The translations under genes were made by a program, and so were the position numbers. Below the pieces are notes generated by a model that worked only from the letters and a program-made list of their open reading frames with translations, was not told the origin of the DNA and searched no databases. A DNA stretch of 64,000 bases from a virus: IMG/VR virus record IMGVR_UViG_3300032116_000037, positions 1 to 64,000 of that record; one strand, 5' to 3'. Each line of letters opens with the position of its first letter. Positions within the stretch are counted from its first letter, which is position 1. This document shows positions 1 through 64,000 of this stretch, in pieces.

Positions 1-201
1 CGAGCATGCGACTTTGGAGCGGGGGGCGCAGGCCCCTTGAGGGGCCGAGCACAGCGAAGCGGGGGGTAGGCGCAGCCCCCGAGGGGGCGAGCATGCGACT
101 TTGGAGCGGGGGGCGCAGGCCCCTTGAGGGGCCGAGCACAGCGAAGCGGGGGGTAGGCGCAGCCCCCGAGGGGGCGAGCATGCGACTTTGGAGCGGGGGG
201 C
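1..201. repeat. 87-bp GC-rich tandem repeat, 2.3 copies
   Basis: Two full units (1-87 and 88-174) are identical and a third starts at 175 and matches for 27 bases before diverging. Each unit holds the hairpins GGCCCC/GGGGCC (31-46 in the first unit) and GCCCCC/GGGGGC (75-88). The array probably continues to the left of the window. Because 87 is divisible by three, the unit reads open in one frame, but the composition and hairpins point to non-coding repeat DNA. Confidence 0.9.
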
Positions 202-224
202 TGGCGCGGCGCGATAGCAAGCGG

Positions 225-294
225 CATGCCAGGGCTTTGACTGGCATGACGTTTGCAGCGCCATATAGCCAGCTCGTGCGAGGTTTTGCGAGCT
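225..294. repeat. Two hairpins of the GGCTTTG-loop family
   Basis: At 225-248 an 8-bp stem (CATGCCAG/CTGGCATG) encloses the loop GGCTTTGA. At 271-294 a 6-bp stem (AGCTCG/CGAGCT) encloses TGCGAGGTTTTG. The loops match the core of hairpins at 901, 1785, 1886, 9066 and 9173. Confidence 0.7.
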
Positions 295-322
295 CAGTTT
301 TGTTTTTTTAACGGCTAGAGAT

Positions 323-345
323 AAAAAAAGGAGCCTTTCGGCTCC
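323..345 (-). terminator. Rho-independent terminator of the 351-821 gene
   Basis: Read on the minus strand, the perfect stem GGAGCC-GAAA-GGCTCC (330-345) is followed by seven T residues (323-329). It starts 6 bp after the stop codon of the minus-strand gene. The duplicated copy near 1628-1645 has a decayed version of the same hairpin. Confidence 0.85.
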
Positions 346-350
346 ACGGA

Positions 351-821
351 CTAGTTGAAGCAGCCGAAAGTTTCGACTAACTGCACCATCCAGCCGCTTT
401 CCCCATAGGTTCCGATGCAGCTGATGGCGTCTTTGGTAAAGACCCATTTGCCGCCGAACTGGGCGTCAGTCCGAACTGCGATAAGGCAGCGGCGGACTGG
501 GATGTTGTGGACGCGGAGTTCCGCGTTTAGGAACTTGTCTTTCCGCGTGATGCGAACAGCCACTGCGGCTCCGCTAGGGGCAAGAAGGGGTTGGGAGCCT
601 GCATCAAAGGAGACCATTTGGTCAGGCTCCAGCATACAAAGCACCCTAGGAACGGCAGACGTCCACTCCTCGGCGTTTTCTTGGTCTGCAGGACCCTGAC
701 TGACGCGGAAGTCAGACTCTTTTAGGACAGTCCGGCCCGTAATCAGGGCGTCGGAGGGGATGAAGCACCCTGTTTCTTGGCGTTCCGCAGCTTCCGTAAC
801 TCTACCATTTTTCCGTTTCAT
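351..821 (-). CDS. Hypothetical protein, intact copy of an inverted duplicated gene (156 aa)
   Basis: The product is not recognised. The start at 821 is chosen because an AGGAGAGAG ribosome binding site lies just upstream. A longer reading to 971 would begin in the AT-rich spacer. The protein is soluble, with no membrane segment, and has a central stretch VRITRKDKFLNAELRVHNIP followed by a GGKWVF/ESGWMVQL C-terminal part that could be beta-rich. It is much richer in GC than the genes further right and is followed by its own terminator. A diverged, broken copy lies in opposite orientation at 1143-1621, so this gene belongs to an inverted duplication and was probably brought in by transfer. Confidence 0.7.
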   Translation of the reverse strand: MKRKNGRVTEAAERQETGCFIPSDALITGRTVLKESDFRVSQGPADQENAEEWTSAVPRVLCMLEPDQMVSFDAGSQPLLAPSGAAVAVRITRKDKFLNAELRVHNIPVRRCLIAVRTDAQFGGKWVFTKDAISCIGTYGESGWMVQLVETFGCFN

Positions 822-1142
822 AAGCTCTCTCCTAGCAAGTGGGTCGAGAAGTTCGACCCTTCGCGGAAAAGGCGGACGATAGAGTATGAACAATAAAAAA
901 ATGCGTGCGAGGCTTTGCGAGCACTCATCTAGACCGTTACAAGTGTAAGTGGAGAGCGGAAAAAAATGCAAAATTTAAAAAAATTTGAGCTTTGACAAAT
1001 TTTTTTAGTTATCTAATCGCCACTGTGTAGTTAAATCGCAGCCTAATTTTGTATTTTTTTAGCTTGCGGCCGCTCGTAACGGGTAAGCCGCCTAGCGAGG
1101 GTCGAACTTCTCGACACACTTGCGACCAAAGGAGAGAGCGTA
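822..1142. promoter_or_regulatory. Spacer between the inverted gene copies
   Basis: No gene is seen here. The stretch holds a GC-rich leader conserved on both sides (GGGTCGAACTTCTCGAC near 842-858 on the minus side and 1099-1115 on the plus side), one constant-loop hairpin at 901-928, and an AT-rich centre (960-1020) with a TTGACA at 992-997. A TCTAAT follows at 1012, but the 14-bp spacing is short for a sigma70 promoter. The symmetry suggests divergent promoters for the two copies. Confidence 0.45.
901..928. repeat. Constant-loop hairpin
   Basis: The stem ATGCGTGC/GCACTCAT has one mismatch and encloses the 12-base loop GAGGCTTTGCGA, identical to the loops at 1785, 1886, 9066 and 9173 although the stems differ. 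Confidence 0.75.
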
Positions 1143-1621
1143 ATGAAACGAGAAAAATGGCAGAGTTACGGAAGCTTGTATTGCGGAACGACAAGAAACG
1201 GGGTGATTCAGACCCGGAGACCAATGCGTTACGGGACGGACTGTCTTAAAAGAGGATGGCTTTCGCGTCACAAAAGGGTCTGGCAGAGCAAGAAAGCGTC
1301 GAGGAGTGGGCGTTTGCCGTTTCTAGGGTGTTTTGTATGTTGGAGCCCGACCAAATGGTATCATTTGATACAGGGGCCCGACGCCTTATTGTCACTAGTG
1401 GAGACGTAGTGGTTGTTCGCGTCACGTGGAAAGGCGAGTTTTTAAACGCGGGACTACGTGTCCACAATATTCCAGTCTGCCGCTGTCTTATCGCTGTTCG
1501 GAGTGGCTCCTAGTTTGGCGGCGAATTGGTCTTTGCCGAAGACGTTATCAGTTGTATCGGAACCGCCGGGGAAAGCGGCTGGATGGTACAGTTAGTCGAA
1601 ACTTTCGGCTGCTTCAACTAG
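1143..1621 (+). pseudogene. Decayed inverted copy of the 351-821 gene
   Basis: The DNA aligns along its length with the minus-strand gene at 351-821, including the ribosome-binding region (GGAGAGAG) and the first codons ATGAAACG. A one-base insertion after codon 2 to 3 puts the start out of frame. The middle is readable from about 1260 to 1510 (for example MLEPDQMVSFD and RVHNIPVCRCLIAVR, nearly identical to the intact copy). An in-frame TAG at 1511-1513 replaces a glutamine codon. The rest (GESGWMVQLVETFGCFN) then reads to a TAG at 1619. The downstream terminator hairpin is also degraded. The gene is most likely dead. Confidence 0.85.
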
Positions 1622-1706
1622 TCCGTTGAGACGAAAGGATCCTTATTTTAGCTCTGGCCGCTTCTTCGCTGGCGTGGTGCGGTAGCACCATATAGCCAGC
1701 GTGTGC

Positions 1707-1721
1707 GAGCTTTGCGAGCTC
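1707..1721. repeat. Short hairpin of the same repeat family
   Basis: GAGCT/AGCTC encloses TTGCG. The preceding bases (ACCATATAGCCAGC, 1687-1700) are almost the same as those before the 271-294 hairpin (GCCATATAGCCAGC), so a longer unit is shared between 259-294 and 1686-1721. Confidence 0.6.
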
Positions 1722-1759
1722 CATTTTAATGTCACGGTTAAAGTTCGCATCTAAATGCT

Positions 1760-1906
1760 TCAGCGGCCGCAAATAGAACGGTGCGAGGCTTTGCGAGCAC
1801 TCGTTCAGGCCGCAGCGGCCGTAAGCGGCCAGCGACGACCCCCTGGAGGGGGTCTAGCATCGGGGGTGTTGCGTGCCTGTAGTCCGAGGCTTTGCGAGGA
1901 TTACAG
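1760..1906. repeat. 147-bp composite GC-rich repeat, copy 1
   Basis: This copy contains, in order, a hairpin GAACG-GTGC/GCAC-T-CGTTC with loop GAGGCTTTGCGA (1776-1806), the hairpin GACCCCC/GGGGGTC (1837-1854), and the hairpin CTGTAGTCC/GGATTACAG (one G-T pair) with the same GAGGCTTTGCGA loop (1877-1906). The same order and length are found in direct orientation at 9041-9187. No plausible gene is seen between 1622 and 2021. Confidence 0.85.
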
Positions 1907-2021
1907 AACAGCACGCCGCTTGGCAAGGACGCACGCTGCAGGAACGTCAGAGAAGCGGTGAAAGACGTCCCGCAGCGTTCCTTTTGCTGCTAAAGTGCGG
2001 CCAGGGTCTCGGTTGAGACAG

Positions 2022-2048
2022 AAAAAAAGGAGAATGTTTCCACTCTCC
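2022..2048 (-). terminator. Terminator at the end of the minus-strand block
   Basis: On the minus strand GGAGA/TCTCC (2029-2048) is followed by seven T residues (2022-2028). It lies 12 bp beyond the last gene of the minus-strand operon. Confidence 0.75.
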
Positions 2049-2059
2049 CTTTATTTTAT

Positions 2060-2218
2060 TTAATAATCTTCTGGATGAGGAACTTCTGGTCCCGTATACG
2101 CTGGATTCTTAACCCATACATCATATGGTGTTAATATCCATGGTTGTTCTTTTCTTTCTTCAGCTACATTAGCTGCGAATTCTCGCATAGCATCTTGTTC
2201 TGTAGCCATTTCATCCAT
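2060..2218 (-). CDS. Small hypothetical protein (52 aa)
   Basis: Not recognised. The start at 2218 has a strong AGGAGAGAAA site immediately upstream. The N-terminal half (MDEMATEQDAMREFAANVAE) looks helical and acidic; the C-terminal half is rich in proline and aromatic residues (PWILTPYDVWVKNPAY). It is the last gene of the minus-strand block, 13 bp from the next gene, and is followed by a terminator. Confidence 0.65.
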   Translation of the reverse strand: MDEMATEQDAMREFAANVAEERKEQPWILTPYDVWVKNPAYTGPEVPHPEDY

Positions 2219-2231
2219 TTTCTCTCTCCTG

Positions 2232-2459
2232 TTAATATGTTTCCTTAATGAAATCAATGATTTTATCCACACTGTAATCCCAGAAGTATCCAGTCCTTCC
2301 TTCTGGGGGATTCAGTTCTTGAATTTCAAAATACTCCGCAGTTCGGTGCATCTTGAATTTGATTCCTTTATACTCAATATTGGCAATGTGCATATCACCA
2401 TGTTCATCTGGTAATACATCTTCTACTGCCGCAATCCAAATGTTGTCGTTTTGAAACAT
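2232..2459 (-). CDS. Small hypothetical protein (75 aa)
   Basis: Not recognised. An AGGAGAGAA site precedes the ATG at 2459. The sequence suggests a small mixed alpha/beta protein with a charged N-terminal half (DVLPDEHGDMHIANIEYKG) and a C-terminal helix (SVDKIIDFIKETY). No cysteine pairs or membrane segments. It is co-oriented and closely spaced with its neighbours. Confidence 0.7.
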   Translation of the reverse strand: MFQNDNIWIAAVEDVLPDEHGDMHIANIEYKGIKFKMHRTAEYFEIQELNPPEGRTGYFWDYSVDKIIDFIKETY

Positions 2460-2468
2460 TTCTCTCTC

Positions 2469-2666
2469 CTATTGATAAATCTCTCTGAACTGCCTTACAA
2501 ACCACGGCTCTTTAATAAGAGCAAAGATACCAGCAATATTATAATGAAATGTCACAAGATCACCAGTTGTTTTGTGGTACATCTCTACTGGCGACTCTCC
2601 ATTAAGCATAATGACTACTTCATGCCCATGCAACCAAAAACTGCAGAAGAATGTAAAATTCTCCAT
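2469..2666 (-). CDS. Small hypothetical protein (65 aa)
   Basis: Not recognised. A GAAGAGAGAAAAAG site precedes the ATG. The protein is hydrophobic and aromatic at its N-terminus (MENFTFFCSFWLHGHEVVIM) and ends in a basic helix (EPWFVRQFREIYQ). It lies 9 bp upstream of the 2459 start and belongs to the same operon. Confidence 0.65.
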   Translation of the reverse strand: MENFTFFCSFWLHGHEVVIMLNGESPVEMYHKTTGDLVTFHYNIAGIFALIKEPWFVRQFREIYQ

Positions 2667-2688
2667 CTTTTTCTCTCTTCTATTTTAT

Positions 2689-2862
2689 TTACCAAAACCA
2701 CCCATCAAATAACCAATATACAACTTGTCCTGTTGCATATCCTGCATGAGCACTAAACAACCACATAGTTAATATGTTTATTCCTTTGTCCACTGGGCAA
2801 TGTCTTGGTTTTTTCCACTCTTGTTCACTCAAATACTGAGCAAATTCAATAAACTCATCCAT
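2689..2862 (-). CDS. Small probable membrane protein (57 aa)
   Basis: The minus strand encodes MDEFIEFAQYLSEQEWKKP followed by a hydrophobic segment (about residues 29-50, GINILTMWLFSAHAGYATGQ and following) and an aromatic end FDGWFW. An AGGAG site stands 6 bases before the start at 2862. One membrane segment is likely. Function unknown. Confidence 0.6.
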   Translation of the reverse strand: MDEFIEFAQYLSEQEWKKPRHCPVDKGINILTMWLFSAHAGYATGQVVYWLFDGWFW

Positions 2863-2896
2863 GAGTTTCTCCTAGTGATAAAATTGATTCTCTGCT

Positions 2897-3103
2897 TTAC
2901 AGATGGACGCGCACCCGACCCAAAGCCGTGTGCAAATCTTCTACCTTCCTGATAAATTCGTCCGAACAACAGCCCGGATTTGCAAGGATTCGATTACATC
3001 GAGCTTCAAGTTCTTTCAACACACGGAAATCCGACGCCTTATCAATTGCCGGAGGTTGGTTAATTGTTTGATTTGGACTGGCCCAACGTTGCGTTTCATT
3101 CAT
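2897..3103 (-). CDS. Small hypothetical protein (68 aa)
   Basis: The start at 3103 (MNETQRW) is chosen because GGAG lies six bases upstream; an ATG four codons earlier (3115) contains that site within its own codons. The C-terminal two thirds (LKELEARCNRILANPGCCSDEFIRKVEDLHTALGRVR, residues 30-66) is predicted helical by eye. Function unknown. Confidence 0.6.
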   Translation of the reverse strand: MNETQRWASPNQTINQPPAIDKASDFRVLKELEARCNRILANPGCCSDEFIRKVEDLHTALGRVRVHL

Positions 3104-3230
3104 GTCAAACTCCATTCATGCTAATTAAAACCAAACACAATGTACAAAAACCGGTACTCCCAGCAGAGGAGAGATAACTGCTTAGTTTCCCGGTACAACT
3201 TAGAGGGAGAGAATCTCTTAGTTGTTAAAA

Positions 3231-3306
3231 GGTGGGTGACGGGAGTCGAACCCGCATGGATTTGATTCACAGTCAAATTTCTGAAAACCACTACAGAACA
3301 CCCAAC
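3231..3306 (-). tRNA. tRNA-His (GTG)
   Basis: The minus strand folds into a cloverleaf. The acceptor is TTGGGTG with CACCCAC, with one T-C mismatch at 1:72 but a G at -1 opposite C73, the identity mark of tRNA-His. The anticodon stem is TTTGA/TCAAA with loop CTGTGAA (anticodon GTG) and the T arm is GCGGG-TTCGACT-CCCGT. CCA is not encoded. Confidence 0.9.
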
Positions 3307-3423
3307 ATAAAAAACAGCCTTGAGTAACCACACTCTTACTGTACGGCCTTTAATTTCACTTACAAGTAACCAGCCTTCATTCTCAAGTTGAAGCATCTTG
3401 GCATTTTTTCTCTCCTTTATGAA
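3307..3423 (-). other. tRNA-tRNA spacer with a doubtful short reading frame
   Basis: A good AGGAGAGAAA site precedes ATG 3404, but that frame stops after 14 codons. A second ATG at 3396 opens a frame starting MLQLENEGWLLVSEIKGRTV that is protein-like for about 30 residues and then runs straight through the tRNA-His gene. This may be a gene truncated when the tRNA arrived, or a one- or two-base frameshift of a real small gene. Confidence 0.3.
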
Positions 3424-3507
3424 TGGTTTCAGTGGGACTTGAACCCACACGGGATAATTCCCATAGGATTTTAAATCCTAGGTGTCTGCCGATTCCACCA
3501 TGAAACC
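3424..3507 (-). tRNA. tRNA-Leu (TAA)
   Basis: Type II cloverleaf on the minus strand. The acceptor is GGTTTCA/TGAAACC, the D region GGTGGAATCGGCAGAC is typical of tRNA-Leu, the anticodon stem is TAGGA/TCCTA with loop TTTAAAA (anticodon TAA), there is a long variable arm, and the T arm is GTGGG-TTCAAGT-CCCAC. The discriminator is A73. Confidence 0.92.
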
Positions 3508-3514
3508 AAAAAAA

Positions 3515-3699
3515 CAGTTCTACTGGGATGGGCTTCAACCATCAATAGCTTAATAGGTTGTACAATTATTAGGTACATATCCCACCGGCCTTTTAGCTCC
3601 GGATTATTTTTTAGCTATTAGTCTTTCTGATTTAAAAACCAAGTAGACTAGATATACACTCTACTGTGTCTGCCATTTCCGCCATAAAACCAAAAAACA
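3515..3699 (-). ncRNA. Structured RNA or degenerate tRNA-Leu/Tyr-like element
   Basis: On the minus strand the 5' end (GGTTTTATGGCGGAAATGGC, then AGACAC) strongly resembles the 5' half of the adjacent tRNA-Leu. Its GGTTTTA can pair with TAGAACT near 3519-3525, an acceptor-like helix with two G-T pairs. Between them, about 170 bases hold other helices: AGTAGA/TCTACT, TAGCT/AGCTA, TGGGAT/ATCCCA, and a T-arm-like GATGG-TTGAAGC-CCATC. A normal anticodon arm is not visible. It could be a decayed tRNA with an insertion or a distinct structured RNA. Confidence 0.4.
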
Positions 3700-3935
3700 C
3701 GCGGGTTGGTTTTACACCAACTACTCTACTATAGAGCGGTATGGGCTATTAGTATCCATTCAGGTTTGGTTCTGGCTTATTGCTAAACACCCTAACTGCG
3801 ATACGCTGCACCCGCTTCCCTAGAAGGACCTAGTCCCTTGCACGCGTGGTATATTTTACTGTTCATTACGCGAAATTTATTCTATTCTCCTTTGTCAAAG
3901 TTAAACACTGCAAATTAAGTGCAGCATGGGGCTAA
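3700..3935 (-). ncRNA. Hairpin-rich non-coding stretch
   Basis: No gene is seen. On the minus strand CACGCG near 3840-3846 can pair with CGCGTG near 3698-3703, enclosing hairpins such as CTCTA-TAG-TAGAG and GTTGGT-GTAA-AACCAAC. This suggests one folded RNA of about 145 nt, processed together with the neighbouring tRNAs. The identity is unknown. Confidence 0.35.
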
Positions 3936-4008
3936 TGAGACTGGCGAGATTCGAACTCACGACCAGTAAATTAAAAGTTTACTGCTCTACCAACTGAGCT
4001 ACAGTCTC
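3936..4008 (-). tRNA. tRNA-Lys (TTT)
   Basis: Complete 73-nt cloverleaf on the minus strand. The acceptor is GAGACTG/CAGTCTC with A73, the D arm is AGCTCAGTTGGTAGAGC, the anticodon stem is AGTAA/TTACT with loop ACTTTTAAT centred on TTT, and the T arm is GTGAG-TTCGAAT-CTCGC. CCA is not encoded. Confidence 0.95.
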
Positions 4009-4275
4009 CTTTTAAATAGCCGGGAGCACCAATCGGTAACTCTCAGCTTTAAAGCAGTTTTTCACCAGCTACTAAGAGCTATGAATTACCACTGCTTTGA
4101 ATGATTTAAATCAGCAGGCGGGTCCCTGAAACCACTTTAAAACCTGCTGTTTGGGAAGCTCACTGCGTTCGCCTAGAGATAAATTGACTCATTGCTGGGC
4201 CATATCTCAGGCGGGAACACTTTTAAATACGACCGCATGAACCCTGCGACTTCTGGCAGCGGCTCATGTATCCTA
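4009..4275. ncRNA. Three consecutive long hairpins beside the tRNA-Lys gene
   Basis: No gene is seen. Perfect inverted repeats are AAAGCAGT/ACTGCTTT (about 4052-4101), CAGCAGG/CCTGCTG (about 4112-4151) and GAGATA/TATCTC (about 4176-4209). Their regular succession next to tRNAs suggests transcribed, folded RNA rather than protein-coding DNA. The strand is unclear, though the neighbours are all on the minus strand. Confidence 0.4.
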
Positions 4276-4782
4276 TTATATAACAAGGTTAGATTCAAGT
4301 GTGATTACCTCCGTGGGAATATTATGCTGTTGGCAGTACTTGAATGCTTGTGCTGTTCCCCTGCTTGTGGGATTGAATACCCATACCTTATTAACGGAGT
4401 CCATCATCCACTCATTCCGTACAAAATTTGAATGTCGTCCGTTACTGTAGATACTGTCGCAGATGTATTGCGTGTCAGTCGATTGATTCACCAATTCTTG
4501 GAACTCTATCATCCGATTTCGTCCAGTTTGTGAAGTCTGACCCCAGTAATACTCGCCATACCCTGCATTTGGGATGGCTGCACACCAGTCAGTTCTGGTT
4601 AGAATGGCTGCTTTTGCCAATGCTTCATCAAATCCCTCTGCCATCCCGCTGATGACGTAATCCACACGGTCCGAAATGATTTTTCGTGTAAGCAGTTCAA
4701 TCATTTCCGCCATGATGGCTGGTTTGGTTACTAACGACCGACTTCCTGCTCCCGCAATCATATTGTTGTAAACGCAGTTCAT
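4276..4782 (-). CDS. SLOG-superfamily (DprA/YspA-like) Rossmann protein (168 aa)
   Basis: The protein begins with a glycine-rich nucleotide-binding loop (AGAGSRSL, residues 10-17). It continues with the conserved SLOG strand-turn-helix VISGMAEGFDEALAKAA (about 43-59), RNEWMMDSVNKVWVF (about 122-136) and GTAQAFKYCQQHNIP (about 142-156). This arrangement matches YspA/cpYpsA-like SLOG proteins, which bind nucleotides or nucleotide-derived ligands and often act in nucleotide sensing or conflict systems. The AGGAGAG site before ATG 4782 supports the start. It is the first gene upstream of the structured RNA and tRNA cluster. The ligand is not predictable from sequence. Confidence 0.75.
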   Translation of the reverse strand: MNCVYNNMIAGAGSRSLVTKPAIMAEMIELLTRKIISDRVDYVISGMAEGFDEALAKAAILTRTDWCAAIPNAGYGEYYWGQTSQTGRNRMIEFQELVNQSTDTQYICDSIYSNGRHSNFVRNEWMMDSVNKVWVFNPTSRGTAQAFKYCQQHNIPTEVITLESNLVI

Positions 4783-4820
4783 GTCACTCTCCTATTGTTG
4801 TGATAAGCCCACAAGACACA

Positions 4821-4994
4821 TCAAGCATTTTGAATATCTTCTTGAATATCTTGTAACCGTTCTGCCCAATCAATGGCTTCTTGAAGATTCGCAAACTCGT
4901 CAAAAATCTCATCATCAGTCATGGTCTCAATGATCCAATGGCCACCTTCATCATAATTTGCCATTGCCCAATCTTTAATTTCTTGTACTTTCAT
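4821..4994 (-). CDS. Small acidic hypothetical protein (57 aa)
   Basis: The ATG at 4994 follows GGAGAGAAAAG. The protein is acidic, with a C-terminal helix LQEAIDWAERLQDIQEDIQN. An earlier in-frame start would extend into the SD region and is rejected. Function unknown; operon partner of its neighbours. Confidence 0.65.
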   Translation of the reverse strand: MKVQEIKDWAMANYDEGGHWIIETMTDDEIFDEFANLQEAIDWAERLQDIQEDIQNA

Positions 4995-5017
4995 CTTTTC
5001 TCTCCTTGTATTGTTTA

Positions 5018-5248
5018 TCACCAACCAACCCACCACTTATTATTAGATTCTTGCACTCCAAACCCTCTCTTTTTTAATTCTTCAATAGTTTGTGTATATG
5101 TTGATAAATCAATATAGATTCCTCTCATACCTTCTTCAGCAGCTTCTTTGATTTTTTGAATTACTTCTTGGAGTTCTTCATGTACAATTTTTAATTTTAC
5201 TTCATACGCAGTTTTTCTTGCTTGATTTACATCATATTCGATTGTCAT
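5018..5248 (-). CDS. Small hypothetical protein with helical core (76 aa)
   Basis: The start ATG 5248 (MTIEYDVNQ) is preceded by AGGAG. Residues 10-45 form a long amphipathic helix (KIVHEELQEVIQKIKEAAEEG), followed by a beta-alpha-beta-like end (IYIDLS, TIEELKKRGFGVQ, KWWVGW). The end resembles small nucleic-acid- or protein-binding folds, but no family is recognised. Confidence 0.65.
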   Translation of the reverse strand: MTIEYDVNQARKTAYEVKLKIVHEELQEVIQKIKEAAEEGMRGIYIDLSTYTQTIEELKKRGFGVQESNNKWWVGW

Positions 5249-5274
5249 ATCCAACTCCTGCTAATTAAATCCAG

Positions 5275-5348
5275 TAGGGCCGCCCAGACTCGAACTGGGA
5301 ACCTAAAAATTATGAGTTTTTTGCTCTAACCGATTGAGCTACGGCCCC
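5275..5348 (-). tRNA. tRNA with CAT anticodon (Met, or possibly Ile2)
   Basis: 74-nt cloverleaf on the minus strand: acceptor GGGGCCG/CGGCCCT (one G-T), D arm AGCTCAATCGGTTAGAGC, anticodon stem AAAAA/TTTTT with loop CTCATAA, T arm CCCAG-TTCGAGT-CTGGG, A73. It lacks the fMet 1:72 mismatch, so it should be elongator Met or lysidine-modified Ile2. The window has a second CAT tRNA at 21675 and a TilS gene. Confidence 0.9.
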
Positions 5349-5362
5349 ATTATTAATATACC

Positions 5363-5530
5363 CTAAGTCATCTTATTTCTGTCTAACAATTCCTGAATTT
5401 CCTGAGTTCTTTTCTTATTGGCCACTATCCAGACTGTTTTACCCCTGATAAATATTTTTCTCTCTTTTACGGGGTTTTTGAGCTTTTCGAAAAAATTTTG
5501 GACTTTTTTGACAATTTTGAGATTTTTCAT
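5363..5530 (-). CDS. Small basic hypothetical protein (55 aa)
   Basis: Starts at ATG 5530 (MKNLKIVKKVQNFFEKLKNP). The sequence is strongly lysine/arginine rich, with a central RGKTVWIVANKK strand, and may bind nucleic acid. No clear ribosome binding site is visible. A longer reading from a GTG at 5629 would cross the GAACG repeats. Moderate doubt that it is expressed. Confidence 0.4.
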   Translation of the reverse strand: MKNLKIVKKVQNFFEKLKNPVKERKIFIRGKTVWIVANKKRTQEIQELLDRNKMT

Positions 5531-5563
5531 GCTTAAAAAGTGGTGTAAGTCACTACAATATAT

Positions 5564-5725
5564 CGTTAACGTTCTTAGGACGAACGCTAACGCTGCTTTC
5601 AAGTCTTTATCGGTCCGCTTGAGAAACACCGAATTGAGACGGTTGTTAAAACAACACTTACATTTATCACCTGTAAGTATTCTACGTCTTTAAAGAACGT
5701 TATCAGTCTTTAGCGAACGTTAACG
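5564..5725. repeat. Cluster of four GAACGYTAACG motifs
   Basis: CGTTAACGTTC (5564-5574) and GAACGCTAACG (5582-5592) form a near-perfect inverted repeat with a 7-bp spacer. GAACGTTATCA (5695-5705) and GAACGTTAACG (5715-5725) follow, the last overlapping the stop of the next minus-strand gene. The arrangement looks like paired protein-binding sites (operator or initiator iterons). Confidence 0.6.
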
Positions 5726-6016
5726 GTGCCCGCCCCGAATCTGTGCTGCTGTATCGTCAAAAACACGCCAAGCGTTAGCTAATGCTGTACCTACTCTCGC
5801 ATCGTCGTAATAGATGCCAGTTTGCTCCACTTCCTCGATAAAATGTCGAAATTCAGTAAGCAGCCTTTCAATTTTACAATTAACTTCCTCCCGCTCCGCC
5901 TTCCGTCCGGCAGTGTAGGCCGCTTGCCAAAACTGCCACGCAAAAATGTCGTCGCAAGATACCCTATACTCCTTAGCCCGCTTCTCAAACTTCGCTCGCA
6001 TCTTGTCGTCGCTCAT
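5720..6016 (-). CDS. Conserved-looking phage hypothetical protein (98 aa)
   Basis: The protein is highly charged and helical. The central motif IFAWQFWQAAYTAGRKAERE (about residues 24-43) is of a kind seen in many small phage proteins of unknown function (WQAAYxAGR-AERE). The rest is helix (CKIERLLTEFRHFIEEVEQ). The start ATG 6016 overlaps the stop of the upstream gene (ATGA), showing translational coupling. GC content is higher than in the plus-strand region. Confidence 0.75.
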   Translation of the reverse strand: MSDDKMRAKFEKRAKEYRVSCDDIFAWQFWQAAYTAGRKAEREEVNCKIERLLTEFRHFIEEVEQTGIYYDDARVGTALANAWRVFDDTAAQIRGGHR

Positions 6017-6153
6017 TCGCCCCCATCCTTATCACTTGAAATATCTTTCCGTGCCAAATACTTTGCGATTGCCGTTCCAAGCTGAAACGCACAAACTGTC
6101 GATACACCAATGGCTAATCCTGTTATAAACGCATGGATTACTGACTGATACAT
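6013..6153 (-). CDS. Small membrane protein (46 aa)
   Basis: The minus strand encodes MYQSVIHAFITGLAIGVSTV followed by CAFQLGTAIAKYLARKDIS and a short charged tail. A single hydrophobic helix (residues 6-32) is followed by a basic and polar tail. The gene overlaps the next by 4 bp and follows AGGATGAGG-like SD bases. Holin-like size, but the function is unknown. Confidence 0.6.
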   Translation of the reverse strand: MYQSVIHAFITGLAIGVSTVCAFQLGTAIAKYLARKDISSDKDGGE

Positions 6154-6177
6154 TCCTCATCCTTTCCGCAGCGTGCG

Positions 6178-6300
6178 TCAGGCCACTCGCTTCATTGTTT
6201 TATTGCACTTGTGGCACTTTGGCTTTACACCGTTCCACGCCCGCTCTGTGCGTTTGCACTTCGGGCACTTGTAGGTAGCTCCATTCATCTGCTTCGGCAC
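6178..6300 (-). CDS. Zinc-ribbon mini-protein (40 aa)
   Basis: The protein has two CxxC knuckles, YKCPKCKRTE and PKCHKCNKTM, 18 residues apart, typical of a zinc ribbon. The GTG start at 6300 is supported by GGAGG five bases upstream. The next in-frame ATG is four codons later. It probably binds nucleic acid or a protein partner. Confidence 0.65.
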   Translation of the reverse strand: MPKQMNGATYKCPKCKRTERAWNGVKPKCHKCNKTMKRVA

Positions 6301-6456
6301 ATTAACCTCCCGAGCTAGAGAACAACGCGGCCCGCTTCGCCGCGTTCGCCTAGCCCAAATTTGACTTATACTGCACCGAAATGAAAAAGATGACCCAGAA
6401 CACGCATTTTCAAAAATAACGCATTCTGGGTCAAATTTGACGGCTTTATGAGCACT
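6301..6456. promoter_or_regulatory. Intergenic region with two inverted repeats
   Basis: CGCGGC/GCCGCG at 6326-6344 and a perfect 10-bp inverted repeat TGACCCAGAA/TTCTGGGTCA at 6391-6433 with a 23-bp loop. On the minus strand the second could be an operator or weak terminator between the 6457-6678 gene and the zinc-ribbon gene. No T-run is seen. Confidence 0.5.
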
Positions 6457-6678
6457 TTAGGCTCGCTTAGCCAAATCCCTGACAGGAAACCATTCATTAT
6501 GACCAGTGACCCAAAGACAAACTTTGGATTCTTTAGTCTCTCGGTTGGTTAATACCCGAGGTTCCGTCATGATTTTTCCGTTGGTGCCAGTGCTCTTTAC
6601 GAACACTTTTCGGCCAATTGGAAGATTTTCACTGACCCATTCCAAATCTTTAGTGATTTTTTCTGAGTTTGTGCTCAT
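6457..6678 (-). CDS. Hypothetical protein, SH3-like composition (73 aa)
   Basis: ATG 6678 follows AAGGAAAAG. After a helical start (SEKITKDLEWVSENL) the rest is a string of short strands (KVFVKSTGT, KIMTEPRVLT, KVCLWVTGHNEWFPVRDLAK) resembling a small beta-barrel with a conserved W-F-PVRDL end. Function unknown. Confidence 0.65.
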   Translation of the reverse strand: MSTNSEKITKDLEWVSENLPIGRKVFVKSTGTNGKIMTEPRVLTNRETKESKVCLWVTGHNEWFPVRDLAKRA

Positions 6679-6983
6679 TCGTATCTTTTCCTTTGAATAA
6701 CATTGTGGATTTGTTGCATTTGGCAAAACCTCTCAAGAATATGATAATCCCACCTTTCTTGAAAATGCTTCAAATACAGATTATTTACTCTGTTAAGTTC
6801 TTTGAAAGCTTTTTTGGGATTATTTTCCTTTTTGAATACTTCATCAGTTTGATGGAAATATTCTTTTCGCAGTTCAATAATATCCATATAGTCTTCTACA
6901 TGAATATTGAACTTACGGAGCTTTGCCCCTCGTGTTTTTAGTACTACTGCGAGGATTCCCATGGCTCTCCCTTTTTTAGACAT
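6675..6983 (-). CDS. Helical hypothetical protein (102 aa)
   Basis: The start is taken at ATG 6983 (MSKKGRAMG); a GTG ten codons upstream is the alternative. The protein is lysine rich and helical, with a likely coiled-coil stretch ELRKEYFHQTDEVFKKENNP and ERWDYHILERFCQMQQIHNV. It overlaps the next gene's start by 4 bp. Function unknown. Confidence 0.6.
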   Translation of the reverse strand: MSKKGRAMGILAVVLKTRGAKLRKFNIHVEDYMDIIELRKEYFHQTDEVFKKENNPKKAFKELNRVNNLYLKHFQERWDYHILERFCQMQQIHNVIQRKRYE

Positions 6984-7129
6984 TTTGGGGTAACTTGATT
7001 CATCCAATTCCACAAGTCAGCAGGTTTGCCCTGCTTAACTAACTTACTAGCTCCTTCAACAATCTTCCCATTCTTATCACGCGGATAAAGAACAAGGGTC
7101 GGCTTGGGGCTAGTTTCAGCTTTGGACAT
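6944..7129 (-). CDS. Small hypothetical protein (61 aa)
   Basis: ATG 7129 follows GGAAGAATGT. The protein starts MSKAETSPKPTLVLYPRDKN and ends GEPWESSQ. The central GKPADLWNWMNQVTPKCLKK is helical. It overlaps the flanking genes on both sides, as expected in a compact phage operon. Function unknown. Confidence 0.6.
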   Translation of the reverse strand: MSKAETSPKPTLVLYPRDKNGKIVEGASKLVKQGKPADLWNWMNQVTPKCLKKGEPWESSQ

Positions 7130-7646
7130 ACATTCTTCCTTTTTCTGAATCAAACACTTTTTCAAATGAGACACGAGACCCGTTTTTAATTACGAACCAA
7201 TTGCGAGGAAAGCGGCCCTCTGTGGCATTTACATACACTTCCCACATTTCATCTTGGCTCCATCCAGCATGCCCCGTGCCAATCGGAGCAATTAAAAAAT
7301 TGAGGAAGGGCTTCCTTTTTGTATACGAATACAGCTCTTTAAGCTGTGCCTCTATTTCTTCAAGTGGCACGCTGCGGGGTTGGACTGCTGTAGTACACGT
7401 GAGGATACCCCACCCAATTCCATCTGTTCCAGCCATTAGCCCGCTGGATATTCGAAGGACAGCAAACAACCCTCTAACGCGATTGCCACTGTTCCATTGA
7501 TTTTGAAATTTTTTATTATTTTCCCATCCTGATGCTCTGCCCATATAAGCCCATCCGGCACTACCAGCCCCATGAAAACCATTTTCATTTGTTTGAAAAA
7601 CGAAAATATCTCTATGTCCAATAGCACCCAATGCGGGCAGTTCCAT
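7116..7646 (-). CDS. A1S_2505-like phage protein (176 aa)
   Basis: Sequence signatures match the phage A1S_2505-type family: IFVFQTNENGFHGAGSAGWA (residues 13-32, the N-G-x-HGAG loop), WGILTCTTAVQPRSVPLEEI (about 79-98) and FLNFLIAPIGTGHAGWSQDE (about 113-132). The HGAGSA and IGTGHAGW loops resemble the ligand-binding loops of macro/NADAR-type folds, so a nucleotide or ADP-ribose-like ligand is conceivable, but this is inference. The start at 7646 (MELPALGAIG) is chosen where the conserved region begins. An upstream in-frame ATG at 7718 would add a hydrophobic stretch. Confidence 0.7.
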   Translation of the reverse strand: MELPALGAIGHRDIFVFQTNENGFHGAGSAGWAYMGRASGWENNKKFQNQWNSGNRVRGLFAVLRISSGLMAGTDGIGWGILTCTTAVQPRSVPLEEIEAQLKELYSYTKRKPFLNFLIAPIGTGHAGWSQDEMWEVYVNATEGRFPRNWFVIKNGSRVSFEKVFDSEKGRMYVQS

Positions 7647-7738
7647 TTTATTCACTTCATTTGTTAGAGTAAAACAATGTAAGAAAAAAAAGGGTACTAA
7701 GCGTATATATGTGTTCACCGCCGTTCCCCTCTGATAAA

Positions 7739-7825
7739 CTATAGTTTGTATCCAGTAGTTTCTTCAATATGAATGAGAATCATTTTGAAGATTGTAAAGA
7801 ATACAATGAGTGGTAGGATAAACAC
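7739..7825 (-). CDS. Possible 28-aa single-span membrane peptide
   Basis: A GTG start directly follows the stop of the upstream gene. The peptide is hydrophobic (FILPLIVFFTIFKMILI) with a short polar tail. No clear ribosome binding site. It could be real through coupling or chance in an AT-rich gap. The rest of 7647-7827 shows no gene. Confidence 0.3.
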   Translation of the reverse strand: MFILPLIVFFTIFKMILIHIEETTGYKL

Positions 7826-7827
7826 TA

Positions 7828-8484
7828 CTACTCGTCGCTGTCACCATCATCTTCGAGCGAGGCGAACAACTGTCCGAGAGTGTCCAGTCCCAATCCCGGT
7901 ACCGACTCATCACCCTTCGAGTAAAGGATGTCGTCTAACCCATCAGCCTTCGCACGTCCCGGAGTCCAGTAGGTACCATCTTCGGAAGCACCAACAAAGC
8001 TGAGAATCGATTGCGACTCAGATTGAATCGCTTGCAGCTTTGGAATCTGAATCTTCATGGACTGGACCGTGTTCCGCCACATTTCTGACAGCGAAACCTT
8101 TTGTGCCTCAGCCGACGCGTGCAACTTGTTCATGAGAACTTCGTCGCCAATCTTGTCCTGCAACTCTTGGACAGTCCCAATCGCGGTGAGAGCCTCGAAC
8201 TTCTCCAACTTTGCACTTGACAGTTGGTTGCGACGAATGGCTCGTGGGATAATACCCTCTGCCTTCGGGTTCGCTTCGTTCTTGGTAAAAATCTTGCGAT
8301 AGAGTGCTTCAGCTACCGCCTGCCGGTCGTCATCCTTCAGTTCACGGTCGACAAACGTTGACTTGAGATAGTCAATCGCGTCCTTCTTGGACATGTCACC
8401 ACGCTTCATCGCAGTGTACGATTCGAGAAGCTGCTCGTTAGAAACCTTGTTCACGTGAATGCTGTTTTTGCCTTTACGGGCCAT
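7828..8484 (-). CDS. Hypothetical protein with acidic C-terminus (218 aa)
   Basis: The start is placed at ATG 8484 (MARKGKNSIHV). The N-terminal basic part is followed by mostly helical sequence (EQLLESYTAMKRGDMSKKDA; TVQELQDKIGDEVLMNKLHA) and a strongly acidic tail ending EDDGDSDE. GC content and codon use are higher than its AT-rich neighbours, like the protein at 24214. No family is recognised; the layout (basic head, helical body, acidic tail) would suit a nucleoprotein or scaffold. Confidence 0.75.
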   Translation of the reverse strand: MARKGKNSIHVNKVSNEQLLESYTAMKRGDMSKKDAIDYLKSTFVDRELKDDDRQAVAEALYRKIFTKNEANPKAEGIIPRAIRRNQLSSAKLEKFEALTAIGTVQELQDKIGDEVLMNKLHASAEAQKVSLSEMWRNTVQSMKIQIPKLQAIQSESQSILSFVGASEDGTYWTPGRAKADGLDDILYSKGDESVPGLGLDTLGQLFASLEDDGDSDE

Positions 8485-8566
8485 GTGTGTAACCTTTGTA
8501 ACAGATGTGAAAAACCAAAACAAAACTCAAAAATCAAAATCAACCATCGACCAATTTCTTACACTT

Positions 8567-8803
8567 TCAATTCTCCTTTTGACGAAGATACAACTTGCCA
8601 CCACCTTTCACACGAAGATAGTGCAAATTTGTTAACTTACAGTCGCACAAATCCACCATCATCTGATGGTCTTCAACACTTTCAGGAAACTCCAATTTTA
8701 CTGTCACTGGTGGATTATACAATCTCAAAGAAAGCTCATTATCTTGAATGTTCGTTTTCAACACTCCAATCTTACACGCCACTTCCAATATTGTTGCTGT
8801 CAT
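8567..8803 (-). CDS. Small hypothetical protein (78 aa)
   Basis: ATG 8803 (MTATILEVACKIGV) follows AAGGAAAAAG. It has a beta-rich middle (LSLRLYNPPVTVKLEFPES) and a C-terminal strand-rich end (LHYLRVKGGGKLYLR). Overlaps the upstream gene by 32 bp. Function unknown. Confidence 0.6.
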   Translation of the reverse strand: MTATILEVACKIGVLKTNIQDNELSLRLYNPPVTVKLEFPESVEDHQMMVDLCDCKLTNLHYLRVKGGGKLYLRQKEN

Positions 8804-8960
8804 TTTCTTTTTCCTTAAAACACTGACAACCAATAAATTTATTTTTCTTTAATATTTCTTTTATTGTATTATCAGCTTCTTTAATTGTTTTTGCGACACA
8901 CTCAAAAACTAATTTTTTATTTTCCCACCCGCCAGCATTATCATAATATTTAAATTTCAT
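8772..8960 (-). CDS. Small hypothetical protein (62 aa)
   Basis: Starts MKFKYYDNAGGWENKK after AAAGGAAAA. A beta strand KLVFECVAKT is followed by a lysine-rich helix (EADNTIKEILKKN). It is the first gene of the minus-strand block, next to the divergent regulatory region. The strand-strand-helix pattern is loosely like the array proteins on the other side of that region. Confidence 0.6.
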   Translation of the reverse strand: MKFKYYDNAGGWENKKLVFECVAKTIKEADNTIKEILKKNKFIGCQCFKEKENDSNNIGSGV

Positions 8961-9392
8961 TTTTTTTCCTTTTTATTAAATCGCCCGACGATACACTACT
9001 TTTCATTTTTTTATTTTTATTTTTTTATTTTTTTATTTTTTCAGCGACCGCCAGAGGAACGGTGCGAGGCTTTGCGAGCACTCGTTCAGCCGGCAGCGGT
9101 CGCAATGGCCGGCCTAGCGACGACCCCCTGGATAGGGGGTCTAGCATTGGGGGTCGAGTCGAGACCGCAGACGAGGCTTTGCGAGTCAAGGTCGAGACTT
9201 GCTTTTCCGCGTCGCATATTGATAAAAATAATCTCAAAATAATACAGAAAATATATTAGAGGAAAAATTCCCGCCGTAAAGGCTGTTCAAGGGCTGTTAA
9301 AATTCCCTTAAGTCCGGCACGCTGTTTGCTCTATAGTGGCCCGGCAAGTGCCGCATTTCCATTTTATAAATAAAAATAATAAATAAAATAAT
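8961..9392. promoter_or_regulatory. Divergent intergenic region
   Basis: Minus-strand genes end their upstream side here and the plus-strand series starts at 9393. From 9000 to 9040 there is an almost pure T/A tract, then the 147-bp GC-rich repeat, then an AT-rich promoter-like stretch with CTATAGT (9332-9338) and TATAAAT (9365-9371) ahead of the first plus-strand ATG. The GC hairpin region between 9240 and 9360 (GCCGGCAC and GCCCGGCAAGTGCCGC) is also palindromic. Confidence 0.55.
9041..9187. repeat. 147-bp composite GC-rich repeat, copy 2
   Basis: The order of elements is the same as at 1760-1906: CAGCGACCGC, hairpin GAACG-GTGC/GCAC-T-CGTTC with loop GAGGCTTTGCGA (9057-9087), hairpin GACCCCC/GGGGGTC with loop TGGATA (9122-9141), the bases TCTAGCATTGGGGGT, then GAGGCTTTGCGA again (9173-9184), here with only a 3-bp stem GAC/GTC. 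The copies lie in direct orientation 7.28 kb apart. Confidence 0.85.
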
Positions 9393-10079
9393 ATGCAAAA
9401 TAATAATTTTATTGTAGATAAAGTTCATGGTGAATTGTATAATAATATTTTATACTTTACCTTGGAAAAACGCGAAAGTTTAGAATATTTGTGGAATTTT
9501 CGTATCGAAAAGTCAAAGTTTAACAATAATTTTGATAAATTTGCTAAGTTTTGCCGCGAAGTTACTAAAAAGACGGCCACGGAACTTAATAAGTACGTGG
9601 AAAATAAGGAAAAACTGCTCCCTATATTAGAATATAGTGGAAATAGCCCGCAAAAGTTAGAAATTCAGGCCAAACTTAATAAAATTATGCAAAATTTTGC
9701 TGAAATGGGCTTATTCCCATTAAAGCGTGTAGTTAAGTATAATCATATCCCGCTCAAGAAAAATATTACTGGATATGCTATCTTAGCTACTTCTACTTAT
9801 AGTAATCAGTCTCATAATATTAATGCTGAGTATGAGCATCCGCGTGTTGCTATTGTAGAAGAAGAAAATAAAGAAGATAAAAAAGTTAGCTGGGAAATGG
9901 CCCCTCCCAAAAGAAAAGCCCCACGTAAGCGGCAATATACTAAAAGACGTGGGCCTTCTACTAATAATAAATATTTCACTATTGATACCCGCAGCTTAAT
10001 TAAAGAAGATGAAGCTATGGGTATTGCTTATAATGCAGAAAAGAATAATAGTATTAGTAAGTTGCTAGAGGATTTATAA
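9393..10079 (+). CDS. Basic hypothetical protein, distantly like the 24214 protein (228 aa)
   Basis: This is the first gene of the plus-strand series. Residues 60-80 (TKKTATELNKYVENKEKLL) and 104-125 (KIMQNFAEMGLFPLKRVVKY) resemble TKLTTDLNLYIQNRENIQ and RVMVRYQKMGFNYATRTAIY of the protein at 24214, suggesting a shared helical domain. A very basic linker (PPKRKAPRKRQYTKRRG, about 171-187) could bind DNA or RNA. The C-terminus SKLLEDL also recurs in spirit in the 24214 protein (SLEDLL). Function unknown. Its stop overlaps the start of the first array gene (TAATG). Confidence 0.75.
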   Translation: MQNNNFIVDKVHGELYNNILYFTLEKRESLEYLWNFRIEKSKFNNNFDKFAKFCREVTKKTATELNKYVENKEKLLPILEYSGNSPQKLEIQAKLNKIMQNFAEMGLFPLKRVVKYNHIPLKKNITGYAILATSTYSNQSHNINAEYEHPRVAIVEEENKEDKKVSWEMAPPKRKAPRKRQYTKRRGPSTNNKYFTIDTRSLIKEDEAMGIAYNAEKNNSISKLLEDL

Positions 10080-10240
10080 TGGAATATAAAATTTCAGCCA
10101 GATTCTCAGATGCTAAAATGTTTATAATATTAACGTGCAGCTCAGATAAATTAGTAGATGTAATTAGATTGAAAAGAAATCTTATATGTCGTTGGCTTAT
10201 GAATAGTTTAATTATCAGAAAATATGAGAATTTTAATTAA
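10079..10240 (+). CDS. Array small protein 1 (53 aa)
   Basis: First member of the tandem array of tiny genes. ATG overlaps the upstream stop (TAATG). Reads MEYKISARFSDAKMFIILT, then a helix DKLVDVIRLKRN: the strand, strand, turn, helix, strand order seen through the array. No Shine-Dalgarno motif. Function unknown. Confidence 0.6.
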   Translation: MEYKISARFSDAKMFIILTCSSDKLVDVIRLKRNLICRWLMNSLIIRKYENFN

Positions 10241-10385
10241 ATACCGCAATTCCCGCATTTATTTATTTTTTAAAGATGAAAAAATGCGCAATATGGCATA
10301 TACAAAACGTGGCATGATAAATTATCCCCACCAAAGATTTTTCCTATTTACTCGCGGTGAATATGAGAGTATATGCACAAAATAA
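10224..10385 (+). CDS. Array small protein 2 (53 aa)
   Basis: Starts 17 bp inside the previous gene in another frame. MRILIKYRNSRIYLFFKDEK gives two strands and an acidic turn; the end is QRFFLFTRGEYESICTK. Function unknown. Confidence 0.55.
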   Translation: MRILIKYRNSRIYLFFKDEKMRNMAYTKRGMINYPHQRFFLFTRGEYESICTK

Positions 10386-10522
10386 ATGTTAATTTTGACT
10401 CATGGGCGAATAGTTTTTGTCTGAAAACAGAAGATAAAATTATAATGGGTATGATAGTATTTAAAAGAATCATAATAATGCATCCACATATATCTAGTAT
10501 TTATCTTTTAAAAACAATTTAA
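10373..10522 (+). CDS. Array small protein 3 (49 aa)
   Basis: Overlaps the previous gene by 13 bp. Starts MHKINVNFDSWANSFCLKTE, continues with a hydrophobic basic strand (MIVFKRIIIMHPHI). Function unknown. Confidence 0.55.
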   Translation: MHKINVNFDSWANSFCLKTEDKIIMGMIVFKRIIIMHPHISSIYLLKTI

Positions 10523-10523
10523 A

Positions 10524-10676
10524 ATGGATAAAATTCAAGTATATTATTCAGTAAGCCTAAAATGGTTTATATTGAAATATAGTTGCAAAAAAACCGCAGA
10601 TGCTTTAAAAGATAGAATATATCTAATACATATAGATACTCCAGTCTTATCAATGCGCCGCATACTTAAAGACTAA
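10524..10676 (+). CDS. Array small protein 4 (50 aa)
   Basis: One base after the previous stop. MDKIQVYYSVSLKWFILKYS, then helix KKTADALKDRIYLIH. A typical array member: two strands then an ALKDRI helix. Function unknown. Confidence 0.55.
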   Translation: MDKIQVYYSVSLKWFILKYSCKKTADALKDRIYLIHIDTPVLSMRRILKD

Positions 10677-10679
10677 ATT

Positions 10680-10829
10680 ATGATTACAATAGTTCAAGAC
10701 GAATCTACTCTAACGGCAATAAGCAAATATAAATATATATCTTTAATCATGGGGATGAAGTTATTAATATTATCTAATACTGATAAGCTTATTGTTAAGG
10801 GCGGCGCTATTTTAGTTGAAATTGAATAA
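10680..10829 (+). CDS. Array small protein 5 (49 aa)
   Basis: Three bases after the previous stop. MITIVQDESTLTAISKYKYI, then ISLIMGMKLLILSNTDKLIV. Function unknown. Confidence 0.55.
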   Translation: MITIVQDESTLTAISKYKYISLIMGMKLLILSNTDKLIVKGGAILVEIE

Positions 10830-10831
10830 AT

Positions 10832-10981
10832 ATGTCAAATAAAATCATTGTTAGATACACCAGCAACCTTGATTTAATATCAATAATTTTCCCAGAAGAT
10901 AAGATTTTTATGGTCGAAATATTACTAGAAAAACGGGCCGCAATTTCTCCTTTAGAAATAGCATTTTTAATTCAGACTTAA
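10832..10981 (+). CDS. Array small protein 6 (49 aa)
   Basis: Starts two bases after the previous stop. Contains FPEDKIFMVEILLEKRAAIS; the FPEDK turn recurs as FPTDENKISV at 15846 and YPEDKNKIGV at 16058. Function unknown. Confidence 0.55.
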   Translation: MSNKIIVRYTSNLDLISIIFPEDKIFMVEILLEKRAAISPLEIAFLIQT

Positions 10982-10982
10982 A

Positions 10983-11148
10983 ATAAATAGTCAAACTCAA
11001 ACCACACTTTACGCCCGCCGAATTAAAGTATGGCGTATGTATAAATATATACCTAGAAACAGTAGATTGGCATACTCTTGCAAGAAAAATTGCCACTATT
11101 GTAACATTTGATTATTATACTAGAATAATAACATGGCCAAGCCCATAA
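10983..11148 (+). pseudogene. Frameshifted array member (group D)
   Basis: Residues SQTQTTLYARRIKVWRMYKY in one frame and IYLETVDWHTLARKIATIVT in the next line up with SQTQNSLIASSIRVLCYGKY and LYLESLDWLKIDNKIEYIRK of the intact gene at 13101. A one-base change between the halves breaks the frame and there is no ATG at the expected start, so this copy appears dead. Confidence 0.6.
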
Positions 11149-11276
11149 GAGTAAAATACTATCAATATACTTATCATTCTGATAGATATTTATATTTATC
11201 AATAAAAGATAAAGATATGTGGTTAAAAATAAGGGCTAAAATAATTTGTATAAAGAATATCAGGTTTATAATATAA
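11133..11276 (+). CDS. Array small protein 7, group D (47 aa)
   Basis: MAKPIRVKYYQYTYHSDRYL, then YLSIKDKDMWLKIRAKIICI. The IRV-strand, RYLYL strand and WLKI-xx-KI helix match the 13101 protein (IRVLCYGKYLYLES and WLKIDNKIEYI), so the two are paralogues. Starts inside the preceding pseudogene. Function unknown. Confidence 0.6.
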   Translation: MAKPIRVKYYQYTYHSDRYLYLSIKDKDMWLKIRAKIICIKNIRFII

Positions 11277-11315
11277 GTAAAAGGGACGCGGCCCGTAGAT
11301 TTTTGACTGAATAAG

Positions 11316-11480
11316 ATGATTAATACTATATATATAGATATAAACCCTCCAGGTATAGATTTACATATAAACAGTGAATCATTATTAAATACTATAACTC
11401 ATAAAATACGTTGTCTTGGATATATGGAAACTCCTCTTTATGTAAGATATCATGATAAACACTGTATATATAGACAATAA
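11316..11480 (+). CDS. Array small protein 8, group C (54 aa)
   Basis: MINTIYIDINPPGIDLHINS followed by LLNTITHKIRCLGYMETP. Its direct neighbour at 11452 begins MINTVYIDNKGTGIDIACTD, a clear tandem duplicate. A 40-bp AT/GC-mixed spacer precedes it. Function unknown. Confidence 0.65.
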   Translation: MINTIYIDINPPGIDLHINSESLLNTITHKIRCLGYMETPLYVRYHDKHCIYRQ

Positions 11481-11670
11481 AGGTACAGGGATAGATATAG
11501 CCTGTACTGATAATACACTGGAGTTTGCAAACAATATAAGGAAGAAATACCGTTTAATCCGAAATGGCCCGGTTATATCATTTAAAAATACACTCTATAT
11601 TTTTTATTTTACTGAAGAAATGATGGAAAAAGCGCGGGAAAATGGCACTATTTATGAAAAACACGCGTAA
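11452..11670 (+). CDS. Array small protein 9, group C (72 aa)
   Basis: Tandem paralogue of the 11316 gene; starts 29 bp inside it in another frame. After MINTVYIDNKGTGIDIACTD come the helix LEFANNIRKKYRLI and a C-terminal extension EEMMEKARENGTIYEKHA. Function unknown. Confidence 0.65.
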   Translation: MINTVYIDNKGTGIDIACTDNTLEFANNIRKKYRLIRNGPVISFKNTLYIFYFTEEMMEKARENGTIYEKHA

Positions 11671-11873
11671 ATGAAGGGGATTTCGCGTTGATGAAGTTGG
11701 GCCCATAAATGATTATTATATACTTATCCCTATCCCCTCCCCCTCCCATAGGTTATTCTCCCCTTTATATATTCTATATATTGTATGGTATAATAGAGTA
11801 TTATTCCCCTAGTAATATAATGATATATTCCCTGTGTTTTTGGGGGTAAAATGGGGAAATAGGTATTAGCTTT
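11671..11873 (+). promoter_or_regulatory. Array-internal spacer with promoter-like bases
   Basis: The largest gap inside the array. It holds pyrimidine tracts (CCCCTATCCCCTCCCCCTCCC near 11737 is one of them in part), TATAAT at 11790-11795 within an inverted repeat (ATAAT-AGAGT-ATTAT), and GTTTTTGGGGG. It could be an internal promoter for the following genes. No gene is seen. Confidence 0.4.
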
Positions 11874-12044
11874 ATGCAATATTTTAAAGTCGTTTTTCTC
11901 TATGGTATGGGCTATATTTTATACTGCCCGCACGACCAATATGCTATAAATTTACAGACAAAAAATTATTACGTATTTCCTAATCTATATTTAATTATAT
12001 CAAAAGAGATATATAATAACACGATGAACAAAAGAATTATTTAA
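11874..12044 (+). CDS. Array small protein 10 (56 aa)
   Basis: MQYFKVVFLYGMGYILYCPH, then DQYAINLQTKNYYVFPNLYL. Strand-rich, ending in a helix. First gene after the internal spacer. Function unknown. Confidence 0.55.
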   Translation: MQYFKVVFLYGMGYILYCPHDQYAINLQTKNYYVFPNLYLIISKEIYNNTMNKRII

Positions 12045-12065
12045 CCAATTACCTATAATTCATTT

Positions 12066-12239
12066 ATGAAAATTAAAGTAAAAATAATCTACTTACTAAA
12101 TCTTCGTTTTTGGACGCTTGATATCTACGGGCCGAGAAATTTTATAAAAAAAATGGAAGTAAAAAGGGGTTTGATGACTTCTTTTAATAAAACTTGTAGT
12201 ATGTTAAATATTAATTTATTTTATTATAGAGATCAATGA
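12066..12239 (+). CDS. Array small protein 11, group A (57 aa)
   Basis: Group A is marked by a K-I-x-V first strand, a second strand ending in a GP turn, then a helix. Here MKIKVKIIYLL, FWTLDIYGPRNFIKKMEVKR. Compare 13730 (IHYIGPRDSIRQI), 14061 (LFIDGPKNFIKMI) and 15130 (LFLDGPRELMNIL). Function unknown. Confidence 0.65.
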   Translation: MKIKVKIIYLLNLRFWTLDIYGPRNFIKKMEVKRGLMTSFNKTCSMLNINLFYYRDQ

Positions 12240-12397
12240 AAATAAAAGTTGAATTTGACTTACATGCAAATTGTTTTTGGCTCTCACCAAATAATAAATA
12301 TGTATTGTCTATTATTATAGCTAAAAGATATTTGATATGCAGCTGGAATACTCATGGGATTTTCCTTATGAATAAAAATTATGAATGCCAGATATAA
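12236..12397 (+). CDS. Array small protein 12 (53 aa)
   Basis: ATGA overlap with the previous gene. MKIKVEFDLHANCFWLSPNN keeps the KIKV start; then YVLSIIIAKRYLICSW. Function unknown. Confidence 0.6.
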   Translation: MKIKVEFDLHANCFWLSPNNKYVLSIIIAKRYLICSWNTHGIFLMNKNYECQI

Positions 12398-12530
12398 TAG
12401 AAAAATAAAAGCTTTTATAATAACTTTTAATAAAAAGACCGGGGCGTATGCGAAAAACCTCTATCAGAAAAGGTTATTTCTTTATAAAACAGGAGCTGGT
12501 TTGAAAATATACGCAGAATATAAAAAATAA
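12381..12530 (+). CDS. Array small protein 13 (49 aa)
   Basis: Overlaps the previous gene by 17 bp. Basic: MNARYNRKIKAFIITFNKKT, then AYAKNLYQKRLFLYKTGAGL. Function unknown. Confidence 0.55.
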   Translation: MNARYNRKIKAFIITFNKKTGAYAKNLYQKRLFLYKTGAGLKIYAEYKK

Positions 12531-12533
12531 ATT

Positions 12534-12698
12534 ATGAGAACAAGTAAAATATATGTAAGTTGGGATTATAATGTAAAATGTTATAGATTCGATGACCGTG
12601 ATGGAGTATATATGTGGTTAATAGGGATGGTCAGGATTAAAAGAACATTCATTACCAAACACCATATCGGCCGCCACTCTTATCTTCATTTTCGCTAA
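12534..12698 (+). CDS. Array small protein 14 (54 aa)
   Basis: MRTSKIYVSWDYNVKCYRFD, then MWLIGMVRIKRTF and a histidine-rich end KHHIGRHSYLHFR. Its stop overlaps the next ATG (TAATG). Function unknown. Confidence 0.55.
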   Translation: MRTSKIYVSWDYNVKCYRFDDRDGVYMWLIGMVRIKRTFITKHHIGRHSYLHFR

Positions 12699-12853
12699 TG
12701 AATACAATACGGTTTAAATATTATAAAGCGCTCCGCTTATTCTTTTTTTACTTTCAAAACAAAAAACATGCAGAAAGTTTTAAAATAAAAAGTTATTTAA
12801 TTGGTCGTTTTAAGATACACTCTCAATATGAAAATGATTTGGAATCTATATAA
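12698..12853 (+). CDS. Array small protein 15 (51 aa)
   Basis: MNTIRFKYYKALRLFFFYFQ followed by helix KKHAESFKIKSYLIGRFKI. Start overlaps the upstream stop. Function unknown. Confidence 0.55.
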   Translation: MNTIRFKYYKALRLFFFYFQNKKHAESFKIKSYLIGRFKIHSQYENDLESI

Positions 12854-12960
12854 TATTGACGCATCCTTCTGCGATTATGGTTGATTTTATTAGAAAGAAA
12901 AAGAATATGATAAACTGGTTTGTACGCTTGGGCGTATCGCAGAAACACAAACAAACATAA
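12828..12960 (+). pseudogene. Probable frameshifted array member
   Basis: ATG 12828 opens MKMIWNLYNIDASFCDYG and stops; the adjacent frame continues MVDFIRKKKNMINWFVRLGV to a stop at 12958. Joined by one base shift the pieces would give a 44-residue array-type protein (strand, strand, basic helix, strand). Confidence 0.4.
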
Positions 12961-12961
12961 T

Positions 12962-13114
12962 ATGTTTTCAATAATTAATAATAAGTCAAGTTTAATCCTT
13001 ATAACAATAGATAATTTAAAATATTATTATATAGTTTTAAATAAACTGACTGCAATGGTGGATAATTCTATTGTTCTAGAATATAGAAGCCCTAAGATAT
13101 ATGGCCGCAAGTAG
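12962..13114 (+). CDS. Array small protein 16 (50 aa)
   Basis: ATG 12962 is preferred to a TTG 14 codons earlier, because it starts right after the preceding stop and gives the usual length. MFSIINNKSSLILITIDNLK, then helix YYIVLNKLTAMVD and strand SIVLEYRS. A clear example of the strand-strand-helix-strand pattern. Confidence 0.6.
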   Translation: MFSIINNKSSLILITIDNLKYYYIVLNKLTAMVDNSIVLEYRSPKIYGRK

Positions 13115-13271
13115 TCAAACTCAAAACTCACTTATCGCTTCCAGTATTAGAGTGTTGTGTTATGGCAAGTATTTATATTTAGAATCATTAGATTGGCTTA
13201 AAATTGATAATAAAATTGAATATATCAGGAAAAACAGAGGCGTAAGTAAAATAATGGCGTGGCCAAAATGA
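13101..13271 (+). CDS. Array small protein 17, group D (56 aa)
   Basis: MAASSQTQNSLIASSIRVLC, then YGKYLYLESLDWLKIDNKIE. Intact paralogue of the pseudogene at 10983 and relative of 11133. The N-terminal SQTQ extension is missing from other members. Overlaps its neighbours by 14 bp and 4 bp. Confidence 0.65.
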   Translation: MAASSQTQNSLIASSIRVLCYGKYLYLESLDWLKIDNKIEYIRKNRGVSKIMAWPK

Positions 13272-13399
13272 TTAAAATAGACCGAGTTCATTATTATATA
13301 CGTCTTAATATAACAGATAATAGATATATGTGTGGTTTATTATTTGCCCGCCTATTTTTGATTAAATATACTAAAATTCTAACAGAATCATATGATTGA
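13268..13399 (+). CDS. Array small protein 18 (43 aa)
   Basis: Smallest intact member. ATGA overlap. MIKIDRVHYYIRLNITDNRY, then MCGLLFARLFLIKYTKIL. Start ATGATTAAA is shared with 13730, 15130 and 18102. Confidence 0.55.
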   Translation: MIKIDRVHYYIRLNITDNRYMCGLLFARLFLIKYTKILTESYD

Positions 13400-13580
13400 A
13401 CTAATAAATGTAAGAATTAGGCCGCGAAGAGGAATAGATTTATTGATATCTGTGGATTTTAAATGGTTTTATCAAAATATGAACAGTAAAATAATGTGTA
13501 TTGAATATACTAAAACTGTTAATATATATCCATATTGGCCAATGTTCTCCGCGAGGCCATGCTCTCCGCGAGTCAAATAA
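13392..13580 (+). CDS. Array small protein 19 (62 aa)
   Basis: MIELINVRIRPRRGIDLLIS, then VDFKWFYQNMNSKIMCIEYT and a GC-richer tail (FSARPCSPRVK) in which the bases GCGAGG and CTCTCCGCGAG resemble the window's GC repeat material. Function unknown. Confidence 0.55.
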   Translation: MIELINVRIRPRRGIDLLISVDFKWFYQNMNSKIMCIEYTKTVNIYPYWPMFSARPCSPRVK

Positions 13581-13592
13581 AAGATAGACAAA

Positions 13593-13733
13593 ATGTATAT
13601 AAAAACTGATGGTGGTATAGGTATAGATATATATCTTAGTGAAGGGTGGACGAAAGTTACAGAGATGTTTTGGAAAAAGAAAAAACTTATCTATAGATTT
13701 ACCTCAATATATTTTCATTCAAAAGATATATGA
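13593..13733 (+). CDS. Array small protein 20 (46 aa)
   Basis: MYIKTDGGIGIDIYLSEGWT, then KVTEMFWKKKKLIYRFTSIY. The GIGIDI strand recalls group C (PGIDLHI, TGIDIAC). Its stop overlaps the next ATG. Function unknown. Confidence 0.55.
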   Translation: MYIKTDGGIGIDIYLSEGWTKVTEMFWKKKKLIYRFTSIYFHSKDI

Positions 13734-13864
13734 TTAAAGTAAAATTAGTAGATAGGCCTTATTCATTTATGATTCACTATATAGGGCCGCGAGATTCAAT
13801 ACGTCAAATATATTATAAAATAAATAAAATCGGCTATTTTTCTAATTTATATTATAGTTGGTAG
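13730..13864 (+). CDS. Array small protein 21, group A (44 aa)
   Basis: ATGATTAAAGTAAAA start (MIKVKLVDRP), second strand FMIHYIGPRD, helix SIRQIYYKINKI, last strand NLYYSW. A compact group A member. Next gene (13874) is group B; the A-B pair is repeated at 14301/14449. Confidence 0.65.
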   Translation: MIKVKLVDRPYSFMIHYIGPRDSIRQIYYKINKIGYFSNLYYSW

Positions 13865-13873
13865 TGATATTAA

Positions 13874-14068
13874 ATGTATATTTCCTTTCCATCATCTGGT
13901 TATTATGTTCCTATAAATACTGGACATCTTAAATATATCGAACATCCAATATATTTTAATCTTATTTGGACCGATTCTGGCATGTATTATAAAAATATAA
14001 TAGCCAAAAAAATAATACTTATTGCCCCAAGCCAAGATTGTAAGTTTATGAATTATTTTTATGAATAA
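13874..14068 (+). CDS. Array small protein 22, group B (64 aa)
   Basis: Group B is marked by S/T-GYY, a HP or YP-I strand and a helix ending in D-CK-I. MYISFPSSGYYVPINTGHLK, then YIEHPIYFNLIWTDSG. Compare 14449, 14791 and 14955. Function unknown. Confidence 0.65.
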   Translation: MYISFPSSGYYVPINTGHLKYIEHPIYFNLIWTDSGMYYKNIIAKKIILIAPSQDCKFMNYFYE

Positions 14069-14228
14069 TTTTCCACAAAAGTGTGTTAAAATAACAAAAT
14101 CTATTTTACATGGTAGCTCTACAGAGGTCTTATTCATCGATGGGCCTAAGAATTTTATAAAAATGATAAAAAGAAAAGAAAATATGATATCTGATCTCCT
14201 GACCGGTCTAGAGTATCATGTCTATTAA
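14061..14228 (+). CDS. Array small protein 23, group A (55 aa)
   Basis: KCVKITKSILHGSSTEVLFI followed by DGPKNFIKMIKRKENMISDL and LTGLEYHVY. Very close in layout to 14301 (KKENIISIRLSGLNYYV) and 15130 (KKEKIISQRYSGLDYYT), the best-conserved trio of the array. Confidence 0.7.
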   Translation: MNNFPQKCVKITKSILHGSSTEVLFIDGPKNFIKMIKRKENMISDLLTGLEYHVY

Positions 14229-14300
14229 AAAAATTGAAGTAGAGAAAATGTATTTATAAATATGGATCTGTTATAAGTAAAACCACAATGATTGAAACCA
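14229..14300 (+). other. Array gap with remnants
   Basis: Three short ATG frames of 4-13 codons; MSIKKIEVEKMYL from 14218 looks like the first strand of a lost member. Confidence 0.3.
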
Positions 14301-14459
14301 ATGATTAGAATTACAAAAGAAAAGCTTTTAAGCTGGTCTAAAGAAATGTTATTTCTGGAAGCTTGTAATAAAAAAGGTGAGCAATTAGTAGAAATTATAG
14401 ATAAAAAAGAAAATATAATTTCTATAAGATTAAGTGGGTTAAATTATTATGTTAAATAA
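14301..14459 (+). CDS. Array small protein 24, group A (52 aa)
   Basis: MIRITKEKLLSWSKEMLFLE, then ACNKKGEQLVEIIDKKENII and SIRLSGLNYYVK. Shares the KKENIIS-xRLSGL-YY end with 14061 and 15130 but lacks the GP turn. Followed by a group B gene. Confidence 0.7.
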   Translation: MIRITKEKLLSWSKEMLFLEACNKKGEQLVEIIDKKENIISIRLSGLNYYVK

Positions 14460-14646
14460 AATGTTTATAAAATTTGGCTCCACATCTTATTATGTAACTC
14501 AAATAACTGGACCATATTATGTCTTAATAAGACATCCGATATGTATTTATTTTATAAAAGATGGTCAAACACACATGGCTAAACTTTTATTATTTTCAAA
14601 ATTAAGAGCGATTCTTAAAAAAGACTCTAAGATTAGAATCTATTAA
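14449..14646 (+). CDS. Array small protein 25, group B (65 aa)
   Basis: SYYVTQITGPYYVLIRHPIC, IYFIKDG, helix MAKLLLFSKLRAILKKDSKI. The SKLRAILKKDSKIRI end matches SKMREIMRSDCKIII of 14955. Overlaps the previous gene by 11 bp. Confidence 0.7.
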   Translation: MLNKMFIKFGSTSYYVTQITGPYYVLIRHPICIYFIKDGQTHMAKLLLFSKLRAILKKDSKIRIY

Positions 14647-14647
14647 T

Positions 14648-14800
14648 ATGTATTATTTTAAAATAGATTTTTGTAAAATGTGGTGCGAATGTGCACGGCC
14701 AATATTTTATATTAAAAATTATCAAAGTAGATGCAACTTAGTTGCAAAATTATCTTATATAAAAATAAATATAGATATATGTGATATAAAATGCGAGTAA
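14648..14800 (+). CDS. Array small protein 26, cysteine-rich (50 aa)
   Basis: MYYFKIDFCKMWCECARPIF, then YQSRCNLVAKLSYIKINIDI. Six cysteines (FCKMWCEC, RCN, ICDIKCE) could bind metal or be chance. The helix LVAKLSYIKI fits the array pattern. Confidence 0.55.
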   Translation: MYYFKIDFCKMWCECARPIFYIKNYQSRCNLVAKLSYIKINIDICDIKCE

Positions 14801-14958
14801 TATATTATTCACCTGGCGTATATTATTTTGGTGATAGATGGCAATATCTACAATATCCACTAGTAATTAATACTAATGATTATTACAGTTATTATTTATT
14901 TGTAAAACTGACAAAAATTGCATATTTTAAATCTAAAATCTTAATAAAAACTTTATGA
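14791..14958 (+). CDS. Array small protein 27, group B (55 aa)
   Basis: MRVIYYSPGVYYFGDRWQYL, QYPLVINTNDYYSYYLFVKL, ending YFKSKILIKTL. The GVYY and YPLVI pieces place it with 13874 and 14955. Confidence 0.6.
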   Translation: MRVIYYSPGVYYFGDRWQYLQYPLVINTNDYYSYYLFVKLTKIAYFKSKILIKTL

Positions 14959-15137
14959 AAATATCTTTTATTCATACTGGATATTATCTTGCAATATTTA
15001 ATTGGGGCTATATAAATTATCCAATACGTATTTTAATTAGAAAAACTAATTCAGTTGATATATATGCTATATCAAAAATGAGAGAGATTATGCGTTCTGA
15101 CTGTAAAATTATTATTACTTATGAAGTAGATGATTAA
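14955..15137 (+). CDS. Array small protein 28, group B (60 aa)
   Basis: MKISFIHTGYYLAIFNWGYI, NYPIRILIRKTNSVDIYAIS, KMREIMRSDCKIIITYEVDD. ATGA overlap upstream and an 8-bp overlap with the group A gene that follows (B-A order). Confidence 0.65.
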   Translation: MKISFIHTGYYLAIFNWGYINYPIRILIRKTNSVDIYAISKMREIMRSDCKIIITYEVDD

Positions 15138-15294
15138 AGTAACAAGAAGACTAGTATATGGGTTTTCAAGCAATAGAGAAACTTTATTTCTTGATGGTCC
15201 CCGTGAGTTAATGAACATCTTACTAAAAAAAGAAAAGATAATATCTCAGCGCTATAGTGGATTGGATTATTATACTTATTATGGTAGTAAATAA
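15130..15294 (+). CDS. Array small protein 29, group A (54 aa)
   Basis: MIKVTRRLVYGFSSNRETLF, then LDGPRELMNILLKKEKIISQ and RYSGLDYYTYYGSK. The archetype of group A: two strands, DGPR turn, helix, YSGLDYY strand. Confidence 0.7.
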   Translation: MIKVTRRLVYGFSSNRETLFLDGPRELMNILLKKEKIISQRYSGLDYYTYYGSK

Positions 15295-15315
15295 TATAAA
15301 CATATAGTGGCTAAA

Positions 15316-15456
15316 ATGAAAATATTAATCAAAAATGAATATTATATAATACTTCTTTATTTTAAAAATGATGTTAATAGAAATCAGTGTAATATATGTT
15401 CAGTAAAATTTACAAACATATGTAATTTATGGCCTCCTAAAGTGTTTGCCTGTTAA
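15316..15456 (+). CDS. Array small protein 30 (46 aa)
   Basis: MKILIKNEYYIILLYFKNDV, then NRNQCNICSVKFTNICNLWP. Four cysteines in the second half (QCNIC, NICN, FAC). Function unknown. Confidence 0.5.
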   Translation: MKILIKNEYYIILLYFKNDVNRNQCNICSVKFTNICNLWPPKVFAC

Positions 15457-15623
15457 TGATGTATAAAATCACAGTGGATAATATACAGACTAAAAAAGTC
15501 TTAATATATTCAAGCAGCCAAAAAATAGCTTTTGATGTTTGCAAGGTTAAATTGAATTATATCTGGCCTTGGGCAAAGCGTTTATATTTAATTAGAGATT
15601 TGAAGTGTAATGAGTTGATTTAG
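15456..15623 (+). CDS. Array small protein 31 (55 aa)
   Basis: MMYKITVDNIQTKKVLIYSS, helix QKIAFDVCKVKLNYI, strand RLYLIRDLKC. The standard array pattern. Start overlaps the upstream stop by one base. Confidence 0.6.
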   Translation: MMYKITVDNIQTKKVLIYSSSQKIAFDVCKVKLNYIWPWAKRLYLIRDLKCNELI

Positions 15624-15654
15624 TAAAACCCAAATCTCACTTATCAGAACCACA

Positions 15655-15840
15655 ATGATACAATGTATAAGGATTAACACCAACCATTATAATTTTTTAT
15701 ATGGGAGAATGTGCGGTGTTTATTGTTATGATTATCAAATATACTATTTATTTAGAGATAAAATGCTAACTATTATACCTCATAAAGTCCATTATCATTA
15801 TGATGTTTATGATAGATTTTATCTTTTTTTAGTGAATTAA
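15655..15840 (+). CDS. Array small protein 32 (61 aa)
   Basis: MIQCIRINTNHYNFLYGRMC, then YYLFRDKMLTIIPHKVHYHY. Preceded by ACCCAAATCTCACTTATCAG, which resembles the SQTQ region DNA of 13101. Tyrosine- and histidine-rich. Function unknown. Confidence 0.5.
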   Translation: MIQCIRINTNHYNFLYGRMCGVYCYDYQIYYLFRDKMLTIIPHKVHYHYDVYDRFYLFLVN

Positions 15841-15845
15841 GTTCT

Positions 15846-16058
15846 ATGTATATCAAAAATTCTTTATTTAAGATACATGGTAAAAGTCTTGTGGTTAAAA
15901 GACTATTTCCTACTGATGAAAATAAAATATCAGTTTTTATAGAATCTACCGCTTTCTTATTTGGGAATAGTAGAATTGTCGAAGCTGAAATGTTTAATAC
16001 TAAACTTCAATTAATGACTTGGTTAGGTATTGATTTATTTATAGCCGAGGATAAGTAA
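15846..16058 (+). CDS. Array small protein 33, group F (70 aa)
   Basis: MYIKNSLFKIHGKSLVVKRL, FPTDENKISVFIESTAFLFG, then a helical end. Tandem paralogue of 16058, with which it shares the MY-V/I-K start, the [FY]P-x-D-x-NKI-x-V motif and length 70. Confidence 0.65.
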   Translation: MYIKNSLFKIHGKSLVVKRLFPTDENKISVFIESTAFLFGNSRIVEAEMFNTKLQLMTWLGIDLFIAEDK

Positions 16059-16270
16059 TGTATGTTGTTAAGTTGTCTACTAAGACTAATAAATTTCTAG
16101 AACATATTTATCCAGAAGATAAAAATAAAATAGGTGTGTCTACTAATCATTTGAATAAGGTATCTATATATTTTGGCGAGAATGTATTAAAAATAGGTGA
16201 GTCATTAATTGCAAAAGACGCATTTATACTAAATTATCCATTTAGAATCTTCATCTATCTAAATAGATAG
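16058..16270 (+). CDS. Array small protein 34, group F (70 aa)
   Basis: MYVVKLSTKTNKFLEHIYPE, DKNKIGVSTNHLNKVSIYFG, ESLIAKDAFILNYPFRIFIY. Start overlaps the upstream stop (TAATG). Paralogue of the preceding gene. Confidence 0.65.
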   Translation: MYVVKLSTKTNKFLEHIYPEDKNKIGVSTNHLNKVSIYFGENVLKIGESLIAKDAFILNYPFRIFIYLNR

Positions 16271-16276
16271 TATTTT

Positions 16277-16450
16277 ATGTTTAAAGAAAAACAAATATCT
16301 ATAAAGATAGATGGCAAAGATATAATTTTAAATATAACTCTATATTCTTATAGAGAATATTCCAGTTCGCCCGCCAATATTATACGCACAAAAATTATAG
16401 CGGTCCACCCATCAACTAAAATCTTTAGTTTTCTAATCTATTCTAATTGA
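16277..16450 (+). CDS. Array small protein 35 (57 aa)
   Basis: MFKEKQISIKIDGKDIILNI, then YSYREYSSSPANIIRTKIIA and a strand FSFLIYSN. Function unknown. Confidence 0.55.
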   Translation: MFKEKQISIKIDGKDIILNITLYSYREYSSSPANIIRTKIIAVHPSTKIFSFLIYSN

Positions 16451-16455
16451 AATGT

Positions 16456-16659
16456 ATGAATTTAATCAAAGATAAAATTACTGTCAGATTAATAAAACCT
16501 AATATGAGTAGTTGGACTGTTGGTTTATTTACTGACAATAGACAAACTCTTATAAAAAAAGTTCTTATGATTGTAGATTATGATGGCTATCAAGCACATA
16601 GTATTTTAGTTGAAACAAAAAAATGGCTTAATAATTATGAGAACTGGTCTAAATTATAG
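16456..16659 (+). CDS. Array small protein 36, group E (67 aa)
   Basis: ATG 16456 preferred over a TTG three codons earlier. KDKITVRLIKPNMSSWTVGL, FTDNRQTLIKKVLMIVDYDG, SILVETKKWLNNYENWSKL. Aligns with 17034 along its length (GLFTDN-x-LIKK / GIFSKN-x-LLDK, ILVETKKW / ILIESKNW). Confidence 0.65.
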   Translation: MNLIKDKITVRLIKPNMSSWTVGLFTDNRQTLIKKVLMIVDYDGYQAHSILVETKKWLNNYENWSKL

Positions 16660-16834
16660 TAATAATTTAAAGCTTACCGTTATAATTCGATATTATGAAA
16701 CACCAAAATTAACGTACATATGGATACATTCTAATACTTATTTTACAAATGACGCGTTAATACAAAAATTATACTACCTTGGAAGAGCAATGAGAAGGTT
16801 AAATTGTGCGCTGAAGCTGAAGGAGCTGAATTAA
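16637..16834 (+). CDS. Array small protein 37 (65 aa)
   Basis: ATG 16637 preferred over an upstream TTG. LKLTVIIRYYETPKLTYIWI, SNTYFTNDALIQKLYYLGRA, basic end MRRLNCALKLKELN. Overlaps neighbours by 23 bp and 1 bp. Confidence 0.55.
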   Translation: MRTGLNYSNNLKLTVIIRYYETPKLTYIWIHSNTYFTNDALIQKLYYLGRAMRRLNCALKLKELN

Positions 16835-17028
16835 TGATTGAAGTATTTTTCGATTACGGAATGATATGTTTCACTTATAAATCAGGTATTGGTTTACCTT
16901 TTTTGTGGCCAAAATTGCTAAAAATAGATATGAAATTTTTTAACCCTCATAGTAGAATTTTATTACGTAATGATCTTCAAGTTAGTTATAAGAATATTCA
17001 ACGATTTGGTCTATCAAATTTTAGGTGA
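16834..17028 (+). CDS. Array small protein 38 (64 aa)
   Basis: ATG 16834 overlaps the previous stop (TAATG); a TTG further up is rejected. MIEVFFDYGMICFTYKSGIG, then FLWPKLLKIDMKFFNPHSRI. Function unknown. Confidence 0.55.
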   Translation: MIEVFFDYGMICFTYKSGIGLPFLWPKLLKIDMKFFNPHSRILLRNDLQVSYKNIQRFGLSNFR

Positions 17029-17033
17029 AATAA

Positions 17034-17234
17034 ATGGATAAAATATTTGTTGAAATAAGGGAGATACCATATCTCAGGAATCTTCCTTCATCTATAGGCA
17101 TCTTTTCTAAAAATCATGAACCTTTATTAGATAAACTTATAAACGTTATTGGTATAGACGCATATCATAAGTGTAATATCTTAATCGAATCTAAAAACTG
17201 GTTCGAATATCAAAGACAATCATATGAAAATTAG
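17034..17234 (+). CDS. Array small protein 39, group E (66 aa)
   Basis: MDKIFVEIREIPYLRNLPSS, IGIFSKNHEPLLDKLINVIG, NILIESKNWFEYQRQSYEN. Paralogue of 16456. Two unrelated-looking members lie between the pair, so duplication involved a block or was followed by insertions. Confidence 0.65.
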   Translation: MDKIFVEIREIPYLRNLPSSIGIFSKNHEPLLDKLINVIGIDAYHKCNILIESKNWFEYQRQSYEN

Positions 17235-17436
17235 AGTGCAATCTACTCCATGCAGAATTAAGTTCTTATCACGTAAAAGAGGTAGATCTTTTCAAAAATG
17301 TAAAGTAGCATTTGTATTTTATTTTCCTCTTTTAGATAAGCCTTTTTTTAAAAGCGTTTTTAAACACTTTCCTAAAAAATTGCGTATACTCGATACTTCT
17401 CGACTTGATATAACTGAAACTTATAAATATTTATAA
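17224..17436 (+). CDS. Array small protein 40 (70 aa)
   Basis: MKIRVQSTPCRIKFLSRKRG, KVAFVFYFPLLDKPFFKSVF, end LRILDTSRLDITETYKYL. Very basic first half. Overlaps the previous gene by 11 bp. Confidence 0.55.
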   Translation: MKIRVQSTPCRIKFLSRKRGRSFQKCKVAFVFYFPLLDKPFFKSVFKHFPKKLRILDTSRLDITETYKYL

Positions 17437-17438
17437 TA

Positions 17439-17576
17439 ATGATAAAAGTTGTGTTTATGCCAAAATACAGGATTTTTGATTTAATTTGCAGTGACCAAGC
17501 ACTTTTTAATATGTGCGTGAATAAAGCAGGCTTAATACATTTTGATCTTGAGCGTCTCTTCTTTGTATATATCTAA
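17439..17576 (+). CDS. Array small protein 41 (45 aa)
   Basis: MIKVVFMPKYRIFDLICSDQ, ALFNMCVNKAGLIHFDLERL, FFVYI. Complete strand-strand-helix-strand in 45 residues. Its stop shares a base with the next ATG. Confidence 0.55.
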   Translation: MIKVVFMPKYRIFDLICSDQALFNMCVNKAGLIHFDLERLFFVYI

Positions 17577-17725
17577 TGAATATAAAAATAACATTTAACA
17601 AAATAGATAAAGCATTAAATATATTAGTCAAAAGAAACCATAAATTATATAAATCTCTTATTAATAAGAAGCGCACCATCTTTAAAAAAGGGTTATGTAT
17701 TCTTATTCATTATAAAGAAATTTAA
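17576..17725 (+). CDS. Array small protein 42 (49 aa)
   Basis: MNIKITFNKIDKALNILVKR, then KLYKSLINKKRTIFKKGLCI. Strongly basic. Function unknown. Confidence 0.55.
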   Translation: MNIKITFNKIDKALNILVKRNHKLYKSLINKKRTIFKKGLCILIHYKEI

Positions 17726-17746
17726 TTTTGAGACTTAAAAATTAAT

Positions 17747-17905
17747 ATGTTTAAAATTACAGCATATTGCTTTGAAAACGAATATTTTATATGTATTATA
17801 TCTTCACAACCTTGTCCTTTATTAGAAAAGTTAATATTAATTAATCAATACATAGGTAATATTTATATCTATGATGGAACGTGGCTAGAAGAATGTCACA
17901 TATAA
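17747..17905 (+). CDS. Array small protein 43 (52 aa)
   Basis: MFKITAYCFENEYFICIISS, QPCPLLEKLILINQYIGNIY, IYDGTWLEECHI. Good fit to the pattern, with helix LLEKLILINQYI. Confidence 0.6.
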   Translation: MFKITAYCFENEYFICIISSQPCPLLEKLILINQYIGNIYIYDGTWLEECHI

Positions 17906-17919
17906 TTCTGGGTAAAATA

Positions 17920-18105
17920 ATGACCTCAAAGTGGTATATCTTATTTAAAACAAAAGTCGAAATCAATTTTTTTATCCATATTTACATAGCTAGGAAAAAA
18001 CATTTTCTAGCTTTAGAGAAAAAACTGAATATAATTAATGTAGGCAGAGATGATATTTATCACTGTGTCTATGGAAAATTCTGGCTTGTAGATACACGAC
18101 AATGA
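17920..18105 (+). CDS. Array small protein 44 (61 aa)
   Basis: ATG 17920 preferred over an upstream GTG/ATG that would overlap the previous gene. MTSKWYILFKTKVEINFFIH, ARKKHFLALEKKLNIINVGR, DDIYHCVYGKFWLVDTRQ. Fits the pattern with a long helix. Confidence 0.6.
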   Translation: MTSKWYILFKTKVEINFFIHIYIARKKHFLALEKKLNIINVGRDDIYHCVYGKFWLVDTRQ

Positions 18106-18263
18106 TTAAAGTAATACCTTCTACTGATCTTGATTATACTATAATACTTATAGATGAAGAATTTCTATCATATTATTTAGTATTAGAGAAAATGAATAAA
18201 ATAAGTTATCTTTATCCTGGTGTTTGTATAATGACTGAATCTCTATATTTAGATAGCCTTTAG
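18102..18263 (+). CDS. Array small protein 45 (53 aa)
   Basis: ATGATTAAAGTAATA start (MIKVIPSTDLDYTIILIDEE), helix YYLVLEKMNKISY, then VCIMTESLYLDSL. Same gene start sequence as 13730 and 15130. Confidence 0.6.
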   Translation: MIKVIPSTDLDYTIILIDEEFLSYYLVLEKMNKISYLYPGVCIMTESLYLDSL

Positions 18264-18337
18264 TCTTGCTCAAAGTGAGTAGTCTAAACCATGACTCCGT
18301 ATTTTAATATGGACAAATATAATAATACGGTATTCAA
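18264..18337 (+). other. Array gap
   Basis: Only a 16-codon frame (MTPYFNMDKYNNTVFK) is open; possible remnant. Confidence 0.3.
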
Positions 18338-18499
18338 ATGATAATCCATACATGTAGTATCCTCGACAATCGTATTTTTAATAGAAAATATCTAATTTTC
18401 TGTAAAGATAGAAAATTTTATGAAGCTTTATCTGGAAAATGTTATCTTATTATTAAAAAATATTCGTTCAAAAATTTCGCAATAATTTTACAATCTTAA
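18338..18499 (+). CDS. Array small protein 46 (53 aa)
   Basis: MIIHTCSILDNRIFNRKYLI, FCKDRKFYEALSGKCYLIIK, KYSFKNFAIILQS. Followed by 60 bp that read CYIGDKIRIIDLYYR to a stop, perhaps the end of a lost member. Confidence 0.55.
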   Translation: MIIHTCSILDNRIFNRKYLIFCKDRKFYEALSGKCYLIIKKYSFKNFAIILQS

Positions 18500-18561
18500 A
18501 AAAATAAAGATTGCTATATTGGTGATAAAATTAGAATCATTGATTTATATTATAGATAATA

Positions 18562-18729
18562 ATGTATATTACATATAGACAAGAATATCTTAGAAGACGT
18601 ATAGAAATATATGTTAGTGTAGATTTTATTACAAAAAAAAGTTTTCATATAAATGAATATAATATGTTATGGGAAAAATATCACACTATTCTACAATCGC
18701 CGGACAATGCGACATTAATCATAAGATGA
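18562..18729 (+). CDS. Array small protein 47 (55 aa)
   Basis: MYITYRQEYLRRRIEIYVSV, DFITKKSFHINEYNMLWEKY, HTILQSPDNATLIIR. ATGA overlap with the next gene. Confidence 0.55.
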   Translation: MYITYRQEYLRRRIEIYVSVDFITKKSFHINEYNMLWEKYHTILQSPDNATLIIR

Positions 18730-18956
18730 AAGTATATTTATATTCTTTTAATGAAATATTTAAGCATCCTACTGGTTTTTTTATTTATACTGGCTCATAT
18801 TTTAAAATATGCGTAGCAAAAATACAAACTATAGATAAGAAATCAATAGTTTTACAATCCGCAAATAAAGATAATCATATATGCTGTAAGTGTTGCGGGG
18901 TTATGTACTGGAGTCTTTTCTGCGATGCGAAAGATTTTAATTCAACAAAGTATTAA
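18726..18956 (+). CDS. Array small protein 48 with CxxC-like cysteines (76 aa)
   Basis: ATG 18726 (MKVYLYSFNEIF) is chosen because of the ATGA overlap; an ATG at 18669 would sit within the previous gene. GFFIYTGSYFKICVAKIQTI, then HICCKCCGVMYWSLFCDAKD, which contains ICCKCC and could bind zinc. Confidence 0.55.
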   Translation: MKVYLYSFNEIFKHPTGFFIYTGSYFKICVAKIQTIDKKSIVLQSANKDNHICCKCCGVMYWSLFCDAKDFNSTKY

Positions 18957-19128
18957 TGAGACTGGATTTTGTTTAGTTACTAATGATAATATTATATATC
19001 AAAAACTTAATTTAATTAAAAAAACTACAGGTATTGAAATCGATAAATATTATTGTAATAAACCATTGAAATGCGTTGGAAATAATAAATATAGCACTCC
19101 AATTTTGGTATATATTTATGATTTTTAG
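18925..19128 (+). CDS. Array small protein 49 (67 aa)
   Basis: MRKILIQQSINETGFCLVTN, DNIIYQKLNLIKKTTGIEID, ending STPILVYIYDF. Overlaps the previous gene by 32 bp. Clear helix IIYQKLNLIKKT. Confidence 0.6.
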   Translation: MRKILIQQSINETGFCLVTNDNIIYQKLNLIKKTTGIEIDKYYCNKPLKCVGNNKYSTPILVYIYDF

Positions 19129-19369
19129 ACCAACTTTTAAAGTCAGAAATAGAAGATATTCATTTTATATTGTAAAATTTGATGCAGATAAATTAATAGA
19201 TATTTTCAACTGCGACGGTGATTTATTTTACAGATTAAATCTGATAAATATCAATAAACGCTATTTTGTGACTGGCAAGTATTATTTTTTAGGTAGAATA
19301 TGTTTTCACAATTATTGTAAAAAAGCAATATATTGGTGCGGATTTAATGAATATAAATTTAGAAAATAA
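19118..19369 (+). CDS. Array small protein 50 (83 aa)
   Basis: Largest member. ATG 19118 preferred over a TTG inside the previous gene. RRYSFYIVKFDADKLIDIFN, RLNLININKRYFVTGKYYFL, then a cysteine/tyrosine-rich tail. Function unknown. Confidence 0.6.
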   Translation: MIFRPTFKVRNRRYSFYIVKFDADKLIDIFNCDGDLFYRLNLININKRYFVTGKYYFLGRICFHNYCKKAIYWCGFNEYKFRK

Positions 19370-19691
19370 ATTAATTAAAAAAATAGAATGTATACATCCA
19401 AAATACGTTGAATTTTTTAAGACGGTGAATACACTGGCTAAATCTTACCGTAAATTAATTATCGGTGAGACGTACTTAGTATTTTTTATGTTTTTAGTAA
19501 TTATATTTCTAATATGTGTAATGATTTCTATTATAGATAATCCAGAACAACCTATAGTTTCTGTTTTTATGGCAATATGTAGTATGGGTGCGCAGTTCGG
19601 TGTTAGTTGTGAAAAGCTTCTTGATTCTCATGATAGATACGAATTCTATAATAATCAAAGAATGCGACCTTTTAAAGATTTTTTACGATGA
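19347..19691 (+). CDS. Two-span membrane protein within the array (114 aa)
   Basis: Unlike its neighbours it has an amphipathic N-terminal helix (ENKLIKKIECIHPKYVEFFK) and two hydrophobic segments, TYLVFFMFLVIIFLICVMIS (about 42-61) and PIVSVFMAICSMGAQFGVSC (about 69-88), with a basic C-terminus. A small inner-membrane protein, possibly holin-like or a membrane anchor. Overlaps both neighbours. Confidence 0.65.
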   Translation: MNINLENKLIKKIECIHPKYVEFFKTVNTLAKSYRKLIIGETYLVFFMFLVIIFLICVMISIIDNPEQPIVSVFMAICSMGAQFGVSCEKLLDSHDRYEFYNNQRMRPFKDFLR

Positions 19692-19858
19692 TATTTAGAT
19701 ATAAAATAGAAAACAGTTTTGTTCCTGGCTGTCCATTTATAATAATTTGCGATATTAATACATATAATATTTTGCATCGTAAAGTACATCTAATAACTAA
19801 AACTATATTAAACCAATATAGTATTATTGATTATGCTAAAAAATCTGTGTGGATGTAA
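19688..19858 (+). CDS. Array small protein 51 (56 aa)
   Basis: MIFRYKIENSFVPGCPFIII, CDINTYNILHRKVHLITKTI, LNQYSIIDYAKKSVWM. Same MIFR start as 19118 (MIFRPTFKV). Overlaps both neighbours. Confidence 0.6.
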   Translation: MIFRYKIENSFVPGCPFIIICDINTYNILHRKVHLITKTILNQYSIIDYAKKSVWM

Positions 19859-20348
19859 AACTTGTGTATGCACTACTGGCGGCTATCAAGTTCATATTAC
19901 AATTGAAAATCTTAACGCAAAAGTATCAGCTTTTATTAATGAAAATGGCGGAGAGATAATTAAATTAAAAAATTATACAAATGACAGTTTTTATGAAGAA
20001 AATATAACTTCAAAGAACTATAATAAGTATGAAGATGCTTATGAAGAAATGTATAAGTGGGATGAAATTATAAAAAGCTTGGGTAGTTCTGTTACTAGAC
20101 TTAAAATTGAGTCACACCCAAAAGAAGCATCTCAGTCACTCTATTACGAATATCATTATAAAATCTCAAGACAAGAAACTGAGCAGTATAAAAAACTTGG
20201 ATGTTTTATTTCTGAAAATAGTAAAGGGACTATATTTGCTACTAAGAGAAGTAAAGAACCAGTGAATCCTATTAAGCCTGAACATAGATTAGAAAAAGTT
20301 TGTATTGATTCAAATCCTGGTTTAGATAAAAGAATGATGTCTAAATAG
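19833..20348 (+). CDS. Hypothetical protein with cysteine-rich N-terminus (171 aa)
   Basis: ATG 19833 (MLKNLCGCKTCVCTTGGYQV) gives four clustered cysteines at residues 6-14 (CGCKTCVC), a possible metal site. The rest is an alpha/beta protein (HITIENLNAKVSAFINENGG; KYEDAYEEMYKWDEIIKSLG) with a basic C-terminal tail (ATKRSKEPVNPIKPEHRLEK). No family recognised. It lies between array genes and tilS. Confidence 0.65.
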   Translation: MLKNLCGCKTCVCTTGGYQVHITIENLNAKVSAFINENGGEIIKLKNYTNDSFYEENITSKNYNKYEDAYEEMYKWDEIIKSLGSSVTRLKIESHPKEASQSLYYEYHYKISRQETEQYKKLGCFISENSKGTIFATKRSKEPVNPIKPEHRLEKVCIDSNPGLDKRMMSK

Positions 20349-20356
20349 ACTTATTT

Positions 20357-20545
20357 ATGAAAAAATCTTTTTTAATAAAAAAAGGCATAGCAAATTATTA
20401 TTATATATGTATTGAATGTTATAATACTCAATATATAACATTAAGACAAAAACTAAATAAAATTAGTCCTTGTGTATGCAGAGGGCGTTATTGTTTTGAG
20501 AATAATTTTAGTTTAAGTCTTATAGCGCTATATCAAAAATTATGA
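20357..20545 (+). CDS. Array small protein 52 (62 aa)
   Basis: MKKSFLIKKGIANYYYICIE, CYNTQYITLRQKLNKISPCV, CRGRYCFENN. Array pattern with helix ITLRQKLNKI. Its stop overlaps the tilS-like start by 4 bp. Confidence 0.6.
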   Translation: MKKSFLIKKGIANYYYICIECYNTQYITLRQKLNKISPCVCRGRYCFENNFSLSLIALYQKL

Positions 20546-21084
20546 AAATTACAAAACTTCCTAAAACATGCCATCTTGCCTTAAGTGGCGGAATTGATTC
20601 TATGTTTGGTTTGGTTTTTTTAATGAGCGGGCCGCCTAGAATTGAATCATGTATCCATATTAATCATGGAACTGAAAGAGCTAATGAATATGAAGATTTT
20701 TGCTCTAATATTTGTAATTATTATGGTATCAGACTTGATGTACATCACTATGATAAAAATAAACCAATGACTGAGGATGCTTGGCATTCTTTTAGATATG
20801 ATATTTTCTCTTCCTATCCTAAAAAAGTAATTGTTTGCCATCATAAAGATGATAATCTTGAAAACAAATTACTGTTTGGTAAGATTATGAAGCCCGAAAA
20901 TGGTAATATTGTAAGACCTTTTTTGCAAGTTACTAAAGCAGAAATTAGAAATAGAATGGCTGGTTATGCGTATATTGAAGACCCGACCAATCTTGATGAA
21001 AATTTTACTAAAAGAAATAAAGTAAGACGAATTATTCAAGAGTTAAAAGATATTGGTTGTGCATTAGATAGTTTACTACAATGA
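20542..21084 (+). CDS. tilS: Minimal tRNA(Ile)-lysidine synthetase, TilS N-type PP-loop protein (180 aa)
   Basis: The PP-loop SGGIDS (residues 15-20), HHKDDNLEN (100-108), EDPTNLDENF (146-155) and RNKVRR (158-163) are the signature motifs of TilS, in the right order and spacing. TilS adenylates C34 of tRNA-Ile(CAU) with ATP and attaches lysine, giving lysidine, so that the tRNA reads AUA and is charged with Ile instead of Met. Cellular TilS is usually 300-430 residues; here only the catalytic N-terminal domain is present. A CAT-anticodon tRNA with an Ile2-like anticodon arm lies 0.6 kb downstream. TtcA-like thiolation enzymes are the alternative but lack the DPTN-RN motif and carry other cysteines. 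Confidence 0.85.
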   Translation: MKITKLPKTCHLALSGGIDSMFGLVFLMSGPPRIESCIHINHGTERANEYEDFCSNICNYYGIRLDVHHYDKNKPMTEDAWHSFRYDIFSSYPKKVIVCHHKDDNLENKLLFGKIMKPENGNIVRPFLQVTKAEIRNRMAGYAYIEDPTNLDENFTKRNKVRRIIQELKDIGCALDSLLQ

Positions 21085-21263
21085 TAACAGTTCTTCCACA
21101 AAAAAATTCAAGTTTTTGTATGTTATTACAAATTAATTTTACACAATCTGAAGAAATAACAGATGAAGATAGATTAAAAATATTTTTGAAAAAAAGTATT
21201 AATGAGAAAATTGCCAATATAGAAACAATAAACTGGCCTTTACCAATAGTTGTACAATCATAG
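21081..21263 (+). CDS. Array small protein 53 (60 aa)
   Basis: MITVLPQKNSSFCMLLQINF, TQSEEITDEDRLKIFLKKSI, NWPLPIVVQS. ATGA overlap with tilS. Array pattern with helix DRLKIFLKKSI. Confidence 0.6.
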   Translation: MITVLPQKNSSFCMLLQINFTQSEEITDEDRLKIFLKKSINEKIANIETINWPLPIVVQS

Positions 21264-21274
21264 ATGGAGATTAA

Positions 21275-21469
21275 ATGTATACTGCACAAATTCTTTTGTT
21301 AATTTTGTTTATTTGTCGCTCGTTTTTAACTATTGTTAATACTGCAAAAAATAACAGGAAATCAAATCTTTCAATGGGAGAGGATTTATTCGCATCAGTG
21401 ATTGCTATAGGTGTTATTTATGCTTTATTGTATTATGCTGGTTCATTTAGTTTGATTTTTAAAAATTAA
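21275..21469 (+). CDS. Small two-span membrane protein (64 aa)
   Basis: MYTAQILLLILFICRSFLTI (1-20) and LFASVIAIGVIYALLYYAGS (about 38-57) are hydrophobic, separated by a polar loop NTAKNNRKSNLSMGED. GGAG stands seven bases upstream of the ATG, unlike array genes. Function unknown. Confidence 0.6.
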   Translation: MYTAQILLLILFICRSFLTIVNTAKNNRKSNLSMGEDLFASVIAIGVIYALLYYAGSFSLIFKN

Positions 21470-21610
21470 ATGATTGAGATTAGATTACCATACATAAGCG
21501 CTCGCAATATTGATTTATATTGTAAAGACTCAAGTGTATTTAATATTATATTTGATAAAATTGATCTAATTAATAAATATTATGTGACCTCAAAAATTCA
21601 AGTTTATTGA
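21470..21610 (+). CDS. Array small protein 54, last member (46 aa)
   Basis: MIEIRLPYISARNIDLYCKD, SSVFNIIFDKIDLINKYYVT, KIQVY. Full strand-strand-helix-strand pattern. Followed by a 64-bp spacer and tRNA genes. Confidence 0.6.
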   Translation: MIEIRLPYISARNIDLYCKDSSVFNIIFDKIDLINKYYVTSKIQVY

Positions 21611-21674
21611 TAAATATGATATGCTCGGTCATACAAGAATAATAGATCATTTAATGTGTAATTATTAATTACCT

Positions 21675-21748
21675 CCGCCATTAGCTCAATCGGTTAGAGC
21701 AGGAAACTCATAATTTCAAGGTTCCAAGTTCGAGTCTTGGATGGCGGA
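21675..21748 (+). tRNA. tRNA with CAT anticodon, probably tRNA-Ile2 (lysidine target)
   Basis: Cloverleaf with acceptor CCGCCAT/ATGGCGG, D arm AGCTCAATCGGTTAGAGC, anticodon stem GGAAA/TTTCA-type with loop CTCATAA, T arm CCAAG-TTCGAGT-CTTGG and A73. The stretch AGCAGG-xx-ACTCATAAT-xx matches the anticodon arm of bacterial tRNA-Ile(CAU) more closely than tRNA-Met. With tilS 591 bp upstream, Ile2 identity is the favoured reading. Confidence 0.85.
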
Positions 21749-21754
21749 CTATTT

Positions 21755-21826
21755 GCTCCCATAGCTCAAGGGATAGAGCAATGGATTTCTAATCCATCGA
21801 TATAGGTTCGAATCCTATTGGGAGTA
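21755..21826 (+). tRNA. tRNA-Arg (TCT)
   Basis: 72-nt cloverleaf: acceptor GCTCCCA/TGGGAGT, D arm AGCTCAAGGGATAGAGC, anticodon stem ATGGA/TCCAT with loop TTTCTAA (TCT), T arm ATAGG-TTCGAAT-CCTAT, A73. It reads AGA/AGG, frequent in this AT-rich coding sequence. Lies 6 bp after the preceding tRNA. Confidence 0.93.
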
Positions 21827-21850
21827 TTTTTCTTTTTTTAGGAGATATTT

Positions 21851-22060
21851 ATGAAAAAATCTTATCAAGAGTATTTAAAAGCATTAAACAAATCAATTCC
21901 ATATGAACATCTGAGGGCTGGTCAACATGCAATGAACTTATTATATTCTCACAACTTAGAATTGTACGAAAAGATATTGGGTTCTAATATAGACCCATTT
22001 TATCTTAATAATAGACTTGGTTCTTTTTTCTCTCATTTAGAGGAGCATTGGGATGATTAG
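21851..22060 (+). CDS. Small helical hypothetical protein (69 aa)
   Basis: MKKSYQEYLKALNKSIPYEH, then an amphipathic helical sequence ending SFFSHLEEHWDD. TAGGAGATATTT gives a strong ribosome binding site, marking the return of normal SD-led genes after the array. Function unknown. Confidence 0.7.
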   Translation: MKKSYQEYLKALNKSIPYEHLRAGQHAMNLLYSHNLELYEKILGSNIDPFYLNNRLGSFFSHLEEHWDD

Positions 22061-22256
22061 ATTAGTAACTTTTAATCCTGGAAAACCTAGGACTACTAAT
22101 GCAGATTTATCTGTTAGTAAAGGTGTTCCGTTTAAATGGATTTATGTAGATGAAAATACTGGTAAAACTTATAGCAGAAAAGAAGTTAAAAGAATTGCCA
22201 AAAAGACGAAAATGAAAATTGCCGGACTGTATAACCCTTCTAGTTTTCTTAATTAA
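22053..22256 (+). CDS. Small basic hypothetical protein (67 aa)
   Basis: MIRLVTFNPGKPRTTNADLS, then FKWIYVDENTGKTYSRKEVK and RIAKKTKMKI. Beta-rich start and a basic helix; possible nucleic-acid binding. Overlaps the previous gene by 8 bp. Confidence 0.65.
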   Translation: MIRLVTFNPGKPRTTNADLSVSKGVPFKWIYVDENTGKTYSRKEVKRIAKKTKMKIAGLYNPSSFLN

Positions 22257-22279
22257 TTATTTTTTGAGGTTTTGTTACT

Positions 22280-22600
22280 ATGAGCACTAATTTGGTAAAA
22301 GAAGTTCCTTACATGTATCTGACTAAGACCAGTGACCACGCAGCAATTAAGATGCTCGTTAAGAGTATTGACCAAGAAAAGGTTGCTGTTGATAAGGAAT
22401 TGGTTGAAATGCCAGAAGGTCTTAATGTTAATTATCTACTGTTTGTTTATCTCGGTAAATATGGAGAAAACTTTAGTGGAGTATTGACTTATAATCAAGA
22501 AATTGATGAGGCTAACGCTCCAAAGGCGGCTCATATGCTTGATTTTTCTAATTTTATTAAGGTATGTAAATACGAGCATGAGACGCAAACCGACTACTAA
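22280..22600 (+). CDS. Hypothetical protein (106 aa)
   Basis: MSTNLVKEVPYMYLTKTSDH, with acidic and hydrophobic stretches VAVDKELVEMPEGLNVNYLL and a YLGKYGENFSGVLTY segment. GAGG lies 11 bases before the ATG. More G and C at third codon positions than its neighbours, suggesting higher expression. Function unknown. Confidence 0.7.
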   Translation: MSTNLVKEVPYMYLTKTSDHAAIKMLVKSIDQEKVAVDKELVEMPEGLNVNYLLFVYLGKYGENFSGVLTYNQEIDEANAPKAAHMLDFSNFIKVCKYEHETQTDY

Positions 22601-22817
22601 TCAGAATAATTATTATTGTGTAGATATTAAGAAATTAGATAGTTCAGCAGTTGCAATGCTTCATAAAATGACAGGAATTCGTAGATATGAAGAAAGTAAT
22701 CCTATGGGATTCTTCGTAGTAAGAATTGTTGGTATTAAACAATATGTGTACAGCACTAATTTTAGTGTTGGAGAAGAAGTAGATATAAGTAAATTTTTGG
22801 AGATCATCAAACAATGA
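22578..22817 (+). CDS. Small hypothetical protein (79 aa)
   Basis: ATG 22578 (MRRKPTTNQNNYYCVDIKKL) is preferred; starts upstream lie within the previous gene. Mixed alpha/beta: AVAMLHKMTGIRRYEE helix, FFVVRIVGIKQYVY strands. Function unknown. Confidence 0.6.
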   Translation: MRRKPTTNQNNYYCVDIKKLDSSAVAMLHKMTGIRRYEESNPMGFFVVRIVGIKQYVYSTNFSVGEEVDISKFLEIIKQ

Positions 22818-23473
22818 TATTTGTTGGGGATACTCATGGGAAATACTATGAGTATTATGATATAGTTAAAAATGAAAAGGCAAGTCTTCAACTAGGAGAT
22901 TTTGGCTTTCAAAATAGTTGGAATAAATTAATGTATTCCGATTTGAATCATGAGATGCATAAAGTTGGACAAGGCAACCACGACCCTCATGAATTTTTGA
23001 CTAAAGATATGCCTTATTGGACTGGAAGATTTGGAAAACTTTCTATAGATAAAAATGATATGTACTGGATTGGTGGAGCTTTATCCATAGATTTGGTATA
23101 TAGAGTCGGTGATTGGCTTTCTAGAGAAAGAAATCCAATGTATAAAACTTGGTGGTCAAATGAGCAGCTTGATTTATTTGAAATGGAGGCTTGCAAAAAG
23201 GAATTTTTACAAGAAAAGCCGCGAATAGTAGTTTCTCATACTTGTCCATCAACAATAATTCCACTTTTTAATAATAATAAAAGTGGTAATATTATGGACC
23301 ATTACGGCTGGGGTCATGGATATAATGATATGACTAGTCAATTTTTACAAATATTGCTAGAACAATATCAACCAGAGCTTTGGTTGTTTGGGCATTTCCA
23401 TAATAATTTTGAGTCTACTATAAATGGGACAAAATTTATTTGCCTTGGAGAACTCCAAACGTATAAAATATGA
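22814..23473 (+). CDS. Calcineurin-like metallophosphoesterase (219 aa)
   Basis: The metal-binding motifs appear in order: GDTHG (residues 5-9), GDF (32-34), GNHDPH (about 54-59), SHTCPS (about 143-148) and GHFHNNF (about 194-200). These are the D-x-H, GD, GNHD/E, H and GHxH blocks of the superfamily, which holds two metal ions and cleaves phosphoesters (serine/threonine phosphatases, nucleotide or RNA phosphoesterases). The substrate is not evident. ATGA overlap with the previous gene and overlap with the next. A different metallophosphoesterase lies at 48118. Confidence 0.85.
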   Translation: MIFVGDTHGKYYEYYDIVKNEKASLQLGDFGFQNSWNKLMYSDLNHEMHKVGQGNHDPHEFLTKDMPYWTGRFGKLSIDKNDMYWIGGALSIDLVYRVGDWLSRERNPMYKTWWSNEQLDLFEMEACKKEFLQEKPRIVVSHTCPSTIIPLFNNNKSGNIMDHYGWGHGYNDMTSQFLQILLEQYQPELWLFGHFHNNFESTINGTKFICLGELQTYKI

Positions 23474-23694
23474 TAATCTATGGAAAACAAGTTAGAGAAG
23501 TTCTAACAAAATTAAAAACCCCCAAATTTTTATGGGAGGATTGTTTTAGTGAAGGTTTGCTTTATGCGGTGATCGCTGCAAAAAAGTATGATAAAACTAA
23601 AGGCAGTCTTAATAATTGGATTAAAATATGCGTATTTCATAATATGAAAAGGTATTTAAATAATGAAAAGACTGCAAGGGGAATTGAAATCTGA
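23470..23694 (+). CDS. Sigma-factor region-2-like small protein (74 aa)
   Basis: Residues 22-64 read WEDCFSEGLLYAVIAAKKYD and KTKGSLNNWIKICVFHNMK. The pattern (E/D-x-SEG-LL-A---K-YD-x-TKG-L--WI------M-RYL) is that of sigma70 region 2, where -10 DNA and the polymerase clamp bind. It is also the part kept in T4-type late sigma proteins (gp55). No region 4 is present. It could be a phage late sigma factor piece or a polymerase-binding adaptor. A second, similarly built protein lies at 52719. Confidence 0.55.
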   Translation: MIIYGKQVREVLTKLKTPKFLWEDCFSEGLLYAVIAAKKYDKTKGSLNNWIKICVFHNMKRYLNNEKTARGIEI

Positions 23695-23899
23695 ATTTAT
23701 TTCTTCTTTCAGGAAGATGCTTGATAAGTATCCTTCTTTAAAAGAAATATATGAGGAGCGCTTGGAATTATCAGCACAAAGGGAAAAAATGTATGATAAT
23801 TTAAGTGAGAGCGATTATAAAAATCCTGAAATAATGGAAAGTTTTTTTAATGATGTCTCTGTTATTGTTCTTCTGGCTGTTTTAGAAGGTACTATATGA
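23663..23899 (+). CDS. Small helical protein (78 aa)
   Basis: MKRLQGELKSEFISSFRKML, a helical acidic body (LKEIYEERLELSAQREKMYD) and a hydrophobic end (DVSVIVLLAVLEGTI). It overlaps the sigma-like gene by 32 bp, so the two may act together. Function unknown. Confidence 0.6.
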   Translation: MKRLQGELKSEFISSFRKMLDKYPSLKEIYEERLELSAQREKMYDNLSESDYKNPEIMESFFNDVSVIVLLAVLEGTI

Positions 23900-24081
23900 A
23901 AGTGCAAAATCCAGTTGTTGGTATTGGTAGTGTTGTTGATGGCAATCGTGTAACAAGCATTGATGGCCGTTGGCAAAATATCAATTTAGTAAATGAGTCT
24001 GGTGTTGTAAGTGTTATGAGTTTTCAGGAAGTTGAAAAATTTTATGAGCAACAAAGAAAGCAAGAACAACCAACAACATAA
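23896..24081 (+). CDS. Small beta-rich hypothetical protein (61 aa)
   Basis: MKVQNPVVGIGSVVDGNRVT, RWQNINLVNESGVVSVMSFQ, then an acidic/glutamine-rich tail. The strand pattern resembles a small SH3-like barrel. ATGA overlap upstream. Confidence 0.6.
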   Translation: MKVQNPVVGIGSVVDGNRVTSIDGRWQNINLVNESGVVSVMSFQEVEKFYEQQRKQEQPTT

Positions 24082-24199
24082 GGACAAAAAGAAAAAAGAA
24101 GCTGACGAACGTTCTTCAGCATCTAAAAGAAAGTTCAAGCGTGAAGTTCAAGAAGAGGAAACTCTACAAGAACTTAAAGATTTTTTAAAAGGTTTTTAG
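24044..24199 (+). CDS. Highly charged small protein (51 aa)
   Basis: MSNKESKNNQQHKDKKKKEA followed by KRKFKREVQEEE and LQELKDFLKGF. Very lysine-rich and disordered-looking, ending in a short hydrophobic helix. Overlaps the previous gene by 38 bp. The C-terminus (ELKDFL) resembles the LEDLL end of the next gene. Confidence 0.5.
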   Translation: MSNKESKNNQQHKDKKKKEADERSSASKRKFKREVQEEETLQELKDFLKGF

Positions 24200-24213
24200 T
24201 ATAGAGGTGTTTT

Positions 24214-24609
24214 ATGAATCGTCATAAGTTTAGTGGTTTTAAGTCAGAACGGCGTGAAGAAATGTTGGTAGAAGCTCTTGAGCACGATATGTCTAGCCAA
24301 GATTTGTTTGATAAGTATCAGACAGAATTGACAACTTATGGTGTTACTACTTATCAAGAGTTGCATAGTGCTCTGTATCCTAAGTGTACTAAGCTTACTA
24401 CTGATTTGAATCTTTACATTCAGAATCGTGAGAACATTCAAAAGATGTCATCCGAAAAGCGTGCTAAGGTCGAGCGTGTTATGGTTCGTTACCAAAAGAT
24501 GGGTTTTAATTACGCTACACGCACAGCGATTTATGAGAATCTTCGTAAGTCGTCTGGTACTGCCAAGGAATCTCTAGAAGATTTGTTGGCTGATTTTACT
24601 GTTGAATAG
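24214..24609 (+). CDS. Hypothetical protein related to the 9393 protein (131 aa)
   Basis: TKLTTDLNLYIQNRENIQKM and RVMVRYQKMGFNYATRTAIY (residues 60-110) resemble two segments of the 228-aa protein at 9393. AGAGGTGTT before the ATG is a good ribosome binding site. Codon usage is more GC-rich than its neighbours, a sign of strong expression. The sequence is helical throughout and ends in an acidic SLEDLLADF. It may be a small DNA-binding or structural protein. Confidence 0.7.
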   Translation: MNRHKFSGFKSERREEMLVEALEHDMSSQDLFDKYQTELTTYGVTTYQELHSALYPKCTKLTTDLNLYIQNRENIQKMSSEKRAKVERVMVRYQKMGFNYATRTAIYENLRKSSGTAKESLEDLLADFTVE

Positions 24610-24632
24610 TTGGCACACTATTAACAGTTCCA

Positions 24633-24696
24633 TTTGCTATAGTTTAATCGGTAAAACATATTACAGTATATGCGGGTTCGAATCCTGTTAGCAAAT
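24633..24696 (+). tRNA. tRNA-like gene with shortened anticodon arm (64 nt)
   Basis: The acceptor TTTGCTA/TAGCAAA pairs perfectly. The D arm (GTTT-AATCGGTA-AAAC) and T arm (GCGGG-TTCGAAT-CCTGT) are normal. Only 14 bases (ATATTACAGTATAT) are left for the anticodon arm plus variable loop, about 9 fewer than usual. They form a small palindrome with no clear anticodon. Either a decayed tRNA or a tRNA-like RNA with another job. Confidence 0.6.
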
Positions 24697-24737
24697 TTAT
24701 TTTTCAATATGGAGATTTTTATTTCTAAATTATTATT

Positions 24738-24938
24738 ATGAATTACAAGCAAATGGTTTTAATATTGACTGCGTGCGGATGGACAAAAATTTCAAAACCT
24801 TATAGAATAGGATCTTCTGATTATAGAAAAAAAGATAAGACGTGCTATCTTGGATGGCATCTAGATTATTATAATCTGATAGAATATCGTTATACTTTAG
24901 AAAATGCAAAAAAAGCAATCCAAAAAATAATGGTTTAA
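24738..24938 (+). CDS. Small hypothetical protein (66 aa)
   Basis: MNYKQMVLILTACGWTKISK, then IGSSDYRKKDKTCYLGWHLD and helix LENAKKAIQKIMV. It resembles short single-domain nucleic-acid-binding proteins by composition only. Function unknown. Confidence 0.6.
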   Translation: MNYKQMVLILTACGWTKISKPYRIGSSDYRKKDKTCYLGWHLDYYNLIEYRYTLENAKKAIQKIMV

Positions 24939-24940
24939 AC

Positions 24941-25036
24941 ATGACTTTACAAGATATATTCATATATAGTTCAATTCAACAAAGGATAATTAATGATAGT
25001 ATTGTATGCATATACTGGTTTGCAAATTCCATATGA
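24941..25036 (+). CDS. Leader-like mini-ORF upstream of prs (31 aa)
   Basis: MTLQDIFIYSSIQQRIINDS runs into the prs start. Its sequence contains the prs ribosome binding site (AAAGGATAATTA). A second mini-ORF starting MTLQDVFYIS stands in the same place before the AAA+ gene at 31031, so the first five residues are conserved. It may be a translational-coupling leader. Confidence 0.45.
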   Translation: MTLQDIFIYSSIQQRIINDSIVCIYWFANSI

Positions 25037-25859
25037 AATCTTAAACTTTCCAGACGGTGAAACTTTTGTAAAGTTGGCCGTATCAAAAGATGATAAGATA
25101 TCTATACTATGGAAGTATGAGAACGACGGCGAATTATTTACTCTCGGTTTGTTAGCTGATGTTATCAAAAATAACAAAGCTTCATTAGAGAAAATCATAA
25201 TTCCTTATTTTCCTCATGCTAGACAAGATAGGGCGACCGCACCTAATCAACCGTTCTCTCTGAAAGTTTTCATGGAGATTCTAAAGAGTATTATTGGTAA
25301 AGATTCTACGCAAATATATACTCTTGATATTCATTCCAATACGCCATTCGATTTAATAAATCATGGTAGTCTAACAAATATAAGTTCATCAATACTAACC
25401 ACTAATTTTAGTTTTAGTAATATAGATTGTTTAATTTGTCCAGATAAAGGGGCAAGGAGTAGAGTAGAGGAATGGGCGTTAATGTTAAATTTGCCAATTT
25501 TATATTGCGAAAAAACCCGCGACCCGTCAACTGGCAAATTGAGTAATCCTACTGTAGTTAATAAAAGTAATCTTAAAGAAGATTGGAAATACTTATTAGT
25601 TGATGATATTGGTACAGGATTTGGAACTCATATAGGATTAGCAAAAAGTATCAAAAGTTTAACAAACGTTTCTATTGAAATTGTTGTTTCTCATGCTGGA
25701 TTCTCTAATGGAATAGAGCCAGTATTAGAGGTCTTTGACAAAATTTATACAACAGATAGTTTAATTAAGGGATATAATAAAATAAAAGATTCAGAAAGTT
25801 TCAATAGCCGTATATTTGTAATGCCAGTAGAAAAAGTTTTTAATTTGCCTACCGTATAA
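24993..25859 (+). CDS. prs: Ribose-phosphate pyrophosphokinase (PRPP synthetase, 288 aa)
   Basis: The enzyme makes PRPP from ribose 5-phosphate and ATP. Motifs: PDGETFVK (20-27, ribose-phosphate side), PYFPHARQDR (71-80, ATP and metal site), DIHS (112-115) and the PRPP loop LLVDDIGTG (201-209). It is slightly shorter than bacterial Prs (about 315). It sits directly before nadV, whose enzyme uses PRPP, so the two form an NAD-precursor pathway; PRPP also feeds nucleotide synthesis. ATG 24993 has AAAGGA seven bases upstream. Confidence 0.93.
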   Translation: MIVLYAYTGLQIPYEILNFPDGETFVKLAVSKDDKISILWKYENDGELFTLGLLADVIKNNKASLEKIIIPYFPHARQDRATAPNQPFSLKVFMEILKSIIGKDSTQIYTLDIHSNTPFDLINHGSLTNISSSILTTNFSFSNIDCLICPDKGARSRVEEWALMLNLPILYCEKTRDPSTGKLSNPTVVNKSNLKEDWKYLLVDDIGTGFGTHIGLAKSIKSLTNVSIEIVVSHAGFSNGIEPVLEVFDKIYTTDSLIKGYNKIKDSESFNSRIFVMPVEKVFNLPTV

Positions 25860-25871
25860 AGGAAAATATAA

Positions 25872-27335
25872 ATGAAAGTTTTACCAATTCTATTGTCTGA
25901 TAGTTATAAACAATTTCATTGGATGATGTACCCAAAAGGGATTACTAAACTTTATAGTAATATGACCCCAAGGAATTTTAAGCACTTAAAAACTGATAAG
26001 GCTGTTTTTTTTGGATTACAGTATTATGTCAAAGAATATCTAATGAAGCAGTGGAATGAAAACTTTTTTAATCAACCAAAAGAAAAGGTATTACAAGAGT
26101 TTAAGCGATTCCATAAATATTTTAGCAACTATGATATGTCAACAGAACATATTGAAAAGTTGCATGATTTAGGTTATCTACCAATTTCCATTAAAGCTCT
26201 ACCAGAAGGCAGTCTTGTTAAAGAAAAGATTCCTTTCTTTACTATAACAAATACCCATCCTGATTTTGCCTGGTTAGTTAATTTCCTTGAAACTCAAATG
26301 AGTACTAGTATTTGGGATTGCTGTGTAGTTGCTACAATAGCATATGAATATAAAAAGATATTAAATAAATGGGCAGACCTTACTTGTGATGATAGAAGTT
26401 TTGTACAATGGCAGGGTCATGATTTTTCTCAAAGAGGAAGAAGTAGCCAAGAAAGTACATTAAATCAGGCTGGGCATCTTTTAAGTTTTACTGGCACTGA
26501 TACTATTCCTAGCGTATTAATGCTAGAAGAATATTATAATGCCAACATGGAAAATGAATTAATTGCCAGTAGCGTGCCAGCAACTGAACATTCAGTTATG
26601 ACAAGTTATGGTAAAGAAAATGAAATCAATGCATTCGAAAGAATTTTAGAACAATTCCCTACTGGGATAGTTTCTGTCGTAAGTGATAGTTTTGATTTGT
26701 GGGCAGTGTGTACTGACTTTTGCGTTAAGCTTAAAGATAAGATATTGAATAGAGATGGAAAGTTAGTTATCCGCCCTGATAGTGGAGATCCTGTTGATAT
26801 TGTTTGTGGTTTAAATACTACAGATAAAGCACATCAATTAGATCATCCTTCATCTAAAGGCGTTGTTGAACTTCTTTGGAATGTTTTCGGTGGAAAAATT
26901 AATAGCAAGGGTTATAAAGAATTAGACCCCCATATTGGTGTTATCTATGGTGATAGTATCAGCAGAGAAAGAGCAGAAGAAATTTGCAAGCGATTAGAAC
27001 AAAAAGGTTTTGCAAGTAACAATATAGTTTTTGGTATAGGAAGCTATACTTATAACTATAATACTAGAGATAGTCTTGGGATAGCTGTTAAGAGCACTTA
27101 TTGTGAAGTAGACGGAATCCCTAGAGAAATCTTTAAGGACCCTGTCACCGATGATGGAATCAAAAAGAGCGCAAAGGGTTTGCTTAAAGTTAATAAAGAC
27201 AATGGAGAATATTCTTTACAAGATATGGTTTCTCCAGAAGATGAAAAAGGAGGATTCTTAGATACAGTATTCCTGGATGGAAAATTGTTAATAGACCATC
27301 GTCTAGGAGATATTAGGTCAAGGTTACAATCATAA
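25872..27335 (+). CDS. nadV: Nicotinamide phosphoribosyltransferase (487 aa)
   Basis: NAMPT/NadV family enzyme joining nicotinamide and PRPP to nicotinamide mononucleotide. Diagnostic stretches: FGLQYYVKEYL (46-56), GRSSQESTLNQAGHLLSFTG (about 196-215) leading to TDT, SVPATEHSVMTSYG (about 238-251), VVSDSFDLW, and VIRPDSGDPVDIV (about 300-312), the PRPP-binding region. Full length for the family (about 460-490). It lies 12 bp after prs. Phage NadV with Prs restores NAD pools, including after host defences consume NAD; the NMN adenylyltransferase that would finish NAD is not in this window. Confidence 0.95.
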   Translation: MKVLPILLSDSYKQFHWMMYPKGITKLYSNMTPRNFKHLKTDKAVFFGLQYYVKEYLMKQWNENFFNQPKEKVLQEFKRFHKYFSNYDMSTEHIEKLHDLGYLPISIKALPEGSLVKEKIPFFTITNTHPDFAWLVNFLETQMSTSIWDCCVVATIAYEYKKILNKWADLTCDDRSFVQWQGHDFSQRGRSSQESTLNQAGHLLSFTGTDTIPSVLMLEEYYNANMENELIASSVPATEHSVMTSYGKENEINAFERILEQFPTGIVSVVSDSFDLWAVCTDFCVKLKDKILNRDGKLVIRPDSGDPVDIVCGLNTTDKAHQLDHPSSKGVVELLWNVFGGKINSKGYKELDPHIGVIYGDSISRERAEEICKRLEQKGFASNNIVFGIGSYTYNYNTRDSLGIAVKSTYCEVDGIPREIFKDPVTDDGIKKSAKGLLKVNKDNGEYSLQDMVSPEDEKGGFLDTVFLDGKLLIDHRLGDIRSRLQS

Positions 27336-27338
27336 GAG

Positions 27339-27554
27339 ATGAATAATATGATTCAATGTGCTATTTGTAAAGCTGAAATACCGCTAGAGCGTCTTGAGTG
27401 TGGTTTTAAGACTTGCATAAATTGTTCAAATACGAAAAAAGTTGTAGGATTTATGTCGTACGGGCATAAAACTGCTGCTGAAGTTGTAATTATTCCATCT
27501 ACAGATACTGAGTCTGTAAGACGAGCGAATAATGCATTTAATAGAAAGCGTTAA
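27339..27554 (+). CDS. Zinc-ribbon small protein (71 aa)
   Basis: IQCAICKAEIPLERLECGF and KTCINCSNTKKV supply four cysteines (CxxC and CxxC, 21 residues apart). The following GFMSYGHKTAAEVVII is typical of phage zinc-finger proteins of the DksA/TraR-like size class. Probably regulatory. Four bases after nadV, so co-transcribed. Confidence 0.7.
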   Translation: MNNMIQCAICKAEIPLERLECGFKTCINCSNTKKVVGFMSYGHKTAAEVVIIPSTDTESVRRANNAFNRKR

Positions 27555-27565
27555 CGGAGGTTACT

Positions 27566-27862
27566 ATGTCTTACAAGCAAGCATTACAAAATGTTAGTGC
27601 TGAAATTTTTGGCATTAGATTTTATCCAGTGATTCTATCATATGATGATGAATACGTTGCGTATAAAATCTCTTGGCACGCCCGAAATAGAGAAGGTATT
27701 TTAACTCCTCAAGTAAGTGAAGAGTTATTTTATGATGGCGAGCCACAATATGTAGTAGATAATTTTTTCAAAGAGCTTGAAAGAGTTCTATTGGAAGAAT
27801 TAGATATTTCTTATAATCAGTATAGTATCAATGAAGACCAAGAAATTAATTACACACTGTGA
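27566..27862 (+). CDS. Hypothetical protein (98 aa)
   Basis: A very good ribosome binding site (GGAGGTTACT) precedes ATG. Strand-rich first half (FGIRFYPVILSYDDEYVAYK) and helical acidic second half (VVDNFFKELERVLLEELDIS). Function unknown. Confidence 0.65.
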   Translation: MSYKQALQNVSAEIFGIRFYPVILSYDDEYVAYKISWHARNREGILTPQVSEELFYDGEPQYVVDNFFKELERVLLEELDISYNQYSINEDQEINYTL

Positions 27863-28238
27863 AAATATAGCCTCTGTTAATATTAATAAACATCCTTTAT
27901 TTTATGATAGTGGAAGAAAATTGCATTTTTCTTTTATCATAGCTGATGGAGGTATTATTGAATGGGGTTGTAATATGTCTCACGTACCACCAATCCATAT
28001 GGGATATTCTCAAAGGATTGGGGGGAATGAGCCAAAACTACATAGTGAACTTGTGGCTTATAATAAATCGAAAGGTTTACTTAAAAATAATTTTGATATA
28101 ATTAATGTCAGATTTAATAGAGCGGGCCAGCTTAGAATAAGCATGCCCTGTTCTGTATGTTATTCAATCTTAAAAGGATTGGGTTGTAAAGTTTTTTTCT
28201 TCTCAAATGAAGATGGTACTTATGGAAAAATTAGATAA
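27831..28238 (+). CDS. Cytidine-deaminase-fold protein (135 aa)
   Basis: KLHSELVAYNK (about 69-79) and MPCSVCYSILKGLGC (about 105-119) are the H-[AS]-E and P-C-x-x-C zinc and catalytic motifs of the cytidine/deoxycytidylate/tRNA deaminase superfamily. The Glu acts as proton shuttle and His plus two Cys hold zinc. The length fits single-domain phage deaminases. The substrate (CMP, dCMP, cytidine or a nucleic acid) cannot be told. Overlaps its neighbours. Confidence 0.8.
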   Translation: MKTKKLITHCENIASVNINKHPLFYDSGRKLHFSFIIADGGIIEWGCNMSHVPPIHMGYSQRIGGNEPKLHSELVAYNKSKGLLKNNFDIINVRFNRAGQLRISMPCSVCYSILKGLGCKVFFFSNEDGTYGKIR

Positions 28239-29370
28239 ATTTATTAGAAGATTGTGTTTTGAAGAAAGTTTCTTCTCAGCACTTTCAATTCACATTGATA
28301 AGCGATTTATCAAAGATGATAAAATTACAGCTTATGTGGCAGTAAAGAAAGACTCTGATATAGAGTTAGTAATTAACGAAAATTTTTGGGATACCTTAAC
28401 TGAAGACCAAAAATATGGTATTATCAAACATGAGTTGTATCACATCTCTTTTTTCCATTTATTTAAAATGATGGAAAATAAGGCCCTGGATAATATAGCT
28501 AAGGATATTGTTGTTAATCAATATATTCCAGCTAATATGCTTCCTCCCGGTGCGGCTACTATAGAGCAATTTGCTCATCTTAATTTACTACCTCTACAAG
28601 ATTTCATGACTTATTATAATATTCTGATGCAAAATCAGGATGATAAGAAAGTTAAGCAATATACTGATGCTTATAATGAAATGGGGGGCGGTGATTTAAG
28701 AGAGTGCCAAGATGGTGATGAAGGTGAGCAGTCTGATGCTAAAAAGTATGGAGAAGCTCAACTAAAGAATAACATGAAGAAAATCTTCAATGATGTTCTT
28801 AAACGCAATCGTGGAAAAATTCCTGCCGGTCTTGAATCTATAATGGATTATGTTAATACTGCTGTTGTAGATGAATTGAATTGGAAAGAAAAGTTAAAGT
28901 ATTTTGCTTCTGCTGCACGCAGAGTGAAAATTCATTTAACACGAAATAAGCTAAATAAACGTCTAGGAATGGATTATCCTGGTACAAATATTAAGCGTAA
29001 AACAAAAGTGTTAGTTGCCATAGATACGTCTGGCTCAGTAGCTGACGAAGAATTAATGAAATTTATGGAACAAGTATACTTAATGAGCAAAACAGACTGC
29101 GAAATAACAATCGTAGAATGTGATGCTAAAATGTATGAGCCTTGGTTATTTAATAAAAAACGTAAAATTAAGTTTAAAGGACGAGGTGGAACTTCTTTTG
29201 ACCCTGTATTAGAATATTTTAACAAAGAACCTTATAATGGCCTAATCTATTTCACAGATGGTTATTGTAGCACTAGCATTTCTACAAATAAGAAAATTTT
29301 GTGGGTTGTGACTAGTGGTGGAACAATGGAATTTCAAGCTCCCGGCAATAAAGTACAGATTAAGAATTAA
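28207..29370 (+). CDS. Metallopeptidase-like (DUF2201-type) plus VWA domain protein, copy 1 (387 aa)
   Basis: The N-terminal part contains KHELYHISFFH (about 74-84), the HExxH zinc motif of the DUF2201-type putative metallopeptidase domain. The C-terminal part is a VWA-like domain with the metal site AIDTSGSVADEE (about 271-282) and IYFTDG. A charged linker (ECQDGDEGEQSDAKKYGEAQ) separates them. Such proteins work with MoxR-type AAA+ ATPases, one of which follows 25 bp later. A second copy lies at 35108. ATG 28207 overlaps the previous gene; ATG 28222 is possible. Confidence 0.85.
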   Translation: MKMVLMEKLDKFIRRLCFEESFFSALSIHIDKRFIKDDKITAYVAVKKDSDIELVINENFWDTLTEDQKYGIIKHELYHISFFHLFKMMENKALDNIAKDIVVNQYIPANMLPPGAATIEQFAHLNLLPLQDFMTYYNILMQNQDDKKVKQYTDAYNEMGGGDLRECQDGDEGEQSDAKKYGEAQLKNNMKKIFNDVLKRNRGKIPAGLESIMDYVNTAVVDELNWKEKLKYFASAARRVKIHLTRNKLNKRLGMDYPGTNIKRKTKVLVAIDTSGSVADEELMKFMEQVYLMSKTDCEITIVECDAKMYEPWLFNKKRKIKFKGRGGTSFDPVLEYFNKEPYNGLIYFTDGYCSTSISTNKKILWVVTSGGTMEFQAPGNKVQIKN

Positions 29371-29395
29371 GTTTTTTAAAAAAAGGATAATAATT

Positions 29396-30538
29396 ATGAG
29401 TTCTTCGAAAGATATCCAAAATACTTTGACTTACGTTTTCAATAATAATAAGGAGTTGGCAAAAAAGAATCGCCCACCAGTAGCACTAGAAATTATCGGT
29501 CCTGCTGGTATTGGTAAGACTAGCGTGATTATTGATTTTTGCAAGTATAACTCTCTTGATTATGCTAAGATTAACTTAGCTCAAATGGATGAGTTGGCAG
29601 AACTTATTGGTTGGCAAGTTCGTGAATTCAAGACTGTTGATGGTGAATGGATTAACGAAAAGCAAACTGAAAATAATAAAGTTAAGTTGACTAACGAAAC
29701 TCGTACTTCTTGGTGTCCTCCTAAATGGGTTCCTACTGATACTAAGGGTGGCGTACTAATTCTTGACGACTGGAATCGTGCTGACCCACGATTTACTCAA
29801 GCTGTTATGGAGTTGATTGACCGTGGAGAATATGTTTCTTGGAAAATGCCACAGAATTGGACTATTGTATTAACGAGTAATCCTGATAATGGTGATTACT
29901 CTGTTAATACTGTTGACCCTGCTCAACGCACTCGTTATTTGACTGTCGAAATGTCTTTCAACCACAAAGAATGGGCTACTTGGGCTGAATTTAATAATAT
30001 TGATTCGCGTTGTATCAATTTCGTATTGATGAATCCAGAAATCATTAATAATAAGAAGGTAAATCCTCGTGCAGCTACAAAGTTCTTCGATGTGATTTCT
30101 TCTATTAAAGACTTTTCTGATAATTTAGATTTCATTTCTACTATTGGTCATGGATTAGGTGAAGAATTTACTACCTGTTTCATTTTGGCAGTTCAAAACC
30201 GCCAAGATAAAATCATTGATATCTCTGATATCTTTGCACTGGATTTCCCATCTGTAAAGAATCAAATGAATGATTGTACTGGTTTTGGTAGTAAGAAGTA
30301 TAAGAGCAGTGTTGGTGCAACTATTATTACTCGTATGGTGAACTACCTTGCAAAACTTAATGTTGAAGGTAAGATTACTAAGAGTCATTATAATCGTTTG
30401 CGTGAATTTTGTGACACCGCTCTACTTCCAAAGGAAAATTATTCTTATCTTTTGAAGGAAATTGCAACCATTGATAATCCAATCACTGATGCAATTTATA
30501 AGTCTAACGACACGGTCTTTACTCAATATATTCACTAA
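29396..30538 (+). CDS. MoxR-type AAA+ ATPase, partner of copy 1 (380 aa)
   Basis: Walker A GPAGIGKT (35-42), Walker B GGVLILDDWNRA (119-130) and the sensor-like TSNPDNGDY. AAAGGATAATAATT is the ribosome binding site for ATG 29396; upstream starts in the previous gene are rejected. It resembles MoxR/CbbQ-type ATPases that remodel or load VWA partners. A paralogue at 36527 is alike throughout (CPPKWVP, IDSRCINFVL in both). GC at codon third positions is raised, so the gene may be well expressed. Confidence 0.88.
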   Translation: MSSSKDIQNTLTYVFNNNKELAKKNRPPVALEIIGPAGIGKTSVIIDFCKYNSLDYAKINLAQMDELAELIGWQVREFKTVDGEWINEKQTENNKVKLTNETRTSWCPPKWVPTDTKGGVLILDDWNRADPRFTQAVMELIDRGEYVSWKMPQNWTIVLTSNPDNGDYSVNTVDPAQRTRYLTVEMSFNHKEWATWAEFNNIDSRCINFVLMNPEIINNKKVNPRAATKFFDVISSIKDFSDNLDFISTIGHGLGEEFTTCFILAVQNRQDKIIDISDIFALDFPSVKNQMNDCTGFGSKKYKSSVGATIITRMVNYLAKLNVEGKITKSHYNRLREFCDTALLPKENYSYLLKEIATIDNPITDAIYKSNDTVFTQYIH

Positions 30539-30598
30539 TTTTTGAATTTAATTTTATTTTTTTTATTTTTTTTATTTTTTGCTACGAGGATAATATAT
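30539..30598 (+). other. T-rich spacer
   Basis: Almost pure T/A (poly-T blocks) between the AAA+ gene and the 30599 gene, ending in the ribosome-binding bases ACGAGGATAA. Confidence 0.5.
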
Positions 30599-30949
30599 AT
30601 GTCTACTTCTACTATTCATGATTTGCGGCGTGCTGGTTACAAAGTTCATGTTGACCATTACCGATATTTTATCGAAGATGTAACTTGTGATTATATCTTT
30701 ACTGATAAAATCAGGAAGCGTACTAAGACCCATAAGATTCCAGTGCTAAAGAAATATAGTATGTCAACTATTACGAAAGATCGTAAGAAAGATGTGTTCG
30801 CACGCGGAGGTGAAACTGTTGTAACTATTACAACTAATGCTGGTACTTTTAGTAGCAATGTTCATTGTTCAATTGATGATAATTATAATAAAAAGGAAGG
30901 TGCAAGTCAAGCTCTAACCAAGCTTCTCGCTGCCATAAAGTTATCATAA
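30599..30949 (+). CDS. Hypothetical protein of the MoxR/VWA module (116 aa)
   Basis: ATG 30599 (MSTSTIHDLRRAGYKVHVDH) with GAGGATAATA upstream; a TTG in the T-rich spacer is rejected. Basic middle (KIRKRTKTHKIPVLKKY), then a polar glycine/threonine-rich beta part (ARGGETVVTITTNAGTF). It lies between two AAA+ genes. Function unknown. Confidence 0.65.
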   Translation: MSTSTIHDLRRAGYKVHVDHYRYFIEDVTCDYIFTDKIRKRTKTHKIPVLKKYSMSTITKDRKKDVFARGGETVVTITTNAGTFSSNVHCSIDDNYNKKEGASQALTKLLAAIKLS

Positions 30950-30950
30950 C

Positions 30951-31034
30951 ATGACTCTACAAGACGTTTTTTATATCTCCGCCCTTATTACTTTATGCAT
31001 CAATATTTTATTCAATAAAAAGGATTATCAATGA
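30951..31034 (+). CDS. Leader-like mini-ORF upstream of an AAA+ gene (27 aa)
   Basis: MTLQDVFYISALITLCINIL then FNKKDYQ. It ends by overlapping the next ATG (ATGA) and holds that gene's ribosome site (AAAAGGATTATCA). The first residues equal those of the mini-ORF before prs at 24941. Confidence 0.5.
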   Translation: MTLQDVFYISALITLCINILFNKKDYQ

Positions 31035-31894
31035 GTATTTTTAAACCAGAGCTAAACAAAACATATTTTGTTAACAAAGATATTACCAGTCTATTTACTT
31101 ATGTTGAAAATCAGCGTAAGACTAAGACCCAAAAAGTTTTACTTAAAGGACCTCATGGTGCTGGTAAAACTGAAATGGCGATGCATTATGCTGCTGTAAA
31201 TAAGCTACCAATGCTAATTATGGATTGTGCTAATTTGCGTGAGCCAAGAGATTGGTTTGGATATAAGAAGATTGAGAAGTCTAAGATTGTTTGGCATGAA
31301 AGTCAATTTGATAAGACTTTAGGCGAAGGTAATGTTGTTGTATTATTGGATGAGATTAATCGTGTACATCCAAGTATTCTGAATACTCTACTCCCATTGC
31401 TAGATAATCGTGGATTCACGTATCTAGAAGAAAAAGGTTCTAATATTGTTGTTGGACCTGGAGTTGTATTTTTTGCTACTATGAATGAAGGGGCTGTTTA
31501 TACTGGCACTACTTCTATTGACGTTGCTTTAAAAGATAGATTTCCTCGTATTATCGAAGTAAAATATCTGGAAGCTGACAAGGAAGTAGAATTGTTAGTT
31601 AAACGCACTGGTATAGAGCAAGATGATGCCACAAGTCTAGTACATATTGCTAACCAAATTAGAGAAAAAAGCTCTGGTATTTCTTCATCTTTTTCTAATA
31701 CTATGTCTACTCGTCAACTATTAGCTGCGGCTGAAGATTTTGTTGATGGTGGAGTTGATAGTTTAACATTTACTATTACTAATTTGTTCTCACCAGAAGG
31801 TGGAACATCTAGCGAACGAGCCTCTGTATTACAATTAATACAAGGTAAGTTTGGTGGAGTGCGTTCTAAGGCTAAGTCTCGTCTAAGTAAGTGA
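31031..31894 (+). CDS. MoxR/CbbQ-type AAA+ ATPase (287 aa)
   Basis: Walker A GPHGAGKT (40-47), Walker B VVVLLDEINR (102-111) and sensor 1 FFATMNEG with a D-RF arginine finger region (ALKDRFPRI). It is closer to NorQ/CbbQ-type ATPases than to the 29396 and 36527 pair. The CobT-like VWA gene follows 4 bp later, the usual partner of this class; together they probably form an ATP-driven chaperone or metal-insertion-like machine. Confidence 0.88.
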   Translation: MSIFKPELNKTYFVNKDITSLFTYVENQRKTKTQKVLLKGPHGAGKTEMAMHYAAVNKLPMLIMDCANLREPRDWFGYKKIEKSKIVWHESQFDKTLGEGNVVVLLDEINRVHPSILNTLLPLLDNRGFTYLEEKGSNIVVGPGVVFFATMNEGAVYTGTTSIDVALKDRFPRIIEVKYLEADKEVELLVKRTGIEQDDATSLVHIANQIREKSSGISSSFSNTMSTRQLLAAAEDFVDGGVDSLTFTITNLFSPEGGTSSERASVLQLIQGKFGGVRSKAKSRLSK

Positions 31895-31898
31895 AAAA

Positions 31899-33689
31899 AT
31901 GTCTAAGAATTATAAAAAAAAGTGGTGGTACGATAAGTACGACTTTGATGATGAATTTTATAAGAAAGAACAAAAAAAAGATGATGATTTTAGCTCATCT
32001 TCTTGGTGGAAAACATCTTATAAGAATCCAACCAAAAGTTGGATGTCTAAATTAGGTGGCTACACTTATTCTTTTGGAGAATCTTCTGATGAGAAGTATC
32101 ATAAAGTATTAAAACAATTACAAACATCAATTAATATTATTAATAATAATGATATTGTTGTAAAATGGAGTGATAATACTAACAAAAATAAACATGATGA
32201 TAATATTGTTTATTTGTCGCCTAATAATTTATTAAAAGGTGGAGAAATAGATGATAATGAAATTGATGTTCTTACTGGAGAAGTTTATTTATCTAGAATG
32301 ATTAAAGAGCAATCTAATAAAGACTATGATGCAAAAAAAACTGTGTCTGAGTCAGCTTTATGGAAAGCTCTTGAGATAAATATCGCTAAAACTAATCTTG
32401 AAAAAGATTGGCCTGGTTTTATTCCTAATGTTTTGAAAAATTTAGATAATAAAAACTGTGATAAAACAAAAGTTGAAAATGTTTTAAATGCAGAAACAGT
32501 ATCTATAGAAGCTATAACATCAGGTTTAAGCTGGAATTTAGTTAATCCTCATGATATGGTAGAAATACCAGAAAAATATAATGCTTGTTTAGATGCGGCG
32601 TCAGAAATATTAGCGGATGATAAAGTCGAGTATAATAGATTAGACGCTTGTAAACAAATTATAAAAAAGATTAAAGAAATTCTTGGTGTAGATGAAGATT
32701 TTGAAAAAGATTTACCTGCCCCAAAATTAGAAAGATTGTTTGGTGAAGAAAGAATATCTAATACTATTGGAGAAGGATTAAAAAATCAATCTGCTGAATC
32801 TAAAACGGATGATTTAGGTTCGCCAAAAGTTGAAGGAACTTTGGCTAAACAAGAATTATATGCTCATTTTACTTTAATGAAAAATAGAAGAATAGGCATA
32901 TATGAAAAACAGGCTAGAGAATTAACAAATCAAATTAATCATATCAAAAATAATTTGATGTTTATGGATAATAAAATGCACAATCATTCTTTTGGGCATT
33001 TATCTGGAGATATAGATGAAAATTCTCTTTTTAAAATTAAATTAAAAGATGAAAGATTAATGTCTAGACCAGATATTTTATCTAGAAAGCAGAATGCATT
33101 TTGCTTTTTATTAGATGAAAGTGGTTCAATGGGTTGTGATAATAGAATTAGTGAAGCGCGAAAAGTATTAATTACATTAACAGAGGCGTTAAAAGATAAA
33201 TTTAATATTTCTGTTTATGGGCATACTGCAGAAGGTAACGCTCCTGATGGACGTTTTATTCGCGGCACTATAATTAATGAATATTATTCTCCAAGAAATT
33301 CTGATTATAAAAGTATAATTGAAGCAAAAGCAAGACACCAAAATTTTGATGGTATGGCCATTAAACAATGTGGAAAAAGGCTTTTGCAAGATTATCCAGA
33401 ATCTAGAAAAATCTTATTCCATATAGCAGATGGTAAACCATATACTAACTATATGTATGGAGAAAAAGCAGAACAATATGTAAAAGAAGTATCTGATGAA
33501 TTAAAAAAGAAAGGTGTTGAAGTTTATTGTATAGGTATTTGTAACGCCTTCCATCGAACAGAAGGTGAAAAAATGTACGGAAAAGATCGTTTCGTTATAA
33601 TAAACGATGTCGCTTCATCCGTAGGTATTTTATCAAGATTTATTCAACAAATTTGCAACAAGAGTATAGCCGCTTATGTACAAAGTTAA
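31899..33689 (+). CDS. CobT/NorD-like VWA domain protein (596 aa)
   Basis: A long acidic and lysine-rich N-terminal part ends in a C-terminal VWA domain (about 395-596). The MIDAS motif is LLDESGSMG (about 402-410), followed by ISVYGHTAEG and LFHIADGKPYTN. The N-terminus is full of aromatic and charged repeats (KKWWYDKYDFDDEF, SSSWWKTSYK). CobT-type proteins couple MoxR/CbbQ ATPases to their targets. It overlaps the next gene by 14 bp. Confidence 0.83.
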   Translation: MSKNYKKKWWYDKYDFDDEFYKKEQKKDDDFSSSSWWKTSYKNPTKSWMSKLGGYTYSFGESSDEKYHKVLKQLQTSINIINNNDIVVKWSDNTNKNKHDDNIVYLSPNNLLKGGEIDDNEIDVLTGEVYLSRMIKEQSNKDYDAKKTVSESALWKALEINIAKTNLEKDWPGFIPNVLKNLDNKNCDKTKVENVLNAETVSIEAITSGLSWNLVNPHDMVEIPEKYNACLDAASEILADDKVEYNRLDACKQIIKKIKEILGVDEDFEKDLPAPKLERLFGEERISNTIGEGLKNQSAESKTDDLGSPKVEGTLAKQELYAHFTLMKNRRIGIYEKQARELTNQINHIKNNLMFMDNKMHNHSFGHLSGDIDENSLFKIKLKDERLMSRPDILSRKQNAFCFLLDESGSMGCDNRISEARKVLITLTEALKDKFNISVYGHTAEGNAPDGRFIRGTIINEYYSPRNSDYKSIIEAKARHQNFDGMAIKQCGKRLLQDYPESRKILFHIADGKPYTNYMYGEKAEQYVKEVSDELKKKGVEVYCIGICNAFHRTEGEKMYGKDRFVIINDVASSVGILSRFIQQICNKSIAAYVQS

Positions 33690-33951
33690 AATATTAAATC
33701 CTTTAAAATTTAAAAAGATAATTAATAAAGCGATTTTAATATCTAAAACTTTAGACGAAGTAAGATTCTTTTATAAGAATGAATTTTATTTAAGCGTCTT
33801 ACCAGATGGTTATATTCTAGATGTAAAAGATAAAACTTTTTCGATATCTAAAAATTTAGATTATTATATTGCTTACAATGGTTCTAAAGAAGATTTTCAA
33901 CATTTCATTAACATAGTGAGAAAAGAATATGCACCCAGAAAATTGGCCTAA
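33676..33951 (+). CDS. Hypothetical protein of the MoxR/VWA module (91 aa)
   Basis: MYKVKILNPLKFKKIINKAI, strands VRFFYKNEFYLSVLPDGYIL, and a DFQHFINIVRKEY helix. The start overlaps the VWA gene and the end overlaps the following gene, so it is likely co-translated with the module. Function unknown. Confidence 0.65.
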   Translation: MYKVKILNPLKFKKIINKAILISKTLDEVRFFYKNEFYLSVLPDGYILDVKDKTFSISKNLDYYIAYNGSKEDFQHFINIVRKEYAPRKLA

Positions 33952-34312
33952 CTCGATTAAGGAAAGCGAATATTTTTGCATTTCTGATTTAAGTTCTGAA
34001 GTTTCAACTCCAGTAGACCAAGCGCATGTAATGGATTTATTCAAGTATGTTGGATATCCATTTAAGTTTGAAGGATTTTATGCTGGTAGTATGATTTTGG
34101 CCTCTGATAAGAAAGGTCCTCTTCCAATTAAGCTAAAGTATATTGAACGAGTGACAAAAATTTCTAATGAAGAAGTTGAAAAATTCTTTAACTGCATGAA
34201 TTCTGCTCAGGATGATACTGTTGATAAGTTGAAAGGCTTATTTTCAAAGATGGTTAATCCTCAAGAACCTCCAAAAGAAGAAGGAAGCGAAGATGATACT
34301 ATACAAGGATAG
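33929..34312 (+). CDS. Hypothetical protein of the MoxR/VWA module (127 aa)
   Basis: MHPENWPNSIKESEYFCISD, ending in an acidic and proline-rich tail (VNPQEPPKEEGSEDDTIQ). The middle (VSTPVDQAHVMDLFKYVGYP) looks structured. No family recognised. Confidence 0.65.
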   Translation: MHPENWPNSIKESEYFCISDLSSEVSTPVDQAHVMDLFKYVGYPFKFEGFYAGSMILASDKKGPLPIKLKYIERVTKISNEEVEKFFNCMNSAQDDTVDKLKGLFSKMVNPQEPPKEEGSEDDTIQG

Positions 34313-35108
34313 ATTGTTCTTTACAATTCCTCCAAAAGAATCTGAAATTGGTTTGACTTCTAATCATTTCTATTTTGTGAAAGGTACTGTTGGATGCCGC
34401 GAAACCCATAAGCATTTATATAGCAAATATATGATTAAAGAAGTAGAAAATATTATAAATGCAGATATGATTGTTATGGAGTGGCCATCATTTAAGTCTC
34501 ATCATATAGATGTTAAAACAGATGATTTTAAAATGATTGAAAAATTCTATGCTATAGAACATAGCAAATTATATTTTCATGAAGTAGAAAAAATTTGGAA
34601 AGAATTTTTTGATAAACCAAAAATAAGTATAAATACTTTTTTATCTTATTTTTTATCTGACAGAGAAGAATTGACTAAAGATACTTTTTTAGATTTGTAT
34701 AATAAATGTTTACGCTGTTCTACTCCTGAATCACTAAATGTTTTATTATCTAAAATTGTAAATATAGATATTAAATATAAACATTTAATAGGCTGTCTTA
34801 ATTTTGCTATTGATAGTTCTTCTTGTGGAAGATATGGGGCGTCAGGTAATACTTTCTTTAGAAAGAGCGCTCACTCAAATATAAGGAGACTTTCTCCATG
34901 GCATTTGTTTAACGCCTATCATAATGAAGAATTCGCTCAAGAAGAAAACAATATCATTGAACAAATTTTAAATAATGATAAAGATTTCTTTCTAGAGGAA
35001 CTAGAGCTTAAAAAGAGATATCCGCATTTAGAATTGAGTATTTCTAAAAAGAAAAAAATGGAAGTGGAACAACCAATAGCCGCTTCTACTTCATGGGGTG
35101 ATTTTTAA
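34293..35108 (+). CDS. Module accessory protein 1 (271 aa)
   Basis: No known domain. It is helical in the middle (TFLSYFLSDREELTKDTFLD) and ends with basic and acidic segments and the short motif STSWGDF. The protein at 37698 has a similar size, a similar helical segment after a first half rich in aromatic residues, and a comparable end (TETNKWDL). They appear to be diverged accessory proteins, one for each metallopeptidase-VWA copy. Overlaps the next gene by one base. Confidence 0.6.
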   Translation: MILYKDRLFFTIPPKESEIGLTSNHFYFVKGTVGCRETHKHLYSKYMIKEVENIINADMIVMEWPSFKSHHIDVKTDDFKMIEKFYAIEHSKLYFHEVEKIWKEFFDKPKISINTFLSYFLSDREELTKDTFLDLYNKCLRCSTPESLNVLLSKIVNIDIKYKHLIGCLNFAIDSSSCGRYGASGNTFFRKSAHSNIRRLSPWHLFNAYHNEEFAQEENNIIEQILNNDKDFFLEELELKKRYPHLELSISKKKKMEVEQPIAASTSWGDF

Positions 35109-36295
35109 TGAGTTATAATGTCTATGATGCCATCAAAGATTTGATGTTATTAGACCCATTTTATGGCAATCTATCCATTCAGTTAGATAAATATATGACT
35201 GAATCTGTAGATACTGCCTGCGTGTCCTTGAAAAAGGATAAGATGAATATTGATTTATTAGTAAGCCCAAAATATTGGGATAAACTTAGTAATAATTTAC
35301 GTCTTGGTCTAATTAAGCATGAAATGCTTCATGTGGCATTCTTTCATCTATTTCTTGTACCTGGATATGAAGATAAAAAATTATTCAATATTGCTGCTGA
35401 TTTGTGCGTGAACCAATATATTGACGCAAATCAAGTAGGTGATAACTGGATTACTTTTAAGTCTTTTCCAGACATATCTTTTAAACCAAAAGAAAGCACA
35501 GATTATTATTATAATGTTTTAGAACAAAATAAAAATAATCCAACTGTAAAATCTTTATTAGACCATTTAAATGCTGGAAAACCAGCAGTATGTTCTCATA
35601 AAGGTTGGGAAGGTATTCAAGATGTACCAGAAGAAATGAGAGAATTGGCCAAAAAACAACTTGAGTATCAGATGAAAGATATTTTTGATAATATCTTAAA
35701 TAAAAATAGAGGTTTATTACCCGGTCATTTGGCTGGTTTGATAGACAGTTTTGGAAAAATTCAGCCTCCTATATTAGATTGGAAGCAAGCTATACGTAGA
35801 TTTGCTACTGGTTCTAATAAAATTAAGTTTAAGTTAAACAAAAACAAACTTAATAAAAGATATGAAGGTTGTGATTTTCCTGGCTCTATTATTAAAAGAA
35901 AGCGAAAATTACTTGTTGCAATAGATACTTCTGGTTCAGTTTCAGGAGAAGAATTAAAGCAATTCTTAACACAAATACATCATATTTGGCGAACTGATAC
36001 TGAAATCGATATTATCCAATGCGATGCTAAAATCCAGAATATTGCTAAGTATACTGGTAAAACAGTAGATTTTAAAATATTTGGAAGAGGTGGTACTGCT
36101 TTTGACCCTCCAGTGCAATATTTAAATGAAAATAACTACAATGGTTTAATTTATTTTACTGATGGAGCAGGTAGCTGCAGTGTCAAAACATTAAAACCAA
36201 TTCTATGGGTTATATCTGGAAGAAATCCATCTCATTATGGAGTATCTCAGTATATAGACCAATTACCCGGAAAGAAAGTGTTTATAGAGAAATAA
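35108..36295 (+). CDS. Metallopeptidase-like plus VWA domain protein, copy 2 (395 aa)
   Basis: Paralogue of the 28207 protein: KHEMLHVAFFH (about 70-80, HExxH), a linker, then the VWA-like domain with AIDTSGSVSGEE (about 271-282) and IYFTDGAG. The two copies share whole blocks (FGRGGTAFDP / KGRGGTSFDP, NGLIYFTDG). Its AAA+ partner copy follows at 36527. Duplication of the pair suggests different substrates or hetero-complexes. Confidence 0.85.
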   Translation: MSYNVYDAIKDLMLLDPFYGNLSIQLDKYMTESVDTACVSLKKDKMNIDLLVSPKYWDKLSNNLRLGLIKHEMLHVAFFHLFLVPGYEDKKLFNIAADLCVNQYIDANQVGDNWITFKSFPDISFKPKESTDYYYNVLEQNKNNPTVKSLLDHLNAGKPAVCSHKGWEGIQDVPEEMRELAKKQLEYQMKDIFDNILNKNRGLLPGHLAGLIDSFGKIQPPILDWKQAIRRFATGSNKIKFKLNKNKLNKRYEGCDFPGSIIKRKRKLLVAIDTSGSVSGEELKQFLTQIHHIWRTDTEIDIIQCDAKIQNIAKYTGKTVDFKIFGRGGTAFDPPVQYLNENNYNGLIYFTDGAGSCSVKTLKPILWVISGRNPSHYGVSQYIDQLPGKKVFIEK

Positions 36296-36296
36296 T

Positions 36297-36521
36297 ATGG
36301 ATTTTAGAAAACATGTTGACGAACAGTTAGAGAAAAACAGACATAAAAAGAAAATAACCTCTGTTCATGAAGGTTATGGTCTTTTGATAGAAGAAGTAGA
36401 TGAGTTTTTTGATGAAGTAAAAAAGAAAACATCTGTAAGATTTAGAGAAGATGTTGTAAAAGAACTCGCTCAAATAGCAGCAATGTGTGAACGTATCTAT
36501 AATGATTTGTATAAAGGGTAA
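36297..36521 (+). CDS. MazG-like nucleotide pyrophosphohydrolase domain protein (74 aa)
   Basis: HEGYGLLIEEVDEFFDEVKK (about 24-43) followed by VVKELAQIAAMCERIYNDL (about 53-71). The EExxE pair with a downstream E-L-A-x-I-A-A-M helix is the arrangement of short phage MazG/dUTPase-like all-alpha NTP pyrophosphohydrolases. Only four helices fit in 74 residues, so it would work as a dimer or tetramer. One base after the previous gene. Confidence 0.65.
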   Translation: MDFRKHVDEQLEKNRHKKKITSVHEGYGLLIEEVDEFFDEVKKKTSVRFREDVVKELAQIAAMCERIYNDLYKG

Positions 36522-36526
36522 TAAAT

Positions 36527-37693
36527 ATGCATAAAGTATCTGTCTCTTATAAGCCGTCTGAAGTCCGGAGCTTGCTCCAACATATTGTTAATAATAATCA
36601 ATACTTGGTTGAAAATGATTTACAACCATTAGCTATTGAAATTGTTGGTGAGCCTGGAATTGGTAAGACAACTCTAGTAATAGATGAGGCAAAAAGATTA
36701 GGTTTAGATTATTATAAACTATCTATGTCTCAAACAGATGAATTATCTGATTTAGTTGGTTTTCCTATTCGTGAGTTTAAAACAAATACTGGAGAATGGA
36801 TTAGTGAAAAACAGCTAAATTCTTCTCACGAATTAAGTGGTGAAGCTCGCACAGCATGGTGTCCACCTAAGTGGGTTCCAAATGATGAAAATAGTAAAGG
36901 AGTATTGATTCTAGACGATTGGACTCGTGCTGATTCTAGATTTGCTCAAGCCACAATGGAATTAATTGAGAAATCAGAATATATGAGCTGGAAATTGCCA
37001 AAGGGCTGGAGTATTGTATTAACAAGCAATCCAGATAATGGTGATTATGCTGTTAATAGCCTAGATACTGCGCAAAAAACACGCTATCTCTCTATCAATA
37101 TGAAATATGATAAGGATGATTGGGCGGAGTGGGCGGAAGCAAATAGTATTGACTCTCGTTGTATTAACTTTGTGCTTCTTAATCCTGAAGTTCTAGATGT
37201 AAATAAGAATTTGAACGCAAGAATTGTAACTAAATTTTTCAATTCAATTTCATCTATTAGTTCTTTTAAGGGAAATCTTAGACTTATTAGAACTCTTGGA
37301 GAAGCCTCTGTTGGTTCAGATTTTGTTGAAAGATTCTTAGTCTTTATTAATAATGAGCAAGATAGAATTCCATCTCCTCATGAAATACTAACTCATGATA
37401 ATGAAGAATATATTATTGGTAAAATTAAGCAGGTATCAGGAGATAGAGAAGACACTTCTTATAAAGCTGCGGTTGCCGGGACTATTGCTGCAAGATTAGT
37501 TAATTATATTAAATATTCAGTTACTGAACCTAAAAAGTTCAAGAAAAAGGCTTTTACTGAACGTATTAAGAATATAATGTTAGCTAAATTATTCCATGAT
37601 GATACTAATTATTATCTAACAGCATCATTTTCTGTAATTCCTCAATTTGAAGCGTTCTTGCAAGATCCTCATATTAAGCAATTTATTAGGTAA
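36527..37693 (+). CDS. MoxR-type AAA+ ATPase, partner of copy 2 (388 aa)
   Basis: Walker A GEPGIGKTT (about 42-50), Walker B KGVLILDDWTRA (about 126-137), TSNPDNGDYAVN. Clear paralogue of the 29396 ATPase (shared AWCPPKWVP, IDSRCINFVLLNPEVL). Together with 35108 it repeats the gene order of the first copy. Confidence 0.88.
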   Translation: MHKVSVSYKPSEVRSLLQHIVNNNQYLVENDLQPLAIEIVGEPGIGKTTLVIDEAKRLGLDYYKLSMSQTDELSDLVGFPIREFKTNTGEWISEKQLNSSHELSGEARTAWCPPKWVPNDENSKGVLILDDWTRADSRFAQATMELIEKSEYMSWKLPKGWSIVLTSNPDNGDYAVNSLDTAQKTRYLSINMKYDKDDWAEWAEANSIDSRCINFVLLNPEVLDVNKNLNARIVTKFFNSISSISSFKGNLRLIRTLGEASVGSDFVERFLVFINNEQDRIPSPHEILTHDNEEYIIGKIKQVSGDREDTSYKAAVAGTIAARLVNYIKYSVTEPKKFKKKAFTERIKNIMLAKLFHDDTNYYLTASFSVIPQFEAFLQDPHIKQFIR

Positions 37694-37697
37694 TAAA

Positions 37698-38504
37698 ATG
37701 GACTATAAAAATCATTTTATAATTATACCAAATGAAAAAGCAAGATTAGCCCTCAGATGGTATGGAAGTAGTTCACAAACAGAGTCATCACGCTATGGTA
37801 CGCCTTTGATAGAACAAGAATTAAATGACGCTTTAACAGAAGTATCCAAGAGAAAAATTGATATTACAAATAAAACAATTTTTTTCTTAAATGGTATTGA
37901 AATAAAGCAAGAATTATATAAAAAAAATTATAATCTTAAAACTACTAAAGACCCCGAAAAAGCTGATTATATTGTCTTTGGTCAAAGACATATTCATAAA
38001 AATTATTGGGGATATGGATATTACCATATAAATAAAAATATTATTGATATATGTAAAAAATATCATGATAAGTTTTTAGATTATAGAAACATTATGGCTG
38101 CGGCAACTAAACAACAAACTTTAACTCATGAAAATGCGTTAAAACTTTTTAGAATGTCGTGTGCTGAAGATGATGTAAATGCTAAATTATTAAAAACATT
38201 AGTAATTGATATAGATTATAATGAATATCCTCTTCTTATGTCAATTTTATTAAGGAAAATAAGAACTAGAACGAGTGATGGAATATTTTTAAATTATTAC
38301 AATCAATTTAGAGCAAGTAGTGCCTATATAAATTTAGGTAATGTATATTCTAACCATATTGATTTAAAATGGATAATTGATAATGTTGGTGCAAAAGATT
38401 TAGAATTGGTTATTGGCTTATTTAATGAGCAAATACCAGACTTTCAATTAGTCAGAAAGAATCCAGCACCGGCTTTGACTGAAACTAATAAATGGGATTT
38501 ATGA
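37698..38504 (+). CDS. Module accessory protein 2 (268 aa)
   Basis: Start MDYKNHFIIIPNEKARLALR at 37698; an upstream start lies within the AAA+ gene. First half mixed alpha/beta with DPEKADYIVFGQRHIHKNYW, second half helical. Ends in TETNKWDL. Likely counterpart of the 34293 protein. Function unknown. Confidence 0.6.
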   Translation: MDYKNHFIIIPNEKARLALRWYGSSSQTESSRYGTPLIEQELNDALTEVSKRKIDITNKTIFFLNGIEIKQELYKKNYNLKTTKDPEKADYIVFGQRHIHKNYWGYGYYHINKNIIDICKKYHDKFLDYRNIMAAATKQQTLTHENALKLFRMSCAEDDVNAKLLKTLVIDIDYNEYPLLMSILLRKIRTRTSDGIFLNYYNQFRASSAYINLGNVYSNHIDLKWIIDNVGAKDLELVIGLFNEQIPDFQLVRKNPAPALTETNKWDL

Positions 38505-38863
38505 TATATATAGTAAATCATTCTATTAAAAAAGGCACTGAAATTATTTTAAAAAATAAATTACATTATTCTAAGAAAATTTCAGGTATATATGAAGATT
38601 TAACTAAAAATAAAGTAGACTCTAGGTATATTTATATTGCTTATGATGGAGATATACCTATCGGTTGTGCTTTATCTAGTACTAATGCGACAGCAATGGT
38701 TTTCATATCGCCTAAATATAGGCGTAAAGGTTTAGGTACTTTATTAATTACAAAATTATGCGAAGAAAACAAAAAAAATTATTTTCTTTCTGTAGACAAA
38801 ACCAGTTCAAAAAGTAAAAAACATTTTTGGGATTATGTTAAAAATAAGATATATAAATGTTGA
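38501..38863 (+). CDS. GNAT-family N-acetyltransferase (120 aa)
   Basis: IPIGCALSSTNATAMVFISP (strands 3-4) leads into KYRRKGLGTLLITKLCEEN (about 72-90), the R/Q-x-x-G-x-G/A acetyl-CoA pyrophosphate-binding loop of GNAT enzymes. It is shorter than usual (about 140-160) but keeps the core. ATGA overlap with the previous gene. The acceptor substrate is unknown. Confidence 0.75.
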   Translation: MIYIVNHSIKKGTEIILKNKLHYSKKISGIYEDLTKNKVDSRYIYIAYDGDIPIGCALSSTNATAMVFISPKYRRKGLGTLLITKLCEENKKNYFLSVDKTSSKSKKHFWDYVKNKIYKC

Positions 38864-39107
38864 ATGTGATAAATGTGGCGAAGTTATTTTACCTTATAAT
38901 AAAATTATAGAATGTCGATGTGGACAAAAAATTAAATATACTTATAAAGTAGAAAAAAGCCCAATGGATTTAGCATTTTCAACACTAATATCTTTAGGTT
39001 ATTCTAACAATGAAATTAGAAATGCGATACATAACTCATACTTTTTGACACCTCAAGATATGATTGAGCATGTAAAAAAATATGTTAATAGGACAAAACA
39101 AGGTTAA
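38835..39107 (+). CDS. Zinc-ribbon protein with RuvA domain-III-like tail (90 aa)
   Basis: VECDKCGEVILPYNKI and ECRCGQKIKY provide two CxxC/CxC knuckles (about residues 11-31). The tail SPMDLAFSTLISLGYSNNEI (about 43-62) followed by RNAI has the spacing of RuvA domain III and UBA-like three-helix folds (A-x-x-x-L-x-x-LGY-x-x-x-E). RuvA domain III is the part that binds RuvB. The next gene is RuvB-like and overlaps it, so a role as its DNA-targeting adaptor is inferred. Confidence 0.55.
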   Translation: MLKIRYINVECDKCGEVILPYNKIIECRCGQKIKYTYKVEKSPMDLAFSTLISLGYSNNEIRNAIHNSYFLTPQDMIEHVKKYVNRTKQG

Positions 39108-39942
39108 AAAACAAATAGAGTTAATAACTCAAAATGAATTTAAACCGACTTTAATATGCGGGCCGAGCGGTTATGGTAAAACCACGTTCGCCAGCTATAT
39201 TTCAGAATCATTAAATCAAGATATTACGGTGATAAATTGCGCAACAAAAACAAACAAGCAGGATATTATCAAAGATATCCTTAGAGTGTCAAAATATTCT
39301 TGTGTATTATTAGATGAGATTCATTCATTACCTAATTCTTACCAGGAAATAGTTTATTCTTTTTTGGATAAGCAGCAAATAAATTTTAATAAATTAAAAT
39401 TGGACGTTTCAACTATTAATTTTATAGGAGCGACAACCGATGAAGGCTCTTTACTAGAGCCTCTCTTAAATAGATTTGTTTATAAACTTAGATTAGATAA
39501 TTATACTGATGATGATTTAGGTCATATTATTTATAATTATTTACAGCAAGCATATAATAAAGACGATTGTTTTGCTTTAGGTAAAACAGCTAGAGGTTGC
39601 CCACGTGTTGCAATAGCCAGAGCTAATGCTTTTAAAATCAGTAAAAGTTTAAGTAATTTTTTTGAATATTGGGATGTTTCTCCAGAAGGTTTTGAAAAGC
39701 CAGATTATCAATATTTAGAATTATTGCGAGACAATTATCCAAAACCAGTCTCTCTTAAAACAATAGAACAAAAATTAAAAATGTCTTCTGATTCTGTAGT
39801 TAATAATATTGAATCTTTTTTGATTCATAAAGACTTAATTATAAAATCTTCTAAGGGTAGAGAGCTGACTAGAAAAGGGTTGGATTTTATGAATATTGAT
39901 AATATTGATAAATTTCTACAAAACGATTTAAGCTGGTTATAA
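39082..39942 (+). CDS. RuvB-like Holliday-junction branch-migration ATPase (286 aa)
   Basis: IGQNKVKKQIEL (3-14) matches the RuvB start. Walker A GPSGYGKT (27-34), Walker B VLLDEIH (75-81), sensor 1 FIGATTDEGSLLEPLLNRF (114-132) and ARGCPRVAIARAN (about 169-181) all follow RuvB. The C-terminal winged helix (NYPKPVSLKTIEQKLKMSSD to LIIKSSKGRELTRKGLDF) is present. Bacterial RuvB is about 330-350 residues. It would drive branch migration during phage recombination or replication restart, or clamp-loader-like remodelling. A strong terminator follows. Confidence 0.75.
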   Translation: MLIGQNKVKKQIELITQNEFKPTLICGPSGYGKTTFASYISESLNQDITVINCATKTNKQDIIKDILRVSKYSCVLLDEIHSLPNSYQEIVYSFLDKQQINFNKLKLDVSTINFIGATTDEGSLLEPLLNRFVYKLRLDNYTDDDLGHIIYNYLQQAYNKDDCFALGKTARGCPRVAIARANAFKISKSLSNFFEYWDVSPEGFEKPDYQYLELLRDNYPKPVSLKTIEQKLKMSSDSVVNNIESFLIHKDLIIKSSKGRELTRKGLDFMNIDNIDKFLQNDLSWL

Positions 39943-39965
39943 AATAACGCGCCTGCTTCGCAAAA

Positions 39966-40017
39966 ACGGCCCGTCTGCGCATTTCTTTTGAGATTGCGTG
40001 GTCCGGGCCGTTTTTTT
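39966..40017 (+). terminator. Rho-independent terminator
   Basis: ACGGCCCG (39966-39973) pairs with CGGGCCGT (40004-40011) and is followed by seven T residues. The long loop (30 nt) contains TGCGCA. It ends the transcript that includes the MoxR/VWA module and the RuvB-like gene. Confidence 0.85.
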
Positions 40018-40051
40018 ATGTAAACGCATTATAAACGAAATTTGGAGTTTT

Positions 40052-40363
40052 ATGAATATTTTTATTCTTAAAGAAGATTTTTTCTTGTTAACTAAAATCT
40101 TTCTTACATTCCCTAAATCTTACATAATTTTTAACAGTTCTTATCTATATCCTTCAGATCATGCATTATTATCGTTACTAAATAAAATATATAGTAGATA
40201 TTCCAAGATATATTTTAAAGAATATGTTAAACAACAAGAATATTCTTTACACGCCTTTGAATTAAAATTACTTAAAAGTATTAGTGAAGCTCGTCATGCT
40301 TGGGTGTCAAGCCAAATTCTCCCTTCTCAATCTAAACTTTTCTTTAAATTGGTGGTCGAATGA
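40052..40363 (+). CDS. Hypothetical protein (103 aa)
   Basis: ATG 40052 with GGAG seven bases upstream. MNIFILKEDFFLLTKIFLTF, aromatic and leucine-rich; ends LPSQSKLFFKLVVE. Not recognised. First gene after the terminator. Confidence 0.65.
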   Translation: MNIFILKEDFFLLTKIFLTFPKSYIIFNSSYLYPSDHALLSLLNKIYSRYSKIYFKEYVKQQEYSLHAFELKLLKSISEARHAWVSSQILPSQSKLFFKLVVE

Positions 40364-40689
40364 AAACAAAAATGAAAAAGAAACAAATAATAGTTGATCA
40401 TATGTTTATTCAAGAATTATGTCATTTTAATTCTATTAGAGAAGCATTAACTTATTACGCGCAAATATATATAAGTGGGTATGATAAATTAGATTATGAT
40501 GATTTTAACGATTTGATTGCTTGTAAAACGCGAGAAGAAACTGATGAAGAGTTTAATAAACGTATAAAGAATGAAAAAGAAAAAAGAGCAAAACGCAATG
40601 CACAAATTAAAAGAGAAAAAGAGCAACAAAAAGAAAAAAGACGCGAGCAATATGAAAAATTAAAAAAGGAATTTGAAGATGAAGCCTGA
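40360..40689 (+). CDS. Charged coiled-coil protein, REETD paralogue 1 (109 aa)
   Basis: After a folded N-terminal half comes CKTREETDEEFNKRIKNEKE and a long lysine/glutamate helix ending KLKKEFEDEA. The next gene carries the same layout (CKYREETDAEYEERMQSEEK and KLKKKFENEG), so the two arose by tandem duplication. Likely a coiled-coil adaptor. ATGA overlap. Confidence 0.7.
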   Translation: MKTKMKKKQIIVDHMFIQELCHFNSIREALTYYAQIYISGYDKLDYDDFNDLIACKTREETDEEFNKRIKNEKEKRAKRNAQIKREKEQQKEKRREQYEKLKKEFEDEA

Positions 40690-40969
40690 AAAAATAATAA
40701 AAATGTTTGAAGAAAAATATCTAGATTTAGAAGGAGATATTAAAGATGCGTTGATAACACTATCTAAATTATTAGGTGAAGGTTTTACTAAAATAGATAC
40801 TGAATACGATGATGATACTAAAAAATTCTATGCGTGTAAATACAGAGAAGAAACTGATGCGGAATATGAAGAAAGAATGCAATCAGAAGAAAAACAAAGA
40901 CAAAGAACTTTATATTATGAAAAACAGATGTATGAAAAATTGAAGAAAAAATTTGAAAATGAGGGATGA
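40679..40969 (+). CDS. Charged coiled-coil protein, REETD paralogue 2 (96 aa)
   Basis: ATG 40679 (MKPEKIIKMFEEKYLDLEGD) is preferred over a TTG two codons earlier. Paralogue of 40360: DALITLSKLLGEGFTKIDTE then CKYREETD and a charged helix. Function unknown. Confidence 0.7.
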   Translation: MKPEKIIKMFEEKYLDLEGDIKDALITLSKLLGEGFTKIDTEYDDDTKKFYACKYREETDAEYEERMQSEEKQRQRTLYYEKQMYEKLKKKFENEG

Positions 40970-41187
40970 AAATGTCAAGAGTTGACGATCAGTTTAATTC
41001 TGGAGTTTTATGTACAATTTGTATAGTTTTATTTTTTCTTATTGAAATAATGATAGTTTATACTACTCATTGTATTACTCATTATCAAATTTGGAATGAG
41101 GCTGTGCATTATGGCCACGCTATAAAAATTAAAACAAATGAAGGTGATTCTTTTATTTGGAAAAAAGCTGAAGAGGTAAAAGAATGA
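40966..41187 (+). CDS. Single-span membrane protein (73 aa)
   Basis: GVLCTICIVLFFLIEIMIVY (about 13-32) is a clear membrane segment, followed by a soluble, mixed-charge C-terminal part. ATGA overlap with both neighbours. Function unknown. Confidence 0.65.
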   Translation: MKMSRVDDQFNSGVLCTICIVLFFLIEIMIVYTTHCITHYQIWNEAVHYGHAIKIKTNEGDSFIWKKAEEVKE

Positions 41188-41417
41188 TAAAATGTTATGA
41201 TGTAACTATTAAAATACTCCATAAAAAACATTTACCATCTATATTAAAAAAAAATAATATTGAAAATTTATTAGTTCCGTTTTTTGAACCTGATAAAGAT
41301 ATAAATGAAATAATAAAACGTATGGTTCAGTATGCTCCTGAGAGTGAAAATATATGTTATTGTTTTTATGAAAATAATGAATGGGGTTTTGTTTGTTTTA
41401 AGGATGATGAGGTTTAA
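41184..41417 (+). CDS. Hypothetical protein (77 aa)
   Basis: MIKCYDVTIKILHKKHLPSI then IENLLVPFFEPDKDINEIIK and NICYCFYENNEWGFVCFKDD. Mixed alpha/beta. ATGA overlap. Function unknown. Confidence 0.65.
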   Translation: MIKCYDVTIKILHKKHLPSILKKNNIENLLVPFFEPDKDINEIIKRMVQYAPESENICYCFYENNEWGFVCFKDDEV

Positions 41418-41419
41418 AA

Positions 41420-41803
41420 ATGTTTACTGTTGATGAAGCTAGAGAGTTCCTATTAAAGGCTCATATTTGTTTTGGTGTTGATGAAGATGGTATTTATGAT
41501 GAAGCAGAAAACGACCCAAAGTGGAATCAAACAATTAATTTAAATGACGCTATGCATTGGGCTATGTCAGATATGCAATATATAGAAGATGAAGAATTAC
41601 CTAGAGTTGCACGATTGTTTTGGTTATATGGTTGGGCCGGTATTTTATATTGGGTTTGTAAAGAAAAGCGTAAAAATGAAATGCCAACATTTGAAGACGC
41701 AAAAAGACAAATTCAATTTGTTGAAAACGAAGAAAATATAATGAAAGAATGTCCAGAGTCTTCTAAGAGAGCTTACTTAAAGAGACAGTATACTATAGGA
41801 TAA
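41420..41803 (+). CDS. Acidic hypothetical protein (127 aa)
   Basis: MFTVDEAREFLLKAHICFGV, VDEDGIYDEAENDPKWNQTI, ARLFWLYGWAGILYWVCKEK and a charged C-terminal helix. The hydrophobic LYGWAGILYWV is likely a buried helix. Two bases after the previous gene. Function unknown. Confidence 0.7.
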   Translation: MFTVDEAREFLLKAHICFGVDEDGIYDEAENDPKWNQTINLNDAMHWAMSDMQYIEDEELPRVARLFWLYGWAGILYWVCKEKRKNEMPTFEDAKRQIQFVENEENIMKECPESSKRAYLKRQYTIG

Positions 41804-41811
41804 ATTTAATT

Positions 41812-42108
41812 ATGATAAAAATTACTAAAAAAGGTGATAGCAATATTACTCATATCAAAATGGTTGATATGTTAAATTATCCAAATGAAGTATTTCAAGA
41901 ATATTCTAAAGGGAAGCCTCAAGAATGGTATTTTATTAATCCTGGAATTAACGAAAAAAATCTTATTGTTATTTGGTATGATGATGAAGATAAGGAATAC
42001 AAGTTATCGACTGAAGATAAAAAAGGATTAAAAGAATATAATTCTTTTGTTACTGCGGTAAAAGTCACTGACAATATTGATATTTCAATTAATATTGAGA
42101 AAAAATAA
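41812..42108 (+). CDS. Hypothetical protein (98 aa)
   Basis: MIKITKKGDSNITHIKMVDM, QEWYFINPGINEKNLIVIWY, DDEDKEYKLSTEDKKGLKEY. Beta-rich and charged. Function unknown. Confidence 0.65.
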   Translation: MIKITKKGDSNITHIKMVDMLNYPNEVFQEYSKGKPQEWYFINPGINEKNLIVIWYDDEDKEYKLSTEDKKGLKEYNSFVTAVKVTDNIDISINIEKK

Positions 42109-42365
42109 TGGAAAATATAGAATTTACTTTTAAAGTGTATGATGAACCTTTTTTTAAATTATCCGCAAGAAAAAATTTTCCAAATAGATGGGGCGTAAGT
42201 ATTATATTAGGTAAATATACTTATGGAGGTTGCCAATTATTATGGGAATTAGCAGTTCTTTATGATGATGAGATAAATTATACATCTATGTTGACTTCTG
42301 ATGTAATAGGATATTTGACTATGACTGAAGTACAAGAACTTACAAAACAAGTAGCTAGTTGGTAG
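42108..42365 (+). CDS. Hypothetical protein (85 aa)
   Basis: MENIEFTFKVYDEPFFKLSA, GVSIILGKYTYGGCQLLWEL, then a C-terminal helix MTEVQELTKQVASW. Start overlaps the upstream stop. Function unknown. Confidence 0.65.
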   Translation: MENIEFTFKVYDEPFFKLSARKNFPNRWGVSIILGKYTYGGCQLLWELAVLYDDEINYTSMLTSDVIGYLTMTEVQELTKQVASW

Positions 42366-42373
42366 AATATAAA

Positions 42374-42793
42374 ATGTATAAATTTAGAATTTGGGATAAA
42401 ACTAATAAAGTTTTTGTGTATATGGATTTTCACCGTATTAAAGCGCAAAACGTCAACAGATATACAGATGGTAAAATTCGCTTACAATTAGAGTTTAAAT
42501 ATACAAATCAATTTGCTCCAGAAGTTAAAAATTTACATCAACAAGAAGATAATTATGTGATTCAAATTTATACTGGGAAAAAAGATAAGCATGGTAAAGA
42601 AATCTATGAAGGAGATATAATTGAATGCTATCATTGGTTTGATGGATTAGAATCAAAAGCAACAGAAAAATCTAAAATACCAGTCACATGTTCTATTAGT
42701 AGTTCTTTAGACCCAGAATATTCCACTTGTTATGATGGTGTCGACCATTTTGAAGATATAGAAATTATTGGGCACATTTTTGAAGAAAAATAA
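42374..42793 (+). CDS. YopX-family protein (139 aa)
   Basis: Starts with YKFRIWDKTNKVFVYMDFHR and contains IQIYTGKKDKHGKEIYEGDI (about 79-98), then EIIGHIFE at the end: the hallmarks of the YopX family (KFRxWD, YTGxKDKxGKxIYEGDI, GNI/H-E). The family is common in phages, folds as a small beta-barrel and is of unknown function. ATG 42374 is used rather than an earlier TTG. Confidence 0.88.
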   Translation: MYKFRIWDKTNKVFVYMDFHRIKAQNVNRYTDGKIRLQLEFKYTNQFAPEVKNLHQQEDNYVIQIYTGKKDKHGKEIYEGDIIECYHWFDGLESKATEKSKIPVTCSISSSLDPEYSTCYDGVDHFEDIEIIGHIFEEK

Positions 42794-42795
42794 AT

Positions 42796-43125
42796 ATGTT
42801 TATTACATTTATACAAAATAATCCTGGCGGAAAATTTATTGGACCTACAACTGTAGTTATTGAGGGAAATTCTTATGCTGATATATTAGATAGCGCAGAA
42901 GATTATGGAATTTATTTTGATGGAGTAGAAGAAGGCACTGATTGTAAATGTTGTGGTGATAGATGGAATTGTCCAAGCGAATCAAAAATGAATAAAAATA
43001 TAATGTTTTATGGTAAAGAAATTGATATGTTAAAAAGCTACATAATTTTTGGAAAAAATTTATTTTTAAATTCTGAAGGTAATCGTGATTTTATAATAAT
43101 CCCAAAAAATAAAAATGAAAAGTAA
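42796..43125 (+). CDS. Hypothetical protein with CxCCGDRW motif (109 aa)
   Basis: MFITFIQNNPGGKFIGPTTV, YADILDSAEDYGIYFDGVEE, then CKCCGDRWNCPSESK, four cysteines in 10 residues that may hold a metal. The C-terminal half is mixed. Similar DCxCCGxRW motifs occur in small phage proteins of unknown function. Confidence 0.65.
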   Translation: MFITFIQNNPGGKFIGPTTVVIEGNSYADILDSAEDYGIYFDGVEEGTDCKCCGDRWNCPSESKMNKNIMFYGKEIDMLKSYIIFGKNLFLNSEGNRDFIIIPKNKNEK

Positions 43126-43321
43126 AATTTATTGCCCGCGCTCTGGTTGTGGCAAAGCAAATGGGGCCGCTCCGCCATGTCCAGTGAAGTGTAAAAATTG
43201 TGGATATGGTACTTATGAAAAACCTTATGTATTAACTAATGTTGACAAAATTTGTATAAAATGTAAATATTGCTTATCGTGTGGAAGAATTAGTAAAAAA
43301 GAGTATTATAATAATGTATGA
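43115..43321 (+). CDS. Double zinc-knuckle protein (68 aa)
   Basis: CPRSGCGKANG, CPVKCKNCGYG and CIKCKYCLSCGR give ten cysteines, enough for two zinc ribbons. Probably nucleic-acid or protein binding. Overlaps the previous gene by 11 bp. Confidence 0.65.
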   Translation: MKSKIYCPRSGCGKANGAAPPCPVKCKNCGYGTYEKPYVLTNVDKICIKCKYCLSCGRISKKEYYNNV

Positions 43322-43685
43322 GAATTATAGTGGTCCAGGCAAAAGTGAAAAAATATTTATAATATCTATTATCATATTATCATTTTTATTCAATTTTTTA
43401 TTAATGTGTAATATCATTTCCATTCTAAATAGGAATGAGAATTTTGGTGGTATACCGATATTATTATTTATATATATAATAATGGGGGTATTTCTGGGTA
43501 ATTTAATACCTATATATAATGTGGTATCTAAAGATTATATAGAAGAGATGTGTTTTTTTAAGTTGCGTATAATTAAGCCCACCCACAACACTCATATTCC
43601 TTTAACCATAGGAATGAGTTATTCTCATACTAACATTATCGTTCATTTAAAACCCTTACCAAGTTATTTTCTGCAAAATTCTTAA
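43314..43685 (+). CDS. Two-span membrane protein (123 aa)
   Basis: ATG 43314 (MYENYSGPGKSEK) overlaps the previous gene. Hydrophobic segments FIISIIILSFLFNFLLMCNI (about 15-34) and ILLFIYIIMGVFLGNLIPIY (about 48-67) are followed by a basic, histidine-rich C-terminal part. Topology suggests a small envelope protein. Function unknown. Confidence 0.6.
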   Translation: MYENYSGPGKSEKIFIISIIILSFLFNFLLMCNIISILNRNENFGGIPILLFIYIIMGVFLGNLIPIYNVVSKDYIEEMCFFKLRIIKPTHNTHIPLTIGMSYSHTNIIVHLKPLPSYFLQNS

Positions 43686-43861
43686 ATTTCTTATTTTCTT
43701 TGTTAAATTAGAGCAGTTCTCTTTATAATATCTATGTCGCCCCGTCGAGCGTTATAGTATATATACTACATTTCCCTGGCGGACTGTAAGTATTATAAAG
43801 ACAAGTGCTCCATATTTTCAAAAAATATTGTCTATTTTAAAAAAATAAAGGAAAAAATAAA
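43686..43861 (+). promoter_or_regulatory. Promoter-like intergenic region before the RNA ligase gene
   Basis: It contains TTATAATAT (43723-43731) and the palindrome AGTATATATACT (43756-43767) followed by ACATTT, similar to motifs before the genes at 45163 (GGTGTATACT) and 53894 (GGTGTATATACT). AAAGGAAAAAAT is the ribosome binding site of the next gene. No gene is seen. Confidence 0.5.
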
Positions 43862-45103
43862 ATGCTGAATATTGTTAATAATGACGCGAACTATTGCGGG
43901 ACGATAGTTAAAGTTAAAGAGTTGAATGATATTCCAAATATGGACAACTGTTTGTCTATGCCTATATTTGGATATAACGCTATAGTTAGTAAGACAACTA
44001 AGATAGGAGACTATGGAATAGTATTTGGTCCAGAGACTCAACTATCAGAAGCATTTTGCCATTTTAATAATTTATTTTCTAATGCAGAAGAAAATACAGA
44101 TAAAAATATAAAAGGCTATCTTGGTGCTAATAGACGGGTCCGCTCTATAAAATTACGCGGAAATTTTTCTACTTGTTTATTTATGCCGATATCTGCTTTA
44201 GCATACTTAGGAGTATCTTTAGAAGATATAAAAGAAGGTGACTCGTTCACTTCTATAAACGGTGTTGAAATATGCAAGAAGTATTTTATACAAGAAAAAA
44301 CTCAACACGGGGCTCATAATAAAAAGTTTAAGGAAAGAATAGACGATAGATTATTTCCAAAACATATCAAGACTCTACATTTAATGAAAGAGTTAGATAA
44401 GTTTGATGCTGAAGATGATATAGTTGTTACATGTAAGCTACACGGCACTTCTGGCCGCTTCACTCATCAATTAATTGATAGAAAACTTTCTTTGATGGAA
44501 AGATTCTTATCTATGTTTGTGAATATAAATAAGAAACAATATGAATTATTTTGTGGTACGCGTAATACAATAAAATATGATAGTAAATTTGACCAAAACT
44601 TTTATGGCCATGATGTATGGCAAGAAACTTTAAATAAAATTAAAGATAAAATTCCTAAGAACTATGTTATATATGGAGAAATAATTGGTTGGGCTGGTGA
44701 AAAAGAGATACAGAAAAATTATACATACTGTTTACCAAAAAATCATAATGAGTTCTATGTATATAGAATATCAATAGTTAATGAAGATGGTATTCAATCT
44801 GATTTATCTTGGGACCAGCTTAAGACTTTTTGCGCAGAGAAAAATTTAAAAGTTGTTCCAGAAGTTTGGAGAGGTAAGTTTAAAAACTTTGACCACTCTA
44901 TTTATGAAAATAAAAACTTTTATGAAGAACTTGGTTTTAAACAATGTTTAAGATTAGATTCTAATTCTCCTTGCGATGAGGGTGTAGTAGTTAGAAAAGA
45001 TGGAGTAATACCATTCTTAACTAAGTTTAAATCACCCAAGTTTTTAATTATGGAAACCAAATTATTAGACGAGAATGTAGTGTCTATGGAGGATGAAAGC
45101 TAA
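43862..45103 (+). CDS. RNA ligase, Rnl5/DRB0094-like (413 aa)
   Basis: The nucleotidyltransferase motifs are in order: motif I CKLHGTSGR (lysine near residue 192), motif III FCGTRNT, IIIa IYGEIIGWAG, motif IV EGVVVR and motif V LTKFKSPKFL. An N-terminal domain of about 150 residues (ANRRVRSIKLRGNFSTCLFM) corresponds to the OB-like module found in DRB0094-type RNA ligases, which seal 3'-OH/5'-phosphate ends in duplex contexts. Likely role: repair of tRNAs cut by host anticodon nucleases, or RNA processing. It has its own promoter-like region. Confidence 0.85.
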   Translation: MLNIVNNDANYCGTIVKVKELNDIPNMDNCLSMPIFGYNAIVSKTTKIGDYGIVFGPETQLSEAFCHFNNLFSNAEENTDKNIKGYLGANRRVRSIKLRGNFSTCLFMPISALAYLGVSLEDIKEGDSFTSINGVEICKKYFIQEKTQHGAHNKKFKERIDDRLFPKHIKTLHLMKELDKFDAEDDIVVTCKLHGTSGRFTHQLIDRKLSLMERFLSMFVNINKKQYELFCGTRNTIKYDSKFDQNFYGHDVWQETLNKIKDKIPKNYVIYGEIIGWAGEKEIQKNYTYCLPKNHNEFYVYRISIVNEDGIQSDLSWDQLKTFCAEKNLKVVPEVWRGKFKNFDHSIYENKNFYEELGFKQCLRLDSNSPCDEGVVVRKDGVIPFLTKFKSPKFLIMETKLLDENVVSMEDES

Positions 45104-45162
45104 TATTTGCGGTGTATACTATTTTAGTTATTTTTTTAACATAGTTTTTATTTTATGCTAAA
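45104..45162 (+). promoter_or_regulatory. Promoter-like motif before the 45163 gene
   Basis: GCGGTGTATACTATTTTAG (45109-45127) matches TGGTGTATATACTCTTTATA at 53817; the spacing to the start codon is 43 bp. TAAAAT adjoins the start. Confidence 0.45.
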
Positions 45163-45372
45163 ATGATTAAAATACCTCAATATGTTATTGAGGATAAGTA
45201 TACGTCAGAATTGATAGCTATTTATAATGAAACTCATTCTTTTTGTTTTGGCGAAATAATAGTATCAAAAGATTCAAAACGTATAGGATTAACTTATGTA
45301 GCCTACAAAGCTAATATAAAAGCTATGTACGGTGAACGATATGATTTTATGAAAGGGATAAATTATGGATAA
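45163..45372 (+). CDS. Small hypothetical protein (69 aa)
   Basis: MIKIPQYVIEDKYTSELIAI, beta-rich FGEIIVSKDSKRIGLTYVAY, helical end MKGINYG. Superficially like array proteins (IKI start) but follows a promoter motif. Function unknown. Confidence 0.6.
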   Translation: MIKIPQYVIEDKYTSELIAIYNETHSFCFGEIIVSKDSKRIGLTYVAYKANIKAMYGERYDFMKGINYG

Positions 45373-45577
45373 TTGCTGCAATGGTCAAATTCAAAATTTT
45401 GACGAAAATAATAAGTGTTGTAAAGGTAAAGGGACGCAACTCGACGTTCAACAAACCTATTACGACTTAGGTTTTAATTCTGGCAGACAGACTATTAAGA
45501 ATGAGATTAAGAAAATAATTGATTCTGGTATGACTGATACTGCTATTGTTCATTGGCTAAAGGGCTTAATATCTTGA
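45365..45577 (+). CDS. Small cysteine-rich hypothetical protein (70 aa)
   Basis: MDNCCNGQIQNFDENNKCCK, then helical YYDLGFNSGRQTIKNEIKKI. Four cysteines near the N-terminus. Overlaps neighbours by 8 bp and 1 bp. Confidence 0.65.
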   Translation: MDNCCNGQIQNFDENNKCCKGKGTQLDVQQTYYDLGFNSGRQTIKNEIKKIIDSGMTDTAIVHWLKGLIS

Positions 45578-45969
45578 TGATGAAAAGCTGTAAGTGTGGG
45601 CATCAAGTTAGGATTGCTAGAAAAAAGTGTCCTAAATGTGCTTACAAGTTTAAACAGGATGATAAATTCTACTCTAAAGAAGAAATTATAGTAAAAAAAT
45701 ACTGTAGCAAAATAGGCGCAAAACAAGGAGACGTAATTACGCACTGCCCTAGTGTTGATTTATCTGAGATACCAGAATTTCAACCTGAAGAAGGCTGGGT
45801 TAATGAAATCATTGAGATGTTCTTAGAAAGAAAAAGAATATTAATGCCTGAAGCAATAGTATATATAGCCGCAAGGAAATATGGATATAAGAGCGATACT
45901 TTTATGAAGATAATAGAAGAGGCTTCTGAAGTATTCGATGAATTTGAGATATTGGATAGTAGATTATGA
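45577..45969 (+). CDS. Zinc-ribbon hypothetical protein (130 aa)
   Basis: ATG 45577 overlaps the previous stop (TGATGATG, so 45580 is also possible). SCKCGHQVRIARKKCPKCAY is a zinc ribbon; the rest is helical with an acidic end (EVFDEFEILDSRL). Function unknown. Confidence 0.65.
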   Translation: MMKSCKCGHQVRIARKKCPKCAYKFKQDDKFYSKEEIIVKKYCSKIGAKQGDVITHCPSVDLSEIPEFQPEEGWVNEIIEMFLERKRILMPEAIVYIAARKYGYKSDTFMKIIEEASEVFDEFEILDSRL

Positions 45970-46028
45970 AGTGTAAATTTAAAAAAGGGATGCTGTAATT
46001 TTAGATTAGCTACAGAGGAAGAGTTATA

Positions 46029-46412
46029 ATGCCAAAGATTAAATTAATTAGAATCCATGATAGTTCTTATTATGAAGACATAAATATAAGTCAATCAGAT
46101 CTTTCTGATTGGGAAGAAGTTTCTCAAGAAGATTTAGATTATTTATTGTCATGGGAATCTATGTCAGTTTTTGTTAAAGATAGAATTAAAATAGTAGTAT
46201 TAGAAGATGTCACATCAAAAGAAAATATTCGTGGATATATAAAAAATATTAAAAATTTTATCAAAGAACAGCAAATAAAACAAGAAGAAAAAGCTAAAAA
46301 ATATAAAGCTGCCGAAGCTAAAAGAAAAGCAGAGGCCGAAAAAAAGAAACTAGAAAAAGCCAAGAAATTACTTGAAAAAAGTGGTTTAAAAATTATTCAA
46401 GATAAGGTATAG
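46029..46412 (+). CDS. Hypothetical protein with coiled-coil tail (127 aa)
   Basis: MPKIKLIRIHDSSYYEDINI and a folded first half, then from about residue 75 a long lysine/alanine/glutamate helix (EEKAKKYKAAEAKRKAEAEK). GAGGAAGAG before the ATG is a good ribosome site. May be a scaffold-type protein. Confidence 0.65.
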   Translation: MPKIKLIRIHDSSYYEDINISQSDLSDWEEVSQEDLDYLLSWESMSVFVKDRIKIVVLEDVTSKENIRGYIKNIKNFIKEQQIKQEEKAKKYKAAEAKRKAEAEKKKLEKAKKLLEKSGLKIIQDKV

Positions 46413-46414
46413 TA

Positions 46415-47254
46415 ATGAGTGATAATTTACAAAACGAAATAGTTGATAATCTAAAAAAGATAGCTGGTATTACTGAGTATAATGAAGAATGGGATGAGTT
46501 TATCTCAGAAGCAGAAGTTGAAGAGATATATGATGAAAACGATGTAATAATTGCTGAAGAAAAAGGTAAAAAGAAAGTAAAACTTAATAAACCTTTTAGA
46601 ACACCTGACGGGCCAAAAAAATTTAGTGTTTATGTTAAAAACGACAAAGGAAATGTTGTTAAGGTAAATTTTGGTGACCCTAATATGGAAATTAAAAGAG
46701 ATGACCCAGAACGTAGGAAAAGTTTTAGAGCAAGGCATAATTGCGATAACCCCGGTCCAAAATATAAAGCAAGATATTGGTCTTGTAAAATGTGGGAAAG
46801 TAATAAGAGTGTAACAGATTATACAAGTGGTGAAGATTCTTATATGACAAGAGAAGAAATTTTATCAGAAGCTGAAAAAAAGAAACCTGGCTTATGGGAT
46901 AATATTCGCAAGAAGAAAGAAAAGATGGGTAAAAGATATCGTCCAGCCCGTCCCGGTTCTCCAGATAGACCAGACCCAAAACAATGGGATAAGCTCACAA
47001 AAAGTGAAGATGTTGAAGAAAATGAAAATGAAACAGTAGAACAAGAATTTCAAGAATATAAAGATGATTTTCTCGGCATGATTATCGGTTCTTTAGAAAG
47101 TATTAAGGCTCACACTGAACAAATTCTAATGAATATTGAAAATCCTCAAGTAAGAGAAAATCTTACAGAACCATTTCTACAGCAGGCTGCTGTATTAGCT
47201 GAAGATTATATTTTGACAATACATAATTACGTGATGTTTAATAAAGAAAGTTAA
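46415..47254 (+). CDS. Phage protein with KVNFGDPNM/RARHNCD domain (279 aa)
   Basis: The core KKFSVYVKNDKGNVVKVNFG, then DPNMEIKRDDPERRKSFRAR, HNCDNPGP and YWSCKMW (about 68-128) is a compact cysteine-containing domain that recurs in proteins near phage capsid and portal genes. Flanks are acidic (WDEFISEAEVEEIYDENDVI) and the C-terminus is helical. Function unknown; association with head morphogenesis is inference from family context. Confidence 0.65.
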   Translation: MSDNLQNEIVDNLKKIAGITEYNEEWDEFISEAEVEEIYDENDVIIAEEKGKKKVKLNKPFRTPDGPKKFSVYVKNDKGNVVKVNFGDPNMEIKRDDPERRKSFRARHNCDNPGPKYKARYWSCKMWESNKSVTDYTSGEDSYMTREEILSEAEKKKPGLWDNIRKKKEKMGKRYRPARPGSPDRPDPKQWDKLTKSEDVEENENETVEQEFQEYKDDFLGMIIGSLESIKAHTEQILMNIENPQVRENLTEPFLQQAAVLAEDYILTIHNYVMFNKES

Positions 47255-47256
47255 AA

Positions 47257-47766
47257 ATGACAGAGCAAGAAAAATATCAAGCAGTAAAAGAATTTGGCGA
47301 TGATATTATTCATGATACAGAATTTTTTCAAACATATTATAATCCAAAAGCGGAGGAAGTACTTTTTGTACTACCAAATTCTTCTAAAGGAATTGGCGAG
47401 CAGAAACTAAAAAAGCCATTATTAAATGAGAATGGCTGGATTAGGAAAATAAAATTCTTATATGAGGAATTTCCCACTAAAGATTCTGGTTTTCATCTAG
47501 TCTCTAATGGTTCTCAAGAAACAGTAATTGAAGAAGTGGTGGAAACCACAACTACTATTGCTCCAGAAATAGCGAAAAGAGACCAAATGCTAATACCTAT
47601 TCAAACTAAATTTCCATGCGGGAATTTTAGAGCAAATCCAGACGACCCCAAATCTATTATTGGTTCTAGAAAAAACGGCGCCAATTATGAAGTTGTAGTG
47701 CCACCAGATTTACGCGAGAATTTTATATATTTATTAAACCAAGTCAACACTTTGCTTAAGCTATAA
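47257..47766 (+). CDS. Hypothetical protein (169 aa)
   Basis: MTEQEKYQAVKEFGDDIIHD, a threonine-rich middle (VIEEVVETTTTIAPEIAKRD), and NAPE-like helical end FIYLLNQVNTLLKL. The VLFVLPNSSKGIGEQKLKKP region is basic. No domain recognised. Confidence 0.6.
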   Translation: MTEQEKYQAVKEFGDDIIHDTEFFQTYYNPKAEEVLFVLPNSSKGIGEQKLKKPLLNENGWIRKIKFLYEEFPTKDSGFHLVSNGSQETVIEEVVETTTTIAPEIAKRDQMLIPIQTKFPCGNFRANPDDPKSIIGSRKNGANYEVVVPPDLRENFIYLLNQVNTLLKL

Positions 47767-47767
47767 T

Positions 47768-48118
47768 ATGAATGAAGATTTTAATAAACTTTTATATGAA
47801 AAAACAAAAAGAGATTATATTTTACAATTAATAAGACAAATATCTCAACCAACTTTTAATAAGAAAAATTTATCTAAAACAGACTTGGAATATTGGGATG
47901 AAACTTGTGAGCTAATATATCGACAAAAAATTTTTCTAGAAAAAGAATTAGTTAAAGTTAATCAACAATATAAAGAATTACTTATTAAAAAAACAAATTA
48001 TATGAATCCTAGTTATATGTCAACAGTTTATTATAAACAAGACCCAAATAATCCTTATGGAATGATAAAAATAACAGACAGTTGGGGCACTAGCTGGGGA
48101 AGGAACTCTACTGAATAA
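47768..48118 (+). CDS. Hypothetical protein (116 aa)
   Basis: MNEDFNKLLYEKTKRDYILQ, helical, and a C-terminal part with PSYMSTVYYKQDPNNPYGMI. Acidic and basic clusters. Function unknown. Confidence 0.6.
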   Translation: MNEDFNKLLYEKTKRDYILQLIRQISQPTFNKKNLSKTDLEYWDETCELIYRQKIFLEKELVKVNQQYKELLIKKTNYMNPSYMSTVYYKQDPNNPYGMIKITDSWGTSWGRNSTE

Positions 48119-48726
48119 TGAAATATTTTATATCAGATTTACATTTTGGCCACCATAAGATGGTCACTTTTCCTGGAAGAACATCTTTTACATTAGAACA
48201 ATGGGAGAAGATGTATTTAGATATAATCAATAGTAAACTTACTAAAGACGATTTTTTATATTTACTAGGTGATTTTGCTTTTAAACCAGAAAAAGTTAAA
48301 CACAAAATTAAAAATAAAAATGTTGTGCTGATTCATGGTAACCACGACCCGTCTTATGAAAAATGTGTGCGTGTATTTGGTAAGTCAAATTTCTTTATAA
48401 CAAAAGATATAAAGATAAAAGATAAGAACGTTTTCTTATCTCATTATCCACACTTGGCTTGGCCAGCATCTCACCATGGTACTTTCCATTTATATGGACA
48501 TGTTCATGATCAAAGAAGCGAATATTGGCAGCAAATTCCAGAATTAAGTGAAATGCGCAGTATGGATGTATCACCAGAATCGTATTTTAGGCAATATAGT
48601 GAGTTTGGAATTTTTTCTGAAGAACAAGTATATGAGACTTTATCTAAGCTAAAAGGGCATGATAATGTCGAATGGTATAATAAAAGAAATGGAAAATATG
48701 AGAAAAAGGGTGCTAATAGCATGTGA
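48118..48726 (+). CDS. Calcineurin-like metallophosphoesterase, second type (202 aa)
   Basis: The metal motifs SDLHFGHHK (about 5-13), LLGDFAF (about 48-54), HGNHDPS (about 70-76), LSHYPHLAW (about 105-113) and LYGHVHDQR (about 123-131) mark a class related to phage and bacterial phosphoesterases of about 170-210 residues. It is distinct from the 22814 enzyme. Overlaps the next gene by 68 bp, depending on that gene's start. Confidence 0.85.
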   Translation: MKYFISDLHFGHHKMVTFPGRTSFTLEQWEKMYLDIINSKLTKDDFLYLLGDFAFKPEKVKHKIKNKNVVLIHGNHDPSYEKCVRVFGKSNFFITKDIKIKDKNVFLSHYPHLAWPASHHGTFHLYGHVHDQRSEYWQQIPELSEMRSMDVSPESYFRQYSEFGIFSEEQVYETLSKLKGHDNVEWYNKRNGKYEKKGANSM

Positions 48727-49294
48727 AGAATCTCAAACGCTTACTATAGAATTTAGACTTCTAGGTATAGAAGCTTTCTCTTGCGATATTGTACCAACTA
48801 GCGGCCCGCATAAAGAATGGCATTTACAACAAGATGTAATTCCATTACTTAAAGAAAAATGGGACGCTATTTTTGCTTTTCCTCCTTGCACTCATTTAGC
48901 ATCTTCTGGTGCTAGATGGTTTAAACAAAAACAAAAAGATGGTAGGCAAAAACAAGGTATAGATTTTTTCATGTCGATAGCAAATGCTGATTGCGACAAA
49001 ATCTTGATAGAAAATCCTGTAGGTATAATGTCTAGTATTTTTAGAAAACCAGACCAAGTCATTCATCCTTGGATGTTTGGACATAAAGAAAATAAAGCAA
49101 CGTGCTTATGGTTAAAAAATTTACCACTATTAAAACCAACAAGAAATGTGCAACATTTAATGAAAAGTTTACCTAAAAGTAAAACAGATAAGATTTGGTA
49201 TATGTCTCCTGGACCAGATAGAGCAAGACTAAGAAGTAAAACATATAGTGGAATAGCAAAAGCTATAGCTAAACAATATTATTCAATAATATAA
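48659..49294 (+). CDS. DNA cytosine-methyltransferase-like phage protein (up to 211 aa)
   Basis: KRVLIACEESQTLTIEFR (the AdoMet-binding start), PPCTHLASSGARWF (PPC catalytic loop of C5-methyltransferases), LIENPVG (ENV-like motif) and a C-terminal region with HPWMFGHKENKATCLWLKNL. About 190 residues is short for C5 methyltransferases and the target-recognition half is absent, as in a group of small phage members. The start is uncertain (ATG at 48659, 48689 or 48698). It may modify or scan DNA; activity is unproven. Confidence 0.65.
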   Translation: MIMSNGIIKEMENMRKRVLIACEESQTLTIEFRLLGIEAFSCDIVPTSGPHKEWHLQQDVIPLLKEKWDAIFAFPPCTHLASSGARWFKQKQKDGRQKQGIDFFMSIANADCDKILIENPVGIMSSIFRKPDQVIHPWMFGHKENKATCLWLKNLPLLKPTRNVQHLMKSLPKSKTDKIWYMSPGPDRARLRSKTYSGIAKAIAKQYYSII

Positions 49295-49498
49295 ATGGAA
49301 AGTAGTAAAAATATGAGAGATTTTGTAATACTTGCTATCATAGTATGGTCAATTTTACTTTCAATTGAATTAATTTTTGGTAAATTAGATTATGAAAAAA
49401 TAACATTTTGGTGTCTACTAATGTATTTTATCTTAGATAATTTAGAGATGCTTGTCGATTATTTAAAAAATCGAAAAAACTTAAATAAACAGGATTAA
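49295..49498 (+). CDS. Small membrane protein (67 aa)
   Basis: VILAIIVWSILLSIELIFGK (about 11-30) and ITFWCLLMYFILDNLEMLVD (about 35-54) are likely membrane spans or a hairpin. The end is charged (KNRKNLNKQD). Two bases before the IMPDH-like gene. Confidence 0.6.
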   Translation: MESSKNMRDFVILAIIVWSILLSIELIFGKLDYEKITFWCLLMYFILDNLEMLVDYLKNRKNLNKQD

Positions 49499-49499
49499 A

Positions 49500-50468
49500 A
49501 TGAAAGAAAGAGGATTGGATTATAAAGATATACATTTATTACCACATGAAGTATCATCTTTCTCGTCTAGAGACGATGTGTCAACAGATATAATATTTTG
49601 CGGACAAAAACTAAAATTTGGAATTCTCGCTGCCCCTATGCCAGATGTTTCAGACGGAGCTTTCTGTTATGAATTACATAAGTTTGGAGGATTCGGTTTT
49701 ATACACAGATTTCAAGAAATAGCAACGCAAGTCTGTGATTTTAGACATTGTGGTCAAAAAGCTGGTTGCGCAATAGGTATTAATGGTGATTATAAAGAAA
49801 GATATCAAGCATTATATGATAATGGATGCAGGATTTTTCTAATAGATGTCGCAAATGGCGCCAATCTTAATATAGGAAAAATAGTTAATGAATTATATTC
49901 TGCTTATAGTGATATTTATATTATTGCCGGTAATATAGCTTCTAGAGAAGGTTTAAAATTTCTTAATGATATAGGAGTTTATGCCGCTCGAGTTGGTATT
50001 GCTGGCGGCTCTGTTTGTAGTACAAAGATAGCTACTGGTATATATACTCCAATGTTTTCTGTATTAAAAGATTTATATCAATATAAACAAGATTTTAATT
50101 TTGATATAAAAATTATAGCAGATGGAGGAATTAAAATTCCCGCAGATTATTGCAAGGCAATGTGTGTAGCAGATATAGCTATGGCTGGTGGAATTTTTGC
50201 CGGTACAGATGAATCTCCAGGCAATGTAATTAAAAACGATGGAAAATTATATAAAATTTTTAGGGGCGCTGCTTCATATGGAGTACAAAAATATGATGCG
50301 GGTAAAGAACCAAAGTATGTAGAAGGTTTAGAAACTTTAGTAGAATATAAAGGCTCTTTAGAAAAAGTAGTAACATCATTTAATAATGGTTTAAAATCAT
50401 GTCTTTCTTATATGAATGCAAAAGATATAGATGAATTGAAAACTAAATATCATTATGTTACTGCGTAA
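49500..50468 (+). CDS. IMP dehydrogenase / GMP reductase family enzyme (322 aa)
   Basis: (beta/alpha)8-barrel purine enzyme: LDYKDIHLLP start, LAAPMPDVSD, IIAGNIASREGL, then the catalytic loop GIAGGSVCSTKIATG (Cys about 175) and ADGGIKIPADYCKA. Length and lack of a CBS insert fit GMP reductase (about 320-345) better than IMPDH, and the FRGAASYG flap resembles GMPR. Either GMP to IMP (NADPH) or IMP to XMP (NAD) is possible. Probably recycles purines for phage DNA synthesis. Confidence 0.75.
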   Translation: MKERGLDYKDIHLLPHEVSSFSSRDDVSTDIIFCGQKLKFGILAAPMPDVSDGAFCYELHKFGGFGFIHRFQEIATQVCDFRHCGQKAGCAIGINGDYKERYQALYDNGCRIFLIDVANGANLNIGKIVNELYSAYSDIYIIAGNIASREGLKFLNDIGVYAARVGIAGGSVCSTKIATGIYTPMFSVLKDLYQYKQDFNFDIKIIADGGIKIPADYCKAMCVADIAMAGGIFAGTDESPGNVIKNDGKLYKIFRGAASYGVQKYDAGKEPKYVEGLETLVEYKGSLEKVVTSFNNGLKSCLSYMNAKDIDELKTKYHYVTA

Positions 50469-50483
50469 CTAAGAATATAAATA

Positions 50484-50957
50484 ATGAATATATTTTACAG
50501 CGATCCATGCCCAGTAAAATGCGCAATTAATTTAGATTCAAAAAGAGTTGTCAAGATGACACTTGAAACATGTCAAATTTTAATGACTTCATTGAATTGC
50601 TATGGTGTGTCAACGCCATATAAAGCTACTCACAAAAACCATCCGTGTTGCATCTGGGCCAGAGAAACTAGAGCTAATTTTGAATGGTTATTAAAACATT
50701 TTATAGCTTTGTTATCAGAGTATCAGTATAGATATGGGAAAAAGCATAAATGTTTTGGATATGTAAATTTTCTATATTCTAATATTAATGTAATTCCTAC
50801 TGGTAATTTAACAGACCATAAAAATTGCACAAAATTTAAAGAAGTTGATGATATTATATTAGCGTATAGAATGGCGTTAAAAGATAAGTGGATAAATGAT
50901 AAAAGAAAACCAGTTTTTCACAAAAGGAACCAGCCTAGTTGGTATAATAAAATATGA
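50484..50957 (+). CDS. Conserved phage protein of unknown function (157 aa)
   Basis: The pattern MNIFYSDPCPVKCAINLDSK, ETCQILMTSLN, THKNHPCCIWARETRANFEW (about 55-74), EYQYRYGKKHKC and ILAYRMALKDKWI is that of a well-populated but uncharacterised phage family (H-P-C-x-W-x-R core). A catalytic role is possible, since the conserved His, Cys and Arg cluster, but no activity is known. Confidence 0.7.
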   Translation: MNIFYSDPCPVKCAINLDSKRVVKMTLETCQILMTSLNCYGVSTPYKATHKNHPCCIWARETRANFEWLLKHFIALLSEYQYRYGKKHKCFGYVNFLYSNINVIPTGNLTDHKNCTKFKEVDDIILAYRMALKDKWINDKRKPVFHKRNQPSWYNKI

Positions 50958-51004
50958 AGTTATGACTGTTGATTTTAACATACGCAATAAAGGAAAATAA
51001 TTAC

Positions 51005-51694
51005 ATGGAACTTCTTTCTATAGGCACTAATGCAAAAACCATTAAGAGTGATGCTTTAGGTGTATATTTGACCGCAATACAATATTTGTCTCCGCATAAA
51101 ATAAGTGGTAAGAATTTTTGTCCACAAGCTTCTAAAGGCTGCATAGCAACATGCTTAAATACAGCTGGGCGTGGAGCTTTTCATGTTGTTCAAAAATCGA
51201 GATTAAGAAAATCATTATTGTTTATTAATGATAGAAAACAATACAAAGAATTATTATTACAAGATTTAAACACTTTCAAGAAAAAGTGCGAAAAAGAAAA
51301 AGTAAAACCCGCAGTCAGATTAAATGGAACATCTGATTTACAATGGGAAGATATATTTCCTGAAATTTTTGATAATTATAAAGATTTTCAATTTTATGAT
51401 TATACAAAACAAAAAAGAAGATATCTAAATTTTTTAGAAGGAAATTTTCCATCCAATTATCATCTTACTTTTTCAAGAAGTGAAAATAACGAAACAGCTT
51501 GTTTAGATTTTTTAAATAAATATAAACACGCAAGAATCGCAGTTGTCTTTGAAAAAGTGCCAAAAAAATGGAATAATTATGCGGTAAATACTGGTGATGA
51601 GAATGATTTACGTTTTTTAGATAAGAAACCAATATGTGGTTTGATAGCTAAAGGACGTGCCAAGAAAGATACAACTGGATTCGTAGTAAGATAA
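51005..51694 (+). CDS. Gene product 88 (GP88) family protein (229 aa)
   Basis: GTNAKTIKSDALGVYLTAIQ, FCPQASKGCIATCLNTAGRG (about 37-56), VRLNGTSDLQWED, FYDYTKQKRRY, YHLTFSRSENNE and the end CGLIAKGRAKKDTTGFV match the GP88 family of phages. The conserved C-P-x-A-S-x-G-C-x-x-x-C suggests metal or cluster binding. Function unknown. ATG 51005 has AAAGGAAAATAATTAC upstream; a start 12 codons earlier has no ribosome site. Confidence 0.85.
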   Translation: MELLSIGTNAKTIKSDALGVYLTAIQYLSPHKISGKNFCPQASKGCIATCLNTAGRGAFHVVQKSRLRKSLLFINDRKQYKELLLQDLNTFKKKCEKEKVKPAVRLNGTSDLQWEDIFPEIFDNYKDFQFYDYTKQKRRYLNFLEGNFPSNYHLTFSRSENNETACLDFLNKYKHARIAVVFEKVPKKWNNYAVNTGDENDLRFLDKKPICGLIAKGRAKKDTTGFVVR

Positions 51695-51705
51695 TAAGGA
51701 TTAAT

Positions 51706-52764
51706 ATGTATAATTTAATGATGCCAATCAATACAACATCTTATGGTATTGTAGGCTATAATATAGCAAAAAATTGGGATGAAGAATTTTCTCTTTTCCC
51801 AATTTATTCTATGAAAGATATTTATGTTGAAAAAGATGGCGAAGTTGATTTTATTAAAAACGCAATAACAAACTCAGACGCGTGGGATAGTAATAAACCA
51901 GCTTTAAAACTATGGCACCAACACTCAATGGAGTTATTTCCTAAATGTTCTAAGCGAGTTGGTTTTCCTATTTTTGAATTAGATGAATTTACTAGGAAAG
52001 AAAAACACAATTTACTAAGTTTAGATAAAATTATTGTTTGTTCTAAATGGGCAAAAGATATAATTCATTCGCATGCTTTATTAGCAAATACTAATGTAGA
52101 GGTTGTGAATTTAGGCACGGATACATCTCTATTTAATGATAATTGGCAAGATGCTAGAAAAGACGGTCCTTATGTATTCCTAAATATAGGAAAACTAGAA
52201 AAAAGAAAGGGTCATGATGTTTTATGCGAAATGTTTAATCGAGCATTTAGCCCGACCGATGATGTAGCATTAGTAATTTATTGGGAAAATCATTTTCTTT
52301 CAAAAGAAGAGCATGAAAAAGTAGCATCTATGTATAAATCATCTAAAATGGGTGATAAAATACATATAATGCCTAGAGTACCAAAACAAGCTGATGTAGC
52401 TAATATTATTAAAGCTGCGCAGGCGTATATCTCTCCAGCTAGGGCAGAAGGATGGAATATGCCTCTTTATGATGCGATTGCTTGCAATAAACCAGTAATT
52501 ACTACTAACTGCACTGCACATACAGAATATTGTAATAAATCAAATTCATTTTTAGTAGATGCATCAGAAACAGAAATTGCTCATGATGGTTTATTCTTTA
52601 AGCAGTATGTTGGAAGCTGGCATAAAATAACAAATAAGCAAATTGATGAATTTGCGGAATACATGAGGCATTGTTATAAGAATGATATAACAAGAATGCA
52701 GAAAACGGAGGTCAATACGTGGAAAAATGTGGCCCAGAATCTCAAGAACTCTCTACAGAATTAG
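51706..52764 (+). CDS. GT4-type glycosyltransferase (352 aa)
   Basis: The C-terminal half has FLNIGKLEKRKGHDVLCEMF (about 160-179) and ISPARAEGWNMPLYDAIACN (about 243-262) followed by KPVI, the nucleotide-sugar-binding fold of retaining GT4 enzymes. The second Glu of the usual E-x7-E motif is Asp here. It may glycosylate phage DNA bases, host surface or virion proteins. Its last 46 bp overlap the next gene. Confidence 0.83.
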   Translation: MYNLMMPINTTSYGIVGYNIAKNWDEEFSLFPIYSMKDIYVEKDGEVDFIKNAITNSDAWDSNKPALKLWHQHSMELFPKCSKRVGFPIFELDEFTRKEKHNLLSLDKIIVCSKWAKDIIHSHALLANTNVEVVNLGTDTSLFNDNWQDARKDGPYVFLNIGKLEKRKGHDVLCEMFNRAFSPTDDVALVIYWENHFLSKEEHEKVASMYKSSKMGDKIHIMPRVPKQADVANIIKAAQAYISPARAEGWNMPLYDAIACNKPVITTNCTAHTEYCNKSNSFLVDASETEIAHDGLFFKQYVGSWHKITNKQIDEFAEYMRHCYKNDITRMQKTEVNTWKNVAQNLKNSLQN

Positions 52765-53168
52765 TAAACGAATATAAGCAAATAATTAGAAAAACATTGC
52801 ATTATTTTTATATTCCTGATTTGTATAAAGAAGATCTTGAAGTAGATTTATTATATGTTCTTTTTAAAGCAGATAAAGATTTTAATGGAGTTGGTTCAAT
52901 TCATGGTTATAGAAAAACTATGATGGGTTATTATATTAAAAACTTTTTACGGAAGCTAAAAAGAGAAAATGAAATTAAAAAAGTACAAATTCATGAGAAC
53001 ATTCAAGCAAAAGATATCAAAGATTTTGATTACCTTTCATATGAGGAAAAGCGCCTCTTATTAGATAAGTATGTCTATAAAAATCCTATGTCATCTTTTT
53101 CTAAAAATGAAAAGAAATCTTTAGAATTAGCTTTAGAAAAGGTGAAATATAATGAAAATAACAGTTGA
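52719..53168 (+). CDS. Sigma-factor-like protein (149 aa), GTG start
   Basis: The GTG at 52719 is chosen because GGAGG lies nine bases upstream, inside the glycosyltransferase gene. Residues 33-80 (DLYKEDLEVDLLYVLFKADK, GVGSIHGYRKTMMGYYIKNF) follow sigma70 region 2: an acidic helix, the D-F-x-G loop and an aromatic helix ending R-K-L-K-R. The rest is helical and charged. As in the 23470 protein no typical region 4 is seen. Likely a phage late sigma-type factor or polymerase modifier. Confidence 0.5.
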   Translation: MEKCGPESQELSTELVNEYKQIIRKTLHYFYIPDLYKEDLEVDLLYVLFKADKDFNGVGSIHGYRKTMMGYYIKNFLRKLKRENEIKKVQIHENIQAKDIKDFDYLSYEEKRLLLDKYVYKNPMSSFSKNEKKSLELALEKVKYNENNS

Positions 53169-53379
53169 AGTATTAGATGACAGTATAAATTTTGATTTTA
53201 CAGAAGGTACTGAAGCAGAATACGCAGAGGTCATGGCAGATATTTTTAGTGTAGATTTATTATATTTCTTTATTAATAATAAACAAGAGCAATATCAAAA
53301 AACTATTGATTTATTAAAAGAGATAATTAAAAATAGGAAACCAGTTGTAAATCCAAAAAATATTTTTAAAACAGATTAA
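53152..53379 (+). CDS. Small hypothetical protein (75 aa)
   Basis: MKITVEVLDDSINFDFTEGT, helix AEYAEVMADIFSVDLLYFFI, then a basic end. The beta-beta-alpha start is reminiscent of the array fold. Overlaps the previous gene by 17 bp. Function unknown. Confidence 0.65.
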   Translation: MKITVEVLDDSINFDFTEGTEAEYAEVMADIFSVDLLYFFINNKQEQYQKTIDLLKEIIKNRKPVVNPKNIFKTD

Positions 53380-53380
53380 T

Positions 53381-53812
53381 ATGACAGATAAAAAAATAAT
53401 TTGGCAGCATTTTGCCAATCCGTTTGAAACAAAAATTGAACCAAGACTCGGTTTTATTGACCCTTCAGCCATTGAAAAAGAAATGGATGAATCTGACAAT
53501 TTAGCTATGTTAGAAGAAGATGAGTTAAATAAAAAAGATTTTTTAGAAGGAATTATTACGCAACATGGAGTTATAGGGATTAATGAATCTTATAATCCTT
53601 ATGATTTTTGGGTTGGGCACTGTTCTTTTAAAATAACCGATCATATTGAGCATATTATAGAAAACTCAGAAGGCGTAGAATATTTAAAGGTTCTTTCTCC
53701 ATACCGATTTAAAATTGCTGTAGCAAGGTACTTTTCACAACATAATTTACGTGGAAAAGTGCTTAAAAACATTGAAATGAGAATTTTCCAATTTTTAGAT
53801 TGCGTATCATAA
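53381..53812 (+). CDS. Hypothetical protein (143 aa)
   Basis: MTDKKIIWQHFANPFETKIE, EEDELNKKDFLEGIITQHGV, then PYDFWVGHCSFKITDHIEHI and a basic C-terminal part (FKIAVARYFSQHNLRGKVLK). One base after the preceding gene. No family recognised. Confidence 0.65.
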   Translation: MTDKKIIWQHFANPFETKIEPRLGFIDPSAIEKEMDESDNLAMLEEDELNKKDFLEGIITQHGVIGINESYNPYDFWVGHCSFKITDHIEHIIENSEGVEYLKVLSPYRFKIAVARYFSQHNLRGKVLKNIEMRIFQFLDCVS

Positions 53813-53893
53813 CTGGTGGTGTATATACTCTTTATAAGACCGGATTAAAATATTAGGAAATAGGAAAAAGAAAATTCTTATAAGGTTGTAATA
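53813..53893 (+). promoter_or_regulatory. Promoter-like region of the 53894 gene
   Basis: GGTGTATATACTC (53818-53830) followed by TTTATAAGA, similar to the motifs at 43756 and 45111. TAAGGTTG before ATG. The gene downstream ends in terminators, so this is likely a strong promoter of its own. Confidence 0.5.
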
Positions 53894-54328
53894 ATGCGTA
53901 CTGTAGTTAATCGTTTGGCTTCAAATCCATCATATTTTAAATTATCTGATGGTACTGCTGTAAGTACTCCTACTGAAATTGTAGTTGACGGCGGTGTTTA
54001 TATGGGCGGTCCTTCTGGAGATAAACTAAGTGGTATATCTTTAGGTGGAACTTACTATGATTTAGTTGATACTGGTAATTATCCAGATGTAATGTTTAAA
54101 GGTTTGCCAGGAATACCATATTCTTCATATGGTGGCGATGCTATTCATTACTTTAATTCTGACTACGCTGATGGCGTTGGTCCTGCTATACGAGAAGGTT
54201 ATTGGAATCCAGTTGAAGGCGCTTGGACTACTTCACCAAGTGGTGATATAACCACCTTTGCTGCTGATACTACTAACTTTATTGTATTCACTTACGGTGC
54301 TCCGAATCCAGATTCAAGCACTATCTAG
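53894..54328 (+). CDS. Glycine/threonine-rich probable structural protein (144 aa)
   Basis: The composition is rich in Gly, Ser, Thr, Asp and Tyr with many short strands (VVDGGVYMGGPSGDKLSGIS, GAIRE-like GPAIREGYWNPVEGAW). No lysine-rich or helical parts. The sequence looks like a beta-sheet capsid decoration, fibre or head protein. It stands alone, flanked by a promoter-like motif and two terminators, and its codons are more balanced than its neighbours, all of which suggest high expression. The exact function is not recognisable. Confidence 0.65.
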   Translation: MRTVVNRLASNPSYFKLSDGTAVSTPTEIVVDGGVYMGGPSGDKLSGISLGGTYYDLVDTGNYPDVMFKGLPGIPYSSYGGDAIHYFNSDYADGVGPAIREGYWNPVEGAWTTSPSGDITTFAADTTNFIVFTYGAPNPDSSTI

Positions 54329-54334
54329 TTCACC

Positions 54335-54348
54335 GCCGTAAACACGGC
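54335..54348 (+). terminator. Short hairpin, first of two terminators
   Basis: GCCGT-AAAC-ACGGC followed by TTTAT directly after the stop of the glycine-rich gene. Weak T-run, so it probably assists the next hairpin. Confidence 0.5.
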
Positions 54349-54356
54349 TTTATACT

Positions 54357-54390
54357 ACCGCTCTAAAATAAAATTTAGGGCGGTTTTTTT
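54357..54390 (+). terminator. Rho-independent terminator
   Basis: ACCGCTCTAAA pairs with TTTAGGGCGGT (one G-T), loop ATAAAA, followed by seven T residues. Confidence 0.9.
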
Positions 54391-54409
54391 ATACAAAAAA
54401 GGAATAAAA

Positions 54410-54601
54410 ATGTTTGAAATAGTACTTCTAGAAAGATATAAAGACGGAAAACCAACCGGAAAGAAAATATCAAAACAGTCAGATAAAGGTATAGATTTAT
54501 GGTATTTTATGCATAAAAATATGCCTAAAAGTATACAAGAAAAAAATGGTTTAGATAAAAACGATTTTAAGAAAGATAAAAAAGAAAAGAGAGAAGAATA
54601 A
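54410..54601 (+). CDS. Small charged hypothetical protein (63 aa)
   Basis: MFEIVLLERYKDGKPTGKKI, then PKSIQEKNGLDKNDFKKDKK and EKREE. Starts the nucleotide metabolism operon; its stop TAATG overlaps nrdB. AAAGGAATAAAA gives the ribosome site. Function unknown. Confidence 0.65.
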   Translation: MFEIVLLERYKDGKPTGKKISKQSDKGIDLWYFMHKNMPKSIQEKNGLDKNDFKKDKKEKREE

Positions 54602-55581
54602 TGGGTGTTTATGATAAAAGAAAGGCTTTTAAACCTTATGAATATCCAGAAGTTTTAGAATTTAGAGAAGCTATTAAACATTCTAGATGGGATGTAGAAG
54701 AGTTTAATTTAGAAGCAGACGCTTTTGAATTCAATCATAAACTGAGTCAAAGCGAACAAGAGCTAATTAAACGCGCACTTCTCGCAATATCTCAAATAGA
54801 AATTGCGGTAAAAACTTTTTGGGCAAAACTTGGTGAACATTTACCTAAACCTGAATTTAATTCAGTTGGTATTACATTTGCTGAGAATGAAATAGTGCAT
54901 GCCGAAGCGTATTCTAAATTATTAGAAGTGTTAGGTTTTAATAATGAATTCGACCAACTTTTAACTAATCCAGTTATTGGTGGGCGCGTTGATTATTTAA
55001 CTAAATATTTAAAGAATGAAGCAGATTCAGTCAAAGAAGCATATACTCTTAATTTAACTCTCTTTTCTCTATTTATAGAAAACGTATCTCTATTTTCTCA
55101 ATTTGCAATTATTAAATCTTTTTTGCAAAATAAGAATTATTTAAAAGAAGTAGATACAATAGTTGAAGCGACCATGAAAGAAGAAACTATTCATGGTAAA
55201 TTTGGAGTCTATCTTATCAATCTTATTAAAAAAGAATATCCTAAATGGTTTAATGAAGATTTTTATGAAAAGATAGAGAAAGCCTGTAAGAAAGCTTTTA
55301 ATGCAGAAATGAAAATTATAGATTGGATGTTTGAAGCTGGAGAAGTAGACTCCGTTTCAAAAGAAGCTATAATTGAATTTATTAAACATAGATTTAATTC
55401 CTCTCTTAAAGATATCGGAGCTAAAGAAATTTTTGAGATTGACGATAAAAAGTTAAGCTCATTGTATTGGATGGTTGAAGCAATTTATGCTTATACTAGA
55501 AATGATTTCTTCTGTACTCAGAGCACAAACTACACAAAATTTAACAAATCAGTAACAATTAACGATTTATTTGATGACTAA
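54601..55581 (+). CDS. nrdB: Ribonucleotide reductase class I beta subunit (326 aa)
   Basis: Small subunit that holds the metal-radical cofactor. Metal-ligand stretches: RSRWDVEEFNLEADAFEF-type helix near 28-44, then FAENEIVHAEAYSKLL (about 97-112, E and H ligands) and ATMKEETIHGKFGVYL (about 190-205, EExxH). The C-terminus (NKSVTINDLFDD) carries the tail that docks on the alpha subunit. nrdA follows with a one-base overlap. The family length is about 320-380. Confidence 0.93.
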   Translation: MGVYDKRKAFKPYEYPEVLEFREAIKHSRWDVEEFNLEADAFEFNHKLSQSEQELIKRALLAISQIEIAVKTFWAKLGEHLPKPEFNSVGITFAENEIVHAEAYSKLLEVLGFNNEFDQLLTNPVIGGRVDYLTKYLKNEADSVKEAYTLNLTLFSLFIENVSLFSQFAIIKSFLQNKNYLKEVDTIVEATMKEETIHGKFGVYLINLIKKEYPKWFNEDFYEKIEKACKKAFNAEMKIIDWMFEAGEVDSVSKEAIIEFIKHRFNSSLKDIGAKEIFEIDDKKLSSLYWMVEAIYAYTRNDFFCTQSTNYTKFNKSVTINDLFDD

Positions 55582-57224
55582 TGGCAAAATTTGATTGGTA
55601 TAACGACACCTCTAAAGAATTTCTCGATAGAGGTTATTTAAATAATAAGACTATTTATCAAAGAATCGATGATATAGCTAATACTGTATATCACGTTTAC
55701 AATGATACCGAAGTTAGAGACAAAGTTAAAGAATATATTGAACTTGGTTATTATGTATTACCAAGCCCAGTATGGTCTAATGTAGGTACAGGTAAAGCTG
55801 CAGGCATTAGTTGCTTTAATTCATATATAGAAGATAGTGTTAAATCTATTCTACATACAGCCGCAGAGGTTGGTATGTTATGTAAAATAGGTGGTGGAAC
55901 ATCTGCGTATTTTGGTAATATCCGTCCAGCTGGTAGTAACATATCCGTTGGCGGAACTACTTATGGCAGTGTCCATTTTATGAAAATCTTTGATGTAATT
56001 AAGAATACTATAAGCCAAGGTTCAACTAGAAGAGGTGAGTTTGCAGCTTATCTAGATATATCTCATGGAGACATAGAAGAATTTTTAAGAATTAATCAAG
56101 AAGGACATCCTCTCCAAAGATTTCCTTTTGGAGTATGCGTATCTGATGAATGGCTAGAGAGCATGAAAAATGGAGATGCTCATAAGAGAAAAATATGGGC
56201 GTCTTTATTAGAAGCGCGAGGTAAGACCGGCTTCCCTTATATTATGTTTTCAGATACAGTAAATAATAATACTGTAGATGTGTATAAAGATAAAGGAATG
56301 AGAATATATTCATCTAATATGTGTTCTGAAATTTTATTACCAACTAATTCCGAAGAGACGTTTGTCTGTGATTTAATTGGTATGAATTTAACTAAATATG
56401 ATGAGTGGAAAAATACCGATGCCGTAAGAATTGCCACTTATATTGCAGATGCAGTTTTAGAAGAATTTATTGAACTTTATGAAAATGAAGACTTGATTAA
56501 AAGATCAATTAACTTTGCAAAAAGACATAGGGCGCTTGGTATAGGCGCAAGTGGATATCATTCATTACTTCAAAGTAAAATGATTGCGTTTGAGAGTATG
56601 GAGGCTAAATTTTTAAATTTAGAAATGTTTAAGCATATACAAACAAATGCGTGGAAAGCCTCGAAAGAACTCGCTGAAAGATACGGTGCGCCAGAACTCC
56701 TGCGAGATTATGGCCGACGCAATACTACTCTTACCGCTATTGCTCCAAATACTTCTTCTTCTATGATTATGGGACAACATTCTCAATCAATAGAACCTTA
56801 TACGGCAAATTATTATATTAAAAAATCTGCCAAAAAGAAGTTAAGTGTAAAAAATCCATACTTAGAAAAAGTATTAGATGCTAAAAATCATAATACTATG
56901 GATGTGTGGGAATCTATATTAATTAAGGGTGGCAGCGTACAACATTTACCATTTTTATCAGAGCAAGAGAAAAAGATTTTTAGAACTTTTGGAGAAATAT
57001 CTCAAAAAGAGATATTGATACAAGCCAGTCAAAGACAACAATATGTTGACCAAGGGCAGTCTTTAAATCTTATGATTCATCCAAATACTTCAATTAAAGA
57101 TATTAACAAGTTAATGTTGGAAGCTCATGAAATGGGGATTAAAACTTTATATTATCAATTAAGTACTAATGCGGCCCAAGAATTTATTAGAGATATATTA
57201 TCTTGTGATAATTGCGCTGGATAG
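55581..57224 (+). CDS. nrdA: Ribonucleotide reductase class I alpha subunit (547 aa)
   Basis: Catalytic subunit reducing NDPs to dNDPs. Active-site residues: C in AGISCFNSY (about 78), SSNMCSEILLP (about 245-255, N-x-C-x-E), the partner cysteine in CDLIGMNL (about 264), radical-transfer tyrosines in KTLYYQLST and the C-terminal redox pair CDNCAG. It is shorter than cellular NrdA (about 730-760) and has no N-terminal ATP-cone, so dATP inhibition through that cone is absent. Confidence 0.93.
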   Translation: MAKFDWYNDTSKEFLDRGYLNNKTIYQRIDDIANTVYHVYNDTEVRDKVKEYIELGYYVLPSPVWSNVGTGKAAGISCFNSYIEDSVKSILHTAAEVGMLCKIGGGTSAYFGNIRPAGSNISVGGTTYGSVHFMKIFDVIKNTISQGSTRRGEFAAYLDISHGDIEEFLRINQEGHPLQRFPFGVCVSDEWLESMKNGDAHKRKIWASLLEARGKTGFPYIMFSDTVNNNTVDVYKDKGMRIYSSNMCSEILLPTNSEETFVCDLIGMNLTKYDEWKNTDAVRIATYIADAVLEEFIELYENEDLIKRSINFAKRHRALGIGASGYHSLLQSKMIAFESMEAKFLNLEMFKHIQTNAWKASKELAERYGAPELLRDYGRRNTTLTAIAPNTSSSMIMGQHSQSIEPYTANYYIKKSAKKKLSVKNPYLEKVLDAKNHNTMDVWESILIKGGSVQHLPFLSEQEKKIFRTFGEISQKEILIQASQRQQYVDQGQSLNLMIHPNTSIKDINKLMLEAHEMGIKTLYYQLSTNAAQEFIRDILSCDNCAG

Positions 57225-57231
57225 GAGTTAT

Positions 57232-57447
57232 ATGCCAATACCAAAAAGAGAAAAAAGCGAAAAAGTCAAAAAATTCATAAGTAGATGTATGGATGACTCT
57301 GTAATGAAAGAAGAATATCCAGATATTAAACAAAGATTTGCAATTTGTAAATCAAACGCTCAAATAGAAAATAATCTTGCTAGTGAAATAGAAGATAATT
57401 TAGAATTAAATAATATTGAAAAGGAATATTTCAATGGACAAAGTTAA
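57232..57447 (+). CDS. Small phage protein with FISRCM motif (71 aa)
   Basis: ATG 57232 has AGGAGTTAT upstream. PIPKREKSEKVKKFISRCMD, then YPDIKQRFAICKSNAQ. This pattern (KSEK-x-FISRCM ... QR-AIC) is a short domain seen in phage proteins near head-maturation genes. Acidic end. Function unknown. Confidence 0.65.
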   Translation: MPIPKREKSEKVKKFISRCMDDSVMKEEYPDIKQRFAICKSNAQIENNLASEIEDNLELNNIEKEYFNGQS

Positions 57448-57859
57448 TGCAGAAAGAGCGTATTCTTGGGAATGTCTAGGGTGCGGCGAGCAACACTTTT
57501 TTAAAGTTGATTTTGATAGTAATATAGATAATCCTAATGCTGAAAAACATATTAGAGACTATCTTGAATTAGAAGAGTGGCAAGACATTCCAGAAAATCA
57601 TGGATTAGAAGTCGCCCGTCTACCTACTGAAGTAATATGCAATAGTTGTGGAATGGCTTTTGCTATTTATTACGATGATGCATATTATGAAGATGAAGAT
57701 GAGGATGAGGATGGATCAGATGATAACGATCAATTTATCGATGAAGATGAAGATGATATTTTGGACACCTCGTACGATATTACAAGATCATCACAGGAAG
57801 ATCTTTTATTTGAAGATGATGATGATAACGAGTTCGGAGAATATGAGGATGAGTCATGA
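57434..57859 (+). CDS. Zinc-ribbon protein with acidic tail (141 aa)
   Basis: ATG 57434. WECLGCGEQHFF and VICNSCGMAF form a zinc ribbon (C-x-x-C pair spaced by about 47). Then a long run of Asp/Glu (for example EDEDEDEDGSDD) forms an acidic tail, suggesting a DNA mimic or a basic-protein binder. Overlaps both neighbours. Confidence 0.7.
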   Translation: MDKVNAERAYSWECLGCGEQHFFKVDFDSNIDNPNAEKHIRDYLELEEWQDIPENHGLEVARLPTEVICNSCGMAFAIYYDDAYYEDEDEDEDGSDDNDQFIDEDEDDILDTSYDITRSSQEDLLFEDDDDNEFGEYEDES

Positions 57860-58434
57860 ATTTGTCAATTAAACTTGATATGGATGGCGTAATAGCCGAT
57901 TTCATTGGCGGCGTATTTAAAATCATGAAAGAAAGAAAAATGATTAAAGATACTGTCACTAAAGAAATGTGGACTGAATTTAATGCACACGGCAATTTAG
58001 GTATTACAGATTTTCAATGGCAAACATTATTTAAAGAAATATCTTACGATTCTTTCTTTTGGTCGAAATTAGATAAAGAACCTCATTTTGATGATTTAAT
58101 TAAAATAGTAAATGATTTTGATATAGATTATGAAATAGTAACAGATGCACCGTCTATATACGCTTCTCATGGCAAACAAGTATGGTTAAGGAATCATGGT
58201 ATATATAATAACATGCATACTGAAAAAAATAAATATAAACATGCTTCGCCACACGCCGTGTTAATAGATGATAAACCACTTAATTGTGATTTATTTATTA
58301 AATATGGTGGAAAAGCAATATTATATGCCCAACCATGGAATGCAACATATAAAGGATTGGCCCCAAGATTAAGTGTAGATAATAAAGAAGAATTTATAAA
58401 TATATTGCAAGGATATGAACTTGCAGCAAAATAA
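57856..58434 (+). CDS. HAD-family 5'(3')-deoxyribonucleotidase-like protein (192 aa)
   Basis: KLDMDGVIADF (about 6-16, catalytic DxD), the T/S motif IVTDAPSIYASHG (about 94-106) and the acidic motif VLIDDKPLNCDLF (about 135-147) are the three HAD motifs. Length and the DGVIADF start fit the NT5C/YorS-like nucleotidases that dephosphorylate dNMPs. Fits the operon's nucleotide theme. ATGA overlap. Confidence 0.8.
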   Translation: MNLSIKLDMDGVIADFIGGVFKIMKERKMIKDTVTKEMWTEFNAHGNLGITDFQWQTLFKEISYDSFFWSKLDKEPHFDDLIKIVNDFDIDYEIVTDAPSIYASHGKQVWLRNHGIYNNMHTEKNKYKHASPHAVLIDDKPLNCDLFIKYGGKAILYAQPWNATYKGLAPRLSVDNKEEFINILQGYELAAK

Positions 58435-58458
58435 TTTAAAATATAAACTAGTCTATAT

Positions 58459-58686
58459 ATGGTATATCTAAGTAATAATAATTGTATATTAAATAATATA
58501 AATAGTAAATTTACACTTATGTATGAAAGAACGCCCAAAAATTATATAGATGCGATTAGATTCTTTTTTATGTTAGAGCAATGTTTAGATTATGAAATGG
58601 ATTCGTTCGAAGATGAAATTCCCAAAACTATACAAAAAGACAGCGACAGGTGCGACCCAAACTTGGGAAATAGAGGTTCTAGATAA
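58459..58686 (+). CDS. Small hypothetical protein overlapping the ligase gene (75 aa)
   Basis: MVYLSNNNCILNNINSKFTL, helix NYIDAIRFFFMLEQCLDYEM, acidic end. Overlap with the ligase shrinks to 74 bp if the ligase begins at 58613. Plausible but could be chance. Function unknown. Confidence 0.5.
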   Translation: MVYLSNNNCILNNINSKFTLMYERTPKNYIDAIRFFFMLEQCLDYEMDSFEDEIPKTIQKDSDRCDPNLGNRGSR

Positions 58687-59716
58687 TAAATTTAGAACCT
58701 ACAGCGGCCAAGTAGATGGTATTATTACTATCTCTGAATGGACTTATTGCGCTGGTAAGAATATTGGTAAGAAAAATGAAACTTCTCCAGACCAACAGGC
58801 TTATAAAGAAGCAGAAGCCAAATGGACAAAAAAACAAGAAAGGGAAACTTATGTTAAAAATATTGATGACGTAGATACATTAATTTATCATAAGCCAATG
58901 TTAGCCCATATTTACAATGATTATAAAGACAGATTGAATTTTAAAGACGGAGTCTGGACTAATATTAAATATAATGGTGTCAGATGTATAGCAACTAAAA
59001 ATGGGTTGTTTTCTAGAAAAGGAAAAGAAATTAAAAGTTGTCCGCATATCAACCAAGCTTTAAAAGCAATTTTTGAAGAGCATCCAAATCTCATTTTAGA
59101 TGGCGAATTATTTAATGATGATTTAAAGCAAAATCTTGGAGAACTAATATCCTTAGTAGCGAAGAAAGAGCCTGACCCAAAAGCAAAGGATATTGTTCAG
59201 TATTGGATTTATGATATTATTGATATTTCAAAAAACTATAATGAAAGATATTCATTCATAAAAAAATCAATAAAAGAAAATAAAATTATAAAAAAGTGCC
59301 CAAGAACTCAAGTTTCCGACTATATTAGTATAGACCAACATTTGGCCGAGGCTGAAAAAAATGGCCAAGAAGGAATTATGGTCCGCACCAACGGTGTATA
59401 TCAATGCAAGAGATCAAAACATCTTCTAAAATATAAAAGTTTTTTTGATGAAGAATTCAAAATTATTGATATAGAAGAAGGTAAAGGTAACTTAGCTGGA
59501 ATGGCTGGTACTATTATCCTTCTAGCTAAGAATGGCGAACCTTTTGGTGCGTCACCCACCGGATCTCATGAGTCTTGGTCATCAATGTGGGCAAATAGGC
59601 AAAGCTTAATAGGTAAAATGGCTACTGTTAAATACAAGGAGCTAACTCCTGTAACTAAACGGGGTGGCGGAGTGCCAAGTTTTGCCAAAGTAATATCTAT
59701 AAGAGACTATGAATAA
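58592..59716 (+). CDS. ATP-dependent DNA ligase with WGR-like N-terminus (374 aa)
   Basis: Motif I IKYNGVRCIA (adenylated Lys about residue 125), motif III LDGELFNDD, motif IV EGIMVR and motif V LLKYKSFFDEEFKI show an ATP-dependent DNA ligase, with an OB-like end. The N-terminal 100 residues (KTATGATQTWEIEVLDNKFR, GKNIGKKNETSPDQQAYKEA) resemble the WGR domain seen in phage ligases. ATG 58613 (MKFPKLYKK) is an alternative start with less overlap. Seals nicks in phage DNA. Confidence 0.9.
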   Translation: MKWIRSKMKFPKLYKKTATGATQTWEIEVLDNKFRTYSGQVDGIITISEWTYCAGKNIGKKNETSPDQQAYKEAEAKWTKKQERETYVKNIDDVDTLIYHKPMLAHIYNDYKDRLNFKDGVWTNIKYNGVRCIATKNGLFSRKGKEIKSCPHINQALKAIFEEHPNLILDGELFNDDLKQNLGELISLVAKKEPDPKAKDIVQYWIYDIIDISKNYNERYSFIKKSIKENKIIKKCPRTQVSDYISIDQHLAEAEKNGQEGIMVRTNGVYQCKRSKHLLKYKSFFDEEFKIIDIEEGKGNLAGMAGTIILLAKNGEPFGASPTGSHESWSSMWANRQSLIGKMATVKYKELTPVTKRGGGVPSFAKVISIRDYE

Positions 59717-60401
59717 TAAACGACAAACGAAAAAAAGCAAGCGTGTCGATGAAGCTCAAGAAAATAAAGTTGAATTAATTAAATACATTAAACCAAAAAC
59801 AAGGGGTCAATATAATTACTATAAAGCTATAGAAAATAATAGAATTGTTCTTGTAAGTGGTCCAGCAGGTACTGGAAAAACAAGCCTATCATGTTATTAT
59901 GCAGCTAAGTCTTTAATAGCAAATAAGTATAGAAAAGTAATAATCACTAGACCAGCTATTGAAGCGTGTAATGAAAATTTTGGTTTCTTAAAAGGCGATA
60001 TTGATTCGAAAATTTATCCATATTTAATACCAATTTACGAAGAATTAGAAAAGTACGTAGATAAACAAGTAGTGCAAAGGTGGAAAGCAGATAAAACAAT
60101 TGAGATTGCTCCACTTGCTTTCATGAGAGGAAGAAATTTAGAATCTTGTTTTATCATTGCTGATGAATGTCAAAATATGAGTATGGAGCAATTTAAAATG
60201 ATTCTAACAAGAATGCACGATGATAGTAAAATAGTTCTATGCGGTGACTTTGAACAATCGGATTTAAAAAATAAAGGAAATGATTTCAGAACAGCTTGTG
60301 AAAGATTAGATGGTATGGAAAGTGCCGCCTATATTAATCTAACAGACGACGATATTGTTAGAAGCAGGTTTATATCTGAAATCTTAGACAGATTAAGATA
60401 A
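59709..60401 (+). CDS. phoH: PhoH-like ATPase (230 aa)
   Basis: Walker A GPAGTGKTSLSCYYA (about 50-64), ITRPAIEACNENFGFLKGDI (about 77-96, the RP-x-E-GFLPG region of PhoH) and Walker B IIADECQNMSMEQF (about 149-162), then ILTRMHDDSKIVLCGDFEQ. PhoH-like RNA-helicase-type ATPases are widespread in phages; the role is unclear. Overlaps the ligase gene by 8 bp. Confidence 0.9.
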   Translation: MNNKRQTKKSKRVDEAQENKVELIKYIKPKTRGQYNYYKAIENNRIVLVSGPAGTGKTSLSCYYAAKSLIANKYRKVIITRPAIEACNENFGFLKGDIDSKIYPYLIPIYEELEKYVDKQVVQRWKADKTIEIAPLAFMRGRNLESCFIIADECQNMSMEQFKMILTRMHDDSKIVLCGDFEQSDLKNKGNDFRTACERLDGMESAAYINLTDDDIVRSRFISEILDRLR

Positions 60402-60649
60402 TGCCTATATATTTATACAAGTGTGAGCAGTGTGATGATTCTTTTGATATTATCGCACCTATGAAAGACGCATCAGTCAAGCGCAAGTGCCCTAAGTGTA
60501 AAAGTTGTAAAACTTATAGAGATTATGCTGGAGAAAAACATCATAATTTCATTCCTCATACACTAGGGCACTTGGCTGATGTAAATGCATCAAAACTATC
60601 ACAAGAAGCAAAAGATTTTAAATCAGGACAGAATAGGAAAAATGATTAA
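60401..60649 (+). CDS. FmdB-type zinc-ribbon protein (82 aa)
   Basis: MPIYLYKCEQCDDSFDIIAP, CPKCKSCKTYRDY: the FmdB family start (MPxYxYxCxxC) and second CxxC. Probably regulatory or structural zinc protein. Starts on the last base of phoH. Confidence 0.75.
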   Translation: MPIYLYKCEQCDDSFDIIAPMKDASVKRKCPKCKSCKTYRDYAGEKHHNFIPHTLGHLADVNASKLSQEAKDFKSGQNRKND

Positions 60650-60944
60650 CACTTTTTATTTTACAACAGGTAAAGAAAAATTAACAGATAATGAAAAGGT
60701 GGCATTGGCTTGTAAAGAAGTTTCGCCACAAGAAATAAGATATTATCTAAGAATTTCTATAAGAGATCATACATTGTTATCTTATGATACTATGCCGGAT
60801 TTTAGAGAGAACAATATTAATTTAAATCTTATTACAAAATGGAAGAAAGTCAGCGAAAAAGCTTTTACTCATTATATTAATTATCTGTCGAATAAACATC
60901 AACAGAATTATAGATACGCGACATTAGAATTAACTGGAGGATAA
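60642..60944 (+). CDS. Hypothetical protein (100 aa)
   Basis: ATG 60642 (MINTFYFTTGKEKLTDNEKV). Helical and basic (EIRYYLRISIRDHTLLSYDT; KKVSEKAFTHYINYLSNKHQ). Overlaps the FmdB gene by 8 bp. Possibly a replication accessory by context only. Confidence 0.6.
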   Translation: MINTFYFTTGKEKLTDNEKVALACKEVSPQEIRYYLRISIRDHTLLSYDTMPDFRENNINLNLITKWKKVSEKAFTHYINYLSNKHQQNYRYATLELTGG

Positions 60945-60945
60945 T

Positions 60946-61428
60946 ATGACAGATAAATTAGCAAGTGAGATTTTACGTAATGTGTATAAAGGTGGAACTC
61001 TGGCAGACATTCTTAATAAAATTGGAGCTTCTGAGAAAGAAGTCTTATTAGTCTTGAATAAAACTAAGATTAATTTAGATGCTTTATTAGTAAAAGATGA
61101 GCCAAAAACTAATAGTAAAGTTGAAGAATGGGATGCTCAAAGTAGAAATCTAAAAATTGAAGCGGTCCAAAAGTTGATAGAAAAGGGTTATAATGAAGTA
61201 GTGGCGGCAAATTTAGTAGAAAAGGGTTATGAAAATTTCATTATAGATGAAAACACTAGCTCTGACATGATCGTTAATGCCGCCCTGCTTAAAGCTAGGA
61301 AAAATGATTTAATTAGTGTAAAACCAGGAATCGCCGTTATGAATCAGGCAGCATCTCAATTAGTAGATGCCCAGAAGAAAAATATTTCAAACAAGTCAGT
61401 TAAAGATGACGGAATCTATAAAATATGA
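60946..61428 (+). CDS. Hypothetical protein with repeated helical segments (160 aa)
   Basis: MTDKLASEILRNVYKGGTLA, QKLIEKGYNEVVAANLVEKG, VNAALLKARKNDLISVKPGI. Two short repeats of the form xIEKGYNE / VEKGYEN suggest small UBA-like or HTH helices. Function unknown. One base after the previous gene. Confidence 0.6.
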   Translation: MTDKLASEILRNVYKGGTLADILNKIGASEKEVLLVLNKTKINLDALLVKDEPKTNSKVEEWDAQSRNLKIEAVQKLIEKGYNEVVAANLVEKGYENFIIDENTSSDMIVNAALLKARKNDLISVKPGIAVMNQAASQLVDAQKKNISNKSVKDDGIYKI

Positions 61429-61786
61429 TTCTAAATATTCTCCTGGTAAAAAAGTAAGTGGCCTTAAACTAATAATAGAAATAGTATGCGAAAACAAAGC
61501 TAAAAAAGATAATAAGGAACTCCCCATTCAATTCTGGAAAATTAAAGAGTGGGAAAATTATTATAAATCGCAGCTTCGTGCTGGTTCTAAACTATGTAAA
61601 GAATTCGGTGAAAATCGAGTTCTTTCTTTTATAAGAAAAAATACAGTGTATTCACTGCATCCTAAATGGATTAAAGAAGCTATTGCAAAAATACCAGAAG
61701 AAAAAATACAAGAATCAAAATTAAAAATACCAGAAACAGCAAAAGTTAAAACTAAAAAAATAGATAAATTAAAAGGTTTAGAATAA
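61406..61786 (+). CDS. Hypothetical basic protein before uvsX (126 aa)
   Basis: ATG 61406 (MTESIKYDSKYSPGKKVSGL). Lysine-rich, with WKIKEWENYYKSQLRAGSKL and a basic tail (AKVKTKKIDKLKGLE). May be a DNA-binding accessory; position before uvsX is the only hint. Stop overlaps the uvsX start by one base. Confidence 0.6.
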   Translation: MTESIKYDSKYSPGKKVSGLKLIIEIVCENKAKKDNKELPIQFWKIKEWENYYKSQLRAGSKLCKEFGENRVLSFIRKNTVYSLHPKWIKEAIAKIPEEKIQESKLKIPETAKVKTKKIDKLKGLE

Positions 61787-62784
61787 TGGCTAAAACCAAA
61801 AATATAGAACAAGATATTTTTAAGGAATTCGGAATAGACCCGAATAAATATTTAAATGATGTTATTACGTCAGATGATTATGCTACTTTCAGCATTTCTC
61901 CTAGGATTGATGTTACTTGTGGCGGTGGTATAAAAGAGGGTAGTTTAGTATTAGTTTCAGGACAAGAGAAGCTAGGTAAAACTACATTATGTTTAGCCGC
62001 GGCTGCTTCTGCACAGAACCAAAAAGATGGTATTCATAGAAAAGTATATTACATAGATGTTGAGAATAGAATCCAACCAAGAGATTTAAAGGCTTTTGGT
62101 TTAAAAACAGATGAAGATAGTCTGTGTGTAATAGGTTCTGTATCTGGCAGATTATTGTCTGCTGAAGATGTTTTTAAAATCTGTGAGAAGCTTGTATCTA
62201 ATGTTAGAAATGCCGTAATAATTATAGATTCTATTTCTATGCTTTGCACAAAATCAGAAATGGATTATGATTACGAAAACCAGTTCAGGCAAGACGTGCA
62301 AAAATTAACAGCTATTTTTTGCAGGAAGATGGCCCAAGTATTAAGACCTAGTAAAAATACTATTTTTGGTATTTTACATATGCACGCCAATCAAAATGCT
62401 AATAGTCCATATGCTCCTAAAACTATCGAACAAGGCGGCACTAAGTTAAAATATGCGGCCAACTATCAGTTTAAATTAACTCATAAAGAAGAAGTTAAGA
62501 ACGGTGATGAACATATAGGTAATAAAGTACATTTTAAGTGCTTATATCATCCTGGAGAGGGTCCAGCGACTACAAGTTATTTTCAGCATAGATTTGGATA
62601 TGGGATAGATATTGTGAAAGAAACAATAGAATTAGCTAAAGATATTGGCGCTATTAAGAGCGCAGGAGCTTGGTTAAAATTACCAGATGGTACACAATAC
62701 CAAGGTCTGGAAAACCTAACAGAAGCTTGTCGCAATAACAAAGAAGTTTTTGATTTGATTAAAACTTCTATAGAAAATATATGA
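61786..62784 (+). CDS. uvsX: UvsX/RecA-like recombinase (332 aa)
   Basis: Walker A SGQEKLGKTT (58-67), Walker B NAVIIIDSISML (about 144-155), glutamate-ligand region VYYIDVENRIQPRDL and a long loop 2 region ending QGGTKLKYAANYQFKLTHKE. Close to T4 UvsX in size and motifs. It forms ATP-dependent filaments on single-stranded DNA for strand exchange, and pairs naturally with the ligase, RuvB-like ATPase and nuclease of this window. Confidence 0.85.
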   Translation: MAKTKNIEQDIFKEFGIDPNKYLNDVITSDDYATFSISPRIDVTCGGGIKEGSLVLVSGQEKLGKTTLCLAAAASAQNQKDGIHRKVYYIDVENRIQPRDLKAFGLKTDEDSLCVIGSVSGRLLSAEDVFKICEKLVSNVRNAVIIIDSISMLCTKSEMDYDYENQFRQDVQKLTAIFCRKMAQVLRPSKNTIFGILHMHANQNANSPYAPKTIEQGGTKLKYAANYQFKLTHKEEVKNGDEHIGNKVHFKCLYHPGEGPATTSYFQHRFGYGIDIVKETIELAKDIGAIKSAGAWLKLPDGTQYQGLENLTEACRNNKEVFDLIKTSIENI

Positions 62785-63173
62785 AATTAAATCTAATAAC
62801 GTTAGATGGACACAGCTTATCTCATAAAATTGAATCTAATATATTAACTACAAGGTCTGAGCTGCATTTAAAAGCCAGAGAATTACTTCAACAAGAATTC
62901 CCTTTTGTTTCTATATTAGAAGAAGTTTATATGCCTGTGTTAAAAAAGAAAAAACTTCCTTTTGATTTTTTTATTCCTAAAAATAATTTAATTATAGAAG
63001 TTCATGGCGAGCAACATTTTAAATACATTCCTTTTTATCATAAAACTAAATTCGACTATTTGCGAAGTAAAGTAAGAGATAATGATAAAAAAGAATGGTG
63101 CAATTTAAATAAGTTTAGGTTAGTTGAATTTTTATGGAATGAGAATATAGAAACATGGAAAATGAAGCTATAA
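62781..63173 (+). CDS. PD-(D/E)XK / VSR-like endonuclease (130 aa)
   Basis: SELHLKARELLQQEFP (about 27-42), LPFDFFIPKNNLIIEVHGEQ (about 60-79) followed by HF: the D-x9-E-x-H-G-x-Q-H core of VSR/DUF559-type nucleases. The C-terminal part is basic and ends near KLVEFLW. ATGA overlap with uvsX suggests recombination or repair work (end processing, or homing-type cleavage). Confidence 0.7.
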   Translation: MKLNLITLDGHSLSHKIESNILTTRSELHLKARELLQQEFPFVSILEEVYMPVLKKKKLPFDFFIPKNNLIIEVHGEQHFKYIPFYHKTKFDYLRSKVRDNDKKEWCNLNKFRLVEFLWNENIETWKMKL

Positions 63174-63616
63174 TAGAAAAAGTTACAAAACTACATAAAG
63201 ATGTTGTTGGTTTTGATAAAATAGATAAGTGCAAGCAAGAAGATATAGAAACATATCTACAATATAGTGGAGAAGATTTAAAAAATCTTTCAGAAAATGA
63301 ATGCGAGCTCATCTCAATCAAAATTTTACAACACTGCTTATTCATCCAACGAAAAGTTAATTGTATTAAAGCTGCATCTGATTGGATACAGTACGAACTC
63401 AAAAAAATCATATCAAGAGACATACAAAATATCAAAGGTGTTAGCTGGGAAAATGCGGAACAAATAGTTATTAATAATAATCCCACTGCATTAATGATGC
63501 AAGAAAAAATACAAAATTATAAAATAATGCTTAACACTTCATATAATATAGTTAACTTGTTAGATAATTTTTCTAAAAGAATAGATAGTATAAAATTTAG
63601 TAAAAAAGGAAGATAG
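63155..63616 (+). CDS. Helical hypothetical protein (153 aa)
   Basis: MENEAIIEKVTKLHKDVVGF, KQEDIETYLQYSGEDLKNLS, YELKKIISRDIQNIKGVSWE, helical throughout. It overlaps the nuclease gene by 19 bp. It may be a recombination accessory (by neighbourhood only). Function unknown. Confidence 0.65.
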   Translation: MENEAIIEKVTKLHKDVVGFDKIDKCKQEDIETYLQYSGEDLKNLSENECELISIKILQHCLFIQRKVNCIKAASDWIQYELKKIISRDIQNIKGVSWENAEQIVINNNPTALMMQEKIQNYKIMLNTSYNIVNLLDNFSKRIDSIKFSKKGR

Positions 63617-63617
63617 C

Positions 63618-63992
63618 ATGATTAGAATGACAGAATCTATGCTTAATAAATTAAGTAAAAAAGAATTAATACAGTTAATTCTAGATGCTCAAGAAGTAAA
63701 GGAAAAGGTTTATCCTCCTAATAAGGTTATAATTAATGAGCCTACTCAAATAATTAAACCTACACAGACTAAGCATGGTTCACAAGTATTAGCTCAAATT
63801 GATTATGATGATGTCCCTGTCGAAGTCGAGTGGAAAGAAGGCGCAAAACCTATTCCACGACGACCTTCTGATGAAACAACGTATATTTGTCGTAGATGTA
63901 CGACGAAGTTTAAAGCTAAAGCCGGACTGTTTGCTAAAGATAGAAATGAACCCATATGTAATAGGTGTATGAATGGAAGTGCTGGCGGATAG
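63618..63992 (+). CDS. Zinc-ribbon protein at the window end (124 aa)
   Basis: MIRMTESMLNKLSKKELIQL, a proline/threonine-rich linker, then YICRRCTTKFKAKAGLF and CNRCMNG (CxxC pairs, about 95-121). The zinc ribbon stands at the C-terminus, as in some transcription or DNA-processing adaptors. Function unknown. The window ends 8 bases later. Confidence 0.65.
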   Translation: MIRMTESMLNKLSKKELIQLILDAQEVKEKVYPPNKVIINEPTQIIKPTQTKHGSQVLAQIDYDDVPVEVEWKEGAKPIPRRPSDETTYICRRCTTKFKAKAGLFAKDRNEPICNRCMNGSAGG

Positions 63993-64000
63993 TAATAGTG

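Follow-up and report, generated by a model that had tools for sequence, protein, structure and literature searches.

Locus organization

The window analysed here covers positions 1-64000 of a virus record with a length of 128,386 bp, in which genes typical of tailed phages were found (terminase, DNA polymerase, ribonucleotide reductase, ligase and UvsX). The nearest annotated phages were too distant to name a host. A gene for a short protein resembling tRNA(Ile)-lysidine synthetase (TilS) was found upstream of a CAT tRNA gene, within the following set of features:

5274-5348, minus strand: second CAT tRNA, identity ambiguous; G4-C69, C5-G68; Rfam 70.5 bits
20357-20545, plus strand: ORF of 62 aa, overlaps the tilS start; no Pfam match
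20542-21084, plus strand: tilS-like gene, 180 aa; predicted catalytic (N-terminal) domain only
21081-21263, plus strand: ORF of 60 aa, overlaps the tilS stop; no Pfam match
21275-21469, plus strand: ORF of 64 aa between tilS and the tRNA-Ile2 gene; no Pfam match
21675-21749, plus strand: predicted tRNA-Ile2(CAU), presumed substrate; C4-G69, C5-G68, loop CTCATAA, A73; ARAGORN, Rfam tRNA 64.5 bits
21754-21827, plus strand: tRNA-Arg(UCU), reads AGA, adjoins the tRNA-Ile2 gene at its 3' side; ARAGORN, Rfam

The tilS stop codon was separated from the tRNA-Ile2 gene (21675) by 591 bp on the same strand, with two small ORFs in between. ATGA overlaps occurred at both ends of tilS (20542-20545 and 21081-21084), so the arrangement follows the pattern of an intact, translationally coupled operon. 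Promoter-like sites were not in excess over shuffled sequences in the scan and gave no usable evidence for the idea, put forward in an earlier note on this DNA, that the unit serves early genes.

The first part of the window (1-9300) had a GC content of 0.45 versus approximately 0.30 further on, an AUA share of Ile codons of 0.16 versus 0.41, and many minus-strand ORFs. A tandem repeat of 87 bp, rich in G+C, stands at the contig start. Also present were an inverted repeat with arms at 312-697 and 1275-1660 and a repeat of 86% at 1759-1824 and 9040-9105. This part may be a module of its own or the product of a chimeric join.

Sequence and predicted structure of the phage protein

TilS is the bacterial enzyme that turns a tRNA with a CAU anticodon into a reader of AUA (Ile). 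The earlier note had read a 180-aa TilS with the core motifs from the sequence, and SGGIDS, HHKDDNLEN and EDPTNLDENF were indeed present in ORF 20542-21084. The protein matched the Pfam PP-loop family PF01171 (E 9.5e-24), and its strong NCBIfam matches were to TilS only (TIGR02432, PRK10660). With TIGR02432, an equivalog domain, it scored 85.4 bits (E 4.5e-24), slightly below the curated cut-off of 93.6. Of ten other members tested, seven exceeded this value (103.6-139.6 bits), and the three closest to the 180-aa protein likewise stayed below it (80.9-84.8 bits). The best match among sequences of solved structures was Aquifex TilS.

The PP-loop signature SGGxDS was found as SGGIDS at residues 15-20. 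Across 66 phage sequences, S15, G16, G17, D19, S20, R85, D104, E107, D147, N150, R158 and R162 were invariant and H100 and D103 almost invariant; all invariant residues were present in the 180-aa protein. The HHxxDxxE motif and an upstream arginine (R85, H100, D104, E107) aligned with AaTilS and cellular TilS, and we take these residues to correspond to ATP/lysine-site residues of AaTilS. The TilS motif ED-x-(T/S)-N...R-(N/S/A)-x-x-R was conserved as well.

An AlphaFold2 model built with the 66-sequence alignment had a mean pLDDT of 93.3. The five PDB entries most similar to the model were all TilS (Aquifex, E. coli MesJ, Geobacillus; Z 18.4-21.1), with the thiolase TtuA ranking behind them (Z 17.2), and TilS also took ranks 1 and 2 in Foldseek. 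The protein thus shares the PP-loop catalytic domain, the motifs and the predicted fold (Z 18-21) with bacterial TilS of type I (E. coli, Geobacillus) and type II (Aquifex); its sequence, its predicted structure and the phylogenetic tree (see below) all group it with TilS.

Over its full length, the model aligned with Aquifex TilS from residue 9 to residue 225 (313-residue chain) and with E. coli TilS from 0 to 211 (433-residue chain), where it ended. Sequence alignment placed the end of the phage protein at residues 213-242 of cellular TilS of 312-465 residues. Type I TilS contain the C-terminal domains CTD1 and CTD2 and type II only CTD1, and in both types these domains act on the tRNA (PMC12514573). 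As judged from alignment and model, the phage protein is the TilS catalytic domain only, differing from the bacterial enzymes in the predicted lack of CTD1 as well as CTD2, in its position on a separate side of a branch in the tree and in an invariant Trp81. A C-terminal domain split off into neighbouring ORFs was considered and rejected: no sign of one was seen, the next two ORFs after tilS being without Pfam match, and the CTD1 family PF09179 had no match anywhere in the record. Since known TilS bind tRNA with the domains missing here, activity or specificity of the phage enzyme may differ, and the choice of tRNA would have to fall to the catalytic domain or an unknown partner.

Distribution and phylogeny of short TilS

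A single-sequence scan of viral contigs with the TilS protein returned no relative; alignments were required, and alignment-based scans of IMG/VR returned hundreds. We examined 83 viral loci (the best 80 of the first scan and three from annotated phages) and 36 further, previously unused viral loci from a second scan. The tilS ORFs encoded 190-235 aa in the first set and about 199-216 aa in the second, a uniform catalytic-domain size over approximately 120 viral loci. The 180-aa protein was the shortest member seen and had internal deletions relative to its relatives. On cellular genome contigs, two of 80 relatives were of phage size and the others had 266-528 aa. Both short ones, in a Halobacteriovorax MAG and a Pelagibacteraceae single-cell genome (L092, L093), had a CAT tRNA approximately 0.3-0.5 kb downstream; they are probably phage contigs and hint at hosts of the phage TilS family.

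A tree constructed with a quick method from 71 phage and 47 cellular sequences placed all phage sequences to the same side of a single branch (SH-aLRT 96). W81 was invariant in phage TilS, and most cellular TilS had alanine at this position. The short phage TilS are a clade and not a one-off truncation. A TilS match was absent from the searched near-identical fragment contigs of the phage (among L267-L270, L311 and L312) and from the partial sequences of its distant terminase relatives L271 and L272.

Identity of the CAT tRNAs

CAT tRNAs from approximately 25 cellular genomes and E. coli ileX, metT and metZ served as references; tRNA-Met was labelled by non-CTCATAA loops and tRNA-Ile2 by exclusion within a genome, with the E. 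coli genes as anchors. Pyrimidine-purine pairs at 4-69 and 5-68 occurred in 13 of 13 labelled cellular tRNA-Ile2 and in none of 16 tRNA-Met. The pairs C4:G69 and C5:G68 are dominant identity elements for E. coli TilS (PMC12514573). A position-wise identity score classified 49 of 50 tRNAs correctly when genomes were left out in turn, on a small training set in which some labels were given by exclusion only.

For the tRNA at 21675, the score favoured Ile2 by 32.8 nats relative to Met and by 35.4 nats relative to fMet. Unlike tRNA-Met, it combined the pyrimidine-purine pairs 4-69 and 5-68 with the loop CTCATAA. Its acceptor-stem and anticodon-loop elements (C4-G69, C5-G68, C32, A38) clearly predict a tRNA-Ile2, so that the Ile(CAU)-like anticodon arm noticed earlier in a CAT tRNA 591 bp beyond tilS is matched by the acceptor stem. 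The 'Met' label of ARAGORN, given to every CAT tRNA, was rejected as an identity call because it reads the anticodon alone. The first 28 nt of this tRNA, searched as an exact pattern, did not occur in the viral contigs.

The earlier note had named the second CAT tRNA (5274) alongside this one. For the latter the prediction was ambiguous, with +4.4 nats towards Ile2 on all positions and -0.8 on the acceptor stem alone; only the tRNA at 21675 was assigned to Ile2 rather than Met. Since the 5274 tRNA lies in the stretch of different composition, its membership of the tilS unit is doubtful.

Linkage of tilS and CAT tRNA genes

The supposed pairing of enzyme and substrate gained support from other phages, in many of which a tilS/CAT tRNA pair recurred far beyond chance. 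All viral loci were chosen by similarity to the 180-aa protein, with flanks of at most 10 kb. A CAT tRNA within 200 nt of tilS was present in 35 of the 83 loci, compared with a mean of 4.3 and a maximum of 14 when tilS was placed at random. Among tRNAs within this distance, 38 of 58 were CAT tRNAs, versus 67 of 493 overall in the first set. After clustering at 70% identity, linkage was found in 16.2 of 43 (2.1 expected), and all 44 CAT tRNAs within 600 nt were on the tilS strand. The second set gave 13 of 36 loci (2.25 expected). Phage-type tilS was found in none of 80 control viral loci picked only for having any tRNA, in which 36 of 526 tRNAs were CAT tRNAs.

Most CAT tRNAs within 600 nt of tilS scored as Ile2: 27 of 33 distinct ones in the first set, counting the 21675 tRNA, and 15 of 16 in the second. 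Several of those that did not had a G-rich acceptor (GGGGGAT/GGGGGTT), and a Bdellovibrionales tRNA with a similar G-rich acceptor is, by exclusion, probably an Ile2. Over half of the viral tilS loci were without a CAT tRNA within 200 nt, and some of the records without a nearby one had one elsewhere. In many loci the CAT tRNA was the sole tRNA within the 20 kb examined. At three loci (L016:5901-6058, L017:5615-5772 and L021:9810-9967), two different CAT tRNAs were found in tandem directly upstream of tilS, one of them with an unusual D arm (TAGTATAATTGGTGAATGC).

Use of AUA codons

AUA occurred 33 times per 1000 codons in the 128-kb record and accounted for 41% of its Ile codons. The coding sequence had been described as rich in ATA within the gene array; the richness was confirmed, but it was record-wide and not confined to the array. 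Between 9.3 and 128 kb, AUA use was 1.09 times that predicted from the other codons of the phage, compared with a median of 0.58 for cellular loci. At equal GC3, the AUA share of Ile codons was higher by 0.049 (se 0.019) in TilS-phage loci than in random tRNA-bearing viral loci, a comparison in which the loci are not independent. Six loci of terminase relatives, in which tilS was not detected, had a median AUA/Ile of 0.36. AUA-rich coding fits a role in AUA decoding but is weak evidence on its own, since AT-rich relatives without a detected tilS use much AUA, and codon use was rejected as proof of a cassette.

Comparison with known systems

Phage TilS, phage tRNA-Ile2 and, for chloroviruses, the connection of viral TilS with AUA are each already known. 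TilS of Pseudomonas phages MIJ3 and PA5oct falls into the same phage family (203 aa, catalytic domain only, 34% identical); the available text of the source annotates it as tRNA(Ile)-lysidine synthetase and mentions neither a substrate tRNA nor missing domains (PMC6892783). The CAT tRNAs of PA5oct are approximately 7-10 kb from tilS, in contrast to 591 bp in the present phage. Phage-encoded TilS also appears in annotation listings for pelagimyophage group A (PMC7029224) and phage RsoM2USA (PMC8504454), with no cassette described in the accessible parts of either source; the RsoM2USA protein (349 aa) is full-sized, unlike the present one of 180 aa. TilS was proposed to support AUA reading in chloroviruses, where AUA is 12-13 times more frequent in the virus than in the host; these are algal viruses, and a tilS-tRNA-Ile2 cassette is not described in the sections available (PMC7589089). 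T4-like phages have a lysidine-type tRNA-Ile(CAU), called Met by software, and no phage tilS is reported in the portion of the article at hand (PMC1524935); the tRNA is presumably modified by the host enzyme. In L. curvatus, tRNA-Ile(CAU) is frequent among prophages (PMC10688831). Our search of open-licence papers turned up no description of a linked tilS-tRNA-Ile2 cassette, nor of a TilS from which both C-terminal domains are missing.

Interpretation of the tilS-tRNA-Ile2 locus

The locus is probably a cassette in which the phage combines enzyme and substrate to decode AUA. We infer that the enzyme is active, that the neighbouring tRNA is its substrate and that the pair is beneficial in infection. 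The phage would make a minimal lysidine synthetase, consisting of the catalytic domain only, together with its own tRNA-Ile2(CAU). As known from bacterial TilS, the enzyme would adenylate C34 of this tRNA and then attach lysine, and lysidine-34 would block charging by MetRS and reading of AUG. The host IleRS would charge the resulting tRNA-Ile2(LAU), which could then read AUA. AUA capacity would be raised in a phage with 41% AUA among its Ile codons, independently of whether or how fast the host TilS modifies the phage tRNA. Since many other phages carry tilS and a CAT tRNA, often adjacent, they probably supply AUA decoding of their own rather than relying on that of the host. The stronger claim of a fully self-contained unit was not supported, as host IleRS and t6A37 are presumably still required, and the earlier suggestion of independence from host tRNA damage likewise gained no support.

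To our knowledge, TilS is encoded by almost every bacterium, which leaves the need for a further copy in the phage unproven. TilS of B. cenocepacia does not use E. coli tRNA-Ile2 (PMC12514573); a cellular TilS can thus refuse a foreign tRNA-Ile2, which offers one possible explanation of why a phage would carry an enzyme of its own. A further-reaching proposal, which we consider tentative and rather doubtful, is that a widespread phage clade lost both tRNA-binding domains and co-evolves with the linked tRNA-Ile2 as an orthogonal pair, the catalytic domain alone recognizing the tRNA and the host TilS modifying the phage tRNA poorly.

Alternatively, phage TilS might mainly boost lysidine on host tRNA-Ile2, with the adjoining tRNA serving codon supply separately and being modified by whichever of the two enzymes. 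This is consistent with the frequent occurrence of phage tRNA-Ile2 without a reported phage tilS (the T4-like phages, in the available portion of PMC1524935, and our control loci), with a vibriophage CAU tRNA that carries lysidine (as cited in PMC13191261) and the suggestion in the accessible text of that article that host enzymes modify phage tRNAs, and with the more than half of phage tilS loci that have no CAT tRNA within 200 nt. The same-strand linkage of tilS and CAT tRNA, far above chance in both locus sets, makes it unlikely.

Phages are known to carry replacement tRNAs, and the CAT tRNA is the only one in the 20 kb examined at many phage tilS loci. The pair could thus replace host tRNA-Ile2 lost to an anti-phage anticodon nuclease or host shut-off, codon supply being secondary; nothing in the window points to a tRNA-Ile2 nuclease, and we regard this explanation as quite improbable.

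A PP-loop tRNA enzyme with other chemistry, such as a thiolase of the TtcA/TtuA type, would agree with the close fold of TtuA (Z 17.2) and the missing TilS C-terminal domains. All strong specific family matches were nevertheless to TilS, the motif ED-x-(T/S)-N...R-(N/S/A)-x-x-R was kept and the gene is linked to a CAT tRNA, which renders such chemistry highly improbable. That tilS is a gene remnant in decay or an artefact of metagenome assembly, as its being the shortest member with internal deletions and the differing composition of the first ~9.3 kb of this metagenome contig might suggest, is scarcely credible against the ATGA overlaps on both sides, the retention of every invariant family residue, the confident structure model and the uniform domain size across ~120 viral loci.

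The cassette reading would unite scattered phage annotations in one mechanism, in which a phage brings a tRNA and the enzyme that gives this tRNA its meaning. The C-terminal domains of TilS are thought to assist in its discrimination between tRNA-Ile2 and tRNA-Met; with a clade of 180-aa to 235-aa proteins predicted to be without these domains, the minimum for lysidine formation and tRNA choice becomes testable, and the linked tRNA names a likely substrate. A compact enzyme-tRNA pair could also serve genetic-code work at AUA.

Other features of the window

A 64-nt Rfam tRNA match (43.9 bits), for which ARAGORN makes no call and in which the normal variable loop is seemingly missing, was located at 24633-24696 on the plus strand. 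On the minus strand, a second tRNA-Leu-like 5' half (GGTTTTATGGCGGAAATGGCAGACAC) adjoins an intact tRNA-Leu(UAA) at 3510-3700; Rfam gave neither an intron nor a tRNA match at this second half. Genes resembling PRPP synthetase and nicotinamide phosphoribosyltransferase were adjacent at 24993-27335 on the plus strand and are likely a NAD salvage pair.

Follow-up and report, generated by a model that had tools for sequence, protein, structure and literature searches.

Gene content of the locus

The window, that is, the whole stretch of DNA that was analysed, comprises positions 1-64000 of a virus record 128,386 bases long (IMG/VR IMGVR_UViG_3300032116_000037). All eight ORFs that a first-pass annotation had named between 28207 and 38504 could be found there on the plus strand, and its description of two metallopeptidase-VWA proteins, each with an AAA+ ATPase, and of a MoxR/CbbQ-type ATPase and a CobT-like VWA protein between them agrees with the ORFs and with the Pfam and PHROG searches. 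Judged from sequence, the record holds three neighbouring MoxR/VWA pairs of predicted remodelling function, two of them protease-fused duplicates. The three pairs lie within 10 kb; as a rough guide only, three randomly placed anchors span at most 8.4 kb in about 1% of placements. The genes are listed below, c0 being a third-component family defined in this analysis.

28207-29370, plus strand: VWA1, N-terminal HExxH metallopeptidase domain (DUF2201_N) and C-terminal VWA domain (DUF2201); PHROG 1314, N4 gp25 family
29396-30538, plus strand: AAA1, MoxR-like AAA+ ATPase; PHROG 1297, N4 gp24 family
31031-31894, plus strand: CobS-like protein, MoxR/CbbQ-type AAA+ ATPase; PHROG 249
31899-33689, plus strand: CobT-like protein with C-terminal VWA domain and DESGSM MIDAS
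34293-35108, plus strand: accA, probable diverged c0 protein, directly upstream of VWA2 with a 1-base overlap
35108-36295, plus strand: VWA2, second metallopeptidase-VWA protein
36297-36521, plus strand: 74-aa ORF between VWA2 and AAA2, with phrog_25385 (unknown function) as its sole match and none in Pfam
36527-37693, plus strand: AAA2, second MoxR-like AAA+ ATPase
37698-38504, plus strand: accB, diverged member of the c0 family
38835-39942, plus strand: 90-aa ORF and RuvB homologue (RuvB 39082-39942), overlapping genes and neighbours in the same gene run

From the CobS-like gene (31031) to the end of the RuvB homologue (39942), any gap between adjacent genes that do not overlap is no longer than five bases, so that the genes make up one gene run. 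The RuvB homologue (RuvB_C 8e-18, RuvB_N 1e-16) lies directly downstream of the genes of the module, and the 90-aa ORF before it gave a weak RuvA_C match (5e-4) below the cut-off.

The two metallopeptidase-VWA proteins scored 39.9 and 46.5 bits against DUF2201_N (cut-off 23.2) and 54.4 and 59.3 bits against DUF2201 (cut-off 26.4). AAA_5 is passed by all three ATPases, by AAA1 with 25.1 and by AAA2 only just with 22.3 bits (cut-off 22), while the AAA_3 (MoxR) cut-off of 27 bits is reached by none of them (AAA1 15.4, AAA2 17.7, CobS-like protein 22.6). The PHROG scan of the cluster returned phrog_1314, phrog_1297 and phrog_249. Neither copy has lost the HExxHxxxxH motif, the MIDAS residues or Walker A/B (in VWA1, HELYHISFFH and DTSGS/GRGGT/TDG), and each consists, as in the phage pairs, of an HExxH- and MIDAS-bearing VWA protein beside an AAA+ protein with Walker A/B. 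Residues H71, E72, H75, H80, D273, S275, S277, T330 and D352 are invariant across 39 aligned homologues. The AF2 model of VWA2 (mean pLDDT 86) recovered the VWA fold in the PDB, with NorQD among the weaker matches, and no significant match to a solved structure was found for the metallopeptidase-VWA family. In single-sequence scans, neither VWA1 nor the CobT-like protein had a close relative. Protease-VWA proteins in public records commonly carry the label 'HNH endonuclease' (e.g., NC_008720 gp25, PHROG 1314), apparently by transfer from PHROG 1314; this label was rejected on the strength of the Pfam results, in which the proteins hit DUF2201_N/DUF2201 but none of the HNH families.

Elsewhere in the window, the region 10079-18669 contains no ORF of at least 90 aa and instead about 40 packed ORFs of 50-75 aa, mostly on the plus strand, some of which form at least one small family of paralogues (12066, 14061, 14292, 15130). 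Positions 1-9400 have a GC content of 39-55%, against 25-34% elsewhere, and include a perfect 87-nt tandem duplication (1-174) and an inverted repeat with 386-nt arms of 84% (312-697/1275-1660); this region is possibly foreign or mis-joined. Genes for PRPP synthetase and nicotinamide phosphoribosyltransferase, a phage NAD+ salvage set, stand side by side at 24993-27335.

Duplication of the pair and the c0 family

The metallopeptidase-VWA/AAA pair corresponds to the gp24/gp25 module of coliphage N4, found in 302 cultured-phage records by its VWA protein and in 82 by its ATPase. It was matched in more than 550 viral stretches, and in about 150 loci its two genes lay side by side or close together. 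A MoxR and metallopeptidase-vWA pair has been described in jumbo phages, with a proposed role in virion assembly (PMC7824862), and no experimental test of the function of an N4 gp24/gp25-type pair was found in the literature searched. The pairs of this virus share with N4 gp24/gp25 and its homologues (PHROG 1297/1314) a homologous two-protein architecture with genes adjacent or nearly so. They differ in that N4-type pairs are single-copy and divergent (about 25% identity), and that N4, AR9, PEV2 and MTATph1, the four searched for these genes, have neither a c0 partner nor a CobT-like gene.

The duplication is the unusual part of this locus, the pair itself being already known as a phage module. 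The 302 cultured-phage records matching the VWA protein contained 302 matching places, one copy each, and when 39 other virus records were searched over their full length, exactly one VWA match was seen in 34 and none in five, compared with two in this record. VWA1 and VWA2 are 41.6% identical (BLAST E 3e-92) and AAA1 and AAA2 45.9% (E 4e-111), far beyond chance, and the duplication noted in the first-pass annotation is real. In maximum-likelihood trees both gene pairs are sisters (AAA 100/99, VWA 97/96), which makes it probable, as the simplest reading of the sequences, that the two-gene unit was duplicated once within this lineage, with copy 1 changing faster thereafter (branch lengths of copy 1 vs copy 2, 1.27 vs 0.78 and 0.89 vs 0.62). 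Independent inheritance of the two sets, which had been named as an observation that would speak against the module, is disfavoured by this sister placement, although the VWA AU test is less decisive: a position of copy 2 outside the phage clade was rejected (p 0.034), whereas the same position of copy 1 was not (p 0.081).

In the relatives L016, L052, L059 and L178 the AAA ATPase gene appears to be in two pieces with other sequence between them, suggesting insertions in this gene. VWA relatives at L180-L193, L197, L202 and L203 come from contigs that binning assigned to Saprospiraceae, Chitinophagales and further bacteria (including the isolate Cocleimonas flava), and these loci are mostly devoid of detectable c0 and have large neighbouring genes.

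The c0 family comprises 269 ORFs, some of them short forms of its C-terminal half, with a median length of about 350 aa, and is fast-diverging and multi-copy. In the subgroup to which the pairs of the window belong, c0 ORFs adjoin the pair in most loci, for example in the orders VAcc, VAc, cVAcc and AcV. Of the whole records tested, all 15 that carry this subgroup contain c0, as does this record, compared with 0/11 of those with only a CobST or N4/AR9-type pair. Searches against PHROG, PADLOC, NCBIfam and Pfam gave no significant match for c0. The profile comparisons (hmmsearch E 8e-11, hhalign probability 91%, whole-genome profile search E 4e-6) identify accB as a diverged c0 member. The accA protein, probably another, is collinear with the c0 profile at a non-significant level (hhalign E about 0.04, probability about 1%); it showed no significant BLASTP similarity to accB, and the Smith-Waterman score of the two was reached in 1/500 shuffles. 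Both accessory proteins reported by the first-pass annotation (34293, 37698) do exist, but they do not occupy similar places in the two sets: accA directly precedes VWA2 and accB directly follows AAA2, so that both flank copy 2, and by this position they were rejected as counterparts that would each serve one copy. The common set c0-VWA-AAA-c0 is retained in copy 2 (the membership of accA being only probable), and copy 1, which has no c0 neighbour and is evolving faster, has therefore probably become specialised.

The c0 fold was predicted with confidence (pLDDT 90, pTM 0.85) and had no whole-fold match in the PDB. Weak BRCT-like signals, each individually insignificant, recur at c0 residues 50-130 in four comparisons, among which Pfam BRCT was found in 2/52 members (best E only 0.04), PDB profile matches of the N-terminal half were weak (E 0.03-0.4), and Foldseek paired c0 with a viral BRCT domain at a probability of 0.87 but an E of 0.4. 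These signals are suggestive of a BRCT-like domain in the N-terminal half but do not establish one. Travelling with the common version of the module, c0 may steer the machine to its targets.

Genomic setting and proposed place of action

The gene context was surveyed in 77 relative loci with at least 15 kb of sequence, which are related and partly derived from the same contig, so that they are not independent counts. In 47/77 loci the module is surrounded by replication/recombination genes (primase, Sak4, RusA, nuclease, polymerase or DnaB). The setting is nevertheless split, since 17/77 loci have it 3-7 kb from genes for the terminase large subunit or portal, and 13/77 have neither a replication/recombination nor a terminase/portal context. 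The annotation of Pseudomonas phage PEV2 records early transcription around its gp24/gp25 homologues, and in AR9 an annotated early promoter precedes the pair. In the present virus the gene run goes on into the RuvB homologue, which fits a DNA-related setting, and the module is tens of kb away from a minus-strand block with the longest ORFs, in which no structural gene was identified by profile.

These settings point to action on phage DNA-protein complexes, during replication, recombination or packaging, as the likeliest role. The main rival is virion assembly or maturation, in which a chaperone-cochaperone pair would assemble virion parts, the peptidase would process structural proteins and the duplicate would serve a second structure. 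Such a role was proposed for group 2.2 jumbo phages by analogy to tail assembly in the Acidianus two-tailed virus (PMC7824862), and the loci close to terminase and portal genes accord with it. Set against the predominance of replication/recombination blocks, the early transcription noted in PEV2, the early promoter in AR9, and the distance from the long-ORF block of this virus, we regard virion assembly as less likely, while still a serious competitor.

The CobST-like pair and the proposed mechanism

The middle ATPase matches AAA_5, CbbQ_C and bpMoxR in Pfam (bpMoxR 32.7 against a cut-off of 27), and the CobT-like protein matches VWA and CobT_C, with the CobT VWA domain PF11775 at 27.6 vs 21 bits. 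The profile of the latter also matched solved CobT (9uka, E 4.6e-14), and NorD as well. The CobS equivalog model TIGR01650 was far from reached (28.4 vs 558.6 bits). Nine viral CobS-like relatives are 46-74% identical, and in 9/9 the CobT-like gene directly follows CobS; the subfamily is rare, with 11 loci found. Pairs of cobST genes are known in tailed viruses (PMC8651126), and the present pair resembles them in having adjacent CobS-type AAA+ and CobT-type VWA genes without CobN, while differing in its rare CobS subfamily and in being enclosed by two protease-VWA/AAA pairs. L162 and L163, relatives by CobST, carry a more distant protease-VWA/AAA pair of a different subfamily 2-6 kb away, and such a pair occurs somewhere in 5/10 CobST records, this record included. 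Since the pair co-occurs in these records and lies nearby in L162 and L163, the two kinds of remodeller perhaps cooperate, although at these small numbers the data give only hints that CobST-type and protease-type remodellers work together.

It has been proposed for viral cobST that the pair is a metabolic helper (PMC8651126); applied here, the CobST-like proteins would join the CobN of the host and so boost the production of cobalamin, and the flanking pairs would be unrelated to them. The match to CobT_C above its cut-off and that to solved CobT are consistent with this. CobN is not encoded in this virus or in ten further CobST viruses (0/11), which rules out a self-sufficient cobaltochelatase, though a host could still provide CobN. 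The virus also encodes NrdA/NrdB-type ribonucleotide reductase genes, and reductases of this family are not known to need B12. Together with the low CobS equivalog score and the VWA/AAA pairs that lie near CobST in L162 and L163 as well, these observations make a cobalamin helper improbable.

Lower still, and in our view very improbable, stands a conflict system, i.e., a MoxR-VWA three-part defence or anti-host cluster such as superinfection exclusion with the proteases as effectors, to which the first-pass annotation had linked such ternary sets and with which the existence of such systems in bacteria (PMC7159879), the bpMoxR match of the CobS-like protein and the fast divergence and multiple copies of c0 would agree, whereas PADLOC gave only weak generic AAA matches, no VMAP, beta-propeller, FtsH, iSTAND or effector was found in the cluster by Pfam or PADLOC, and many phages, N4 among them, commonly have the pair in a single copy. 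The logic of MoxR, VWA and third component, sometimes with peptidases, is shared with those systems, but c0 matches none of their third components known to Pfam or PADLOC, and its distribution is that of an ordinary phage gene.

We tentatively suggest, with somewhat less than even confidence, that the locus is a lineage-specific duplicated MoxR and metallopeptidase-VWA module around CobST, forming ATP-driven remodelling and clipping machines that work in the vicinity of phage DNA, c0 serving as their adaptor. As the first-pass annotation had put forward, the sets may make up two parallel machines or a single hetero-oligomer, the sequence being compatible with both. With NorQ/NorD and CobS/CobT the module shares a MoxR-class ring and a VWA partner with a MIDAS, and it differs from them in that no client for metal insertion is known in this virus. 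In NorQD, a finger of the VWA protein reaches into the pore of the ATPase, and the partner is twisted as ATP is consumed (PMC13036017). By analogy with NorQD and CobST, each AAA+ protein would assemble into a hexameric ring, take hold of its VWA partner and, driven by ATP, pull on this partner or on a bound client. The fused HExxH domain of the duplicated pairs, which has retained its active-site residues in both copies, could then clip or open the client, and the c0 proteins (accB and probably accA) might act as adaptors selecting clients, perhaps via the BRCT-like domain. The CobST pair would be a protease-free sister remodeller rather than a self-sufficient cobaltochelatase.

While the base module was already known, the duplication, the combination with CobST and an undescribed third gene in the subgroup are new here. 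The third gene family in a large subgroup, the setting split between DNA replication and packaging, and one duplicated machine provide testable routes to function. Our results also raise the bolder and rather unlikely possibility that phages carry an undescribed three-part machine, composed of a MoxR ring, a VWA partner fused to a metalloprotease, and rapidly diverging c0 adaptors of BRCT-like type, which would be an ATP-driven protease stripping or clipping proteins on phage DNA, functionally like eukaryotic SPRTN/Wss1-Cdc48, and which in this virus would be duplicated and combined with a CobST-type remodeller. If true, such a DNA-associated remodelling protease would be a phage counterpart of the eukaryotic replication-coupled proteases.
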